Shown piece after piece: positions 1 to 64,000 of a stretch of 64,000 bases of DNA. The position numbers and the translations under genes are program-made. A model generated the notes under the pieces. That model ran no database searches. It had not been told where the DNA came from and saw only the letters and a program-made list of their open reading frames with translations. Every line of letters begins with the position of its first letter. The first letter of the stretch is position 1. Location: assembly GCA_031763025.1 (NCBI GenBank), contig JASSKH010000019.1, positions 8,844,250-8,908,249 on the forward strand, written 5' to 3'. This DNA comes from Macrocystis pyrifera (lineage: Eukaryota; Sar; Phaeophyceae; Laminariales; Laminariaceae).

Positions 1-200
1 GGTTGTCTTCTGCGGCAACCGGCGCGTTCCGTAATACGTTAGCCCGTGGCGTGACGTACTTTTTGCCTGATGTGGCAACCCAAGGCGTTCCGAAATACGT
101 CAGCCTGTGGTGTGGTGTATTTTGTTTCTTATGCGGCAACCCTAGGTGTTCCGAAATACGTCGGTATGTGGCGTACTTTATCTTCTGCGACCGCCCCTGG
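1..200. repeat. Imperfect tandem repeat, about 60 bp unit, three copies
   Basis: The word TGYGGCAACC recurs at 11, 71 and 132, each time followed by a GTTCCGWAATACGT block and a GTGGYGT block. A degenerate fourth start lies near 189. The repeat probably continues left of the window. Short open frames through it in all directions are by-products of the repeat. Confidence 0.75.
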
Positions 201-376
201 CGTGCAGCAGTTAGCTGGTGTTTGTGTCCTTCGTGAATCAGCCACGTATCGCGAACGAATCTGGGCGTCAAGTGGGTTGCTCGTCAATCAGTAAAAAGTT
301 AGATCGAATCAGCTCAAAATGGTATGGTTTCGGCGAAATTCAGCAAGTAAAAAGTCTAGAGGGTTACAAGGGTACT

Positions 377-464
377 CGTGCGTAATATCAAGAAAGGAAT
401 TCTGCTTGATTTCGGTTGTGCGTGCGTAATATCAAGAAAGGAATTCTGCTTGATTTCGATTGTG
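377..464. repeat. Tandem duplication, 44 bp, two copies
   Basis: The blocks 377-420 and 421-464 are almost identical; both begin CGTGCGTAATATC and differ at about one base near their ends. This is a recent local duplication. Between 465 and 810 I see no supportable gene; the open frames there lack recognisable motifs. Confidence 0.85.
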
Positions 465-810
465 TGTCACTCTTTCGACAAGCGGTATGGGGCTATCGCG
501 CCATGTGGGCTTCGAAACAGCAGAAGCAGAGTTACTTATTCAAGAAAGCGGCAAGTTTCACGCACGTGTGTGTTGGCTAGCTCTTCAAGCCGTAGCACTC
601 TTCGCTCACCACGCAGTCCACCTGCGTTTGAGAAAAAGCGAGTACTTGAGCCACTCACGACGAGTACCTATCGAAGCATTGGTTCCTGGAGATATGGTCA
701 CCGGCATATCCAGCAGCCACCACAGGGGTGGCTCGTTGCAGGTACGGGGAGGTCTTTTACTCAGTCCGGTGCTTTCCCCAGTGCAGTGCGCTAGCGCGTG
801 GACGAGCTCA

Positions 811-1230
811 TAACCCCTTAGTCTTCAGGTCGTCTGGTGAAGACTATCCTCGAATCGTATAACTAGGACTCGTCTCACACGCCTGGCCGATGACGATCTT
901 TAGAGGCAAGCGCGAGAAGCTGAGAATAGTAAGCCCGGGCTGCACTGATGATGAAGATGTTCAAGACGATGTGTCTCAGTGCTTAATTGTCGCACTCGGG
1001 ATTTGATGTTTTATCGTGGTGAACTGCCAAGAGTTAGATGAAGGGGGGTGAAGAAGCGTGGCATCGCAGGGGGATTACGCCCTCGTTCTCGACCCACGAG
1101 ACTGTCAATATATCTCGCTGCAACTTGTGCTTTACCATCAACTGTCAATTTTTGAAATAAAATTATGAAAGGCGTCAGCTGTGAGTTCAACTGATTCAAT
1201 AGTTGATACTCAACTTTGCAAGTTGCGTAC
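811..1230 (+). repeat. Dispersed repeat family A, left copy
   Basis: This 420-bp block matches 58393-58822 in the same orientation with many point differences. Shared words include TTCAGGTCGTCTGGTGA, GCCTGGCCGATGACGATC and GGCATCGCAGGGGGATT. Its last 60 bp (CTGTGAGTTC...GATACTCAACTTTGCAAG) is a separate, more widely dispersed sub-repeat also found at 5750, 59053 and 59169. It could be a non-coding mobile element or a duplicated 3' region. I see no coding capacity. Confidence 0.8.
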
Positions 1231-1286
1231 CAGGGTATGTTATAAAAGGGTAATGCTACTTGCGACACCGGTGTGGTAAATTCTTA

Positions 1287-2027
1287 GGGCCGTTCCTAAC
1301 GAACCGAAGAAATAAACACGATTCGTGACCTTTTGGCATGATAAAAGATCACGATCCATGATATTCCAGTTCTAACGAAACAAGCCGAAAAGCGTCACGT
1401 TTCGTGATATTTTCATATTGAAAATTTATTTCCAATCCAACGACTTTTGCGGGTGGAACCAACTCTCGCGAGTGGGGCACGGCCAGGCAGGGCCGGGCCA
1501 TACAGCGCCTGGCCCTGCCCGTGATATATTCGAATCACGGGCCGAAGCTTGACCCAGCCTGCGAGATTTCAATCTCACCGACCGTTGGCCAAGCTCGGTC
1601 GGCGAGATTTCATCTCGCGGGCCGTCTGGCCCGTGACATTCTCAGGTCATTTTCGCTTTTGTGTTTTAGCTGTGGTTCCTCTTCCTTGAAATTTGGAGGC
1701 CACAACGTACTCTTTAGCCCGCGCCCAGCGGTGTCTTTACGTAGCCGCTCGTTGCCTACAAGCTGCGTACGAAGCAGAGTCTGCAATGCCCCTATACCGG
1801 CCTTCGGATACCGTTTGGTCCGCGTGGGTTGCGTAATTCCTTAATCAGGCATATTTCGAGACACGACAAATGTCACGAATCGTGAATTTGTTGTTTTTAG
1901 GGAAAATGTAAAAAATTGGTGTCATGAATCGTGTTTTTGTTTTGTCACGATTCACCACTAAACTATCACGACTCAAGACCAAAAATCTCACGAATCGTGT
2001 TTTTTTTTTGTTCGTTAGGAATGGCCC
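1287..2027. mobile_element. MITE with 18-bp terminal inverted repeats, PIF/Harbinger-like
   Basis: The left end reads GGGCCGTTCCTAACGAAC and the right end is its reverse complement with one mismatch. The trinucleotide TTA flanks both ends (1284-1286 and 2028-2030), as expected for PIF/Harbinger 3-bp TWA target duplications. The 741-bp body holds no transposase-like frame. It carries many copies of a CACGAWTCGTGA-like palindrome near both ends. The insertion sits inside an older inverted sequence (GCGACACCGGTGTGG on the left, ACACGGTGTCGCAAA on the right). Confidence 0.8.
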
Positions 2028-2054
2028 TTATTTGATACACGGTGTCGCAAATAT

Positions 2055-2520
2055 GCGGCTTATTTGCGACATTGAACCACGTCCGCGGCACATACCTCAG
2101 GTTGGCTCCGCACCGCCAGGGATCTGTTGGCATGTTGCAGGGTCACCATTGAAGCTATTGCGCATGGCTGAAACGGACCACAACTCGAGGAGATATCTGG
2201 CATCCTGGTGCACCAGCAAAATGTTCAGATCGGCGTCGAAAATAAACCATATATGCGACACGGGTGTAGCAAATACTCTATTTACGACACCGCACCGTGG
2301 TTGAGGCACACACTACGGATCAGCGACGTACTACCAGACGAGTCTCGACATGGTGTAGGGCTATCACTAAAGCCATCGTGTAATCAAAACGGGCCAGTAC
2401 TTGAGGAGATATGTGGTATCCTGGTGCACCCGTAGAATGTGCTGGCTGAGGTCGCAGATAAGCCTTATTTGCGACGCGGGTATCTCAAATACTTTAATTA
2501 CGCGACCGCACGGTTGGGGC
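2055..2520. repeat. Imperfect tandem repeat, about 225 bp, two copies
   Basis: The segments about 2055-2290 and 2290-2520 share the order: a TTGCGAC palindrome, a degenerate middle, GAGGAGATATSTGG, ATCCTGGTGCACC, then a GTCGMARATAARCC block ending in a GCGACRCGGGT palindrome. The divergence suggests an old duplication. Confidence 0.65.
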
Positions 2521-2618
2521 ATACGCCCCCCTGGACCGGGAGACCCGCTGGGTGGGACCGAGACCAAGGCCTTCGCCAAGACTCGCTATAGGAGTCTACA
2601 GGGTGCTGGAGCCACGGC

Positions 2619-3387
2619 ATGCCTTCGGGCGAGGCCAACGGACTCACTACGTGTGATACCCGCAGCAGAGTCCGTGTATGGGAACGCGCTTCACAGGGAT
2701 ACAGGAGAAATGTGGCAGTAACGTGCCCCTGCTGCGATGCAGTTGACGTGGAGACCCGCCATGCACGCATCTGTCCCAGAACAGGGGCGCAAATTAACCA
2801 GCACCAACTGCTGGCCCACGAGATGTCCAATACGTTGAAGCGGCTGAGAATCCAACACAGAGTGGAGAGCAGCGAACCGTTCACCGTAGACCAAAATCTG
2901 CGGATGGACATTGTCGTCATTAGAGGAGGTCTCCGAGACGCTCCTAACAGGTAGTAAAGGGAGAAGTCCATCCTGCTGAACGTGACCCATGCATACCCTC
3001 AAGCGCAGATTCACATGCGAGGAGGCAGTGCTGATCACGATGGATCAGCTGCCTCTATCTACTTCCGAGGCGCGAAAGCGACAACACTACGCTCGTACGG
3101 GACATTTGTCTATTAACGAACGGAGTCACAAACTTGCCACTGTAGCATTGGAAACCTTTGGGCGTCTCGGGATAGAGGGCAGTAAGTTCCTCGAGCATCT
3201 GGCAGCTAGTGTCGTGGGGAGGAAGGATGGTGGGTCGATGGGAAGGAAAGGGGTGGTGAAGGAACGTCTGCTTCAAATCGTCTCGGTGACTACAGAGGTC
3301 GCCATTTCGAGGAGAGTGTCGCGCTTCAAACTCCAGCTTAGGGATCGTCAGGAAGCGAGAAGAAGGGGGCGGGGGGGGATGACATAA
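2619..3387 (+). mobile_element. 3' remnant of a non-LTR retrotransposon (RLE type), broken
   Basis: Two adjacent plus-strand frames look like the C-terminal end of a LINE polyprotein. The first (2619-2954) has a zinc knuckle, CPCCDAVDVETRHARIC, i.e. C-x2-C-x8-H-x3-C. It is followed by an RMDIVV motif of the kind seen in restriction-like endonuclease (RLE) domains of R2-type LINEs. The second (2989-3387) carries EARKRQHYARTGHLS and a basic tail rich in Arg/Lys. The reading frame changes between the two parts, and no reverse transcriptase domain is visible upstream, so this is a truncated, frameshifted copy. Assignment to the RLE class rests on the knuckle plus the RMD motif and is an inference. 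Confidence 0.55.
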
Positions 3388-4265
3388 CCATACTGATGGC
3401 GTGGGGATGGAGTTTGGAGGCGGCATACTAATAGGACATGAAAAAATAATATAAGGAGGACATCTTAAGACGGAGGACGAAGCAAGGATAACAATAGAGT
3501 ATTGTGGATAAAACATAGCGGGAAGTAGACATAGAAGATCGTAGCCAGACCTCGGCATAATCTTCTTTCATTTCTGTTGTTTTCTTCTTTCAGGTGTGTT
3601 TTGAGTGATCAACGTTGAAGCTCATGCTGCACACTGTCGGATGGCAAGCATAGGAATAATATTCGCCAAAATCAAGACAACATGCTTTGGTCGCAATCTC
3701 TTTTCATATGGTATTTCAGAGTTGTTGATATTACCAACCATTCTTTTCTTGTTTTCGTGATTCGGAATCCACGCTCCAATCAAGTCAGTTTGAGTCTTCA
3801 GGTTCTCCAGCAAATGCATCATCCAGACTGCTGATCACTGAAGTAATATCAAGTAAGAACATGTTTGGTGCAATCGGATTCCATAGTTAAACTTTTAAAA
3901 ATATTATTTTTGGTGAAATTGAGATCCTTTTTTACGATTGAGAACAAGGCGTAGACCATGAAACCGGCCAAACGTTCGGGATGTCTCCATACACGTATCG
4001 CAATTCTGCAGGTACGCGATGTTTAATACTTTAAGCTGCAAAAAAATCAGATTTGATTAATGCTTGTCCCGCCTGTCTCACTGAAACTCCTACCTGCTTT
4101 GAGAGTCGCGTTCGAATACATCAAACTTTCAGAAATTAGAAACATAGAATAGTGTATGTCATGTCAAGGTCCATAAACAATTGCAGTTGCAAGCTGGGCT
4201 AACCACTCCGTTTCACTACGGCTAAAATTGCATGACTCGCCGGCCCACTTTTCAAGGCTTATCAC
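3388..4265. other. No gene recognised
   Basis: This is AT-rich unique-looking sequence. The short minus-strand frames at 3055-3558 and 3622-3822 show no domain, splice-site or composition support. Confidence 0.5.
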
Positions 4266-4590
4266 CGTGACTGAGAATCGTGACGGGACGGGACGGGACA
4301 GATTTGAGTCGTTTGGCGGGGAAAAAAAATGAAAACGGGACGGGACGGGACGGTAAAATGAGGACGTAAAAAGTTGGCGGGACGGGACAGCGGGTGCCGA
4401 ATTTCTCGACGGGACGGGACGGTAAATATTTTTCCCCTCGGCGGGACGGGACGGTAAATACTTTTTTCCTCGGCGGGACGGGACGGTAAATATTTTTTTC
4501 CTCGGCGGGACGGGACGGTAAATATTTTTTTCCTCGGCGGGACGGGACGGTAATTTTCTTTGTCTTCGGCGGGCGGGTCGATAAATATTT
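4266..4590. repeat. GACGG minisatellite, 32-bp unit
   Basis: The core GGCGGGACGGGACGGTAA is repeated with an AT-rich spacer (AATATTTTTTTCC). Copies between 4437 and 4560 are close to identical with a 32-bp period; outer copies are degenerate. On the minus strand this creates a long Lys/Pro/Arg-rich open frame, which I regard as an artefact of the repeat. A related array lies at 6030-6350. Confidence 0.85.
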
Positions 4591-4921
4591 TTTCTTCTTT
4601 CCCGCCGCAGGGTCAGCACGGTTGTACGTGAAAAATTCCCGCACATTGCTGGTTCCGCGAAGGGAGCCGTCCCGACGCAGACGTTTTCTTCTCGACCCGC
4701 GCAGCCCACAAGCCCCGAGAAGTGCTGCCACTAAATGGGCGACGTCTTCTGATTTCTTCCACCCCTGCCCCAAGCGCTGTTGTTGCGTTGCCAGCTCATG
4801 GTGGCTGTTCTGATTGTTGTGCTTGCGCTGTGTTACTGGTGGTTGTGCAGATGGAGGTGGTGGCGGCGGCGGTGGTGATTCTAGTGCCGCTGCTGGTCGA
4901 TCGACCCCGCCCGTGAGATAG

Positions 4922-4985
4922 GCATCCACGGCGGTGTCCGTGCCGGTCACACCGCATCCACGGCGGTGTCCGTGCCGTTCACACC
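4922..4985. repeat. Tandem duplication, 32 bp, two copies
   Basis: 4922-4953 and 4954-4985 both read GCATCCACGGCGGTGTCC followed by GTGCCGKTCACACC, with one difference. Confidence 0.85.
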
Positions 4986-5072
4986 AAAGATGTTAGGAGA
5001 CAGCACTTTCACCCCTTGACAGACAGCAACTTGGCATTGACATTGACAATGTGCAACACTCGACCCTACATC

Positions 5073-5326
5073 GCTCATAGGGACTTTTTCTTGCATAAAA
5101 AATTGATAAGCGGAAAGCGCGAAAGCGTGAGTTGGCTACATTCGATGAAAATCGACGAGCAGTGGGAACGCTGAACCCTATGCGCGATAAAAACTAAAGG
5201 CACGTACCGGGGGGGAGAAGGGACGACACCTGTGACCACGGCTTGTCCAGAAGGTCGTCGAGGGTAAAACCTCCTACGAGTGGGCTGGAAAAGTAAAAGT
5301 GATGATTAAAAAAAAAAAAAAAAAAA
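5073..5326 (+). mobile_element. SINE copy 1, 5'-truncated, poly(A) tail
   Basis: It shares the body of the SINE family: AGGGACTTTTTCTTGCATAA, GATGAAAATCGACGAGCAGT, GAGAAGGGACGACACC and GTAAAAGTGATGATTA, ending in an 18-A tail. It lacks the tRNA-like head seen in the copies at 6887, 7274 and 15281, as expected for 5' truncation during target-primed insertion. Confidence 0.8.
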
Positions 5327-5749
5327 CATCCTTGACAGCGCACGTTTTGCGTCCCGCTTGATGGCGTGTCTCCTAAAATCTTTTTGGGCCACACCAGTAG
5401 TACTGGTGTGATTGTGGTCTGTGTGCGCTTTGTGTTTTGTGGCGAGCCTGTGGCAGGTGTTGTGATATGATACTCTGCTTTCAGTTGCGAGTGGAAATGA
5501 AGAATGAAGATATGAAAAGAAAAAACAACACCACCAGGTATACACTTACTACTTGGTAGTCATTTTCATTCTTTTTCGGTAATATTTGTACTTACCTTCA
5601 TTTGAAAGTATATAAAAACAGATCATCAACCAGCTGCTGATCAACACCACCAGCACTGCTTTTTCTAGCAGAAGTAAATGTGGTGCCCAGCAATATCATA
5701 CCAACCACTTCTGACCAGGTATTATATAAGCACGACGATGAAAATACGT
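5327..5749. other. No gene recognised
   Basis: Unique-looking sequence with small palindromes (for example AGTAGTACTGGTGTG near 5397). No exon or RNA gene is supported. Confidence 0.45.
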
Positions 5750-5815
5750 CATCTGTGAGTTCGACTGATTAATAGTTGAATAGTTGATACCCAATTGGCA
5801 AGCTGGGTAATACGC
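5750..5815 (+). repeat. Short dispersed repeat, CTGTGAGTTCGACTG family
   Basis: The word CTGTGAGTTCGACTGATTAA followed by ATAGTTGATACYCAA and GCAAGCTGSGTAATACGCC also occurs at about 1180, 58770, 59053 and 59169, always in the same strand orientation in this window. Origin unknown. Confidence 0.7.
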
Positions 5816-6029
5816 CTACACTATTCTATACGTATTTCATTTATTGATGGGAGTTGTGCACAATTTACGATTACACATGTATTTATATAGGAATTACTAT
5901 TGAAGTTTGGTACAACTCGAAATTTCTTGATTATTTTCGTAATTCGTGGTGGAAATGGATGGGAACAGACCACCATGAATGTTTCTTGTACGGGAAGAGG
6001 CAAGTTATGTCCGCCGGCGGCGGTGCCAC

Positions 6030-6350
6030 GACGGGACGGAACGATAATTTTCTACGGGAGAGATTTTATCGGCGGGACGGGACGGTATTTTTTCGGTGTC
6101 ACGGCGGGACGGGACGGTAATTTGTCGGTGTCACGGCGGGACGGGACAGTAATCTTTCGGTTCCACGGCGGGACGGGACGGTAATTTCCAACGGGAGACA
6201 TTTTATAGGCGGGACGGGACGGTTAAGCGACGACGGTCAGGGATTTTGTCGGCGGGACGGGACGGGACGGCGGGACCATTTTGACGGCGGTTTTACCGTC
6301 CCCCGTCCCGTCCCGTCCCGTCCCGTCCCGTCCCGTCCCGCCGTTACCGA
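6030..6350. repeat. GACGG minisatellite with strand switch and (CCCGT)n tract
   Basis: 6034-6270 carries GGCGGGACGGGACGG units on the plus strand, spaced by about 33 bp. From 6296 the repeat flips: a run of CCGTC pentamers (about eight) occupies roughly 6300-6343. The two halves can pair into a long hairpin around 6240-6345. The array is related to 4266-4590; the words CAAGGCTTATCACCGTGA (4254) and ACCGTGATAAGCCTTGCC (6371) lie outside the two arrays in inverted orientation. Confidence 0.75.
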
Positions 6351-6389
6351 CGTTACCGTTCGGCCGAAACTACCGTGATAAGCCTTGCC

Positions 6390-6886
6390 ACTTTTGATGA
6401 AATATATAATCTAAACATCGACTTCCAATAGGCATCTGGTAGATCAGGTAGTCGTACAATCACCTGAATCTTATACTACCCCTGTACCTTTCATGAGGTA
6501 ATAGCCCAATCACCCTGATGTAGATAATTCAATTGAGCACTGCCGACTCGTACTACTCCTTACAAAAAAGTAAGTAATGATATCTAAAAACGAGAGCGAG
6601 CAGCTTTTCTCCAACAATATGTTTTGCTCGATTTTGATATTATCATACTGGGAGCTTGTTTCTACAAGTCAGCATAATACACGATTTAAGCTATTAATAG
6701 AGTGCGTCAACTCACGAACTTGATACCGTCGATAATCAAGAATGAATGTGGCTATATCTAGGCCAGCAGCACAGGAAAAAGAGCTGCATATATAGATGTA
6801 TTAAAGAAGAAATAGGGGGTACTACAGGTAGGTACTCAGTTTTATGCTATTAATAGTACCGAATATCAAAGCTATTAGTAGCTATA
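6390..6886. other. No gene recognised
   Basis: AT-rich unique sequence with repeated TATTAATAG words (for example 6691 and 6850). I see nothing coding. Confidence 0.45.
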
Positions 6887-7217
6887 GCCGGCGTCCCCGG
6901 TGGCTTGGTAGGTGGTCCGCGTGCTTATTAAGATCAATTTCGTGGGTTCAAGTCTCACCGAGTGCATGCTCACAGGGACTTCTCCTTGCATAAAAAATTG
7001 ATTAGCGGAAAGCGGGAGAGCGTGAGTTAGCTACATTCGATGAAAATCGACGAGCAGTGGGAATGCTGAACCCTATGCGCGACAAAAAATAAAGGCACGT
7101 ACCGGGGGGGAGAAGGGACGACACCTGTGACCACGGCTTGTCCAGAAGATCGTCGAGGGTAAAAACCTCCTACGAGTGGGCTGGGAAGTAAAAGTGATGA
7201 TTAATATATATATATAT
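6887..7217 (+). mobile_element. SINE copy 2, full length with tRNA-like head, (TA)n tail
   Basis: The head reads GGCGTCCCCGGTGGCTTGG then TAGGTGG, resembling a pol III A box. About 40 bp later comes GGTTCAAGTCTCACC, a good B box (GGTTCRANTC). The unrelated body continues for about 250 bp and ends AAGTGATGATTA plus (TA)n. A tRNA-like head, unrelated body and simple tail define a tRNA-derived SINE. SINEs depend on a LINE for movement. Confidence 0.85.
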
Positions 7218-7273
7218 TGGCCCGCTCATTATTTCTCTTTTTACTTAGTTAAGTGTTCACCGGGATGCATAAG

Positions 7274-7605
7274 GCCGGCGTCCCCGGTGGCTTGGTAGGT
7301 GGTCCGCGAGCCTGTCAAGATCAATTTCGTGAGTTCGAGTCTCACCGAGTGCATGCTCATATCGTAGGGACTTTTTCTTGCATAAAAAATTGATCAGCGG
7401 AAAGCGCGAAAGCGTGAGTTGGCTACATTGGATGAAAATCGACGAGCAGTGGGAATGCTGAACCCTATACGCGATAAAAACTAAAGGCACGTACCGGGGG
7501 GGAGAAGGGACGACACCTGTGACCACGGCTTGTCCAGAAGAACGTTGAGGGTAAAACCTCCTACGAGTGGGCTGGAAAGTAAAAGTGATGATTAAAAAAA
7601 ACAAA
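7274..7605 (+). mobile_element. SINE copy 3, full length, inserted in the foldback left arm
   Basis: It begins GCCGGCGTCCCCGGTGGC and carries the B box GAGTTCGAGTCTCACC; it ends with GATGATTAAAAAAAA. The flanking sequence matches the uninterrupted right arm at about 9445-9460, so the right arm shows the empty site. The antisense open frame (7257-7604) is a by-product of the SINE. Confidence 0.85.
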
Positions 7606-8015
7606 TACGATATATATCTTATAGTTCCCTTTTTCCTTCTCGTTTCTTCCCCCTTGCACGTCCCTTTTGGCTCATGGTCGGGGTAAGTATGTGTTTGAGC
7701 TTTGGCTTCCCATTTTATTTATTTATTTGGGATTTTTCTCATTTTCTTTTTCTTTTCCGGTTTGGTTTCTTTGTTGCTTCTCTTTCTTTATGGTGTATTT
7801 TGGTTGCTGGCGTATGTATGTATGTATGTTGTGTCGGCCGCACCCAGTGCGAAGGCATGGTATTGCGTAGGCTATTAATGCATTACGGTGTGTTATCTGT
7901 GTGACGTAGTCTGTGACCACAGAGCTCGTATCTTGCTAGGGTGAAGAATCAGCACGGACATTGGGCTTGCTGGATGTCGACGAGTAGAAGAACGGTGAAG
8001 AACACACACACACAT

Positions 8016-8904
8016 ATATATCTCTCGGTGAACATAGTATTAATAGCAACCAACAGCAGCAGCACAAATGCCTTCTTGTAAGCAGAGCCTTTGTTCAAAT
8101 TACAGCGACCAACTTACCGCTGCTGCTGCAGCACTGCTGCTGTGTACGCTCGAGTATGTATGATAATCAGCGACCAAATTATATCCAGCAGCAAAAATAG
8201 ATAGATCGCGACGCAACTTGCACTTCACTCCCATGTACAATGCCATCCTCTTGAACAGAGCAGGCATATACCGGTATACTATTAGGTCGACGTCCTGTGT
8301 CTCACGCGCATTTCTGTGCGGGCAGACCAATGCTGCTGGTTGTACTATTATTGTTACTGTAGGTTGACCCGTGGTACTCGTAGTGTTGTACACGAACAGC
8401 AGCACCAGGAGTACAAGAAAACACCCGTCGGTGTATTTTGTTCAGCCTACGGCAGCAGTGCAGTACAATTATACACTATTCTATATATAAGCTATACGTA
8501 TACGTGCGTGGTACCTGGTAAGAGATTATGGCTCTTTCTGATCACGTGTGTATCGGGGTCACTTTTTCATCATTGTCAACCCTTAGCAACAAAAAAAACA
8601 GTGTTACGTACCAGGTATGTACCTGGTCGCACTTTTTTTATTACTATACGTGTCTGAATACGACGTAAAGTTTGGATATTTTCACTTTCACTCTTGTTCT
8701 CAGTTGCACACGAGGATCTCAATTTCACCAAAAGGGCACTTCTTAGTGTTGCCAACCAAGTTCGTTTTGTTTGAGGTTTGAAATCCTTCGTTTAATGAAG
8801 TCATTTTGTGGTCTGAGACGTGCATAACCACGGCCAATACATCATCCATACTCCTGCACACTAAAATCAAGCCGAAAATATGTCTAATGTGTTGTTCTCA
8901 ATGA
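8016..8904. other. Foldback interior, no gene recognised
   Basis: The interior contains small perfect palindromes such as ACCAGGTATGTACCTGGT near 8610 and GCAGCAGCAC-type simple repeats near 8050-8140. No transposase motif is visible on either strand. Confidence 0.45.
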
Positions 8905-9175
8905 GTGTGTGTGTTTCACATTAGCCCGTTCTTTCTACCAGTCGACATGCAGCACATCCAGAGTCCATGCTAAATCTACATCCAAGAGATATTCAAGCTC
9001 TGCGGTCACACAACCACGACACGGATACTATGCAGATCTCCTGTGTGTGTGTGTGTTCTCCACATTAAACCGTTCTTCTACTCGTCGACATCCAGCAAGC
9101 CCAGTGTCCGTGCTGATTCTTCACCCTAGCAAGATACGAGCTCTGTGGTCACAGACTACGACACAGAGAGAACAC
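8905..9175 (-). repeat. Direct duplication inside the foldback right arm
   Basis: About 8905-9035 and 9036-9175 share GTGTGTGTKTTYYCACATTA, CCGTTCTTYYTAC, GTCGACATSCAGCA and CTCTGYGGTCACA. The inner copy is the more diverged. Both match the left arm in inverted orientation. Confidence 0.65.
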
Positions 9176-9511
9176 ACCGTAATGCATTAATAGCCTACGC
9201 AAAACCATGCCTTCGCACGAGGTGCGGCCGATACAACATACATACATACGCCAGCAACCAAAATACACCATAAAGAAAGAGAAGCAACGAAGAAACCAAA
9301 CCGAAAAAGAACAAGAAAAAGAAAAAGAAAACGAGAAGAATCCCAAATAAATAAATAAAATTGGAAGCCAAAGCTCAGACACATACATACTTACCCCGAG
9401 CATGAGCCAAAAGGGACGTGCAAGGGGAAAGATACGAGAAGGAAAAAGGGGACTATGCATCCCGGTGAACACTTAACTAAGTAAAAAGAGCAATAGTGAG
9501 TGGGCCAAAAT

Positions 9512-9960
9512 ACGCTCGTCACCCACCCACTATGTAGTACTTCTTTCATAAGGATAAAAAGGGAAAAAAAATCAAAATACATACCGAACGGCCGCAGCAG
9601 TTGGCGGTGCGAGTAGCAAAGAAAAGTCCAACCTATTAGTCGGCCTGGTACTTTGCTACCCTATCTGCGGTCTCTCTCCTACTCTCTTCTACCGCGGTTT
9701 CCCTTCTACCCCTCCTGTTCCCCCCCCTTCCCCCATACACTTGGTGTTCCTTCTACCCCCCCTGCGGGGGGGGCACGATGGTTTGTTTCATATATATTTT
9801 TCTTGTTTCTTTTTCTCTTTCGAATCGTCTTCTTTGTTTTTGTTTTTTTTTTCTTTTGTGTCGTTTCGCTTCTTCTCTAGGTCATGGAAGTATGTCGTGC
9901 CTGTCGTATGCAGTATGAGTATACATGTATAATGCATGGCATTGCAGAAACAAACGTAGT
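9512..9960. other. Pyrimidine-rich low-complexity stretch, no gene
   Basis: Runs of C and T dominate (for example 9655-9770 and 9785-9880). Frames on both strands are compositionally biased and unsupported. Confidence 0.5.
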
Positions 9961-10218
9961 ATGCTCGTAGGGACTTTTTCTTGCATAAAATTGATTGGCA
10001 GAAAGCGCGAGAGCGTGAGTTAGCTGTACATTCGATGAAAATCGACGAGCAGTGGGAACGCTGAACCCTATGCGCGATAAAAACTAAAGGCACGTACCGG
10101 GGGGGAGAAGGGACGACACCTGTGACCACGGCTTGTCCAGAAGATCGTCGAGGGTAAAACCTTCTACGAGTGGGCTGGAGAGTAAAAGTGATAATGAAAA
10201 AAAGCAAAAAAAAAAAAA
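9961..10218 (+). mobile_element. SINE copy 4, 5'-truncated, A-rich tail
   Basis: It starts at ATGCTCGTAGGGACTTTTTC within the family body, keeps AAATCGACGAGCAGTGGGAA and AGAAGGGACGACACCTGTG, and ends in an interrupted poly(A) tail. The tRNA-like head is absent. Confidence 0.8.
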
Positions 10219-10350
10219 GTCTCTGTGGCGTAGCTTTGTGACCACAGAACTTGTATCTCTCTATTAATAGGATTGAAGAATCGGCACGGACACTGGTTGT
10301 GCTTGGTGTCGATGGGTAGAAAGAACGGTTTAATGTGAAGTAAACAACAT
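10219..10350 (+). repeat. Partial copy of the foldback arm
   Basis: TCTCTGTGGCGTAGCTTTGT, GAAGAATCGGCACGGACACT and AGAACGGTTTAATGTG match 7893-8000 and the reverse complement of 9050-9175. The copy directly follows the tail of SINE copy 4. Confidence 0.7.
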
Positions 10351-11442
10351 GCAGTGCCTGGTACGTTGTAGTGGCAGTGCGTAGAGTAGACAATGCAATG
10401 TCATCGCATCGTACTGGATACGGCAGGCACGACAAAATACACATTTTAGCAACTCAGATGGTTTGAAAGGGGGAAAAACGAAAGAAGCCCTGAAAAACAT
10501 AACGCAGAAGAAAAAACGGAATATGACGAAAGAGATTAAACAAAAAGAAGCCGCGCGCCCCTGGATTAAGGCTGAGACTCCGCCGGCTTTTTTTTTTAGG
10601 GCGTTTTTGTTGCTTTTCTTTAGAACCGTTTTCTCGATTTTCGCTGAAATATATGAAAAAAAACGGCCGCACGCCCATGCTTTACCTAAAGCTGGCAACT
10701 AAATTAAATTGGCGCGAAACGCCAAAAACGTGAACCAATAATTTATTTTACCTATATTTATTTATGCGATTTTTTTTTTCGTCTTGCGGTTGCTACAGAC
10801 TTTTCTGTTTGTAACTGTTCGTACAACATAACTAATAATTTAATAATATTAGGCGTTTTGTTTACAGCGGACGAGTGAAATTGACTATATCGCAGAAAAA
10901 ATTGGCCACCCGATATTTGAGTCGACCCTCTCCCCTCAAAATCGGCCAGCGGAAAAACCTGGACTTTTCTTACCCCCAAAATCGGCCTTTCCAGCCTTTC
11001 CGGCAGAAGCCGGCGGAGGCTCAGCCTGCCCGGATATCCTACGTACGGCTGTCGTATATTTTGCCAACGCATTTTTTTTTATCGTGGTTGAAAATACGGA
11101 AACGCATAATTTAATGGAAAAATTTATTATTATTAATAGTAGGTCAATTGATATCATGGGAAACGAACCCAAAACCCGGAACAGATTTGGCCCTTTGTGG
11201 TGATGAAACTGGAAACCCACACCAGGACCTGCCTTCTTTTTTTCTGTGACAAAACCTGCCCGAGCCATGAAAAAATACCTGCTTTTAGACAGATCACTAA
11301 TAATAACTGCCGCCACCGAGCGTGTACTCACCTCACAGAACACGGGCCGCTTCAGCACTTAAGAAGGTGGTCCACTGATCAGAGACTCGTCCGTGGCAAG
11401 TTTGAGTGCCGTAGTAGGTGGCCTGTGTCAGGAGGTCTCGCT
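10351..11442. other. No gene recognised; AT-rich with AAAATCGGCC words
   Basis: CCAAAATCGGCC-like words occur near 10936 and 10976, and CGAAACGCCAAAAACG near 10713. Short frames on both strands have no recognisable motif. Confidence 0.4.
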
Positions 11443-11793
11443 TAAAGTCTTGTCCATTTATGTCTCAATGTTTTGCTGAACACGACAGGGAGAGTCATTT
11501 CCGACCAGAAAAACTTGATCCAGAAATGGGTCATGCTGTCACGTCCCAAACGAGACCTCGACACACAGGCCACTCCTACGACACTAAAACTTGTCGACGA
11601 GGACGCTCACACCAAAGGATCATATACCTCCTTGGACGTTTTATTTAACTTAATCCGTGCTCCGTGGGGCGAGGACTGGCGGCGGCGGTGGATGGTGTGT
11701 GCGAAAAACATGTGTTTTTTCTTCTGTGCGCACCATCCAGAAATGACCCATGATTACCGACGGCACTGCTGTTTGCGGGTTTCTGCACGATGA
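11443..11793 (+). CDS. Unrecognised open frame, possible exon or degraded gene
   Basis: A plus-strand frame open from just after a TAA to 11793 has an ordinary amino-acid mix in its first 80 codons (VISDQKNLIQKWVMLSRP, then LDVLFNLIRAPWGEDW). It becomes Cys/Phe-rich and less protein-like towards the end. There is no convincing start codon context, and I recognise no domain. It could be an exon of a host gene, a fragment of a mobile element or chance. A second possible exon with good splice sites lies about 500 bp downstream at 12286-12476, but I cannot show that the two belong together. Confidence 0.15.
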
Positions 11794-12285
11794 AAGGGAA
11801 ACCTGTTTTGTTTCCCGATTTCGTCTCTCACAACGGTAGTCGGCCTTTGACATCGGGAACCGATATGAAGATATTCTTCGGCTTGTTTCAGAGAAAATTC
11901 ATCATATACATTTTTTGGCGGAGTGGCACACTTTGATAGCATCAACTATAAAGCACAGAACATGCGAACAGGGCTGATGGTTGTAGCTGGCCAGCGGTCG
12001 CTAGACCAGGTACTTCGTGGTTTCTCTCGATCTCACGAACTCATCATCATTTGGAGGCGAATCGGGCAATTGGCGAGCCATCGGAGGTGGAGCACGTCAT
12101 ACGAGGCACCAGGCAGCGAGCGTGGAGGCATCAACATCGTGCATCGCAACCACTGGTTGGTATGTTATTTCGCGCAGCTACGTATTGCGTGTTACGTGTT
12201 AGGTGTTCGTTGTCGGTCACAATAAATACATAACAGGTGAAGAGTACTTGCGTCTTCAAATATAACATTTGTCGTGTTTTTGCAG

Positions 12286-12476
12286 CAACACATACTGTTT
12301 CTGGTATACTAGCGACATATCACGACTGCTTACCGAACACGGCATAGCTCTATTACCAGGCCTCATACCACCTCATGACCAACGTACAGCGGGTAGGCTC
12401 AACAAAAACGAGACCCTTCGTCGACTTTGGTCGGCAAAACCAAGCAAATTATGCACCCTGCCAGTGGTAGCTCCAG
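12286..12476 (+). CDS. Candidate internal exon with strong splice sites, product unknown
   Basis: The left edge follows a strong acceptor (TTGTCGTGTTTTTGCAG) and the right edge meets CCAG|GTAATA. One frame is open throughout. Its acceptor is phase 2, its donor is phase 1, and the length is 191 nt, which fits those phases. The frame encodes a Leu-rich peptide containing ISRLLTEHGIALLPG and ETLRRLWSAKPS. I recognise no domain and find no clearly matching neighbour exon, so this remains a splice-site-based guess. Confidence 0.25.
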
Positions 12477-12599
12477 GTAATAATGCCCCGGCTAACGTTG
12501 GAGGAGAATATGGCCGGGAAAAAAGTCAGAGGTGCACGCGAAACGGCCAACGCTTGTTTTTCCTTTCACCGCCGGAACCGTGATACGGGATTGCCGAGC

Positions 12600-13568
12600 G
12601 TCTGAAAATGGTCTCTAGGAGGTATTGGGGTCCATGGATCTGCATTGTACAACAGACATATTGGGTTGCTGTGTTGGTGTCACGAATCAAAGTTGCTCTG
12701 CAGCAAGAAGCGTAGTCATTGCAGAGCTCCTGTATGGTATCTACGCTCTGCCGTGGCTGCGTAGGACGCCACGGGCGGTCAAATTAGAGGTCCGGGCACG
12801 ATTGGGCGCTACAGCAAAACATTCGTGATCGGCGTTGTCGACGAAAATCTGAGACTCAGCAGCCTGAGGAACGTTCATTTATCAATTTCGTCGGTTTGTG
12901 TTGCAGGGGTATGGGGAGTCGTTTTCTACTGCTGTGGTAAGAGGCACGCTTCCTGAAGAAAAAATCGTGGGATCACTTCGGCGCCTGACACAATACTATT
13001 TTCTGCGACATACGCTCGAACTGCCGTGAGGGAGTTGGTCTGAGAATTCGAACTGCAGAACGTTCGTTTTCGGCAGGGAGTCGTGAATAGTCGAACTCAT
13101 GCCCGCGTGAGTATTGTAACTTACTTACTACTGCTGTAGTCCGTATTCGGACGTGAGACCGCTGAGAACAAGACACGTCGGAAAATCGAAATCAAAATCG
13201 GGGGAAAAAAAAAAAAAATCGAAAAGGGACGAGAGACAAAAAAAATTCAATTCAGGCTACGAGAAAGCAAGAAATCAAGAAGAAAGGAAAAACTCACGAG
13301 AGAATGCGCACGTTTTTGCAGATTGCAGGCTCGCACACCACGCGAGGGTTGTAGAACAGAGATAAGAACGAAAAGACAAACGTACGTACTCCGCAACTAA
13401 GAACCCCAGGGAAGCAAAAAAGAGACTAATAGACAAAAACCAAAAGGAAGACAAGTATTGGCTACCAGGTATACCGGGTATTGTGTATTGTGTACCATGT
13501 ACGTGTACGTACGTACGTACACGAAAAAAGAAAACATACACCTGATCAGGTTTATTATGCTGTCTTAT
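12600..13568. other. No gene recognised
   Basis: Mixed unique sequence with purine-rich stretches (13180-13300) and an ACGTACGTACGTAC palindrome near 13506. Frames here are unsupported. Confidence 0.45.
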
Positions 13569-13570
13569 TA

Positions 13571-13689
13571 TTGCGGGGGACCACACATAGTAAATAGGAC
13601 ATACAGCAGTACACAAAAAAAAACAATACATTTCCCTAGTTTTACTATTAATAACAATATTTGGTCCTATTTACTATGCCCCCCCGTAA
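13571..13689. mobile_element. TA-flanked MITE, copy 1 (Tc1/mariner-like target choice)
   Basis: A 119-bp element with inverted ends TTGCGGGGGACC... and ...CATGCCCCCCCGTAA-like termini, flanked by TA at 13569-13570 and 13690-13691. It matches the 106-bp copy at 39275-39380, including the inner word CATAGTAAATAGGAC. TA target duplications are typical of Tc1/mariner elements and some others. Confidence 0.75.
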
Positions 13690-13691
13690 TA

Positions 13692-14127
13692 GAAGATATG
13701 TAGCAGGGCGCAACGACAACCACAGCTCAACACAAAAAGTATATTTTGCCGCACAATGCTATTCGGAAGAACTTGTATACGTACTCACGAACCCAACCAA
13801 CCGTCGCCGCCACACAAAAACAAAGAATCACTTGTCCTTCCTGCCGAGCGCCTCCTGTGAGATTCCGCTTGACCATGCCAATCCGTCCGAACCATCCAAA
13901 AACACGAGGGCATCGACAACAGCAGCTAGTGTCATCTTCCAATCTATTACGCTTGCCGTGTCCCCTGTCCCCCGTGGAGGCGTTCGGCCTTTTAAGGTTT
14001 CATCGTATCGTTATCGTTTATCGAATTATCGAAACTAATATTGAAATACCGAACTTTTTTGGGTTCGACAAAAAAAATAATTATCTAACTATATATCGAG
14101 AGTTTCGGTACGATATCCAACACTATT
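13692..14127. other. No gene recognised
   Basis: Overlapping plus-strand frames (13661-14038, 13746-14237) have no recognisable motif, and splice support is absent. Confidence 0.4.
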
Positions 14128-14782
14128 TTCAACTGACTTTGGCCAACTTTGAACCAATCATGGAGGCCTTGTTTGTTCTTTGCGTACGGGTGTGCGGTCC
14201 CTCAGTTGAAGTATTGAAGTTCTTGTGTATGTACTAATAGGTACATACGAGTACGTACGTTTTTGTATTTACACCCTTACGCCGATTTCACTTTTTTTTC
14301 TTCTCTGGGGTGCACAATGTGTTCTTGTGATTTCCTTATGGGCACAGGAGGAGTCATAATACAACACCATGGACACACATGGCATTTCGTCTACACCACC
14401 CCGGGTCGAGGTGGTCTCAGGTTAGGCACGGCAATATAATATTATAATGTTTCCCGCCGAGCAAGCGGTTCAACGAGAATGGTCCAGTAGCTTCGAAACT
14501 GTCAACGAGGGGGGGGCGCCAGAATGAATACTCTTGGCGCCCCCGCCGTGGCAAAACAGACGAAGCCTGATGACTCTCTGCAGGTCCAAGTGGAGCCCGT
14601 GGTACCTACCCTATGAAAAGAGAAGAAAAAATATTTTGGAGGCCACACGCCCCTAACTGTTTTAGGCGCATTTTTTTTCGAAACCGATTTTCATGGACAA
14701 AACACCGCTCGTGGCGCGCGTTTTTTACTCGGTTTTAGTATTACCTGATTTTGAAATGGATCAGGTATACCTGATTTTGGCC
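14128..14782 (+). repeat. Dispersed repeat family C, left copy
   Basis: This block is the reverse complement of 25390-26082. Shared landmarks: TTTCAACTGACTTTGGCCAA at the left end, CACCACCCCG-GTCGAGGTGG, the palindrome around CTCTTGGCGCCCCC, AGGTCCAAGTGGAGCC and CAGGTATACCTGATTTTGGC at the right end. Both ends carry a CCAAAATCAG-type word. It has no coding capacity and looks like a non-autonomous mobile element of uncertain class. Confidence 0.7.
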
Positions 14783-14964
14783 ACAGCCCTATAATATATT
14801 ACGTTGGTATAATACATTGGACGGCGGGATCAGTGTACGCCGCCGCGCCGACAACGTCACCAGGATACTGCATCACGTACATGCCGCCACGGTCGCCACC
14901 ACCAGCCCCGCCACCGCCGCCACCGATATCGCCGTCGCCACCGACGCTCCTGCCACCGCCGCTC

Positions 14965-15175
14965 CTGCCACCGCACGACCTGCGGCAAGCCGTGGCACGA
15001 CCTGCGGCAAAACCTTCCACGGCATTAGGGTTGGGGTTAGGGTTAGGGTTAGAGTTAGGGTCCCATGGTATGCCGTGGGGGTCCGTGGAAGATTCCGTGG
15101 TATGCCGTGGAAGATTCCGTGGTATGCCGTGGAAGTTTTGCCGCAGGTCGTGCCACGGCATGCCACGGCATGTCG
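14965..15175. repeat. Palindrome and tandem repeat of TGCCGTGGAAGATTCCGTGG
   Basis: The left limb (GACCTGCGGCAAAACCTTCC at about 15000) is complementary to the right limb (GGAAGTTTTGCCGCAGGTC at about 15130). Between them lie a telomere-like array and 22-bp units GTGGAAGATTCCGTGGTATGCC repeated up to 15130. Confidence 0.75.
15025..15060 (+). repeat. Interstitial TTAGGG telomere-like array
   Basis: About six hexamers, mostly TTAGGG with TTGGGG and AGTTAGGG variants, sit in the loop of the palindrome at 14965-15175. Confidence 0.85.
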
Positions 15176-15280
15176 CGAAAAATGACAATAATGTACCTAT
15201 CGTCGCGGGGGTGGCAGGGCGTCCCATTCTCTTGTATAACATACTGCTGTTTGCAACTAACTATACACCACTAAATCTAT

Positions 15281-15610
15281 CCGGCGTCCCCGGTGGCTTG
15301 GTAGGTGGTCCGCGAGCCTATCAAGATCAATTTCATGAGTTCGAGTCTCACCGAGTGCATGCTCATAGGGACTTTTTCTTGCATAAAATTGATTAGCGGA
15401 AAGCGCGAGAGCGTGAGTTAGCTGTACATTCGATGAAAATCGACGAGCAGTGGGAATGCTGAACCCTATGCGCGATAAAACTAAAGGCACGTACCGGGGG
15501 GGAGAAGGGACGACACCTGTGACCACGGCTTGTCCAGAAGATCGTCGAGGGTAAAACCTCCTACGAGTGGGCTGGAAAGTAAAAGTGAGAATATATATAT
15601 ATATATATAC
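15281..15610 (+). mobile_element. SINE copy 5, full length, (TA)n tail
   Basis: It starts CCGGCGTCCCCGGTGGCTTG, carries the B box GAGTTCGAGTCTCACC about 50 bp in and the family body, and ends AAAGTGAGA(AT)n. It is about 330 bp long, like copies 2 and 3. Confidence 0.85.
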
Positions 15611-15894
15611 CTGGTATATAGTATGTACGTCTATTTTCCCCAGCGGCCAGGTGTACGACTTACCTTATCATGATGTGTGGGAAGGGTAGGTTCGAATCGA
15701 AAAAATAATATGAAATGCCGATCTCTTCGCCGAGAGCTTCCTTGTTTTGGGTTTTTGTTCGAAATGTTATTTGCCTCTTTAAAGTCGATAACCGTATTTC
15801 TTCCATTGTTTTATCTGCTGGGTTCTATTTTCAGTAGTCAAACGTGATGACTGATATCGACCGGTGGTGTAATAATTTGCCACATTTAGAATTG

Positions 15895-16136
15895 TTAGGC
15901 CCACTCTTGTCGGAGAGCTTTTTTTACAGAATTTCTATGTTTGGAAAAATCTGGAAAAAATCCCACGATACGAATGCATTCTGTCACAATTCGTGATTTT
16001 TTTCACAAGCATAAAACCAGGAAAATTAAAATTTCACATATTTGAGAAAAACCCAGGAAATCTGGAGGGATTTTCTTTTGCGCAAAAAAAAAGTGGAGCT
16101 TATGGCAAAAAATCTCTCCGATAATCATGACCTTTA
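15895..16136. mobile_element. MITE with CTTATCGGAGAG inverted ends, copy 1
   Basis: The left end TTGTCGGAGAGCTTTTTTT pairs with the right end AAAAAATCTCTCCGATAATC. The interior (TGTCACAATTCGTGATTTTT) is the reverse complement of the interior of the copy at 51086-51330. It is about 242 bp, has no coding frame, and its target duplication is not resolved. Confidence 0.75.
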
Positions 16137-16430
16137 ATGCCCGCGGTGGGTCTGATTTTAAACTTTTTCTAAATGTGATGAAGAGGTATCGACGAAAAAA
16201 AAAAAGAAGAGAAATGGAACACCATTTTCCACCGTTTTATTACGGAGGGCACAACTTCGACATTAAGGGCGGGAAACGGTTCCTCGCGTACAAGCCCGCT
16301 TTGAGACCGTACGTATGTTTGCGCGAGAGACATTACGCGACCAGTTCATGGTTGCCTAAAATTAACTACACGCACTTTTTTTTGTAGCTGGTTGGTCGGG
16401 GCTTTGGGAAAACAAATATTTAAGGGCAAA
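16137..16430. other. No gene recognised
   Basis: A short plus-strand frame (16127-16387) with a basic stretch overlaps the MITE end. It has no motif or splice support. Confidence 0.4.
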
Positions 16431-16891
16431 TGTTACAGCAGGGTACAGCTCTCAGACCCTAAAAAGGACCTGCGCTCGTTAGATATCTGAGGCCGGCTCA
16501 CCTGTTGTTTGGGAGTTCGAGGAAGTACCTTCAAGCAGTAATGATCGGGTCACACAGAACGTGGATCGATGCAATGCAGTAGATGCAAGCAGTCAGCGTG
16601 AACACTCAACGAAGCATCACAGACACCATGACGGGCATGACGGGCAAGGCAGGGCCCAAGGGGCTGGGGGTCGATAGGACAGGTACCACAGATCACTTGG
16701 CTTTGTCGTTCTTTCTTCACTCTTGGTGGTGTCGAGTAAACACCGGGTGGTCCCGGAACCTCATTACTGGCTCTGTACCCGAGACCGAAGGCGTTCCCAC
16801 ACCGGGGATCCTCCCTGCCCCTATAAGATCCGCCCAGAGGATGCTAATCAAAGCTTGCCCTCTGCCTATCGAATAGACCCGACGCGTGACA
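16431..16891 (-). repeat. LTR of the Ty3-type element (3' LTR in element orientation)
   Basis: 461 bp with ends TGTTACAG...CGTGACA on the plus strand. It matches 24833-25293 along its full length. The purine-rich GAAAAAG on the minus strand next to its inner edge could serve as the polypurine tract. Confidence 0.9.
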
Positions 16892-16896
16892 CTTTT

Positions 16897-19800
16897 TCAC
16901 GCAGCACTTCCGCTACCTGGTCGACCATGGAAGGAAGGGGTCCCGGGTATTCCGAGTATTCCGCTCTCGGTGCTCGCCGCCTCGGCTGGGGCTGTGCTCT
17001 GGACTGTGGCGGCAAGTTTTCCGTTGGTTGTACCTGCGATGCCGACGGCAGTGCTGTCGGGTTCGTCTGTGTAACAAGCGGCCTTGGCACCTGCGCATGC
17101 TGCTCTGTTGACGTTCCTCCCGCTAAGCCCGCTCTGGACCTCGTGACCGCCGGCGTTACTTCGGCTATGTCCTCCTCGAAGAGCGCCTGCAAGGCTTCCA
17201 GCGATTTTAGTTCCGTGAAGCTGCTCCCCCCTGGCTTTGTCTATCAACAGCCCCTTTGCCCACAACCCCGACAAGGCCTCTCTCGCCATAGGTGACAATG
17301 AAAAGTCCGCCAATATCGCGGCCGCTGCTCCCCTGCTGACGGTTGGGGGCACTCGGTAGTCCGCTCGTCCGGTGGCAAGTTTTTTGTATTCCGCAAAAGT
17401 CAGCTCGTCTGCTTGGTGGATATCGCTTGCGTCCGAAGGGTGCGGTATGTACGTTCCTTCGGGGGTTTTCTCTCCCATGATGTGCGTTCGAGTGATGGAA
17501 ATGATTGGATCATCAAAAGAAAAGACCCCCCTCTCTTCCACGCCTCGCTTGAGGAAGTAGGTTCCCCTCCTCCCCAATAATCTACCTAGAGATGTGCACC
17601 CTGGGTCGCGCTTTTCTATATCCCTCCTCCACTCCCTTAGCCTCTCACCTTCCCTTTCGGGCCTCCCGCTCCTCACGCCGACAGCGAACGCCTTCCTCTT
17701 CCCCGACGGAACCCCCACGATGTCCGCCGCCATTTCGACTGTCTCCACCGTACACGCCGCTTCCTTCAACGCAGGCAGCACTACCTGCCCCCACTCCGTC
17801 GATCGAAGTAGATTCGGGCAGCATGCCAGCAGGAGAACCCTGGCCGTCGAGTCAATGAAGGCCCTCACGATATTCGTTGCCAAGGTTGCTGCTCCACCGG
17901 GTCCCCGCTGGCCCGACTTTCTGGATGCATCTCCCATCACGACGCTCGGGCTCAAGTCGTTCAAGAGCCTTTTGCAATCTTCCCCCCCTGGTTCCGCTCT
18001 CACCAGTCGAACTCCTTGGTCCAACCCGTTCTCCCTAACGCACTCGAGCGCTCTCCAGTCGTGGTCGGTGGCACCCTTGACTGCGACCATCTCCTTCGCC
18101 GCCATGAGACCACCTCCCCCCCCGCAGCAGAGCACCACGGCGACTGGATGCTCCTCGGCTGCGGACGTTGTGGCGGCTCTCTCAGTGTCTGCGTCGACGG
18201 CTCCGCCTGGGGTAAAAGTTACGCTTGCCGCAACCGCCGCGTTTTTTCCCGTTGGCTTGTTCACCTCGTCTGCCCCCAGTTCGCTGAGCAGTACGCCGTC
18301 GAGCACCGGTCCCTTGGGGCCCCGGCACGTGGTCTTCGTCAAGGGATCGTCTGGGAAGAAGTCATCGATGTCCGTGCGCGGCGCGTCGTTCGGCGGCAGC
18401 CTCGAGAGAGCGTCCGGCAGCTGGTGGTTTGCCCCCGGTCGCCACTGGAGGTCGATGTCGTGCTCCATCGACCTGAGCGCCCACCGGTGGAGTTTCGACG
18501 AGAGGGCCTGGCTCTTGAACAGCCACGTGAGCGCGGAGCAGTCGGTGAACAGAACGAATCTCCTTCCCCACAAGTACGGTCTGAAATGCTGGATGGCCCA
18601 CAACACTGCCATCACCTCTAGTTCGGTTGCGGACCGTTTGGCATCCGTCCTTGACCACCGGTGGCTCGCGTATCCAACGACACGTTCCTCTCCCCTGGTG
18701 TCCTGCGTAAGCGCCGCTCCCGCACCCAGCTCGCTGGCGTCCGTATGCAGTTGAAACGTGGTCTCCCAATTGGGCAACGCCAAAATCAATGGCGATGTGA
18801 GGAGCTCGATCAGCGCCTTCAGAGCCTTGTCCTGCTCCACCCCCCACGGCACCCGGAGCCTCCTTGCCTTTTTTGACGCGAACCGCTTGTCCCTGAGTAG
18901 GTCCGAGATAGGCGCCACGATCGAGCTGTATCCGGGCACAAACTTCCTGAGGTAGCTGCCCATGCCCAAAAGTGACCTGACCTCCTCTACCGTGTTAGCG
19001 CGAGAGAGTCTGGCCACCGCTTCTATCTTCGTTTTTGACGGTTGTACGCCCAGTCTGCTGACAACCATGCCGACGAACTCCTGCTGCGGAGCGCACCAAG
19101 CGGTTCACCGACAACCCAAATTGCTGGAGCCGAGCCAGCACCTTCTCCACCAGATCAACATGTCCCTCGACGTGTTTGGTGTGGATGATGATGTCGTCAA
19201 GCCAGTTCTGCACGCCTTTTCCTTTTAGCGGACCCAGAGCCTCCCCCACATAGGCCGCGAAGCCGGAAGGAAGGGTCTTCAGCCCAAAACCGCACCGGTT
19301 GAATTCCCACAGCTCCCCATGGGCGTCACGAAACGCGGTCTTGTGCTTGTCTTCCTCGGCAATTTCCAACTGGGTGAAACCTGACGCTAGATCAATGGAT
19401 GTGAAGCACGTGGCGCCCCTCATGTTGTCGAAGATGCTTGGGATATCCCCCAGCCCTCCGCTATTGGACTCCAGCAGCGCGTTCAGCCCTCGATAATGCT
19501 GACAGACCCTCGCCGTGCCATCCTTTTTTGCCACAACGACGCAGTTTGCTGCCCACGCTGATTGCGACCGGCGAATCGTCCCCGCTTTCTGTTGCTTCGC
19601 CACCTCGCTCTGGATCATGGCCGTTTCCTCCGGCGAATACCGTCGCTGTTTTGCTGTGTGGGGCGTGCAGCTGTTGTCGGTCAGCGGAAGCTGCAACTTA
19701 GCTCGATTGCAGGCCGGGACAATCTTCGGGTTCACCGGGACCACATGGCGGTACTTCTCCAACGCTCGAATCAGGGCTTCCTTCACTGGGGCACTCGTCT

Positions 19801-20956
19801 GAGCGATGTTGGCCAACGACAAGTCCACCCCGTCGGCGTCCGCCCCCTCACCTGCGCGTTCCTCCGGCGCCACCAGCACTGACTGTTCCTTCATCTCCGA
19901 TATGCCGTCTGCCTGCACGACGGGGTCTACTAGCATCCGCATACGTTCCTTGTCCCTCGTGTTGACGGCGTAAATCCGAGCAACGACCCCGCCCTGCTTC
20001 AGCGCTAAGGGTACTTTTGAACGGTTCACCACTTTGCACTGGAGCGGCGTTCCGGGGTGCCACCACTGCGCCCCGCGCGCGATCCCCAACTCTGCCCCCG
20101 TCTCCATGTCGTATGAAGCCTTCGGTTCCACTACCACCAGCTGCCTGTCTTGGGGCTGGACTCCCTTGGCATAAGCGTCCACCTGCGCGCTGACGAAACC
20201 CGGTACCACCGTATGTCGAGCTGGACGTAGTTCCCACTGTAGGGTGCCATCGTCCTCCCAGGCCGCTGAGCCCTCGCTTAGTTGTGTGCGCGGCTCGGTT
20301 ATTTCCGCCGGCTCTCCCTCTCCACAGGGTGGCTTGACGGCGCAAAATTTCTCCCACGTTGCCGCGTTCCCGGTCGCCACTGGCTCCACTTCTGCCCTGC
20401 TCGGTTGGACAGACGCATGCCAGCTCACCGCCTTCCGCTCCGCCACCTCTGACGAGGAAGCTCCTGTTGACGAGATGAAGGGCACCCAAGGTGACCCTGG
20501 TGCCGGTTTGAAACCTCCCCCGGCCGCGAAGCTGATAGTGCTGCCATTCTTTCTCAGGAACGCCGCTCCTATGATACGGCGTACGGGAGGTCCTCCACCA
20601 CCCGCACCAATACCTTGCGCACCCTGTCCTCCGGGCTGAACACCAGCGGGAGCTCGCACGACCCGGAAATTTTCATTGGCGGGACTGCGCTGCCCGTGGG
20701 GTTGGCTGCCCTCAACCACCCCTGTCCCCTCGGGCTCATCATCGATTACCCCCCCTCTTCCACTGCGTTCGACGGAGCGTACGAATGCCGCGGAAGAGTA
20801 ATTTCCACCCCCTGCCCCCGTGTCGACCAGCACCTCCACTGGAATGCGGCAACTGGTTCTGGTGTGGTGCCACACGAATGCGCGCACCCACACCTGCTTA
20901 ACCCCCGCTCCCACGGCTGCCACGCTGCTTGGGGTGTCCACATCTAGGGCGCTCAA
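16897..20956 (-). mobile_element. pol-like region: protease, RT, RNase H, then methyltransferase-like domain
   Basis: Protease is marked by DTGAGGGNY. Reverse transcriptase shows FTSIDLASGFTQLEI, FGLKTLPSGF and the NWLDDIIIHT block that holds the YxDD-equivalent. RNase H shows FQLHTDASELGAGAAL, TELEVMAVLWAIQHF and LPDALSRLP. The order protease-RT-RNase H is that of Ty3/Gypsy pol. Where integrase would normally follow, the frame continues into the methyltransferase-like domain. As a fossil copy it has a small number of breaks. Confidence 0.85.
17209..18147 (-). mobile_element. C5 cytosine methyltransferase-like domain inside the retrotransposon
   Basis: Downstream of RNase H the same frame shows the landmarks of a C5 DNA methyltransferase in the correct order. 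There is a Gly-rich hydrophobic strand (VVLCCGGGGGL) at the motif I position, and an acidic LECVREN block. A hydrophobic strand leading to a Ser/Gly-rich loop sits at the motif IV position, and IVGVPSGKRKAFAVGVR closely resembles motif VIII. ELTFAEYKKLATG followed by YRVPPTVSRGAAAAIL corresponds to motifs IX and X. The domain is divergent, and I make no claim about activity. Retrotransposons with captured C5 methyltransferases are known from some dinoflagellates and a charophyte alga; this call is by motif order only. Confidence 0.65.
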
Positions 20957-21099
20957 CGCGAAGTTGCTGTACTGCTGCGCCGGGACGACCTCGTCGTTGT
21001 TAGCGCCCCCCCCGCCCTTTGTCGAAGCGGCGTCGTAGGTACTGCGTCTCGCCTCCTCTTCCTGCCGACCCCGCGTTTGTTGCTCACTTTGGCTGCTGT

Positions 21100-23740
21100 T
21101 CCCCAGGAGAGAACCTCCTGGGGCGCGTCTTCAGGCCCGCAAGACACGCGAGGCGCCTGCAGCTGCCCCGCCCTCCTCGGCCGTGTACGCGCTCAGCATT
21201 TCGAGTGCCGTAAGCATACCAGGCTCTAGCTGCAGGGCTTGCGTCGGGGTGGTCTTGCGGGGGTACAATCCGTACGGCACGATGTCCTCGTCGTGCGAGA
21301 AGCGGCACCTTCCTCCACCGGCAGCGCTCTTGTGGGGGCAGTCGGAACCCCTCGCATGAAAAAAGCAGACCCTTCGCTGGCGCAAGGCGTTGATAATCAC
21401 CTTGTCTTCGGCATCCGGGCTCGGTAGCTCGTCCCATTCCTCCCTGCGGTCCGTTGTTTCTCGGTTCCTACTGCCCGGGCGGTCGTTTCTGTCACCTTTG
21501 CGGCTTACAAACGGGGTTCCATGTGCACCCGGGGCGGAAGCGCGGACGTTGGAAAAGGACGCGACGTTTGAGCGATCGTCGACAGCTTCCTCCTCCACGT
21601 CCTTCCCCTCTTCCTCCTCGCCCTCAGAGGATAATTCCCCGTCTACCGCAGCCAGCGCCGCGCACGCGCTGTCCCGGAGCGCCTCTACCTTCTTCCTCCA
21701 CGCCTTGGGTAGTTCCCTGGTGCGCTGTTTACCTCTTTCCTCCCATTCGTCCCTCGACGGAAACCCCCTCGTCTCGTTCTGCCCCAGGGGCAGCCGCTGA
21801 CTCTGGGTTAGCCCCGCTACGCTGCCTCGGCTCCGTCCCGTCAGGGGTGCCACGGCTAGGGGGTAACGACTGCACCGGGTGAGCAGTGCATTGATCAAGC
21901 CGTAGAATATGCCGTGAGAGACTTCTCCGCGGTGTACCATGTACGGATTCAGAGGTTTACCGGCGTCCACGTGTACCGGAGTAAGATATTGCTTAACCTC
22001 AGTTCCCACCTGGATAAGGAGGGATTCCATCCCATTGCGATCGGAGGCGCTGGTAAAGAATAGATTTACCGCTCGTTCACAGAGCTTTGCCACCTTCCTC
22101 CCCGACACGTACCTCCAAAAGCGGACCTCTTCCGACGTGTGCGGCCTCGCCTCGTCTGCAGTTGCCGCGCGAACATGCAGCACCAGCCGGCGGGCTGCGG
22201 CCATCCACGACTCCCCTTGGATGAGCTTTATCTCCGTGAGTGCCGCCTCAGCCCTCTTCTGCGCCTGCCCTGAATGCGCTACCTCGGCTACCAGGATCCG
22301 GCACCACTCCTTCGTTCCTCGAAGGGAATGTGGCAAAACCCCCCTTGTACGAGAGGTACCTCCACCGTAGAGTGCGGGCGCATCAGATCGCGTGTCGCCA
22401 GGGTGTCCGCGATGAGCTTTCCAAAGCACTCGACTCTCCACGGCGTCAGCCTATCTGCTCGGGGCCGGGCAGGATCGATCCCGTCGGTGGAGAACTGGTC
22501 TTGGGGCATGGCCCACGCCGCCCCCTCGACCTGTGACATGATCTTAGTAAGGTTGTCGACGAACAGCACTGGATCGTTCCTTCATGAGAGCTTACCCTGC
22601 GGTTCCACAACCAGTCCCACGAAACCATCTTGGCCTTTTATCAGTCCCATGTCGCCTACGATCTTGCTCACGACCCTTTGGGCCTCTTTCAAACTGCTGG
22701 GTTCCAATGCCCCCAGGTGAGTTGCGGTCTGTGGCGGTGCTACCCCCGTCGGTTGGGGCGTCTGTGCGTTTTGGCTCGACTGCCAGATCCAGTGGGTAGG
22801 ACGGGGGTAGTGCTGGTATCGTGCTCCATGCTGCCCGACGTATGCTGATGGTGCGGGCTGAGGCTGGCGTAACGTTTGCGCATGGGGCACCTGCGCGGGC
22901 GAGTAGTGTGCGCGAGAATACCCCCCCCCCCCATGTTACCCAGACTCCATGGATGCGCTGCGTAGCCAATCGGGTGTGGTGCCAGGCTTGTTGCCGGTGC
23001 CGAGCGTAGGGGCTGCGCCGACACCCGTTGTTGCTGGTGCTGCTGGTGCTGCTGGTGCTGGTGCTGGTGCTGGTGCTGCTGCTGCTGGTGCTGCTGGCGC
23101 TGCTGGTGCGGCAGCTGCTGCTGTTGCTGTGGCAGCTGCTGCCTCTGTTGTGAGAGCGACGACGGCCGTTCCCTTCGATGTTCTGGCGACGGGGACTGTT
23201 GCTGGCTCCGTACTGACCTCCCCTTCTTGCTGCGGCGGCGGCTCTCCCGGGGTGCACTGCCGTGGCTGCTGTCCTGGCTTCGGCGGCGACGGCGTGCCTT
23301 GTGGTCGCGGCCGCGACTGCGGTGGCGGCTTCGTTCCTTGCTGTCGCGGTTGCGGCCGTGGTGAAGACGGCGGCGTTCTTGGCTATCGCGGCTGTGGCCA
23401 CGGCGGCCGCTGCGTTTTTTTTTCCGTCGCTGCCCCGGCCTCGCCGGCGGCGGCTGCGGCGCTCGCTGCTGTCGCGGCTACGGCTGCGTCGGCGTTCCTT
23501 GTGGTTGCGGCCGCGACTGTGGTGACGACGGCGGCGTTCTTGGCTAGCGCGGCCGTGGCCACGGCGGCCGCTGCGTTTTTTTCTGTCTCTGCCCCGGCCC
23601 CGGCGGCTGCGGCGCTCGCTACTGTCGCGCCGCTCCTGCCCGCTGCTAGAGCGGCGGCCACGGCTACGAGGACCGCTATCCTCCCGCTCCTGGTCGCGAC
23701 CACGGCCGTAGTTGCTAGATGGGTAGGGTTCGCCCATGCC
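21100..23740 (-). mobile_element. gag-like region of the Ty3-type element
   Basis: The N-terminal part is rich in Arg, Ser, Gly and Asp (RGRDRKKRSGRRGHGRAS-like repeats) and is followed by Ser/Thr-rich runs from (CTG)n-type DNA near 23030-23110. The C-terminal part carries a CCCH-like cluster, CFFHARGSDCPHKS...CRFSH, near 21290-21370, where a zinc knuckle would be expected in many gag proteins. Position upstream of protease supports gag. Confidence 0.65.
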
Positions 23741-24832
23741 CCCCCTCCTACGCTGTGGACGCGTTCGAGAGGATGACCGCTGTTGCTGCGGTTACCACCG
23801 CGGTCCTGGTCGTTGTCGCTCCCCCGGTCGCTGCTTCTACGAAATGGTCCGTCGCCCCGCGTACTGCCTCCTTCGCCGGAACGGACGTCCTCGTTGGTAG
23901 CGTGGCTGTCGTCCATGTTTCTCCAATTTCCTTCCCTTTCCTTTCTGCGGTCTGCTGTACGGTTTACCCGGCGTGTACGCTCTGGGCATTGTATGACAAC
24001 ACAGAAAAAAAAACAAAAAGGAAAGGACACATGTATCTGGTTGTATTTTGAACATATATTCACATGCGGTCAGCATCGTTCACAGCCCTTGTGTTGTTTG
24101 AGATTGTCTGCGTGTCGGGTGGACAGACTTGTCCTGAAAAAAAAAATAGTGTTGGTGTTTTAAAATTCTTGGTCCATGCTTGGCCTGAAAGCGAGTTACG
24201 TGTTCGTAAGAAAAAAAATGTGTTATAAATGACCTCGCTCTTGGACGGCATCAGTACAGCAATAGGTTCTACATGATTACTTACCGGTGTCACCTAACCC
24301 GGGCGAACGGCATACGAGACTATGCGTGTATCAGTACGTACGGCGCCTTTGGTCTGTCGACACCTGTCGTGTGCATTTGTTTTTGAAGATGATATGTGGT
24401 CAATAGCATGCAGTCATTTATTAACGAACGTGCAAGTGTGTGAACATGTACAATGAGCAGGCAAACGAGCAAGGGCAACAGGCAGACGGAGCACGAGCAA
24501 CGAGTATGCCTGCATGCATTGACCGAGCACATATCTTGAAAGCAATACAGAACGAACAGGCGAAGCGCCATTGGCAGCGTGCACACATAACAGCATTGCA
24601 AGTATGGCCATAATGCCAGGCGGGCAAAACAAAAACATGCAGATTTTCACATGTATACGAATGTGGGTGTACAAGAGTGAATATGACTAATATACGAGAT
24701 CAATGTGAGGTGACGCATGAGCATGCATGATAGCATCATTCCCCCGATTTTGCAAACTCTTCGGATCCCCTGCAACTGTTTTGCAGACACTCCGATCTCC
24801 TGCAATGCACTTCGATCAGCCTGGGTTCATCA

Positions 24833-25293
24833 TGTTACAGCAGGGTATAGCTCTCAGACCCTAAAAAGGATCTGCGCTCGTTAGATATCTGAGGCCGGCT
24901 CACCTGTTGTTTGGTAGTTCGAGGAAGTGCCTTCAGGCAATAATGATCGGGTCACGCAGAACGTGGATCGATGCAATGCAGTAGATGCAAGCAGTCAGCG
25001 TGAACACTCAACGAAGCATCACAGACACGATGACGGGCATGACGGGCAAGGCAGGGCCCAAGGGGCTGGGGGTCGATAGGACAGGTATCACAGATCACTT
25101 GGCTTTGACTTTCTTTCTTCACTCTTGGTGGTGTCGAGTAAACACCGGGTGGTCTCGGAACCTCATTACTGGCTCTGTACCCGAGACCGAAGGCGTTCCC
25201 ACACCGGGGATCCTCCCTGCCCCTATAAGATCCGCCCAGAGGATGCTAGTCAAAGCTTGCCCTCTGCCTATCGAATAGACCCGACGCGTGACA
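24833..25293 (-). repeat. LTR of the Ty3-type element (5' LTR in element orientation)
   Basis: 461 bp, same ends as the other LTR. The inner neighbour on the minus strand begins TGATGAACCCAGGCTG, the position where a primer-binding site is expected; I do not recognise the tRNA. Confidence 0.9.
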
Positions 25294-25317
25294 CTGATCA
25301 GAACAGCTGTCTCACGC

Positions 25318-25375
25318 CGTATTATCCTCCTCGAAGCACTGTCGCCGTAGTATCCTCCTCGAAGCACTGTCGGCG
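25318..25375. repeat. Tandem duplication, 29 bp, two copies
   Basis: TATCCTCCTCGAAGCACTGT occurs twice, with GTATTA or GTAGTA in front. Local duplication beside the LTR. Confidence 0.75.
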
Positions 25376-25389
25376 CTGCAACACAAATG

Positions 25390-26082
25390 CCAAAATCAGG
25401 TATACCTGATCCGTTTGAGCCAAAATCAGGTACATCCTATAACCAAAGCAAAAAACGCGCGCTACGAGCGGTGTGATGTTTATGACAATCCGAAAAAAAA
25501 GAATGCGCCTAAAGCATTGAGCATGCCACATGGCCTCCAAAATCTGAATTGTTTTGTTTTCTTCAGGGTATAGGTACCACGGTGGCTCCACTTGGACCTG
25601 CAAAGAGTCACTATTAATATGCTTCGTTTGTTTCGCCACGGCGGGAGCGCCAAGAAGAGTATTTACTCTGGCGCCCCCCCCCCGTTGACAGCTTTAAAGG
25701 TTCAAGACCGTCCTCGCGGAACCGCCTGCTTTATCTTGCCGTACCAAACCTGAGACCACCTCGACGCGGGGTGGTGCAGACGAAACACCGAGTGTCCATG
25801 GTGCTGTAAAGACTGCTGTGAACATAGAAAACAACAGAGTACACACAACAACAAACTGGAGCACATCGCACACCCCAAAGGAGAAAAAGTGAAATCAGCG
25901 TATGCATGTATGCATTGTATATACATACTATACGTACTTTTACGTACGACGTACGAGTACAGAGTTTATACGTCAACACAGAAGAATTCAACCGAGGGAG
26001 GGCAGACGCGTACGGAGAGAAAACACAGCAGTGTACGTATGGCCTCTCTTGTTGGTTCAAAGTTGGCCAAAATCAGTTGAAA
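25390..26082 (-). repeat. Dispersed repeat family C, right copy
   Basis: Reverse-complement partner of 14128-14782, slightly longer owing to an expanded TACGTACG-rich part near 25930. Ends at AAAATCAGTTGAAAG. Confidence 0.7.
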
Positions 26083-26860
26083 GCTAGACAGAGTAGATAA
26101 AATGAGGTGTACCTTGGCCTTTTCATACCAAAATCAGTTACAATGGCAGCTTGGCCAATAGCTGGGCTCCTGGTGCGTGTTTTGTACTTGATTTCAGTAT
26201 GTAACTGTTTTTGGCACGAAAGTGGCCAGGTATACCTGATTTTGGCAAAAACCCAATATTTAATATGATTTTAGTGCACGCGGAAAATATACCTGGCAAT
26301 TGGTACGTATGAAGAGTGCGTCCCTCCGTTTGCCCCCGGTAGTCACGAACGTGCTGGTCTTATGAAATAACCTGCTCTGTTCCACAATTTGTCGTTGAAA
26401 TTTCCGGACTCAGATGTTGTTCTGCACGGACCATGTTCTTCGTATTAATAGCGTTTTTGCGGGGTTGGGAGTGTGGCCATGTAGTCGTTGTTGGTCTAGA
26501 AACTTGTCTTCCATCGTCGTCGTGATAGCGATGGCTGATGGTGAATGCGGCATTATATTGGATGATCCTGGACGTGAAAAAAACACGATGATGAGTTTTT
26601 GAAGCTGCTTGGTGTTTGTGTTACCAGGTACAAGGCTTAGGTCGGTAGGCGACTGGCTAACCTTTTACCAAAAGCCCAACGAACTAATACCTTAACAAAT
26701 GGCGTCGTCGGCAGGACATGGATGGCTGGTCGTGGGGTCGAATCACACCTCCACCATCCACCATGAAAACGCTTTTAATGAAAAATGAATTTCCTTATGT
26801 AAGGAATATGATAAAAACACTCTTCCTGGGTCCCCAGAGATTGTTAAGAACTGCGGACTT
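26083..26860. other. Small palindromic segment, otherwise no gene
   Basis: 26105-26260 contains CCAAAATCAGTTAC near its left end and GTAACTGTTTTTGG then CAGGTATACCTGATTTTGGC near its right end, resembling a short derivative of family C. The rest shows no supportable exon. Confidence 0.45.
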
Positions 26861-27000
26861 GTTTTTATTTTATTATCATCACTTTTACTTTCCAGCCTAA
26901 CTCGTAGGAGGTTTTACCCTCAGCGATCATCTGGACAAGCCGTGATCACAGGTGTCATCCCTTCTCCCCCCCCGGTACGTGCCTTTATTTTTTGTCGCGC
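26861..27000 (-). mobile_element. SINE copy 6, 3' fragment, inverted
   Basis: On the plus strand it begins with a T-rich tail (TTTATTTTATTATCATCAC), then TTTTACTTTCCAGCC and CTCCCCCCCCGGTACGTGCC, which is the reverse complement of the 3' half of the SINE body. It is truncated at both the head and most of the body. Confidence 0.75.
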
Positions 27001-27031
27001 AGGCACGTACGGCCCAAAACGAAGATCAAGG

Positions 27032-28188
27032 TATTAGGTATGGCGATTGACGTGGGTACCAGCGCGTAGCTGATGTATACGTCGAGACTCGATTGCCTAT
27101 GGCTGGTCAATGCACAGTCGATGTTCGAGGCAAACACGTAGTCACTGTCAGGTGACTAGTACGAGAAGCTTCAATAGAAGAGAAGAAGATGGTGTGGTGA
27201 CCCCAAGCCACAGTGTTGATTCATTTGCTCAGCTGGAAGCTGATGATGGTGAGCAAAAGTAGAGTGAGCTCAAAGGGGAGCGGTGCGCGTGTGCACTCAC
27301 GGCTCGAAACAAAGGACGACCCCTACAATTCGTTAAAAAACAAAAAAAGGGAAATACCCTTGCATTCAGGTCAATATAAAACAACACGGAGACCTGCAGT
27401 TCTACTCCTAAAAACTATATAACTTGGGGTACGTACTCATGACCCTCTTGTAGCCAATGTGGTTACTTCAACCACAACTAAAAGTATGCTACTGGTCCCG
27501 GTGGGATACTGAAGATACCCTGTCCATTATTTCCAGTGCGCACGTACCAGGTACTACTGGCTGTGCATGTGCTGCTGTAGATTATGTACGTACGTAATAC
27601 AGTAGATCCACGATGCTGGTTGTTATTGAAACCTATTATGCAGTGCGTACGAGTGCACAGCAGTAGATATTGTAGGACTGCTGCTGTGTACTGCTACTAC
27701 TCACAGACTGGAAAACTGTCCGCTGTACTTAGAAGTTAGAAATGCGTAAATATATACCAGATGACGCAAGTGCTATCGAGTAACGACTATAACGGCTACT
27801 GACAAGTATCATCTCTACTACCTCCTCCCGTTAAGCATACGCTTTCATACTCTGCGTTACATGCTAAAACTTCTCCAAAAGAAACACATGCAACATCAAG
27901 TGATGATGTTGCTATTGGGAACAAACACTTGTACATAATGTACCTACATGAGTTCCAAGGATAATCAGTTGTACATGATGTACCTACCGCTTGAGATCCA
28001 AGGAGTGAATTCAACACGTACAAGACAACGAAATAACCGAACATAAAATCGTTCTCTTCTTCTACTGTTGTGACACCTGCTAGTATGAGATGGGTGTGTA
28101 CCTAAATTATGGTTGCTACAGGAGTACCTGTTATGCAGCAGCGACTAGATGATACTGGCTACTGCTGCAATAGATGTCATCCCTAATA
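27032..28188 (-). repeat. LTR of the copia-type element, left
   Basis: Begins TATTAGGTATGGCGATTGAC and ends ATCCCTAATA; matches 32675-33841. The segment 28140-28340 just beyond its end is a diverged copy of LTR sequence 27780-28060 (both with CTGCGTTACATGC), suggesting an older duplication. Confidence 0.85.
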
Positions 28189-29145
28189 CGACCCCTCGAT
28201 GCGTTAACACATCGAACTGAACTGAATTTTGAAATTCAACTGTGGAACAATGTACTCGTTGCTTCTGCGTTACATGCCATACTTCAAAAAATGAACGCAA
28301 CAAGGCGATACTTGTTGCGATGAAAATATTCAACATAAACTACTGAGAGCTAGCTCATTCTTCTTGAATACCCGGGGGGTTACACAAAACAAGCAGATGT
28401 AAAATATCCAGCCCTGCTACTTTTCTGCACATGTTATGCAAGCTTAGCTATCACTCCAAGAATCATCAAACCGTGAACTATATTCCAGTCAGTTAAACGA
28501 CGAAGCAATACTAAATGTGCGCAGTAGTCTAAAACAGTGAATTTGTTCATCATTCCGCAACAAGAATAGTAGTGAACAAACTATTAACGTTCCTGCCGCC
28601 CGCAAAACAAACGAAAGAACATGTTTTTGATACTGCCAGCTTAACGCTGTAACAAGATATGCTGTTATCAGAGAGACATCCCCCTCGTGTATGCTAATCT
28701 CTTGTTTGGACTCATCTAGGTGGAAAGTTCTCCCGCCATACATCCTGAAGTTCCGGAGATGACGAACTCTTTTCAACTACACCTTCGAACCTAATGATTC
28801 GACTTGGTTACAATGCACCCTTACTTGGTTCTGACTTTATATAAAATCTTGCTCAACACCGGTCATTGTACTGCACTCTAGGGAAGATGGACGGGATACG
28901 CTACCAATGAATGCAAAAAATCCAGTGATCAGTTCGTTGACCCAAGGAAATGAATTTCTTATCCGCCCCGTACAAATTGAACATGCGACAGCCCACAGCT
29001 TCGGTAAGGGAGACAATACGGTTCACGCTTCCAGTAGCTTGACCTTGTTGGTGTAGACGTCGGTGGTCATCCGATGTGCTTGGTCCGTTTTTGTTTTTCT
29101 TAGGACTTGAGGCTCAACTTATCTTGAAGTTGGAGAGGTAGTCTT
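28189..29145. other. Interior of the copia-type element, nothing recognisable
   Basis: Between the left LTR and the RNase H-like fragment I recognise no domain. Short minus-strand frames (28489-28776) are unsupported. Confidence 0.45.
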
Positions 29146-31401
29146 TTACATTCCCTCAAAACTGATTGTCGTCTCATCTCCACCTCCACTGTTAATTAAG
29201 CAGTCAGTGTCTGCTTCTTGGTCCCGATGTTGATGGGCTCTCCGTCCAGCAAGAAGAAGATTCCTGAAGTTGGCTTGCGGTTGTACACGAAGGCCGTAGT
29301 CGCCAGTGGCTCTTGATCGTCCTGTGTCGGTGCCGCAGATCCTGTCCCGGGGGTTTCCCGTGGTTGTCGTTCCGTTATCGTGAGCGTGTGGACCTCCTTC
29401 AGCTGACGGTTTGTCTCTGTGTTCTCTGTTTTGGGCTCGGCTCGTGTGGAGGTACGAGTCAGACACAGCCCTCGAGAAGCTGACACGACCCCTGGTGCGT
29501 GAAGCAGGCGGTGATATTTCAGCGGATACTCCGGTGATGCCAGACGATGATAATCCAGCTGATGATCCGGTGATGCCAGGTGATGATCCAGCTGATGATC
29601 TGGTGATCCCAGATGACGTTGATCCAGTGATTCCAGACGCGCATGCTCCGTTGATCCCAGACGTTGATGCTCCGATGATGATCCAGCTGATTCAGATGAT
29701 CCGGTGATCCCAGATGATGTTGATCCAGTGATCCCAGACGTGGATGCTCCGGTGATCCCAGACGCTGATGCCCCGATGATCCCAGATGATGATGCCACGA
29801 TTATCCCAGATAGATACGCATGCTCCGATGACCCCAGATGACGATGATCCGATGATCCCGGGTGATGCTGCTCCGGGGAATGAATGGCATCGTAGTGTTT
29901 TGGTGGGGATTTGATCACCCAGTTTTCCTCCTCCGAGATCCGGAAAGGGTCTCTAATGGTGTAGGCGAAATCCACACACGTGTCCGGGGGGTCTTCCCCC
30001 GATGCCCCTTTGGCGTGCATGCTGTCGAAGGTCTCCTCGACTCTTGGATTGTGTACCGTACTGGCGGTCTCGTGATGCGGTGCATCCATTGTGACTCCAG
30101 CCAGCGTGGAAGATTCAACCCCGGGCGAAGCAGCAGATGCGTCCCAGGGTGAAAAAGAAGTAGCTCCTGAAGATGATGACACTCCAGCTTGTTGCGGTAG
30201 TGTTGCAGTCTCTGATGATGGCGTTTCGGTCCCTGATGAGAATCTTTAGTCCGTGGTGATGGTGTTCCGGCCCATAGTGAGGATACTCCAGCTCCCGTCG
30301 ATGATGCTCCGGCTGTTGTTGTCGATGACGTGTCCTCTTCCAGAAGGTTGCTTGCGGACGGCTTCTCGTCGTCGTTCACCGGAGGTGATATCGCGCTCGG
30401 TACAGCGCCGTTACTTTGGAGGCGGGTAACGTTCCGAGTCGTCGTGAAATGTGGTCTTGTGTACAGAACACCACTTCTGCTCAGCTTCATCGTTGGATCC
30501 TGCCTTGATCTTCGAGAAGATTCCTTGTTGTACTTGTTGGCTAGTTTTTTAAGAGCCCGCTGACCATCCCCGCACGTACAACTCGAGTCTTCGTTCGCCC
30601 TGTCATAGTCAGCAATTACCCTGTCAAAAGAAGCCTGAGCTCCCGTGCCGGTCGTTTCTTCGGTTGGTCGGGGTTTCTCTCTGATCAGGCTTGCAATGTC
30701 TCTTCGCGCGACGCTGGGCACTGCCGCCTGCCTCTTACGCCATTCGCGAAAATCCCCTGGCTTGCCGCCGTCGGACTTCGTCAGTCCTTTGATAGCATTG
30801 GCGAGGTTGCCGCTGTTGTTGTTGAAAGCTGAGTCCCCCATGATGATGAGTTGTACTTGGCCAGGCGGTCTTGTATGATACTACACTAACAGTACCGTAT
30901 GTACAGCAGTATCTCTTGGAGTGGCTGCCGAACAATGCTCGGGGATCCCGAGGCTTCCAAATAGCCGTATGTATGTATGATGGAGCAGTACAATACTCGA
31001 CTTTGAGTCCAGATTTTGGAGTGCATACTAGCTTCGTATGAGAAATATGGCACGAGGTGAGATGTACACACACTTTCAACAACGCAGTGATGCTCGCTGG
31101 GTATCTCGCACAGATGAAACAGTCCTGACTGCAGTAGTACGGTAGCAGTTGATAGCAGACGCCTATTTATGCGGGACCCTCTGGATGCGCGCAGTGGAAC
31201 TGATACCATTGAAGTTGATGTCGTACTTGTATGATTCTACAGCAGTACGAGTAGTGCACTCAGGTACAGTATTAGTAGTACTACTGTAGGTACCAGTACT
31301 GCTGTGTGAATAACTTGTCGTATCCTCCTCGCAGAAAAACTATTGAAAAATAGTTATCGTTCTAACAGTCGTGTGTCTTGTCACAGACCTACGTGAAGTG
31401 C

Positions 31402-32200
31402 TAGTGACGACTGCAAAAAAAAATCTCTCTGGGGCCGACGACCCTCTTGGAAATTTATCGACGTTCAGCGCTCCTTTGACAGATATCAGAATACTTGTCG
31501 GGAGTTAACTTCTATGCCGGTGTAGTAACGACTGTCATGTAATCTCTCTGGGGCCGACGACCCTCTTGGAAATTTATCGAAGTTCATCGCTCTTTTGACA
31601 GATAGCAAAATGCTTATCGGGAGTTAACTTCTATGCCGCTGTAGTAACGACTTTCAAGCGATCTCTCTGGGGCCGACGGTCCTCTTGGAAATTTATCGAA
31701 GTTCAGCGCTCCTTTAACAGATGGCAGACTATTATCGGGAGTTAACTTCTATGCCGCTGTTGCTCAGAGTGACTGAGGCTCATGATCCACGAAATGGACT
31801 ACACTTGACAGAGCTCCTTAACCCCAGCGGTGCTGTGGGTTGTGGCGAAGTTGTCCTTAACAGCGTACAGCAGAATCTTACTCGACGTGTTGATCGAGGT
31901 TTTTGTATTTTCTAGGCTCCCTCGCATTGGAAGGTCCTGTCAGAAACTGGTGAAGTCAGGGACTCCTTCAATGGACAGCTATCACGCTTGTCGGGAGTTT
32001 GCTTCTGTGCCACTGTTGTAGTGACGACTATGAAAAAAATCTTACTGGGCCGACGCCCTCTTGGAAACTCGAAGTTCAGCGCTCCTTTGACATATAGCAG
32101 GGTGCTTATCGGGAGTTGACTTCTATACCGCTATTGCTCAGAGTGACTGAGGCTTACGATCCACGAAATGGACTACGCTCGGCAGAGCTCCTAACTTTCA
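31402..32200. repeat. Minisatellite with about 123-bp unit and a higher-order copy
   Basis: The unit contains ATCTCTCTGGGGCCGACG, CCTCTTGGAAATTTATCG and TCGGGAGTTAACTTCTATGC. Three tandem copies start near 31402, 31525 and 31648, and further degenerate copies lie at about 31915 and 32020. A larger module (TGCTCAGAGTGACTGAGGCT...GGACTACRCT) at 31758 recurs at 32125. The array lies between the right LTR and the gag-like part, i.e. in the element's 5' leader. Confidence 0.8.
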
Positions 32201-32674
32201 GACGTGCTTGGTTGTGATGTGGAGTTGCTGGTGAGCAGCGTACAGCGGTTACACTCGAGTTTTGCTAGAGGTTATTGGTCCTCGTCTATGAAAAGACAAA
32301 GGGGAGCAGGTGAGATTTTCACAGCTCCTTACGCGGTGGTGCTCTGTGGGTGTCTCTATCGTAGTTATAGCAATTTGACTACAGCAGTAGTGAACGACAG
32401 CACTAGTAGAAAGCCCTACGCAGGACCCTCTTAGAAGCACGAGGTGTCCGTACCACGTGTCACCCGCGTTTCAACGAAGTGCGTAGACCTTCGATATTTG
32501 GTTCCTCTCGTCGTGGAAGAAGCTCCCTTTTTCGTACGTAGCAGCAGGTTCTTGATCTTGAAAAAGTCCAGTCCTCCTCCTGCTGTATAGCGAGCCAGTA
32601 GCAGTTTAGGGTGGCGGTCTTGGGCCACCGCTGCTAGCAGCGTGCCGCGTTTACGCGTTCCGAGGCTCATATCC

Positions 32675-33841
32675 TATTAGGTATGGCGATTGACGTGGGT
32701 ACCAGCGCGTAGCTGGTGTATACGTCGAGACTCGATTGCCGATGGCCGGTCAATGCACAGTCGATGTTCGAGGCAAACACGTAGTCACTGTCAGGTGACT
32801 TGTACGAAAAGTTTTTATAGAAGAGAAGAAGATGGTGTGGTGACCCCAAGCCACAGTGTCGATTCATTTGCTCAGCTGGAAGCTGATAAATGGTGAGCAA
32901 AAGTAGAGTGAGCTCAAAGGGGAGCGGTGCGCGTGTGCGCTCACGGCTCGAAACAAAGGATGACCCCTACAATTCGTTAAAAAACAAAAATAGGGAAATA
33001 CCCTTGCATTCAGGTCAATATAAAACAACACGGAGACTCGCGGTTCTACTGCTAAAAACTATATAACTTGGGGTACGTACTCATGACCCTCTTGTAGCCA
33101 ATGTGGTTACTTCAATCACAACAAAATGTATGCTACTGGTCCCGGCGGGATACTGAAGATACTCTGTCCATTATTTCCAGTGCGCACGTACCAGGTACTA
33201 CTGGCTGTGCATGTGCTGCTGTAGATTATGTACGTACGTAATACAGTACATCCACGATGCTGGTTGTTATTGAAACCTATTATGCAATGTGTACGAGTGC
33301 ACAGCAGTAGATATTGTAGGACTGCTGCTGCTGTGTACTGCTACTACTCACAGACTGGAAAACTGTCCGCTGTACTTAGAAATGCGTAAATGTATACCAG
33401 ATGACGCAAGTGTTATCGAGTGAACGACTATGACGGCTACTGACAAGTATCATCTCTACTGCCTCCTCCCGTTAAGCATACGCTTTCATACTCTGCGTTA
33501 CATGCTAAAACTTCTCCAAAAGAAACACATGCAACATCAAGTGGTGATGTTGCTATTGGGAACAAACACTTGTACGTAATGTACCTACATGAGTTCCAAG
33601 GATAATCAGTTGTACATGATGTACCTACCGCTTGAGATCCAAGGAGTGAATTCAACGCGTACAAGACATCGAAATAACCGAACATAGAACCGTTCTGTTC
33701 TTCTACTGTTGTGACACCTGCTTGTATGAGATGGGTGTGTACCTAAATTATGGTTGCTACAGGAGTACCTGGTAGCCCTGTGCTATGCAGCAGCGACTAG
33801 ATGATACTGGCTACTGCTGTAATAGGTGTCAATCCCTGATA
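32675..33841 (-). repeat. LTR of the copia-type element, right
   Basis: Begins TATTAGGTATGGCGATTGAC and ends ATCCCTGATA, followed by the target duplication CAAGG. Confidence 0.85.
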
Positions 33842-34006
33842 CAAGGACCCCGCTGTCCCAAATGGGGGGTGAGTGTTAACTGGTGTGAGTCACACACCCT
33901 GGATAATGTAACACTAACGTAACGTTTTATGTTAATGTTAGGCGTGAGCGAAAACCCCCGTAACATTACGATACCAAGTTAACGACTTTCTCCATGTTGT
34001 GATACC

Positions 34007-34237
34007 ATAAATTGACAAGCAGAAAGCGCGAGAGCGTGAGTGAGTTATCTACATTCGATGAAAATTGACGAGCAGTGGGAATGTTGAACCCTATGCGCGA
34101 CAAATAGTAAAAGGCACTTACCGGGGGGGGAAGGGACGACACCTGTGACCACGGCTTCACCAGAAGATCGCTGAGGGTAAAACCTCCTACGAGTCAGGCT
34201 GGAAAGTAAAAGTGATGATTAAATAAAAACAAAACAA
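34007..34237 (+). mobile_element. SINE copy 7, 5'-truncated and diverged
   Basis: Contains GCAGAAAGCGCGAGAGCGTG, TTGACGAGCAGTGGGAATG, GAAGGGACGACACCTGTGAC and AAGTGATGATTAAATAAAAA. Several changes from the other copies suggest it is the oldest one here. The tRNA-like head is missing. Confidence 0.8.
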
Positions 34238-35215
34238 GAAACAAGGTTGTGTTGTTATGTCACAGAGTCGAGCGGTGCGCGTGTCATGCATAATGCGTAG
34301 TCTCGTCGGGCTCTCCGGCCGATATGGCTTCTGATCCTCGAAAGGTTGCTCAGATACACTCACACTAAAAAACCATTAGGTATTCATTCGTTCTCAGAAC
34401 AAACAGGGCCATAGGCCGTCTGGCACACATTCACACGCTCAAGCTCTTTCAGTTTGTTGCAAAGACTGCCAGCTGAATTCCCCGTTATTCCACCCAGCCT
34501 GCGGAACATGCGCCTGAGCCATCTCCTGGTTGTCTCACTCGGTACTCTTCTGGTGTAGGGGAATACTGCCGGCGACAGGACGAGCTATTAGAAGCTGGAG
34601 GGGTGGAAATCGGTTGTGACCGTCTGCTCACATCCCTACAGTCTCCGGGTTCAGTTGGCATTACCCCCTTTGCCTACATGCCGCGTCCACTTCTGGAAAC
34701 CCCTCGAATCCGTGGTTTACCAGCGTAACATCCTCCCCAGCTGGTTTAGCCCGATAAGGCAAGCCACGCGATATCCTAGACGGTGGACCCGAGGTAAATG
34801 CCCGCCAAACTGAGGGAAGAAAACCCGGCTATTTATTTTACGATAGGAAAGGCCTCCCCCCAATACACACACTACATGCATCACCTTCCTCTCTGAACGC
34901 GACGTACACTGTTATGCCCCCTCCAACTGCGTTCCTGAATGCTCGCTTGACTCCTAAACTCACTACAGTTCCCCCGACGTACACTACCTGTACCACCTAA
35001 CACTATTGTGCCAATCGATAGGAAAGATCACAATCGTCGCGCCTCCAAGGTGAAACCTAGGCAAAAACAGAATGTCAGAGATCGCAAGAAACCCCGTTTC
35101 TTCGGACAAGGGTCTCCTATTGCCCCCTACTCCCGCCAAAGATACACAAATCGCGACGGTAGTGCGACATGATAGGGTATTTTATGCATGACTTCAACAT
35201 AGCAATCACGTGGAG
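34238..35215. other. No gene recognised
   Basis: Mixed sequence; open frames are short and no splice-bounded exon stands out. Confidence 0.4.
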
Positions 35216-36713
35216 CTTACCAAAACAATGAACTCCTGCAAATTCGTAGTGCTGTTGCCGAGCTAAGTGGGTTAGCGTTTCCAAAGTGCCGCTGGCCTAG
35301 AACAACGCCCCCCAGCGGCATCCCGCTCATCCCCCCCCTCATAGAACAAGCGCTTCCAGAATCACCGCCCCGGACCAATAGCCCAAGTCGTTCGTCGTCC
35401 ATCAACCCCCCGAAGCCCCGAAGCCGACACCACCAAGACAGATGGGCCGGTGTTGCGCGCGGCTGTACTCGAAGATGGACCCCGGACGAGCTGCTCGATC
35501 TTCAGTCGGCTGTTCGAGCGGTGGCGCGAAAGACGGGGAGAGGGCGTGAAAGACGCAGTCGCGGGCGCAGGCACAAAAACCCGCGCCCGTACTCCCAGCA
35601 ACATGCCCGAGGGACGGCACGGGAGAGGGAGAGAGGGAGAGAGCGCGAAAGAGAGAACGAGGGACGGATAGAAGGAGAGATCATGCGCGAAACGGCATGC
35701 CCGCGGCCCCACACTCGCCTTCCCACTCCGAATCCCCTCATTTCTGATACCGTCGGCTCTTCCATATCGTTGTCGTTGAGGCGGACGCGCCAATTCGGCG
35801 AGTAAAGTCGTAGACCTTCCCGGGCCGCCCCGTGCGCCGCTTTCCGCCCTCGACTGGCGTGATGACTTTGGTGCCGATCGCGAACTTCCTCTGCGCCTCC
35901 TTTCTACTCAGGGCGGGGCGTCTTCTCGCTCCTCTCATCTCGGGCTGCGGGGCGACTCCGCTCGCTGCCCGGATCGTACAAGTTCCACCACGCGTGAAAC
36001 GTGTCCAACTGCAGCGGGTAAAGCTGTCCAGTGACTCCGCATCCAAGACCCAGTCCGACACCTCCCCGTCGAGGTACCCGCCGCGGTACCCCCATCTCGC
36101 GATCCCGGTTGCGCTGACCACTCTTCTCCTGTCCAGTAGCTTGTAAATTAATGCTGCTGTAGTCGAGTGCCCTCCGAGCCCCAGGTCTGTTCCCCAAGAC
36201 ATCTGCGCGAACTCATCCTCCATGGGGTGCCGAATATCGGATGGCCTCGTGTAGAATGGCTTCAGCGATCCGGTCGAGACCGTCCTGGAGTCGCTCCGCC
36301 CTGCATCTAGATGACGACGCTCAGGCCCTCAATCCTCACGTCCACCACCGCTCGTTCCGGCGGCTGCTCGCTATGCGGCAACCCTTCCCCCTCGTGGGGG
36401 GTCCACCCCATCTACCCCAGGGTACTGCCGTAGTCATCCCACGACCCGTTGGCGACACCGCTGACGACGCCTGATTTTCTGTACCGCCGCCTCCTCTGGG
36501 ACGCTGCCCGTCCACCCCCGTCGACTGCGAACGAGCCGACGCCGTGCGGAAAGGAGGGGCCGGGGCCGCCGCCCGAGGTGTCCGCACCGCTCGAGTCACG
36601 TGGTCGGGGCCACACGGGCGTCGCGGACGGACGCCCCTGTCGATCGCCGAAGCGCCATCGCCGGCGTGGTCACCCCTACCGTGGCAAGCCCCGAGCATGA
36701 CGGCAAGCCTATC
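35216..36713 (-). other. GC-rich block with degraded minus-strand coding traces, unassigned
   Basis: Base composition rises sharply compared with the flanks. Overlapping minus-strand frames carry fragments with ordinary coding composition, such as FAIGTKVITPVEGGKRR and YLDGEVSDWVLDAESLDS. Their style is that of a mobile-element polyprotein tail, but I cannot name the family. No intact gene is evident. Confidence 0.35.
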
Positions 36714-36855
36714 GTGAAACGTGAGGGTGCCCAGCTGTCTGTCAGTCAAGTTCCCTTCCTCAGTTGTCCTAAGGGAGCCGACGCGTTGTGAAACGCGAGG
36801 GTGCCCATCTGTCTGTCAGTTAAGCCCCCTTCCCCAGATGTCTGAAGGGAGACGG
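36714..36855. repeat. Tandem duplication, about 71 bp, two copies
   Basis: GTGAAACGYGAGGGTGCCCA followed by KCTGTCTGTCAGTYAAG occurs at 36714 and 36786. Confidence 0.8.
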
Positions 36856-37694
36856 CGCCGCGGTGAGTCTGAGGGATGCTGTCAACAATGGTTCCAAGCA
36901 GTGAGGGCGCGGGGGGGCGGTCGTGGTCTCAGCATGCGTGGTTTCTGCTAGCATGGTTCAGTGGCGTGCGGCGTGATCATGATTCTCATGATAAGTTACT
37001 GGGCGGTCGAGTCGATTAAGAGTTAGGTGATCCATGTCACGCAACGTTTTGCTGCTGTAGCTTAAATCAGAGTATAACCGCCGCTCGACTGTCCCGGCTA
37101 CATGTTCTTGAACGCGCTAATCTAGCCATACTCAGCTCCCCCTTTGTGCACTACCTACGCAAGGGAGAGCACGAATACCCTGTATCGGTTGTAAAATTCC
37201 TACAGATGTGGACGGGATACCGACCATGATGATGTCTGGACCCGCTACTAATATCTCGACCCTGTACGCCCATCCCTAAACCGGAGTCGATCAGCCCGCA
37301 TGAACACGAGAACATTATAACAATACCGAAAACCTAAATAGGGGTCGGCACATCTGGAAGGATTTCCACATCATGCAGGTGCCGTGTTGAAAATAGTATA
37401 CAAAAAACATCGCGCACTACAGGGGAATAATATGATTACCGCGCATTGGGCAGTTCCGGCGGGGGTGAGGCAACACTGCATTGCAAAACGTCGCTGCCAC
37501 GGTTCTAAGCTGTGCCCCCTAATGAGGAGGCACAGCGGACACGGTAACACTGCGAACGGGCAATGCTGGGTATTGGAGGAAATGCGTGCAGCGTTTGGGT
37601 ACATTGTTGACTTGGAGATCAGAACGTCCGCACGTTGTGTTAATTGTTGCGTTGCACTGTGAACGGGCAATATTCTTTTCAAAGATAGATCGGC
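36856..37694. other. No gene recognised
   Basis: No motif-bearing or splice-supported frame. The 167-residue minus-strand frame at 37371-37874 has no recognisable feature and runs into a tandem repeat. Confidence 0.4.
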
Positions 37695-38085
37695 GTGCGT
37701 AGTTGAATGTTCGTACAGCATGCCCGTACACTTGAAGCAGTGCAGCCCTACGTAGGCGCAACTTCGTTCAGTATGCCGGTATACCTCAGAGGAGCGTACG
37801 ACACTGGACGTTGCTGAACAATTCCGCAGCATGCCGGTACCTTGTAAAGAAAAGTGAATAACTAGATCGAACACGCGGCTAACAAGTTATCCATGCGTGA
37901 ATACATCGTTGAATGTTCGTTAGCCTGCAAGTGCATTATTACCAATGCAGTGCTACGAGCCAGTTGTTCAAATTTCGTGCAGCATGCCGGTGTATGTTAG
38001 AGAAAAGTGCAACACTGGGCGTTGTTGCAAATTGTGCAGCATGTCGGTAAATTTCTAACTAGACCGCACATGCGGCTAACGAGTT
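37695..38085. repeat. Imperfect tandem repeat, about 200 bp, two copies
   Basis: Both halves carry TTGAATGTTCGT, GCAGCATGCCGGT, AGAAAAGTG, and ACACTGGRCGTTG, and end in CTAACTAGA/ACTAGATCG plus CGCGGCTAAC. Divergence is substantial. Confidence 0.65.
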
Positions 38086-38445
38086 CTGACAACAAAATTT
38101 GAAAAAGCACGCCGAGCCCTATTAATGCTACTGCTGTACGGTCGATGCGTACACGGACGAGCCCCGAGCATAACTGCCTGCCTATCTACATTACAGTCAA
38201 AATTTATTCACGAAAACGAGCAAGCGACAGCGACCCGTGTGTGCAGCAGTATGCAGCAAGGCTCTACTTGCTGAGATAAGGTATCTCGAATGCTGCGGGT
38301 TCCTGTACGACTGCAAGCTATTCAGTATACGAGTGGGCATCAAGCACGGATACGAAATATGCAGCTCGTGGACGGATCTAGCGACGTCCGTGCGGTAGGT
38401 TATGCCGTCAGCAGCGTCTCTGAATAGATGTATACATAAAAAAAA

Positions 38446-39235
38446 AACTCAAGAAATCGCGATATTATACCTTTAGAGCCAAATTATGTGCGTCACGAGT
38501 TTTATACGGGCGTCGGATATAGGCGATATTATCCCAATACGTCGTCCGCAACACACAATTATATGCTTGGGGTATTTTTACCCCAAGTATATGTTTGTGT
38601 TCTCTTTTTTGTTGGTAGAGCCGAATTTGGCAGACATAATTGGAAACAGCCTGCCCTACTCGGTTGTCCGATCATTACCCCGCCAGCAAGCACCACAACA
38701 GCAGCGGCAGTGGTGGCCGCCACGACTTGGTTGAACGAGTACGGCAGACGGGTGTTCCCTTGGTCGGGGAGATGCGGATGCACGGGATCCCCGGGTTCAG
38801 CGGCACCAGCACAGCGTCCAGTGCTCTGGCTGGGCGTCTTTCTGCCGGAGTTGCCCCAAACCCATGTCTCCAACACGGCACGGCCCACCTTATCCGGGAA
38901 CAAGCGGGTAGCGTCAACCGGACCTTTAGTGTTTGGCGGACACGTCTCAGCACGAGCACGAGACGCGTCCGAGCTGCGCCCTCGTCTACGCCAAGAGCCA
39001 AGTCCATGGTGTACGCGGGCGCTGTAGCCTGCCGAGCTACCTAGAGAAGCAGCTGCAGCAGCAGCAGCAGCAGCGACGCCCTCCAGCCCATGCGGTGCAC
39101 TTACTTGCTTACCTTTTTTACTTCACCCATGTTTAATCTCACGTTGTTCTGGGAAAAAAAAAACGCGATATTGAGTTTTATATCGAGGGATTTGCGTGTA
39201 CGAAAATCGCGATATTGAATTCGGCGCAAAGAGTC
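38446..39235. other. Block bounded by inverted TCGCGATATT words; no gene assigned
   Basis: AAATCGCGATATTATA at 38455 and AAATCGCGATATTGAA near 39204, with a further CGCGATATTGAG at 39163, flank a more GC-rich core (38690-39110) open on both strands. The core ends in a (CAG)n run at 39053-39075. It may be a non-autonomous insertion; I see no recognised domain. Confidence 0.3.
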
Positions 39236-39274
39236 GAAATATCACCCTCTCTTGAGTTTTATGTATGTCTAATA

Positions 39275-39380
39275 TTACGGGGGTCCATAGTAAATAGGAC
39301 CTATGGTATACATAAAAAACCCATATATTTACCTATTTTTATCAACAATATTTGGTCCCATTAACTAAGGACCCCCGTAA
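39275..39380. mobile_element. TA-flanked MITE, copy 2
   Basis: 106 bp with ends TTACGGGGGTCC...GGACCCCCGTAA, inverted over about 27 bp, flanked by TA at 39273-39274 and 39381-39382. Partner of 13571-13689. Confidence 0.85.
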
Positions 39381-39567
39381 TAGTCACTTCTCGTCCCCGT
39401 GCTTTTCTCTACGGGCCCTCTGGCGAGCAAACCGGCGGTACGGCCGTTCACCAACTCCTCTCACCTCCCTGCCCTTCCCCTTCACGCCCCTGCTGGCGTG
39501 CGAAGGGGGCCGGTCTCATGCCTCGTGCACGAGGATTGCCTCGCGTTGCTGTTGGCTAGCATAATCG

Positions 39568-39909
39568 GTATTTCGTTTCATAAATTGATGTTACATTCAT
39601 TGCGATGCCTGCATTGTTCATGAGCGTGTGGTTCACTCCTCGGGTGCTGTCTTTTCCTTATGTTTTATTCCCAGTATATATAATTTGGTGTGATCCGTAT
39701 GGGGGACTTTATTTCATCGAGCGGGGCGTCGCGAATAGGTATTTCGTTGCAGAAATCGCAGTTGTATTTATTACGATTCCTGTAATATTAACGAGCGCGT
39801 GGTTCACTGCTCGGGTGCTTTATATTCCTCATGCTTTATACGCGGTATATATGTTTTAGTGTAATCCGTATGGGGGACGTTATTTCAACTAGCGGGGCGT
39901 TGCGACTAG
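39568..39909. repeat. Tandem duplication, 171 bp, two copies
   Basis: Copies begin GTATTTCGTT at 39568 and 39739. Shared words: GGTTCACTSCTCGGGTGCT and ATCCGTATGGGGGAC, and both end in GCGGGGCGTYGCGA. Confidence 0.8.
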
Positions 39910-40040
39910 TCTCCCTTCCCTCGCCCGCGTATGCAAATCTCAAATGTGACGAGGGGTGGGCGCTGCACACTAAAAAGAGACTATGTGCCGCGGGAGACTG
40001 CAGGATACCTCCATCTACTAAACAGACCTGCATTGAACAG

Positions 40041-40092
40041 CCTAACCCTAACCCTAACCCTAACCCTAACCCTAACCCTAACCCTAACCCTA
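40041..40092 (-). repeat. Interstitial CCCTAA telomere-like array
   Basis: About 8.5 perfect CCCTAA units. It lies inside the first of two related blocks; the second (about 40545-40715) has no such array at the equivalent place. Confidence 0.9.
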
Positions 40093-40099
40093 CTAAACA

Positions 40100-40715
40100 C
40101 AAGCAAAGAGTGTGGGGCTACTACACTCACGCATACCGAAGTTCAGCAGGACTGACTCTGCTAGACGAGGCGTCATCTACCCCCCCTGACGGGGGGACGG
40201 AGTCAGCTCTCATTCATCCACACTAAACCCCCCCCCCGATGTGCAGCCGCAAGACCCACCCGGTGTTCGCCCGCGGTCCCGCTTGGGAACCGTGGTGCGA
40301 ACCGATGGCGGCCTACAGAAGATTACTCTGAATGACGGACTCAGTCACGACCTCCCCGCTGCACGTAAGTCGAAATCTTTGCTCAAAGCTAGAGTTCACT
40401 ACTGCTGTTTACGCTGTGGTTACTCTCCGCTAATATAGGCGTATTATTATAGAATTCGGCATAGGAGCCAAGAGTAACCTAGCCACCCTCTGAATCAACC
40501 AGAGAGGGCTTGGTGCCGAAACACGACACATAAATATGATGCGATACGCGGGATGCAGGATAAATCCATCGAACAGGATCCCGTCGGACGCGTGTGAGGT
40601 GTGCGTGAGACTATTACACTCGTGCATACCGAAGCTCAGCAGAGGACGGATTCTGCTGAACGACTCCTACCACGCAGCCCTCTCTCGAGGGGGGGGACTC
40701 AGCCATCGTTCACTC
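40100..40715. repeat. Diverged direct duplication of a 120-130 bp block
   Basis: 40100-40220 and 40585-40715 share GTGTG-GGCT/GAGACTA-TTACACTC, GCATACCGAAGYTCAGCAG, a CCCCCC...GGGGGG hairpin or its remnant, and ACTCAGCYMTC. The stretch between holds no supportable gene. Confidence 0.6.
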
Positions 40716-40999
40716 GTGCACCTCTCACCGCACAGCCTACGAATTCGGGGCTGTCATCGCCTCTGCGGTGGCCACCCTCCGTGGGTACTGTGCTATCATG
40801 TGTGAAAACTCGGGAGCCACGGCGCCGAGCGACACGAGGACGGGGAGCAAGCCCGCCGCATACCGGAGGCCGCCGTGGGCGATTGCCCGCTCTACCATGT
40901 CCCGTTCGAGAGTGTTGTGTTTGACTGGTGGCGTCGCTACTTATCGGCTGTATTGTATTGAGAGATACCTGGTACGAGTTTAACCAGTAAGGAATAACG

Positions 41000-43180
41000 T
41001 ACATACATGGTCAACTAAACGTGAACATTATGCTACCGTGTTAGCGACATCAGCCCGAAGCGAGTAACGTTATGTTAGTGTTTCAGCGGGATTCATTCTT
41101 GCTACCGAAACTGTCACAGACAGGGTTCGCTGTCCTGGGTGTTCCTCAAGACCCGTTTACTCAAAACGACAGTTATAAGGAGTGGATGCAAGCATGATGA
41201 CAGCTGTCGTGTCCAGGTCCGATAGATCGACACCCTGTTCCTTGACCAATCATCCTCCAGATGACGCCACAAAACCATCCTTACTTAACATGAATGAGGG
41301 GAATAAAGAGGGGGGCAATGTCACGGACAGGGTAAGACGTATCGGTCGTAGACCTCGGAACACGCATGCAAGGGGGGATACCTCTCAAAGTCACGCACGA
41401 AAGTTCGCACAGGACTAGATATCGGGTTGTTAGAGGTCCGCAGCATGGACCGTGTTGACATCTCCTCTCAAGCTGACTACTATGACCTCCAGAATCGACC
41501 CGATCAGGTCCGGTACTTGTGATCCCCTGTGGTGTTACTCTAATAACCTCGGCCCTCTTCGGTCTGGCAATTTATTGCTCAATACGAGAAATAACTCTGC
41601 TCGGCTTACGTCGGCCGTAACGACGGCTACAAGGGACCCTCGCTTGGCGACCTCTCCACGGCGACTTGTCCGCGACATCATCGGCTCTCACTGGGAGTAT
41701 CGGCTCTACATAACACCTTTTATTTGGACGGATAACGTGCACGGTAAAATAAACGCGTACATAGTACTATCCTAGTGGCTATCGTAACACACGTCTGAAG
41801 GATGACGTATATGATCAATACAACGTTAACACTATGTTACCGTATCAGCCGCAGCAGCAGTCCCTGTCGAGCGACGTTATGTGAGGGAATTCTTGCTACC
41901 GCAACACACGTCAAATTGATAATATATATATATGATGATCGATAAAACACCTACTGTAGCATTATGTTAATGTGTTAGCTCGTATGCAATGTATGTAGTG
42001 ACACATTGTCACGCATGTTAGAAGATAACGTACACCCTAATCTACCATCAACAATATGCTAATGCCGTATTAGCTCGTACGTGCGAGTGTGCAGATCACG
42101 TGATAGATGGATGACGAACTGACAGGTGTTATAGATGGATAACGTACTGTCAGGGTTTCCAGAAAATACGAGGCGTTTTTTTTTGCGGGATCTCTCTAAA
42201 TATCTTCTGTTGAAAGGTTAAAACTATGGAGGCGCTTTCTACTGGGAATTACATGCTATCCTTACCCCCGGATATATTTTTGTAGGTATTCCCTACTGGG
42301 AAGTCGGCGAAACGTTACTCCGCCACGCCGCTTTACCACTAACACAGGCAACACAGGTTGTATCTCGTAAATACCGAAATGGTAACGTAGTAACATTACG
42401 TTAGAACGACTTCGGCCCCAGCGGTAACTCAGCATCTTAATGTTAGACCCGGTTTGATTCTTATGCCGACACGGTAACGGAATGTTACTATCAGATCTTT
42501 ACTGAGGGTAAAACCGGAGCATAACGTTATAGAGACCTCTGCATTAAGGCTTGCATCTTGATTAGCATAATGTTACGTATGGATCGGCTAAGACTGTATC
42601 GTATCTAACGTACGTTAAGCGATACGTTATCCGAGCCTAAGGCAATCAGATGGGAGGTCGAGATAACATAGTGCTAGTAGTGCTGGCCAGTGCGTCATGT
42701 TGGGTTAGTGAGTTACTTGTAACACAATGTCATGTGCTAGTAGTGCTGGCGAGCACGGTAGCGTTATGTTAGGGTGTTCAGTGTAACACTCATCCTAGCT
42801 TAAAGGGTAACACTATGTTAGTGTGTTACGTCTATCGCTGCGTGGGCAGTAACATTGTGTTATCGTGGTAGTAACATGAAAATATCGATCTGGGCACGTT
42901 AGAGTGATACGTACGTGTTTAGTCAAAGCCTAACACTGTTACAGTGTTAGTTCAAGGACTTATCACGGCATAACATACTGAGACTGTACCAGAGCTGGAC
43001 GAGATCGAGCAGCAACAAACGTTATGGCGCGTGAACGTCCGGGGGTTTCCAGTAAGCACTGTGTTATCGCGTTACCGTGATCACCCCTTAAGTGCTAACA
43101 CTATGCTATTAATAGTACGTTATCGTGTTCCTGTGTTAGGCCCCATAACGTAGATAGGTGTGTTGCGAGTGTTACCGTAT
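41000..43180. repeat. Gene-free stretch dense in degenerate TAAC-GTTA palindromes
   Basis: Words of the form TAACAYTATGTTA, TAACGTTATGTTAG, TAACACTGTTACAGTGTTAG and GTAACATTACGTTAG occur at least twenty times in 2.2 kb. There is no fixed spacing and no longer repeat unit. Similar words occur at 33905-33960. No open frame with coding character lies here. Confidence 0.6.
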
Positions 43181-44293
43181 CCGAGGTGTGATAGGGTAGA
43201 AGCCTTTGAATGGTTGGGCACTTTACCAGTAGTAGGCCAACGGACTAGGACCTTAACATTTTTTATCATAATCCAAACTCCGTGCTCTAAAGGCGGTGTG
43301 GTCGCATCGTGGCAGTTGCATCCGAAACGCAAGCTGCCTAGGCTGCCTTGGTGATATTTGTTTGGTATTCGGTTGTGGCCTGTGCTTTGCTGTTATGCTG
43401 TTGGTTAATGTTTTCTTTGCCCAGGTGTTTCCGCAATTGTATTTTCGTTTTTCTGGGCATCTTCCGTTGCTCCTGGAGAAGATAATTTTCGCGTCGTGCT
43501 CGAGGGCATCGTTCATTCATCATTCATTCTGTGTTTCAACTGAGGGTTGTGGTGTCCCGTTGTTTTGTTCTTGATGTTGTTCTTGTCGTATCCACCACGT
43601 ATAACGTAGCGGGATTTGTTTGCTCCGCATATCCCTGGCGGTCCCCATGGCTGGCAAATACTCTGCGTCCTTCGTTCGGCTGTTGTGGTTTGTTGTGCGC
43701 GATGCCATACTTCGAAATCAGTTTCCCACATAATGTATTGACGAGCTGGTTCCTTTGTTTATTTCTATATTATATATATTTCTACCTTTTGACGTACAGC
43801 AGAAGATACAAAAACCTCTACACAAAACATCGGCATGGGCGGCGTTGGGTGTCGTACACCATATTGATTATGTATATATTGGTTTGGATTTTACACTTTC
43901 ACCGCAAGCCGACTCATAGCCTCTGCTCGACAATTGATTCATGCCTAGCCTCCGTGTCTACCGCCAAGTGTGCTGGGTTTTTGAGTCGCTGCTAGAATTT
44001 GGCTCAGAATTTGCGGAGTGGAAGCTGAAAAAACGAGGCGCTACTGTATGCCGAATAAGCTGGTACACTGCAGGGCTACTGCAATGGGCCCTATACCTGC
44101 ACCCCATGAGATACGCTTGTTGGGTGCTGACCCTAACCCAAACTATGGCCCATCCGCCCTTGAAGCGGAGAGGCCCATTTTTAATCCCTGTACCGGTACT
44201 ATATGCCGTACTGAACGCACAAATGCGCACATGATTAGTACGTACCAACACGCGATAGTTGCTCCTTTCCGCTGCTAAACTCATCCTGGACAG
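43181..44293. other. Upstream region of the modular gene, 5' exons not located
   Basis: A weak Cys-rich stretch, LCSTIDSC, at about 43918-43945 resembles the first part of the module at 47945 but has no matching splice phase. I could not identify a signal-peptide exon or promoter with confidence. Confidence 0.3.
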
Positions 44294-44394
44294 TTTATGC
44301 AGCACAATAAGTAGCCACGATGCGTCCTGTCCATGGTATTGTGAGTGCGGGCGCTGCGCGGTTATCCTGGCCATGTCCGCCCATGCACAATCAG
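44294..44394 (+). CDS. Candidate exon of the Cys-rich modular gene (uncertain)
   Basis: The frame LCSTISSHDASC followed by PWYCECGRC ends at an excellent donor, TCAG|GTGAGC, in phase 1, like the confirmed-looking modules downstream. The left edge follows TTTCCGC...CTGGACAG. This acceptor is in phase 2, not phase 1, so the exon would need a different partner upstream, or the true acceptor differs. The CSTI start recalls the module at 47945. I include it as a possible early exon. Confidence 0.3.
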
Positions 44395-44921
44395 GTGAGC
44401 TGGGACAATCGTTTGGATTTGCAGTGTTCGTGAATATCTAGTGCTCCCGTAGTATTATATTTCGTGAATAAGCCCCCCTGCCGCTCGAAGAACAATTCTA
44501 GCACGGGAAACTAGTATTCGGTACTAACCGTGATCCCCGTCAAGTCTACAGTAGTACTGAGATGGCCGGGAAATAGTTTGAGCTGTTAGTATGCACGCCA
44601 ATGACCAGTATTGCTCCACGCCGCGGCCGCCCTCTTCAGCGACCCACCACTCTCGTTAAATAGCACCTGTCAGGACGCCGCAAAACGAGCAGCAGCAGTA
44701 CGAGGTAATATTTGTCGTATTCCTAGCGCAGCTTCCTACAATCGATGAACGGGCCAAAGTCAAGGCGGAGCCATACCTCTGACCGATTGTGGAGTGGCGA
44801 CATAGTGGAACCATTGCATTATCTAGCACCACCGCAAGTGCTTTGCACGGCAGCTTGCGTGTGTTCACGCCCATTTTCTTCTCGCCTGTCTTCCCCCACC
44901 CTGTTCTCGTGCCGCGAATAG

Positions 44922-45011
44922 ATAACGAAGTAGGGGAGCAATGTTCCTTGGACTCGGACTGCATATCGGGATGCTGCGGATCGCAAGTGTCCCCTACACC
45001 ATTGTGCCTAG
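44922..45011 (+). CDS. Cys-rich module exon 1, CC type (phase 1-1, 90 nt)
   Basis: Bounded by an acceptor with pyrimidine tract (CCCTGTTCTCG...CGAATAG) and the donor CCTAG|GTACAG. Both introns are phase 1. The module reads GEQCSLDSDCISGCC, then nine residues to a final Cys: C-x5-C-x3-CC-x9-C. This is the same spacing class as the exons at 49812 and 54023. Phase-1 symmetric exons can be duplicated, shuffled or skipped without changing the frame. No known domain name fits with certainty; it resembles small disulfide knots. Confidence 0.6.
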
Positions 45012-46094
45012 GTACAGTGTATGCAGGTTCTAGCGGCTGGTACCGCACACAGTCGTCCTAAGGTATATAGGATGGATTCGTTGTTGCAGCCACCTTGGTT
45101 GGAGTGCGTGCCAGCCTGTCGGAGAACGAACACTATATTAATGTCATCGCTCAAAAGCCTCCAAGCATGCTTTGCAGTAGTCATGGCGCCTTCCTCGGAG
45201 TGAGGAGGTTTCTGTCAGAGATATTGGGAGTATACTCCTTGTTGTGAGGATCAGCATTGAGTCACAACGAAACACGACGATCGAGCGCGCAAAATATCGC
45301 GACGCAGCATCAAGACCATTATGTTTCGCATAGCACCGGCGCGAATAAACCAAAGGGTGAACAACACGCTTTCAGTTAATATAGTTTTTGCTGCGGATAA
45401 ACGCCTACCTGGTACTTCATGAATCGAAGAGGATGAAGCTTGTACACTAGCTTAGGAGATGAGTTGTACGTTTCCCAGCAGTGAGGTTGCGAGGTTCGAT
45501 TCCCGGCGTCGTCACCGCTACTGGTGTAAAAAACAAAGTTCTTGACATCTCAGACCATACCGGGGTGAGGGTAGAGTCTCGGAGACGGATGCAAGTATGT
45601 CGTATTTAGTGGACCCGAAAGTGTGCGTTTAACTAGGCCAGTAAGGCTATACTATATAATTTATATTCCAACCGAGTCTGACGCACAAGCAGATTCCATC
45701 CGACGCATAGTTACGGCAGGGACGCAACTGCAGTCATCTTGAAGTTCCTTCCTCACTTGAGGAGCTGTATGCATCACCCAAAAAACGTATTTATGAAACG
45801 TGCATGCTTAATTAACCCGAGGCGCAACCCCGTGGCCTGATGTTATATTGAAATATAGTGATAATGAAAACGATATTGGGTAGTTGCTGGGGCTGTGAGT
45901 TGGGTTCCTCTAAGTTACCCGTTACATATTTGTTGGCTAAGGGTTTCAGTTGTTGCAGCGGTGCCAACAATCCAACTATTCTGTGTACTTGGGTTTTCTT
46001 GCACGTGGAAAAGCATGCTTCGCGCGGGGAACGCATTTTCCCGCGGTATCAGGAGCGTACATCCGCGCGAACAGAGAGGGGTGTACTATAACTC

Positions 46095-46331
46095 ATGGCG
46101 CATGAACCCATCGTCACCGCCGGTGCTGGTGCCGATGGCAATGTCGTAGGTACTAGCAACGTTGAACCTGGCCCGTCGAATGACCACGGCGGCGATGGAA
46201 CCTGCGTCGATCAAGGGGTGGTTCCGATGCCTCTTTCTCGCCCGGGCGCGGGCGACAACGATGCGGTTCGCTACCGTTTAGTGAACGAGCGCCGCCTTTC
46301 CAAGCCCCCCAAATCGCATCACTGGGTGTGA
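46095..46331 (+). pseudogene. Small frame ending in a BED-finger-like start, possible hAT remnant
   Basis: The 78-codon frame starts with MAHEPIVTAG and ends SKPPKSHHWV before a TGA. If that codon were Trp the text would continue KYFTVY, which recalls the start of a BED zinc finger as found in hAT DNA transposases. No Cys/His continuation is visible. It lies in a predicted intron of the modular gene. Alternative: a chance frame. Confidence 0.2.
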
Positions 46332-46556
46332 AAGTACTTCACGGTGTACGTGAGGAGGCGTAGTCAACATCGCCGTTTGCGCGTTTGTAGTATATTGATT
46401 GCATCATTTTTTAGTTTTGTTACAATCCGATAAGACGAATTTTACAATACACGCTTTTCAACACAAACAAAAGTGCTAACCTTTTCTATCATGTTGCTTG
46501 TGTGTGAAAATAAGCCAAACAGTGCAATGTTTGTCTCCGGCAGGCTCTCCTGGGTC

Positions 46557-46558
<2 letters not shown>

Positions 46559-46618
<60 letters not shown>
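46559..46618 (+). repeat. Homopolymer run of 60 G
   Basis: An uninterrupted G tract between CTCCTGGGTCTT and ACTTGTTTGG. It may be real or a base-calling or assembly artefact. The poly-Gly and poly-Pro frames across it are meaningless. Confidence 0.9.
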
Positions 46619-46621
<3 letters not shown>

Positions 46622-46811
46622 TGTTTGGTTCGCTTCTCTCGCCTAACAATGCTAGACTAATCCGGTGGCTAGTGTCAGCCCACAAGTAGGGTAAAGTCAG
46701 TTAGGCACCTAGATCGGAACCCCAGCCAACTCACAGCCCTCGCAGTTGCTCGGTTGAGAAGCCTCGTATGACATATATTGTTTTCCCCTAATAGTGGTAC
46801 CCCTGTCGCAG

Positions 46812-46916
46812 CACCTGTACTGCCCAACATCCTCACAAGAGGGCACGCGGAAAGGATGTCTGGCTTGCCGACGGAGTCAAACGAAGTCCGATGCGTGGTG
46901 TGTGCGCCGTGCCTCG
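46812..46916 (+). CDS. Candidate exon of the modular gene (phase 1-1, 105 nt)
   Basis: The acceptor TACCCCTGTCGCAG and donor CTCG|GTAGGA leave one frame open that is phase 1 at both ends. The product ends NEVRCVVCAPCL, a compact Cys cluster, but its first two thirds lack Cys, so it is less convincing than the other modules. A second frame through the same stretch is also Cys-containing but has mismatched phases. Confidence 0.35.
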
Positions 46917-47944
46917 GTAGGAGAGTTAATACGAAACATCTTCCGACTTGATAGGGCTCTTTCACTGCGAAACTACACAAACTTTTTGCAAATCCAGCTT
47001 GCGCGTTTTCATTCTTGAAACTGTACGTACATGAAATATTTGCCTACGAGAAGCCCATTCGATATTTCATGGAGACACGCGTAGAACTATTTTTAAGCGG
47101 CGGTTTGGGAGAGACATACGGACTTGTGCGCCACAACACATGGGAAACGGGTCGGTGCCCCCTTCATCGCAGCATGACGCGTGCTTGAGACTTTAGAGAG
47201 GTAGTAGTATCAGATGGTTGGAACATTATGCGACCTTGTGACGGCCGCTACGTCCGTCAGCGCGTGTTTAAATGCGAGACGTCGTGACCTATGTAGAGCT
47301 TGTGAATGTAGACGGTTGGAATTCCCGTAGCGGGTAAATCACGACAACAGGCTGATGTTGCCCATTATTGAACAGAACGGCATGGAGAAAATCTCTGACC
47401 ACGCCTTCCGTCTTAATGCCGTGAAATGTTGATAGCTTGACACTAATGCATCACTTTCCTCTTCGCTGTTCGCCCAACATTATTACATGCTGCTTTTTCC
47501 TTGATCGGGATGTTGACAAGAGTGCAGGGCATCTAGCTTTTCGCCATAGCTATGAGAGAATGTTGGCATGGGACGGACTGTCGGCCAGTGCAACAGCCCG
47601 TAGAGCATATATACCCATAGTGCGTGAATATGTCCGAGATGGGCAAGTGACGGCCACCCCCGCTTCGATCATTTCTCGTCTCTGCATTTGTCCTTCGTTT
47701 TGTTTCGCCCTTTGGACCTGTCATATCAATATTATTTCCACAGTGGCCATATAAGCGTCTTGACAGACCGTCTCTTTCCCTACTCTTCACCCGTGAGCGT
47801 CACACACACTTTGGTGTCATCTGTGCCATCTCTCTCCACAGAGACAGACCCTTGACACACGCATAGTTCTTTCAGCGTGGAGGTACTTGCGCTCAATAGC
47901 TCCTTTCGATGTATTGACACCGCTTCGTCGTTTGCCTTTGACAG

Positions 47945-48037
47945 ATACGAGAACACATGGCCCCGGAGAGGCTTGCAGCACGATTGATGGTTGCGACTGC
48001 CTGGTTGGAAAGTGCGATGGAGGTTTCTGCTCGGAAG
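47945..48037 (+). CDS. Cys-rich module exon, CDC type (phase 1-1, 93 nt)
   Basis: Strong acceptor GTCGTTTGCCTTTGACAG and donor GGAAG|GTGTCG, both phase 1. The module contains PGEACSTIDGCDC and then GKCDGGFC, giving C-x5-C-x-C-x4-C-x4-C. The exon at 52127 has exactly the same Cys spacing and the same PGEAC and DGCDC words, which argues strongly that both are real and arose by exon duplication. Confidence 0.65.
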
Positions 48038-48547
48038 GTGTCGTAACCCCCGTTTCCAGTGGTATCTAAGCTTATTGTACATACCCGTGTGTGATAATCG
48101 GAAAATTACAACGCATGTGCCTGGGCTTGTGGTCTTTAAACATCCCTTCCGTTATGTCTGTACAAATAATAAGGTAGTGTTTATTTGGAACGAACAGCTT
48201 CTACCAGGGCAGCAAAGGCTCATTTTCATTTAGTGAGTGGTATCGATCACATGGTAGTCACCGGCGATACTTTTTCTCTGTCTCGAGCCTGTGTCTGGCG
48301 TTGTATCGTGAACATCACCAAATATAGTCACACTGCATGAACTCGCGACGATCAAAATCTACTACCTGGTATCCGTTTCCCCCACGACGTTGCACAAGTA
48401 TACATCGCTCCGACGGCCTACTTCGGCGGCCTGAGTCTTTGTTCAATATGAACCGTGGATATTCTTGCACGTCGTTCAGAGGAGCGCCGAATAGCCTCAC
48501 ACCAGTATTGTTCCCGCTCTCCGGCTTTGCGTTTTTTGAACTTGCAG

Positions 48548-48577
48548 GTGCTTCTTCATCTACAAGTATGCTCGAAG
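48548..48577 (+). CDS. Possible 30-nt micro-exon of the modular gene
   Basis: A strong acceptor (GCGTTTTTTGAACTTGCAG) is followed after 30 nt by GAAG|GTACGA. The frame is open and phase 1 at both ends, encoding ASSSTSMLE. It could be a short linker exon. A 30-nt exon is easy to find by chance, so confidence is low. Confidence 0.2.
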
Positions 48578-49726
48578 GTACGAGGGTGTTGTCACGATAT
48601 GTTTCATGTAGAAGTCATCACATCCGTAAATGAAGCGCATGGGAACACGCCAGTACACACCAAATTACGACTTTATCTGGTTGTTCGCTCGTTATATTTC
48701 AGGCCATCTCCTGTAACGTTACATACAGTACTTCTGAGTGATGTGTGGTCGAATGTCTCTGTACTCGCGGTTTGCAGTAGTAGTCCAAAGGCTCGTTGTT
48801 CGTACTCCTTCTGCACATTTAGCAGAAACTATAAAATGTCAGGTGAGACCCGAGACTGGGCCGCACGAAGGAAGGCGGTTCGCCATACCCCACAGAATTC
48901 ACCTGTTTCCGACCGTGTGCCGCTTGACAATCGTCAAAGACGTATACAGCTCTGTCAAGAAATATTTGGTCCGAACGAATACTTATGAACAGCCCAACGG
49001 TCACTACATTTCAAGGCAGGTACCTATGCAGTAGTTACTTTAGAAACTGAATTTCACACTTTGGCTTAGGTTGTATTTCGGTAAGCCGTTGATAGTTGAC
49101 AAACATGTCGCCGATCAACGCTTCAATCAACAACACGAGATCATACACTGTAGGAGGAGTGAAAGCACGAGGAAATTGATCAGGATGGGCAACACATACG
49201 GCAACCAGTAGATACAAAAAACCACAAGGGGAAAGCAACAACATTATTCCATCCTCTCTCGTTGAATATTCCCAACAGGTGAAGCCCTCTCATCCCAACT
49301 ACTTCAAACGTCGTAAAATACCGCAGTCGCTTTGTTCCATGTGTACCAATCTGGTTACCTGTTGTTGTGTTTTTACGGTCATTCTAAGTTTGCACAGTCG
49401 GTCGTGATGAACACACAGTCAGGGCGACACGAAGTAAAGTCACCATCTTAGTGCTGACATGACGGCCGCCCATTCACTAAGAGTGCAGCACAACTTCCCG
49501 TCGCCTCAATAAGCATTGGAACACCAGCAAGCACCAAATACTTATTGAATTTGAACGCACCGGGGACGAGTGTACTGGGATGACCTCTCCAACCCAACCA
49601 CGTACGTGCGTGCATAGAACGCTCTGCCTTGAGATAATTTTCATTACGTCAGTACTACTTGGCCGTTGCTAACGTGCCTAACATGGGAGAATGTTACATG
49701 AACGTCCACCCGCTCCTCGTCTCTCC

Positions 49727-49764
49727 GCCTGCCTGCCTGCCTGCCTACCTGCCTGCCTGCTTGC
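49727..49764 (+). repeat. GCCT microsatellite serving as pyrimidine tract
   Basis: About nine tandem TGCC/TACC units lie upstream of the exon at 49812 and form most of its pyrimidine tract. Length changes here could alter splicing. Confidence 0.7.
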
Positions 49765-49811
49765 TTTCGCTCTGTCTCGGTGCTTCGATTCGTGTACTGT
49801 ACGCCTTAAAG

Positions 49812-49880
49812 TGTGCGTATTGGACAGGGATTGCGATTCGGGATGCTGCTCGTTACTGCTGGATACGAACGTGTGCCTCC
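49812..49880 (+). CDS. Cys-rich module exon, CC type (phase 1-1, 69 nt)
   Basis: The first AG after the long pyrimidine tract is CCTTAAAG; the donor CTCC|GTAAGT is close to ideal. Both edges are phase 1. The product CVLDRDCDSGCC plus eight residues and a final Cys has the pattern C-x5-C-x3-CC-x8-C, matching the exon at 44922 (CSLDSDCISGCC). This is the shortest of the convincing modules. Confidence 0.6.
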
Positions 49881-51085
49881 GTAAGTGCTTGGAGTGTGGC
49901 GAGACAAAAACATGTATGGGGCTGTAAATGAACCCCTCACCCATCCCTCGACAGGGACGCTCCGTCGTGCAACGTCGTACGACAGAGAATGCCGTAAAGA
50001 GCATGCTGAGCCGCGCGTGGCAGTCGAAAGCTCTCACGAATATTTCGGAAGTCGACATAGGCATCATCGACGTGTATTCATGCTACCTATTGTGTGCGGT
50101 GAATAGCCGGGATATTATTCCCCGGCCTGTCGGGCAGGGACCAACGGGAAGATTGGCCTACGACGAGAGCTATACTGTTATAAGTATTACCCTGGGCTGG
50201 GTAATTGATCGATGTTTCACCCCTATATAGCTCAGTAGGTAACACCTTCACATTTGGCGTTGTCGGCAAGGCAAAAAGGGTCGAAGAATGTGTTCACGGA
50301 TGGTGTGTCACGGTGAACGTCGACGACAAAGTCGTCGGTGGGGGCCGGGGCGGAATGGTATCCGTGGGGCATGACTGCATTGACGCACTGCCGCCCTTTA
50401 CTAGTCTTGAGTAGCAAGAGTGTGTACTTGTTTAGTGTATATAGTAGAACCCGATTGTAGTGGTAAGGGAATGTAATGCAGGTACTATTGGAACTGGCTA
50501 GGAATACAGCTTCTTTTGTTCAGTAAACTTCTTCTTGTGTTGTCGCACTATTCCGCATGACGAGATAAGGGAGCTGTCGAGAGAGTGAATCGATTGGGGC
50601 TTTATTCAAGGCACAAAGCCCACTCCGCTCTCCTTCACCTGCTGGACGGGTAAGACAATTCTCGGAGGAACTTTCTTCAGGGGCATGTACACTCTCTTCT
50701 ATCGGCTATCCTAACCATTGTACTGCAGAGGAAACTTCAGAGCCCCGGGAATACTCTTGGGTATTCAGGGCCTTGATACTGCGGGCTGTGTCCTAACCAC
50801 TTTTATTGCGCGCTACTATAGCATATCGCATTAGTCCACCCTGAATAGTCGTATATGCAGACCACACGACGGTCAAAGAATGACAACGGAGTTCATCCGA
50901 TAAAAGACCGGCAAGGGAAGTCGAAGAGCGACTACTCGAAACAATGAAATGAGGCCATAGATTTCCCGACACCTCGTAGTGAGGCCTGGGAGTCAAGAGT
51001 ATTCCCGGGGTTCTGATACTACGGGCTGTATCATAACCACTTGTATAGCCCGATACGATATCATATCACAATACGTTGATGCAGT

Positions 51086-51330
51086 TTAGGGTCATTCTTA
51101 TCGGAGACCTTTTTTTCCATGATTTCCATGCATTTTTCGCGCAAGTTCTTAATCTTCCAGATTTTCCAGATTTTTTTCCAAATATTTGAAATTCAGCAAA
51201 CATGATTTTTTTGCTTGTAGAGAATTTCACGAATAGTGACAGAACGCCTCCGTTTATTCATACATATCTCCCCTTATTTCCGAAATTTTGAAATTTTGGA
51301 AAAAAAACTCTCCGATAAGAATTAATCTTA
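51086..51330. mobile_element. MITE with CTTATCGGAGAG inverted ends, copy 2
   Basis: Left end TTCTTATCGGAGACCTTTTTTT pairs with right end AAAAAAACTCTCCGATAAGAA (written over two halves). The interior TTTCACGAATAGTGACAGAA is inverted relative to copy 1. It sits in a predicted intron of the modular gene. Confidence 0.75.
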
Positions 51331-52126
51331 GACAGTATGCGTGTGCGACGCCCGATACAATAGGCCTAGCACTTTTCGGACAACCGCATTCCTGAGAGAT
51401 GGAGAACTACTGAACGTCATTTGGTTGTTTGTACTAGCGTTCTCGTGACGCTTCGGACCTACTGTACGTAGGCCACCAGATTTCTCATCGGATTAGGTGT
51501 TATTTATTGGCCTTTTTGTTCCGGACGAGATGTAGAGCTGCTCAAATTAGGATCTTGAGCGAAAATTACAGGTGCATCACTACCGTAGTATTCATCGTTC
51601 ATTCACTCCTTGCCTTGATACAACTGATCGTGTGAGGATTGCCTGTGCTACTTTAGGCAGATCGACCAGAAGCCGCTCGTTGAGAGCTTTTCGGTTGATC
51701 TTCGACGAAACCACTTGGCCATTGAAGTACACCCTTAAGTTGTAGGCTAAGCGAATTGCCAATTTTTCATGTATTACTAGTTTGATTAATCACCCTCTAG
51801 AGCATTTGATAGAGTGGGAGTAGAAATACTCGTGACACTTGTACTAATTTGTCTTTCTACATGCCAAAATATGGCACGATTAAAGTTTACATCCGCGAAA
51901 TACATATCGGGGCTTGTACCGTTTCCATGGGGTGTAAACTGCAGTGGTGATGCCTGTACGAGAGGTGGTACTACTCCCGCCTTTGAGGAATCCCGATCCA
52001 TCCGCCGCCCGTCTGAGTGGCTAGCGGTGTATTTTGAATATGCAACATACCATCCGTTTTTATTTCGGTCTCACAAGCGTAGACGGCGCCGTGAACACAC
52101 GGCTTGATGTCCATCTATTTCTGCAG

Positions 52127-52216
52127 AGAAAGCTGCCCTGAGTCCTGGGGAGGCGTGCCGTACGGGGGACGGGTGCGACTGCTTCCATGGATTGTGTATC
52201 AGCGGTATTTGTGCAG
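52127..52216 (+). CDS. Cys-rich module exon, CDC type (phase 1-1, 90 nt)
   Basis: Textbook acceptor (CCATCTATTTCTGCAG) and donor (TGCAG|GTGAGG), phase 1 at both ends. The module contains SPGEACRTGDGCDC followed by HGLCISGIC, with Cys spacing C-x5-C-x-C-x4-C-x4-C identical to the exon at 47945. Six residues of linker precede it. The combination of ideal splice sites, conserved phase and conserved module makes this the anchor exon for the gene model. Confidence 0.7.
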
Positions 52217-54022
52217 GTGAGGCACGATCATTTCGCGCGTATAAGAATACGTACGAAGTTCGACGTTTGTGGATGGACGACCAAATGCTGAAGTCATCTC
52301 CCGACCGATGAGACACAGGGATTTGAGCGTTTTACTAAAAACGTCTACTCAGCGGAAACACTCCCCAATATCCATACAGCACCTGGCTAATGGGATGTCT
52401 GCTTCGGGTCGCGTGTACAATGCTTGTCGCATATGGTATTTAGATGATCGGTAGAGCTCAAGACGTTAGGGGTTACTGCTGTAGGTCACAAATAGTTTGT
52501 GCCCCTTCCTTCCTAGAATAACTGGCGATATGCCTCGGAAGCTGAAAGCAACTATGTTATGGAAATTCGTACCAGGAATGAACTACCACCCTCACACTAC
52601 AGAAACTCAAGTCAGCATTAAGTATATATTTATCCCACCCATATCCAACATAAATATCGCTGACACCGCCGCGTACGTGCTTCATCTGTGCACATACACT
52701 ACAAACGATATCCTTGATGCTATAGTCGGCTTCCGAAAGCATGTGTTAGATATAAGCGCGATCTCTCGGGCGTGCCGTCCTTAGGCGTTTCGGCTCGGGT
52801 GTTGGGCTTAGATCGGGGGTGGCAGGGGCGAGGGGACGCAGACACCGGGAAAAGCTCCACCTCGCGGCGCGGATGCGAAATAGGAGAGGCGAGGGTGCGG
52901 GGCAATTGAACGTTGGCGTGGAAATAGGGAGGTCAAGGTGCTTACCCCGTCACGAACAAAAGCCCGGCCTCGCATCCTCAGAGCGGACGTGATAGTTGGT
53001 GCCGCGGTTTGGCGGGCACTGGCTGAGACAATGAGGGTCATAGGGAGGGGGGGAGACCTGTTTAGCGCTTACCCGTCGCGTGGTCGTCCAAAGAGGAGCG
53101 TCGAAGCAGACTGACATGTAGTTTTCACTAATAAAATATCGAGTGAGGATTGCTTGAGAAATCTCAATCGAAACAGAAAAACTCGATACATCGTTCGCTC
53201 GGGCGATCGCGTCGTCACGTGGATCGGACCCGTCATTATGAAAAGGTATTCGATCCTCTGGAAACAAAACCCTGCTATCCAAGCGCGGAAGGCGCAAGCG
53301 TACAGCGAATAAGAGCTTCCTGTTGATTCCCGCCCCAGCATATTGCGTGCTACTACTGCATACTATTGTAGTGCTTCTTCTTCTTCTTCTCTTTTTTCTG
53401 CTGTATCATACACCAATAGGAACCATAAATAGTATTTGTTAGTGGTAGTGCCGTCCTGTGCCGCTGGGTTTCGCCATCGCTCGGCCGACACGTTCACTCG
53501 CCCCTCGCCTGCGTCCGACCGTTCGAGATTTGGTCGCTCGGTACTTGTTTCGCAGGATTAGACCACTTGCCTCGTTCGTGTGCTGTCGCTGGCTTGCTCG
53601 ATCGACTGCGGCTCCGCTCGTCCCGCTGCTCTTGAGTAAAGGATAGAGTGCATGAAGTAGCAGGGCGAAATCCAAAGTATAGATCTCGGTTGGCGAATGC
53701 CTCGTCGCGTTTCGCTGAAAATGCACTAAGCTACCCTAAGGCACAGTGCAGCTATCTGTCCAAAGCAAAATGATGTGCAGCCCCGGACACACCGCGTTAA
53801 AAATTGCATCGCCTCGGTATGTCGTGGTATTGCTTCACTGGGATCTCCTCGTGACGATATTACTCGCTTACTCGCCGAATACAACACTCAAGACGGTCGC
53901 CTATAAACCCCTATACCCCACACTAAATCACAACGACTGACGACTGCCTAACGGTGGTAAGACTACATAATTTTGTAACATCTTTGCCGAACGGAGCTCA
54001 ATCGTTTTTCTGCCACTTACAG

Positions 54023-54172
54023 CGTTGCTTCGTCGGGCGGTTGTCCATCTGCTGCGATATCTGGAATTATCTAACGAATCGCCTGGGACAGACTGCGAGG
54101 ACGATAGCGACTGCCCAGGAGATACTGAATGCTGCGTGGATGGGACATGTTTTGAAGACATCAGCGAATGCG
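54023..54172 (+). CDS. Cys-rich module exon, CC type with Leu-rich linker (phase 1-1, 150 nt)
   Basis: Acceptor GTTTTTCTGCCACTTACAG and donor TGCG|GTGAGA are strong; both phases are 1. After a 25-residue Leu/Arg-rich linker the module reads TDCEDDSDCPGDTECC and then a Cys after four residues and another Cys at the exon end: C-x5-C-x5-CC-x4-C. It shares the DSDC...CC core with exons 44922 and 49812. Confidence 0.65.
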
Positions 54173-55144
54173 GTGAGATATCCGCTCTAAACACGATAGA
54201 GATGGTTGGAGTTTTGGTGTTGCTCGGTTCGTCGATCAAAGACGGTAGCGATTATTGCCGATCTCTGCTGTACAGAAATGCATTGCCTGCCACCCCACCC
54301 AGGAGGAATTATTTAGGCGTTGCCGACTCATACTCGTGGCTGACCGCGTGATTCTTTTCGAAACAAGAATCCTGCGGTAGTGTTAGTTTTTGAAATCCCG
54401 CGGCTCTCAAGCTAGAACAAGGAAAAACAGCCACCTACGATGGCCGCAATACGCCCCCCTTTCTTCACACGACCTTGCGAAACGCAACAGACCGAGCCTT
54501 TAAAACAAAACACAATTGCAAGCCGCATGTTCGGCCGCTGTAAACTTGGCCATGATATACTTCGAAGTACATACACACTTAGCGTGACGACCTCTCGTCG
54601 AGATTTTAGTGGGGCAAAATACCAAGCAGATAAGAGAAAATCGAAATTCGAACATTCTTTTGTGTATTCCGTTTGAAGTGCGTATAGTTCTTTCGCCGGG
54701 CTCAACGTCCGATGCGGCGATCATCGGAGGCTTGCACGCTAGCTGTCTGCATCGCCAAAAGACGGAAACGTTTTACCTACAGCACCAGCCATGGGTTAGT
54801 GATGCGTGCTACGATGGAGGTGCGCCTACTATTTTCCTGAGGCTCCTCACTCGGAGATCTCTATACCCCACCCAAACCCTGACCTAAATTGTTTTTTTTG
54901 CAACCTCTATGACCAATACGAGGGCATAGGTATCTACAACAAAGCACACTGTCGCAGTGACATTGGGGTAATTCTTGAATTGAGTTTGTTCATTATAAAG
55001 TCAGAAACAGTTTGGCGAAGTATCAGCAGTGCTACTCCTATCGTAAAACCACGTCAGTTGGTAGTGGCGAACTCATGAGACGCCCGCGAATAAATTTGGC
55101 AGCGGGAATTTGTTTAATATCGAGGCATTTCGACGTATTTCAAG

Positions 55145-55297
55145 CGGCTTGCACGTTGTACTCCAGGCACAGACACGAGTATGGAGAGAAGCGTCGAGGT
55201 TTCCGCTCGCAGTGCGTGTCAAGTTGTGTGATACAATGCGATTCAGGGCAAACATTTACACTTTGCCAGAGCTTGGTGTGCAGACCGTCAAGTGTTG
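55145..55297 (+). CDS. Candidate Cys-rich exon (phase 1-1, 153 nt)
   Basis: The acceptor GACGTATTTCAAG is acceptable and the donor GTTG|GTTTAA is weak. The frame is phase 1 at both ends and carries QCVSSCVIQCDSGQ then TLCQSLVC, i.e. five closely spaced Cys after an early Cys. It lies at the expected distance between the exon at 54023 and the terminal exon. The weak donor is the main doubt. Confidence 0.4.
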
Positions 55298-55835
55298 GTT
55301 TAAACTAGAGTCATCCGTGTCACATGGAGGCGGGTCCGGTCCAGTTTGACTACAGTACATTTTGTACGGTGGGACAAATGATAGACCTTCCTGACGCCTT
55401 TATGGGACAATCGACTATACATTGCAATCGATTTTCGTGGCCGATGCAATTCGGGGCGGTATGCTTGAACCAGCCCGTACATTATTGTATTTGAGTCTTC
55501 AACTCAGCGGTAGGGGGCGTCGAACTTCCAAATCGCAGACAAGACCCTCAAGTAGTTCACGACAATAGTAACACAGGGCAGAAAACGGTGAACGTACTGC
55601 GTAGTAAACACCATGCGATGGACGCTATGCACAGATATCATGCGAAGTATAGTGTTTCGACAACCGGGCATCCGAAATATCCACGGAACTGTAAATTGTT
55701 GATGGTTGCCAACAAAATAGTGCATAAGTGTGAATTACGGGGATGGCCCGTGAACGAGTTAAATACATTGCCTATGCCCGGCCTGGGTGACCTTGCGTCT
55801 GCGTACTAAGTGCGTACTCTCTCCCCATTTACTAG

Positions 55836-56818
55836 GTTTGCATCTAACACCGACACCAGCCACGTCGCCCGCGACATCACCGACATCATCCCCATCAGCC
55901 AGATCGCCTACGCTAGCACCGTATCCACCCCCAACGAAGTCGCCCACGCCAGCACCATCCAAGCCGCCGACACTACCCCCAATTCCAACAGCATCCTCAT
56001 CCAAGTCGCCGATGCCAACTTCGATTTTGATAGCATCCCCAACCAATTCTCCCAATCCGGCACCGACAGCACTCCCATCCAACTCGGCCACGCCAACCCC
56101 GGTGCCGACAGCAACCACAACCACATCTCCCCCTACACTCTCTACCCCGGCGCCGACAACACTCCCATCCAACTCGGCCACGCCAGCCCCGATGCCGACA
56201 GCAACCACAACCACATCTCCCCCTACACTCTCTACCCCGGCGCCGACAGCATCCCCATCCAACTCGGCCACGCCAGCCCCGATGCCGACAGCAACCACAA
56301 CCACATCTCCCCCTACACTCTCTACCCCGGCGCCGACAGCACTCCCATCCAACTCGCCCACGCCAACCCCGATGCCGACAGCAACCACAACCACATCTCC
56401 CCCTACACTCTCTACCCCGTCACCGACGCTAGCTCCAGCTGAGACTTCCATGCCAACGCCGGCCTGGTCACCCCCGCCACCACCCCAGTCTCTGTGGTCC
56501 ATCGTGGCCGCCTCGGTAGTTGGAGTGCTGTTGTTTGGTGTGCTTGTGCTATTGTGTGTTAGGGTGAAGATGCACTGCGCGGCTCGGAACGTAAGCGTTC
56601 GACAGTGTCTGCAAATTCTGTTAAGTAAAGGCTCGTTCTGGGGTGCCATGGTTGTGTTGTCAGGGATTTTCGTTGCCCTCAATATTCTGGACGTTTCGTC
56701 GATGTGGGGGATCGTGAGGGTTTGGGCCGCCTTGGTTTTATGGTTTGTAGTCGTGGCGTGGTTTGTGGTGTTCAAAACTGGGACACCGGCGACGATGTTG
56801 TTGCACAATCTCCCTTGA
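55836..56818 (+). CDS. Terminal exon: Pro/Thr/Ser-rich stalk, three membrane segments, stop
   Basis: The acceptor CCCATTTACTAG is preceded by TACTAAG, a good branch-point match, and opens the frame in phase 1, consistent with the upstream modules. The first 200 residues are Pro/Thr/Ser/Ala-rich (TPTPATSPATSPTSSP), including four 30-residue repeats (PTATTTTSPPTLSTPAP core) encoded by near-identical 90-bp DNA. Three hydrophobic segments follow, about 56498-56565, 56630-56695 and 56704-56775, with short polar loops (CVRVKMHCAARN after the first). The frame ends at a TGA at 56816. A mucin-like stalk beneath Cys-rich modules suggests a cell-surface or wall-linked protein. The opposite strand is also open, but only because of the repeats. 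Confidence 0.65.
56071..56420 (+). repeat. 90-bp tandem repeats coding the stalk, about four copies
   Basis: Copies start at 56071, 56161, 56251 and 56341 with exact 90-bp spacing. The last is incomplete. Differences are few (for example GGTGCC/GATGCC and CTCGGCC/CTCGCCC), so expansion is recent. The unit keeps the reading frame. Confidence 0.95.
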
Positions 56819-57622
56819 TGTCCTACTTTATGGTGCCTTCCAGCTTGACCACGACGATTGTGAAGCCTGATTGAGTACTTGCGAACATTTTCTCCTTTAT
56901 CGACACTTTCCCTCCGTTGTTAAATTCGTTTTGCGAGGCACGTAAGCAGGGAGGGGTAGACTGTCCGCCACGATTTTGCCGCCTGATTGTGTACTGTCTC
57001 TTGTTGACACGTTTAAGATGTACCCATCAGACACGGAAACAACATGACGACCAGCTCGTTTGCCGCAGAAGCACATACAACGAAAATAGGAGTCACGCAG
57101 TCGATAAAGCCCGCGTTTGGTCCGAACACAACGACAAACCGTGTGCCCTCTGGACCACGGGTCCACACGCCCGTCTCCGCGGTGTTTAGTGGTTACGCCA
57201 CAGCGACGACTGAAAATCAGGCGCCACCCGATAAAAGGAGACAGTCGACCCCAAGGTCCGTTACCGTAGACCGATGCCGGCACGTCCTACATGTGTCTTT
57301 GGACGAGCTTTTCCTGCTTCCAAACGTATTGTCCACCTGCTACCACCCAATTTCGAACCTCTGAACAAACGGCTCGCCTTGAGGCCGCGAGTCGGGGCGT
57401 GTAATTTCAGTTTTTTTTTTCGTATTTCCCCGATTCTAGGTTGTTAATAGTCAGGGTTTTGACAAGGAGAGACCTATGTTCACGATCGCACCTAAGGCAG
57501 ATAGCATCGTTGTGTCGAATGTAGATTTCAATTGATGCCAGGACCGAGCTCAAGTGGCATTGGATACGAGTCCACCAGCTGAAAATCAAATGTTCCAGAT
57601 GTGATACACACGGGACAAATAC
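56819..57622. other. No gene recognised
   Basis: Region between the modular gene and the next candidate. Frames at 56897-57283 (minus) and 57044-57364 (plus) have no motif. No AATAAA is obvious just after the stop at 56816. Confidence 0.4.
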
Positions 57623-57750
57623 ATGTTGCGGCATGGTACCGGTCGATCGCTCCTCCTAGTGATTTGTTTTCTGAGTCCTGCTTTGGCAGGGGGTCACTTT
57701 AAGTACTCTTCGTTGCAGCCGCTCACAGCTACTCGGCCGAGTGACAACCG
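57623..57750 (+). CDS. Possible first exon with signal peptide
   Basis: The frame from the ATG at 57623 begins MLRHGTGRSLLLVICFLSPA followed by LAGGHFKYSSLQP. A basic N-region, an 11-residue hydrophobic core and a small-residue ALA|G cleavage site make a good eukaryotic signal peptide. The end shown is arbitrary, because I cannot choose the donor. It could start a second secreted-protein gene downstream of the modular one. I did not find its following exons. Confidence 0.3.
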
Positions 57751-58100
57751 GATTTCTTTGCAGTCTCAAGCTGCTTGGCTTTTCTGTTTCTCGGTATGCA
57801 CCGCGGTCTTGTTTTTGGTTACGGCGTGCCAGCAAACGATTTTTTTTTTTTTTTGCGTGGCCTACCGCCTTACTCTCTCGAGCGGCCTTAAGGTGAACGT
57901 ATCAATGGCTAAAGGCCCCTTACTGTAGCAAGGTTCAGGTCTTATCAAACTGTCGTCGCCTCGCAGACAATACCTCGGCTGGTGTGTACTGTTGGTTTGC
58001 CTCAGGCTCACCACAACCGCACCCCGACCGCCACCAGCGATTCTGCCACTTCTTTGCGCAGACGACAGACGTTGTGAGCGTAGTATTATGTCGAGAGACC

Positions 58101-58259
58101 ATGGCCCAAAACACTGACAGGGCGGGGATTATCGGAGATTTTCTGGTAGATCTCAACATCAAGGCCTTGCGCAGGCACTATGGCGCTGAGCGGGCGGATA
58201 TTCCGACCTTGGACGGTTCAGGCGTAGAGGGGGAACGCCCCAACGAAGAAACTGCATAG
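58101..58259 (+). CDS. Small frame of unknown function
   Basis: An ATG in good context (GACCATGG) opens 52 codons containing GIIGDFLVDLNIKALRRHYG and an acidic tail ending in TAG. The composition is protein-like, but the frame is short and has no recognised motif. Repeat family A begins about 135 bp after it. Confidence 0.25.
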   Translation: MAQNTDRAGIIGDFLVDLNIKALRRHYGAERADIPTLDGSGVEGERPNEETA

Positions 58260-58392
58260 AAAGGCGGACAGAGGCAGAAGAGACCCGCCGACCAAAAACG
58301 GATCGGATAAGGCCGAGGATCATCATAGATATATTTAAAGCTCTGTGTCCAGTCTTTGCACAGTATCCTCTGTACTCTGTGCGCTCTTGGAG

Positions 58393-58822
58393 TACCCTCT
58401 TAGGCTTCAGGTCGTCTGGTGATGACTGTCCTCGAGTCGTATGACTAGGGCTGGTCTTACACGCCTGGCCGATGACGATCTTTAGAGGCTAGCGGGAGAA
58501 GCTAAGGTTAGTCAGCCCTGGCGGCATCGATGACGAAGATGTGTAAGACGATGTGTGTCAGTTGTTAATTGTCGATCTCGGGACTTGTTGATGTTTTATC
58601 ATGGTGAACTGGCCAGAATTTATTTGAAGGGGGGGTGAAGACGAGTGGCATCGCAGGGGGATTGCGCGGTTGTTCTCGTGCCACGGGATTGTCAACATAT
58701 CTCGGCCCAACTTGCATTATACGATCAGCTGTCAATTTTTGAAAAATAATCATTAAATACTGGTACGCCAGCTGTGAGTTCGACTGATTAAATAGTTGAT
58801 ACTCAACTTTGCAAGCTGCGTA
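58393..58822 (+). repeat. Dispersed repeat family A, right copy
   Basis: Same-orientation partner of 811-1230, ending in the CTGTGAGTTCGACTG sub-repeat at about 58770. Confidence 0.8.
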
Positions 58823-58866
58823 ATACTTCTCGTCTATGTCCATTTCTTCAACTTCACAGGTTGTAT

Positions 58867-59000
58867 GGTAAGCCGTTCGCGCGTATTCTGTATGTAATTC
58901 CTTGTGAAGGATATAGGCAAGGGGCTCCCGTGGATGCTACGCGGGTCAACAGGACAATTTACGTAATCATTCTGCGCACGGATACTATATACCCTGAAAA
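58867..59000 (+). repeat. Dispersed repeat family B, copy 1
   Basis: Words CGCGCGTATTCTRTATGT, CAAAGATATAGGC or a variant, GGCTCCCCTGGATGCT-like, GGGTCAACAGGACAATTT and ATTCTGCGCACKGATACTAT recur at 59279, 63239 and 63367. Confidence 0.75.
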
Positions 59001-59052
59001 AGGGAGAGCAATATGACGTTGGCAAATTTTTTTTTAATAAATGTTGAAATAG

Positions 59053-59250
59053 GTCAGCTGTGAGTTCGACTGATTAAATAGTTGATACTCAACTGCAAGC
59101 TGCGTAATACGCCTCGTATATATTCCATTTTTACCGAATTTTACAAGACTTAGTATTTCATAAATTTTGAAATACGACAGCTGTGAGTTCGACTGATTAA
59201 ATAGTTGATACTCAACTTTGCAAGCTGCGTAATACGCCTCGTCTATATTC
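59053..59250 (+). repeat. Two tandem copies of the CTGTGAGTTCGACTG repeat
   Basis: CAGCTGTGAGTTCGACTGAT at 59053 and 59169, each followed by TAAATAGTTGATACTCAACT and a TGCGTAATACGCCTCG block. Confidence 0.8.
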
Positions 59251-59278
59251 CATTCTTACCTAATTTTACAAGTATTGT

Positions 59279-59410
59279 GATAAACCGAGCGCGCGTATTC
59301 TATATGTGATTCCTTGTCAAAGATATAGGCCAGCGGCTCCCCTGGATGCTGCCCGGGTCAACAGGACAATTTTAAATAATCATTCTGCGCACTGATACTA
59401 TATAACCCGA
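59279..59410 (+). repeat. Dispersed repeat family B, copy 2
   Basis: Near-identical to 63239-63366 (AGCGGCTCCCCTGGATGCTG, CCCGGGTCAACAGGAC). Confidence 0.8.
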
Positions 59411-60100
59411 ACAAGGGATATTGATATGATGTTGCAACATGTTGAAACCTTTGCATTTCACAAATATTTGATTGATTGAATGTTGTTGATTTGGTTCTAA
59501 GTGTGAATAATTCTTCCGGGAGCTGCTGCTGTTCTTGCTACTGCTGTTTTTGTTACTTCTGTTGTTTTAGTAGTATGGTTCTAAGTGTGAATAATGCTGA
59601 TGTTCTTGCTGCTGCTGTTTTTGCTGCTTCTGTTGTTTTCATGTCTAGATATTATTTTATATGGCTTTTTGTGTAGATTCGAAAGTAGTGTATACGAGAT
59701 ATGTATGTATGTGTCAAGATATGTCGAAGATCTACGCCAGGTCGTACTGGCGGGATCTTATTTGAATAATTTTAGCAAGAAGTTATATATTATAGATACA
59801 ACTATAATTACGATTTTTGAGGTCGTTGTCACTTGCTAGCTCTTGGCAGACAGACCGACTGATAGACAGCTCTTCGCAAACAGCCCTTCTTCTTTGAAAC
59901 AGCCGAACAGCCAAACAACCTTTCTTCTTTCTTCTTCCGCAAACTGCCAACCAATAGACAGCTCTTCGCACGGCGCCTAAAAGAGGCGTCTCGCCTTCGA
60001 CGAACTGCATAGATAGGTGCAGCTGTCGGCGGCCAAGCTGCTGCTGTCGGTGGCGAACCTGCTGGTGCTGCAACCCCCGCCTCTCCCTTCTCCACGCCCC
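59411..60100. other. Simple-repeat and unique sequence, no gene
   Basis: TTGCTGCTGCTGTTTTTGCT-type words are duplicated at 59527 and 59608. CAGACAGACCGACTGATAGACAG-like words occur in diverged copies at 59850-59960. Frames in this stretch are unsupported. Confidence 0.4.
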
Positions 60101-60164
60101 CTAAGCTCACCTCCCCCTCGTCGAGAGGCGCGTGGTCCTCGCCCTCTGGCAAGAGAGCGGCAAC

Positions 60165-60379
60165 GACAAAGACCGACCTGGGCTGCCGGCTGTTGTTTGC
60201 GACCAGTGCACGGACCAGCACTTGATCAAGAACTCCAGCAAAAACGTGGCCTTCGCCACCTGCAAGGATCTCACGTGCGTGGTGGCGGGATCATCCTGAC
60301 AGGGCAACCGACTGCGAGTTCTGTGCTCGCCCGATCAAGGAAGGGACTGTCTCGTACTCCCTCGAGACTGCTGACAGTG
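60165..60379 (+). CDS. Zinc-finger-like exon Z1, with a frame change inside
   Basis: One frame carries VVCDQCTDQHLIKNSS and AFATCKDLTC (C-x2-C...C-x4-C). From about 60301 a second frame carries DCEFCARPIKEGTVSYS and ends at the ideal donor CAGTG|GTGAGT in phase 1. The two frames differ by one shift, so either a sequencing error, a small intron or a real frameshift lies between. The second frame joins exon Z2 in phase, giving a C-x2-C...H-x-C finger. The style is that of PARP-type or related treble-clef zinc fingers. The 5' end of the gene is not identified. Confidence 0.4.
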
Positions 60380-60544
60380 GTGAGTGTCTTATGTCTATTG
60401 TGCATGCTGTATGTTGCCAGTACGTTTTTTTGGGGTTTTCAATTGCTTTTTCGCATACAAACTTACGTCCGTTTATTTTTTTTTTAACTCATCCATGCTC
60501 GTTCTTTTCCCTTCGTGCGTTGCGTCGGCTCCTCTTACACACAG

Positions 60545-60636
60545 TGCACGCGAACGCGCACGTGCACAACTGCTTGCAGGCCGTGAACGAAGGAACGGAG
60601 GATTCAGCTGTCGCCGTCACCGCTGCACCGAACGAC
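60545..60636 (+). CDS. Zinc-finger-like exon Z2 (phase 1 to 0, 92 nt)
   Basis: Acceptor GTCGGCTCCTCTTACACACAG (split here) and donor AACGAC|GTGAGT are strong. The frame supplies HANAHVHNCLQAVNEG, the His/Cys half of the finger begun in Z1, then an acidic Ala-rich linker. The incoming phase 1 matches Z1, and the outgoing phase 0 matches Z3. Confidence 0.45.
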
Positions 60637-60639
60637 GTG

Positions 60640-62150
60640 AGTGCTGCTGCTACTGTGGTGCATTTTCGGTGCATGCACACGATTTCTGTGTGTACATGTT
60701 TGGGTGACCCCACATGCTCATTTTGCTCGTTTTCTGCTGCCGCTGCTGCTGCTGCTGTCAGCGCCACGCCATGAGTGCTGCTGCTGCTGTGCACCTGCTT
60801 CTCCTGTACACTCGCTGCTGCTGTAGTGCTGCTGCGTTGTTGCCGTGCTGTGCACCTGCTGCTCCTGTGCACTTGCTGCTGCTGTATGTAGTGCTGCTGC
60901 GTTGTTGCCGTGCATCATGCTGGAAGCGTACATATTTTCGGATCGTCAATTCCGTAGGTTTTGCGATGGCGGCATACCAGGGTACATGCTTTTTTTCTTC
61001 CTTATTTTCATATCGTTGCTATGCTGCTGCTGCTGCTGCCAACGCTGCTGCCAACGCTGCTGCCAACGCTGCTGCCAACACTGCGGCGATTCGTTGCAGC
61101 TTCTGCTGCTGCTAATGCTGTAGCTGCTTCTGCTGCTGCTGCTGCTAATGCGCTGCCGCAATATCCACTGAATGTTCTTATGTACTCGGATTACTGTTTT
61201 TTCTTGGTCGTTTTTGTACCCAAATGGTTCCTTTTGATACGTGAACAGATATTTTTGTCGTTTTGCTCCTGCATTTTGCGTACGTACTGCAATTTCTCGT
61301 TTTTGGCTTCGTTATTTTCATATATATCGTTGCTATGCTGCTGCTGTGGTGCTGCTGCGTTGTTGCCGTACATCATGCTGCACTTGTGTGTGTACATATT
61401 TCGGTATCGTCAATGGAATTCCGTAGGTTTTGCGATTGCGGCATACCAGGGTACATACTTTTTTTCTTCCTTATTTTCATATCGTTGCTATGCCGCTGCT
61501 GCCAACGCGGATTATTGTTTTTATTGGCCATTTTTGTACCCAAATGTTTTTTTTTATACGTAAAAAAATGTTTTGGTCGTTTTGCTCCTGCATTTTGCGT
61601 ACGTACTACTTTTTCTCGTATTTCGTATCGTTGCTATGCTGCTGCTGCGTTGCTGCCGTACAGCATGCGGAGGTGGGTCTATAGTGAGGTACCAAAAATA
61701 CTTTTCGGACGGCCTCGGGGTACATACTTTTTTTCTCCCTTCTTTTCATATCGTTGCTTTGCTGCTGCTGCCAACGCTCTGGCGATCCGTTGCTGCTTCT
61801 GCTGCTGTTGCTGCTCTGCTTTTAGTGCTGCCACAATATTCACTGAATGTTTGTATGTATTCGGATAATTGTGTTTCCTGGTCGTTTTGTGGCGCTGCTG
61901 CGTTGTTGCCGTACATCATGCTGGACATGATTTGTGTGTCTATTACACTTAAACTTGTGCGTGTGTACATATTTCTGTATCGTCAATGATTTTTTTTGTG
62001 GTGCTGCTGCGTTGTTGCCGTACATCATGCTGGACGTGATTTGTGTGTGTACTGTACTACACTTGTGTGTGTACATATTTCTGTATCGTCAAGGAAATTA
62101 CGTACTTGCTGCTTCTGCTGCTGCTGCTGCTGCTGCCGTCGTATAGCAAG
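60640..62150. repeat. Complex TGC-rich repeat array in the predicted intron
   Basis: Runs of TGC alternate with a longer unit: GCTGCTGCGTTGTTGCCGTR, CATCATGCTG, GTACATATTTYSGTATCGTC and, in two copies (60900-61070 and 61345-61510), GGTTTTGCGATKGCGGCATA and CCTTATTTTCATATCGTTGC. Further copies of the first part lie at 61890 and 61998. Confidence 0.8.
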
Positions 62151-62285
62151 CGATTACGTACTGCTGTTGTGCCGCTGTAGAGTAGTACAAATAATGAACT
62201 CTGCCCCCCACCCCCCTTCCCCCTCCCCCGCCATTCCCTGCACGCCACTCCCGCCCCGCGCACCCTATATGTTTACTTCGACCAG

Positions 62286-62864
62286 GTCCGTGGCAAGTGC
62301 TACAACTGCCGCCTGACGGACTCCACCATCAAAGACGGAGACATCATCATCAAGCGCAAAAAGACTCCCTTCCATTTCGCCTGCTCCAGGGCTTCGCGGA
62401 ATTCCGAAACAGTACGCCAAGCAGATTGTCGCTATCCAGGACGAACGAAAGGAAACAAATTGTTTCCTACATTTCCCAAAATCACGATTATTTCTTCCTA
62501 CACATATCCGACGGGTTCAACAGCGAACAGATCCACATTCTGGGCCTCCCGCCTCGTTACTACAGCAGATTGGAAGACTATTTACATATCATGTCTCATC
62601 CAAACTCCTATGCTGGCTACATCGAAATCGCGGCCGCCCAGCAACTATCAACATTTCCATAACCGTTGTCGTTGCCGGCACTGCTGCTTTCTCTCCTGTC
62701 CCAAACCTTCCTTTAAACAACAGCCTGTATGTTGTATATCATCCACATGCCAAGCACTACTCCACTCTCTCCCCACACTGATGAAAGATGTTGTTCTTAT
62801 CATTAGACGAATGTCATTCTTATTCTTGCGTCACCCAATCTTACGTTTCACATTACATTCATAA
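62286..62864 (+). CDS. Zinc-finger-like exon Z3, probably terminal
   Basis: After a pyrimidine-rich acceptor (TATATGTTTACTTCGACCAG), a phase-0 frame encodes GKCYNCRLTDSTIKDGD and KKTPFHFAC, i.e. C-x2-C-x22-H-x2-C, a PARP-finger-like CCHC pattern. The frame stays open to a TAA at 62862, directly followed by AATAAA. The Ser/Thr/Cys-rich tail beyond residue 45 is not convincing as protein. A possible donor ACA|GTACGC at 62411 would end the exon earlier. The finger itself is the supported part. Confidence 0.45.
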   Translation, partial: VRGKCYNCRLTDSTIKDGDIIIKRKKTPFHFACSRASRNSETVRQADCRYPGRTKGNKLFPTFPKITIISSYTYPTGSTANRSTFWASRLVTTADWKTIYISCLIQTPMLATSKSRPPSNYQHFHNRCRCRHCCFLSCPKPSFKQQPVCCISSTCQALLHSLPTLMKDVVLIIRRMSFLFLRHPILRFTLHS

Positions 62865-63238
62865 ATAAACGCGATTATTACATCCTTCACCGTTTCTTAC
62901 ACAAATACATTTAGTTTGGTTGGCTTTGGGCTATGTCGCCAATTAATTGCAGTTATATGTACACGAAACGACGGAATACCCACTCCGAAGGAAAGCCTTG
63001 TAGTTCAGAGGTTTACCTGCTTTTTCAGCAAGAAATTGTTTTGGTTCAGACATATGTGTGTATCTACAAGTATTTTACTTTCGGCACTGAGCGAAATGGG
63101 CATGTATGTACAAGGATGTTCATATTGAATTATCGTGTTATTACTGAGACAAGGGTCGTGTTATTGTTGTTTACGAGGTACCTGGTACGTCGACATGGAT
63201 ATATATGCAAATTTTATAAATTTTGAAATACGTCAGTA
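62865..63238. other. No gene recognised
   Basis: AT-rich unique-looking sequence after the possible polyadenylation signal of the zinc-finger-like gene. Confidence 0.4.
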
Positions 63239-63445
63239 TGATAAACCGAACGCGCGTATTCTATATGTGATCCTTGTCAAAGATATAGATAGGCCAGCGG
63301 CTCCCCTGGATGCTGCCCGGGTCAACAGGACAATTTTAAATAATCATTCTGCGCACTGATACTACATAAACCGAACGCGCGTATTCTATATGTAGTTCAT
63401 TGTCAAAGATATAGGCCAGCGGCTCCCCTGGATGCTGCCCGGGAC
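63239..63445 (+). repeat. Dispersed repeat family B, copies 3 and 4 in tandem
   Basis: 63239-63366 is a full copy and 63367-63445 a partial one, both with CGCGCGTATTCTATATGT and GGCTCCCCTGGATGCTGCCC. Confidence 0.8.
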
Positions 63446-64000
63446 GTAGCGGTGCAACTAGTTGATCATCGAACCGTAACTTCGTCACTATTGGTTCGTC
63501 GAACCGTAACTCACAGGTCTCGTCGTGTAACAAGATACACTCACTGCTGTATACCAGGTATACGTGCTCGTATGACGTACGAGTATACGATATGGCGTGT
63601 GATATCGCTGCTGCAGAGCGTCGCTTCCATTGGATACTACACTGTATCTCGTACAAAGTGTATCTTTTCCTTGACACGAGCAACCCCACTCATTGTAAGA
63701 TACTGCTCGCTACTACCAGGCAGGTACTGCTGTAGAGTATTGATACAATCTACGATACTACCGCATAGGAGTAATCTAACACACTCCATCATTTCCCGCA
63801 GAAATATTATGTGCCGACGTGACACTACTACAGTGCGTCGGATGTTGTTCTGGTCCAGCGATCACGGAAGAAACGTCACTAGAGTACCAAACATTGCTAA
63901 CGATCATCAGCACTCGTTGGAAGCAACAGTAGAAACTTTATAAAAGGCTGGTCATGACTAACGATCACCAGCGCTTGTTGGTGATGACGCCAAGTAAAAT
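63446..64000. other. Short local duplications, no gene
   Basis: TCGAACCGTAACT occurs twice (63468, 63499). CTAACGATCATCAGCACTCGTTGG at 63897 recurs as CTAACGATCACCAGCGCTTG at 63957. No exon is supported. Confidence 0.45.

What the first reader, a model, noticed from the sequence alone, without database searches (positions are those of the whole stretch)
44922..56818. A gene built from phase-1 symmetric Cys-module exons on a mucin-like, three-pass membrane base
At least five short exons (44922, 47945, 49812, 52127, 54023) each have good splice sites, are phase 1 on both sides and have lengths divisible by three. They encode two recurring Cys patterns: C-x5-C-x-C-x4-C-x4-C and C-x5-C-x(3-5)-CC-x(4-9)-C. 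The terminal exon at 55836 opens in the same phase and adds a repeat-built Pro/Thr/Ser stalk and three hydrophobic segments. Introns are all about 0.5-2.3 kb. Independent agreement of phase, spacing and Cys pattern is hard to get by chance. I know of no named family with this architecture. Symmetric exons would allow frame-neutral skipping, so the ectodomain could be diversified by alternative splicing.
Basis: partly seen in the sequence, partly recalled or inferred. Interest (0 to 1): 0.8.

Follow-up and report, generated by a model that had tools for sequence, protein, structure and literature searches.

The report
Paired-exon cysteine modules on membrane stalk
A stretch of eukaryote-like DNA holds what looks like a real gene for a cell-surface protein, whose outer part seems built by duplicating a pair of short exons that together carry one disulfide-rich module, set on a Pro/Thr/Ser stalk with three probable membrane segments; no relative was found and the species is unknown.

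Summary
Two strict Cys patterns (taken from these exons) match six times in six frames of 64 kb; five are these exons, against 0.26 expected. New: exons 1+2 and 3+4 are two copies of one 53-60-residue, 10-Cys unit, 53% identical, all 10 Cys kept, with constraint on the peptide (weak for exons 1/3 taken alone) and unlike introns. The unit's Cys order equals that of the Dickkopf C-terminal, colipase-type domain; homology is not shown and most of the profile score comes from the CC exon alone. Exons 1-4 hold 5 Cys each, so exon pairs, not single exons, are the natural unit of duplication or skipping. The last exon adds a Pro/Thr/Ser stalk and three hydrophobic segments. Splice sites, phase and Cys count alone are not above chance; introns are 1.7-2.9 kb; no start exon was found. 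No relative, transcript or species was obtained: splicing, fold and function are inference. In a non-animal host it would bear on the published view that exon shuffling of extracellular modules is metazoan.

The parts
44922..45011 (+). Exon E1, 90 nt, phase 1-1, CC-type half-module C-x5-C-x3-CC-x9-C (5 Cys)
47945..48037 (+). Exon E2, 93 nt, phase 1-1, CxC-type half-module C-x5-C-x-C-x4-C-x4-C (5 Cys)
   Evidence: first Cys codon 29 nt after the acceptor, as in E4; a phase-0 AG at 47842 scores higher
49812..49880 (+). Exon E3, 69 nt, phase 1-1, CC-type, paralogue of E1 (5 Cys); a better-scoring alternative donor, also phase 1, would end the exon at 49913
52127..52216 (+). Exon E4, 90 nt, phase 1-1, CxC-type, paralogue of E2 (5 Cys)
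54023..54172 (+). Exon E5, 150 nt, phase 1-1, CC-type with six Cys (C-x5-C-x5-CC-x4-C-x6-C), sub-threshold WAP/EB match
55836..56818 (+). Terminal exon: Pro/Thr/Ser stalk with 90-nt (30-aa) tandem repeats, then three hydrophobic segments, stop at 56816-56818
56057..56416 (+). Four copies of the 90-nt stalk repeat, about 96% alike
56489..56815 (+). Region of three separate hydrophobic segments (about residues 222-240, 266-284, 292-310 of the exon product)

Best explanation
A real multi-exon eukaryotic gene on the + strand (5' end not found) encodes a cell-surface protein. Its ectodomain holds two tandem 10-Cys modules, each made of a CC-type and a CxC-type exon, followed by a six-Cys half-module that can close on itself. 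These sit on a long Pro/Thr/Ser-rich, probably O-glycosylated stalk anchored by three membrane helices with a short cytosolic tail. The second module arose by duplication of a two-exon, phase 1-1 unit, which keeps the frame. Each module is proposed to fold like a Dickkopf/colipase-type domain: two hairpin subdomains, one per exon, with the intron in the linker and one disulfide between the exons (this pairing is carried over from recalled connectivity of that fold, not from a call). The likely job is binding or adhesion at the cell surface or wall, with the stalk as spacer; no enzyme domain was matched in the part examined. Shown here: exon structure in the sequence, Cys frames, paralogy, constraint on the peptide of exons 1-4 taken together, hydrophobic segments. 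Inferred: splicing, joining to the terminal exon, disulfides, fold, glycosylation, topology, function.
For: Five of six pattern matches in the window lie in these exons, 0.26 expected. E1E2 and E3E4 are 53% identical. Over 49 codons NG86 gives dN 0.42, dS 1.82; LWL85 0.39 and 1.23. Neutral simulation: 0 of 20000 runs keep the observed identities or the 10 Cys; on the 39 non-Cys codons 22 of 20000 keep as many identities. E1/E3 share a 30-nt stretch at 80%, E2/E4 align along the exon, and no repeat links the introns. E2 and E4 both start 29 nt before their first Cys codon. Best site chosen blind to phase is phase 1 at 9 of 10 edges. Cys spacings 5,3,0,9,11,5,1,4,4 and 5,3,0,8,11,5,1,4,4 against Dkk1 CRD2 5,4,0,8,9,16,1,5,17. 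hhalign score against Dkk1/2 CRD2: 1 of 600 column shuffles as high, none of 600 over 40 or more columns. Dkk4 CRD1 consists of two like subdomains (PMC6078440, passages and section 9). Terminal region: codon-position bias above all 103 overlapping windows from introns and 2.5 kb upstream; three hydrophobic segments in 43 of 5000 shuffles, open frame in 57 of 5000; single-sequence AlphaFold gives helices 219-249, 254-283, 289-314 and a short 316-322.
Against: No transcript, no relative: IMG/VR gave 88 and 6 pattern matches, GTDB genomes 54, none confirmed by tblastn; phages and plasmids none; none of these is a eukaryote collection. No start/signal-peptide exon found. E1/E3 alone show little constraint (NG86 0.45 against 0.70, LWL85 0.46 against 0.54), and synonymous or third-position excess in non-Cys codons is unremarkable (3170 and 2680 of 20000). 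The Dickkopf likeness reaches no database threshold; hhalign probability is 8.8%; the CC exon alone already scores 18.2 of 18.7, with higher probability (16.9%), the swapped exon order scores 16.9 over 9 columns, the reversed query 18.58 over 15 columns, and each of three sets of 200 shuffles, one with Cys columns fixed, had one as high; Dkk4 CRD1 gives nothing unusual (20 of 600). So the profile test does not show that the two-exon unit as a whole is Dickkopf-like. The antisense strand of the terminal exon is open for 386 codons. E1 and E3 acceptors are weak. The terminal-exon model has mean pLDDT 47.
Confidence: 0.5

Rival explanations
1. Same gene, but each exon is an independent small EB/WAP/knottin-like half-module and there is no two-exon colipase-type domain; the alternation CC, CxC, CC, CxC, CC is only the order of duplication.
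For: Sub-threshold Pfam matches are to single exons: E5 to EB (E 0.0026) and WAP (E 0.015), E4 to EB (E 0.017); E1, E2, E3 alone match nothing. Exon 5 has six Cys; its model's Foldseek hits are a conotoxin and squash trypsin inhibitors at E 0.8 or worse. The CC exon alone gives most of the Dickkopf profile score.
Against: E1-E4 each have an odd number of Cys, so isolated half-modules would leave a free Cys; the duplicated unit is the pair.
Confidence: 0.28
2. Two neighbouring genes: a secreted Cys-rich protein from the five exons and a separate stalk/membrane gene from the last exon.
For: The junction E5 to terminal exon rests only on phase, strand and splice sites.
Against: E5 donor is at the 99th percentile and the terminal acceptor above it, and they agree in phase. 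I did not look for a promoter or start of the terminal exon's own.
Confidence: 0.12
3. An ordinary animal extracellular modular protein: the window is metazoan, and class 1-1 disulfide modules are the usual building blocks there. (This is about the host and can be true together with the others.)
For: All domain types used in metazoan exon shuffling were class 1-1 according to PMC8001218 (passages); the species is unknown.
Against: G+C about 50% and CpG observed/expected 1.03 are unusual for animals (general knowledge); a kelp genome with 48.7% G+C and mean introns of 1.2 kb (PMC6507550, passages) fits as well. No module passes its Pfam cut-off.
Confidence: 0.25
4. Decayed exon remnants, or chance.
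For: No start exon found, weak E1/E3 sites; loose exon scan not above chance.
Against: Cys frame far above chance, all 10 Cys kept between paralogues although 59 of 147 aligned bases differ, no stop inside any exon.
Confidence: 0.06

Closest known systems
Dickkopf C-terminal Cys-rich domain (CRD2) and the colipase fold
   Same: Ten Cys in the same order (C, C, CC, C, C, CxC, C, C), seven of nine spacings within two residues; two-subdomain build described for Dkk4 CRD1
   Different: Two loops much shorter (5 and 4 against 16 and 17); no significant sequence match; here the two halves are separate exons, in tandem, on a membrane stalk, while Dickkopfs are secretory proteins (PMC6078440)
WAP four-disulfide core (PF00095) and EB module (PF01683)
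   Same: Exon 5 matches the second half of the WAP profile (positions 15-34 of 41) and part of EB, sub-threshold
   Different: The first two WAP Cys are absent (WAP Cys count recalled); scores below curated cut-offs
Brown-algal LRR-ROCO genes (and NB-ARC-TPR genes, seen only as a cited title)
   Same: One repeat unit per short, same-phase exon of 3n length; exon duplication; alternative transcripts reported (PMC11378527, passages)
   Different: Those exons are 72 bp and phase 2 and encode LRRs of LRR-ROC-COR proteins; here phase-1 Cys half-modules in a membrane protein
Metazoan class 1-1 shuffled extracellular modules
   Same: Phase 1-1 disulfide modules in an extracellular protein (PMC8001218, passages)
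   Different: Here a full module would span two 1-1 exons; only local duplication is seen; species unknown
Ectocarpus IMMEDIATE UPRIGHT Cys-rich family
   Same: Cys-rich protein family named for an alga (title in a reference list)
   Different: Its Cys/His repeat (recalled, no call) is unlike these patterns

Membership tests
Dickkopf CRD2 / colipase fold | Ten Cys in the order C, C, CC, C, C, CxC, C, C | tested here: met
   Both copies; spacings
Dickkopf CRD2 / colipase fold | Significant sequence or profile match | tested here: not met
   No Pfam or PDB sequence match; hhalign prob 8.8%; 1 of 600 shuffles as high, but reversed query nearly equal and CC exon alone gives most of the score
Dickkopf CRD2 / colipase fold | Disulfide connectivity and fold | not testable with these tools
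   The spliced module is not contiguous in the DNA, so it was not handed to the structure predictor
WAP (PF00095) | Eight Cys (recalled) and score above the curated cut-off | tested here: not met
   E5 has six Cys; 16.0, 14.6 and, in the joined ectodomain, 20.6 bits against 20.8
EB module (PF01683) | Score above the curated cut-off | tested here: not met
   Best 18.2 bits against 24.3
Class 1-1 exon modules | Phase 1 introns on both sides and length 3n | tested here: met
   as splice prediction, not transcript; a complete module would need two exons
Class 1-1 exon modules | Same module in other genes (shuffling, not only duplication) | tested here: inconclusive
   No other copy in the window by the strict patterns; host genome not held
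Brown-algal LRR-ROCO exon arrays | 72-bp phase-2 LRR exons and ROC-COR domain | tested here: not met
   Exons are phase 1 and not LRR; no LRR or GTPase match at E up to 1 in three + frames of 30-57 kb; features from PMC11378527
Three-pass membrane protein | Three membrane-spanning helices | tested here: inconclusive
   Five overlapping hydropathy candidates making three separate segments; three long helices at block pLDDT about 50-72; no topology predictor available

The most novel reading that the evidence does not exclude
A non-metazoan (perhaps brown-algal) lineage independently evolved class 1-1 exon modules for a cell-surface recognition or adhesion protein, with each disulfide domain split into two exon-encoded, separately duplicable subdomains, so that exon pairs are the unit of duplication and of splicing; this would break the published restriction of shuffled extracellular modules to Metazoa.
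Probability: 0.25. Interest if true: 0.78.

Novelty: new variant of a known kind. Interest (0 to 1): 0.5.

Why it matters
PMC8001218 (passages) treats exon shuffling of modules as restricted to Metazoa, says all domain types used were class 1-1, and calls the reason for class 1-1 mysterious; brown-algal LRR exons, phase 2 and in ROCO proteins, are already a reported exception (PMC11378527, passages). A class 1-1 Cys-module gene outside animals, with an intron inside the two-part domain, would let the class 1-1 question be tested in an independent lineage. It would also give a concrete prediction: Cys parity makes exon pairs, not single exons, the splicing unit. If the host is an animal, the gene is a modest new member of a familiar kind.

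Tried and rejected
Start exon: ATG plus hydrophobic core plus phase-1 donor in 34-44.9 kb gave 7 candidates; the best-looking one (42650) lies in a TGTTA/TAACA-rich stretch and was rejected by eye. Pfam over three + frames of 30-44.9 and 44.7-57 kb, stops read as X: a weak WAP match at E5 (E 0.048) and a weak SUIM_assoc match (E 0.39); the - strand was not scanned this way. Further Cys exons in 34-57 kb with at least 4 Cys, phase 1-1 and usable sites: only the five known loci.

Relatives: IMG/VR with the paired module and with the membrane region, GTDB genomes, phages and plasmids by tblastn, NCBIfam: nothing. PDB sequences: none for the pair; weak squash-inhibitor, elafin and three-finger matches for E5 (7 at E up to 10, best 0.027); Foldseek of the E5 model: 24 at E up to 10, best 0.82. 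The joined pair also gave a weak EGF_STAB1-2 match (E 0.29).

Dickkopf test: see Best explanation; the comparison with Dkk4 CRD1 was rejected as evidence (20 of 600 shuffles). Stalk repeats as selection evidence: rejected, 5 of 7 variable columns are first codon positions. Species: own genome not held, no tRNA or Rfam match; only composition is suggestive. A methyltransferase-like segment that I thought I saw in the retroelement ORF was not confirmed.

In one search the seventh query was a hand-made join whose exon-5 tail was out of frame, with X letters; its empty result is not counted, and repeats it in frame. Paper searches for such a gene: (listings only); nothing matching was seen, in this library. 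Zambounis et al. 2012 was not held and is known only through citations.
Full report
What is there. The window is eukaryote-like: no own genome is held, there is no tRNA or Rfam match, there are LTR-type retroelements, G+C is about 50% and CpG observed/expected 1.03. The five internal ones are 90, 93, 69, 90 and 150 nt, free of stops and phase 1 on both sides. Introns by subtraction are 2933, 1774, 2246, 1806 and 1663 nt.

Is it more than chance. The patterns C-x5-C-x-C-x4-C-x(3-5)-C and C-x5-C-x(2-6)-CC-x(3-10)-C, written from these exons, were run over six frames of the whole window: 6 matches, 5 of them these exons; 100 order-2 Markov resamplings gave means of 0.02 and 0.24 and maxima of 1 and 2; a looser third pattern gave 16 against a mean of 5.2 and a maximum of 10. 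For each exon all AGs and GTs in the open frame were listed and scored with generic weights: the best site, chosen blind to phase, is phase 1 at 9 of 10 edges. Against the finding, a loose search for phase 1-1 exons with 5 or more Cys finds 6 loci on the + strand and 6 on the - strand, so symmetry and splice sites by themselves prove nothing here. Exon-1 sites and the exon-3 acceptor are mediocre.

Paralogy and selection. Joined at the predicted junctions, exons 1+2 and 3+4 give peptides 53% identical with all 10 Cys aligned. E1 and E3 share 30 nt at 80%, E2 and E4 align along the exon, and no repeat links their introns. Over 49 codons there are 59 nucleotide differences; NG86 gives dN 0.42 and dS 1.82, LWL85 0.39 and 1.23; E1/E3 alone give 0.45 and 0.70 (NG86), which is little constraint, and E2/E4 alone are saturated at dS. 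Random placement of 59 changes never kept 10 Cys or 27 identical residues in 20000 runs. Since the Cys were what drew attention, the test was repeated on the 39 non-Cys codons: 22 of 20000 runs reach the observed 17 identities, while third-position and synonymous excess are unremarkable (2680 and 3170 of 20000). E2 and E4 both begin 29 nt before their first Cys codon. The five exons joined show codon-position bias (chi-square 19.6, p 0.003). Together this is the best evidence that the peptides are translated and under constraint.

What the module may be. The pair has spacings 5,3,0,9,11,5,1,4,4 and 5,3,0,8,11,5,1,4,4 between its 10 Cys; the Dickkopf-1 C-terminal domain has 5,4,0,8,9,16,1,5,17, the same order with seven of nine spacings within two residues. 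Dkk4 CRD1, whose top structural neighbours are colipase folds, consists of two subdomains of like structure joined by a central loop, and its C-subdomain resembles inhibitor cystine knots (PMC6078440: passages and section 9). In the window each half would be one exon and the intron would fall in the linker. Profile comparison with Dkk1/2 scores 18.7 over 44 columns; 1 of 600 column shuffles reaches the score and none of 600 spans 40 columns. Against it: hhalign gives a probability of only 8.8%; the CC exon alone scores 18.2 over 12 columns, the CxC exon alone 14.9, and the two exons in swapped order 16.9 over 9 columns; the reversed query reaches 18.58 over 15 columns, and each of three sets of 200 shuffles has one as high; Dkk4 CRD1 gives nothing unusual (20 of 600). 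So the profile test speaks at most for the CC half, and the case for the whole unit is the Cys order. No family or PDB match reaches threshold. I say it may work like such a domain; I do not file it there. Exon 5 has six Cys and a sub-threshold WAP/EB match; its single-sequence model (block pLDDT 75-86 in the Cys part) has only weak Foldseek hits, a conotoxin and squash inhibitors first.

Cys parity. Exons 1-4 have 5 Cys each, exon 5 has 6. Skipping one of exons 1-4 keeps the frame but leaves an odd Cys; skipping E1+E2 or E3+E4 does not. No splicing data exist here.

Membrane part. The terminal exon product is 326 aa: a Pro/Thr/Ser-rich stalk with four 90-nt repeats about 96% alike, then hydropathy candidates that make three separate segments, which AlphaFold makes helices 219-249, 254-283 and 289-314, with a short 316-322, at modest confidence. 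The 327 nt of this region show codon-position bias above all 103 overlapping windows of equal size from the introns and 2.5 kb upstream; 43 of 5000 shuffles have three such segments and 57 of 5000 are open. The basic residues between the first and second segment suggest stalk outside, loop inside. The antisense frame is open over 386 codons, so openness itself is weak evidence.

Mechanism. Most likely a surface binding or adhesion protein with disulfide modules on a glycosylated spacer; duplication of a two-exon unit extended it. In the closest described case, brown-algal ROCO genes carry one 72-bp phase-2 LRR exon per repeat, with exon shuffling and alternative transcripts (PMC11378527, passages). 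PMC8001218 (passages) treats module shuffling as restricted to Metazoa and says all domain types used were class 1-1. Kelp-like G+C and intron size (PMC6507550, passages) are compatible with this window but prove nothing.

Limits. No start exon, no relative in the collections searched, none of which is a eukaryote collection, no transcripts, no species.

Noticed in passing
16430-25131 (-): LTR-type retroelement: end repeats 96% alike 8402 nt apart, ORFs with RVT_1 and RNase H-like matches. A stretch of the ORF after RNase H looked to me like a C5 methyltransferase without its catalytic Cys (motifs recalled); Pfam and PDB searches did not confirm it.
   Followed up: partly
27032-33722: Second element with roughly 1-kb direct end repeats 96-97% alike, about 5.64 kb apart, with short tandem repeats inside
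   Followed up: no
7621-9456: Long inverted repeat, reported as four arm pairs 92-96% complementary, nearest arms 1072 nt apart
   Followed up: no
40041-40092: 8.7 perfect copies of CCTAAC, the complement of the TTAGGG-type telomere unit, inside the window
   Followed up: no
46559-46618: Run of 60 G in the first intron
   Followed up: no
55759-56919 (-): Antisense strand of the stalk/membrane exon is open for 386 codons
   Followed up: partly
1171, 58764, 59050 and 59173: Interspersed repeat of about 85 nt in four copies, near both ends of the window; 811-1170 also resembles 58393-58757
   Followed up: no
60226-62660 (+): Possible multi-exon gene with C-x2-C pairs amid CTG-rich sequence; Pfam matches far below their cut-offs
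   Followed up: partly
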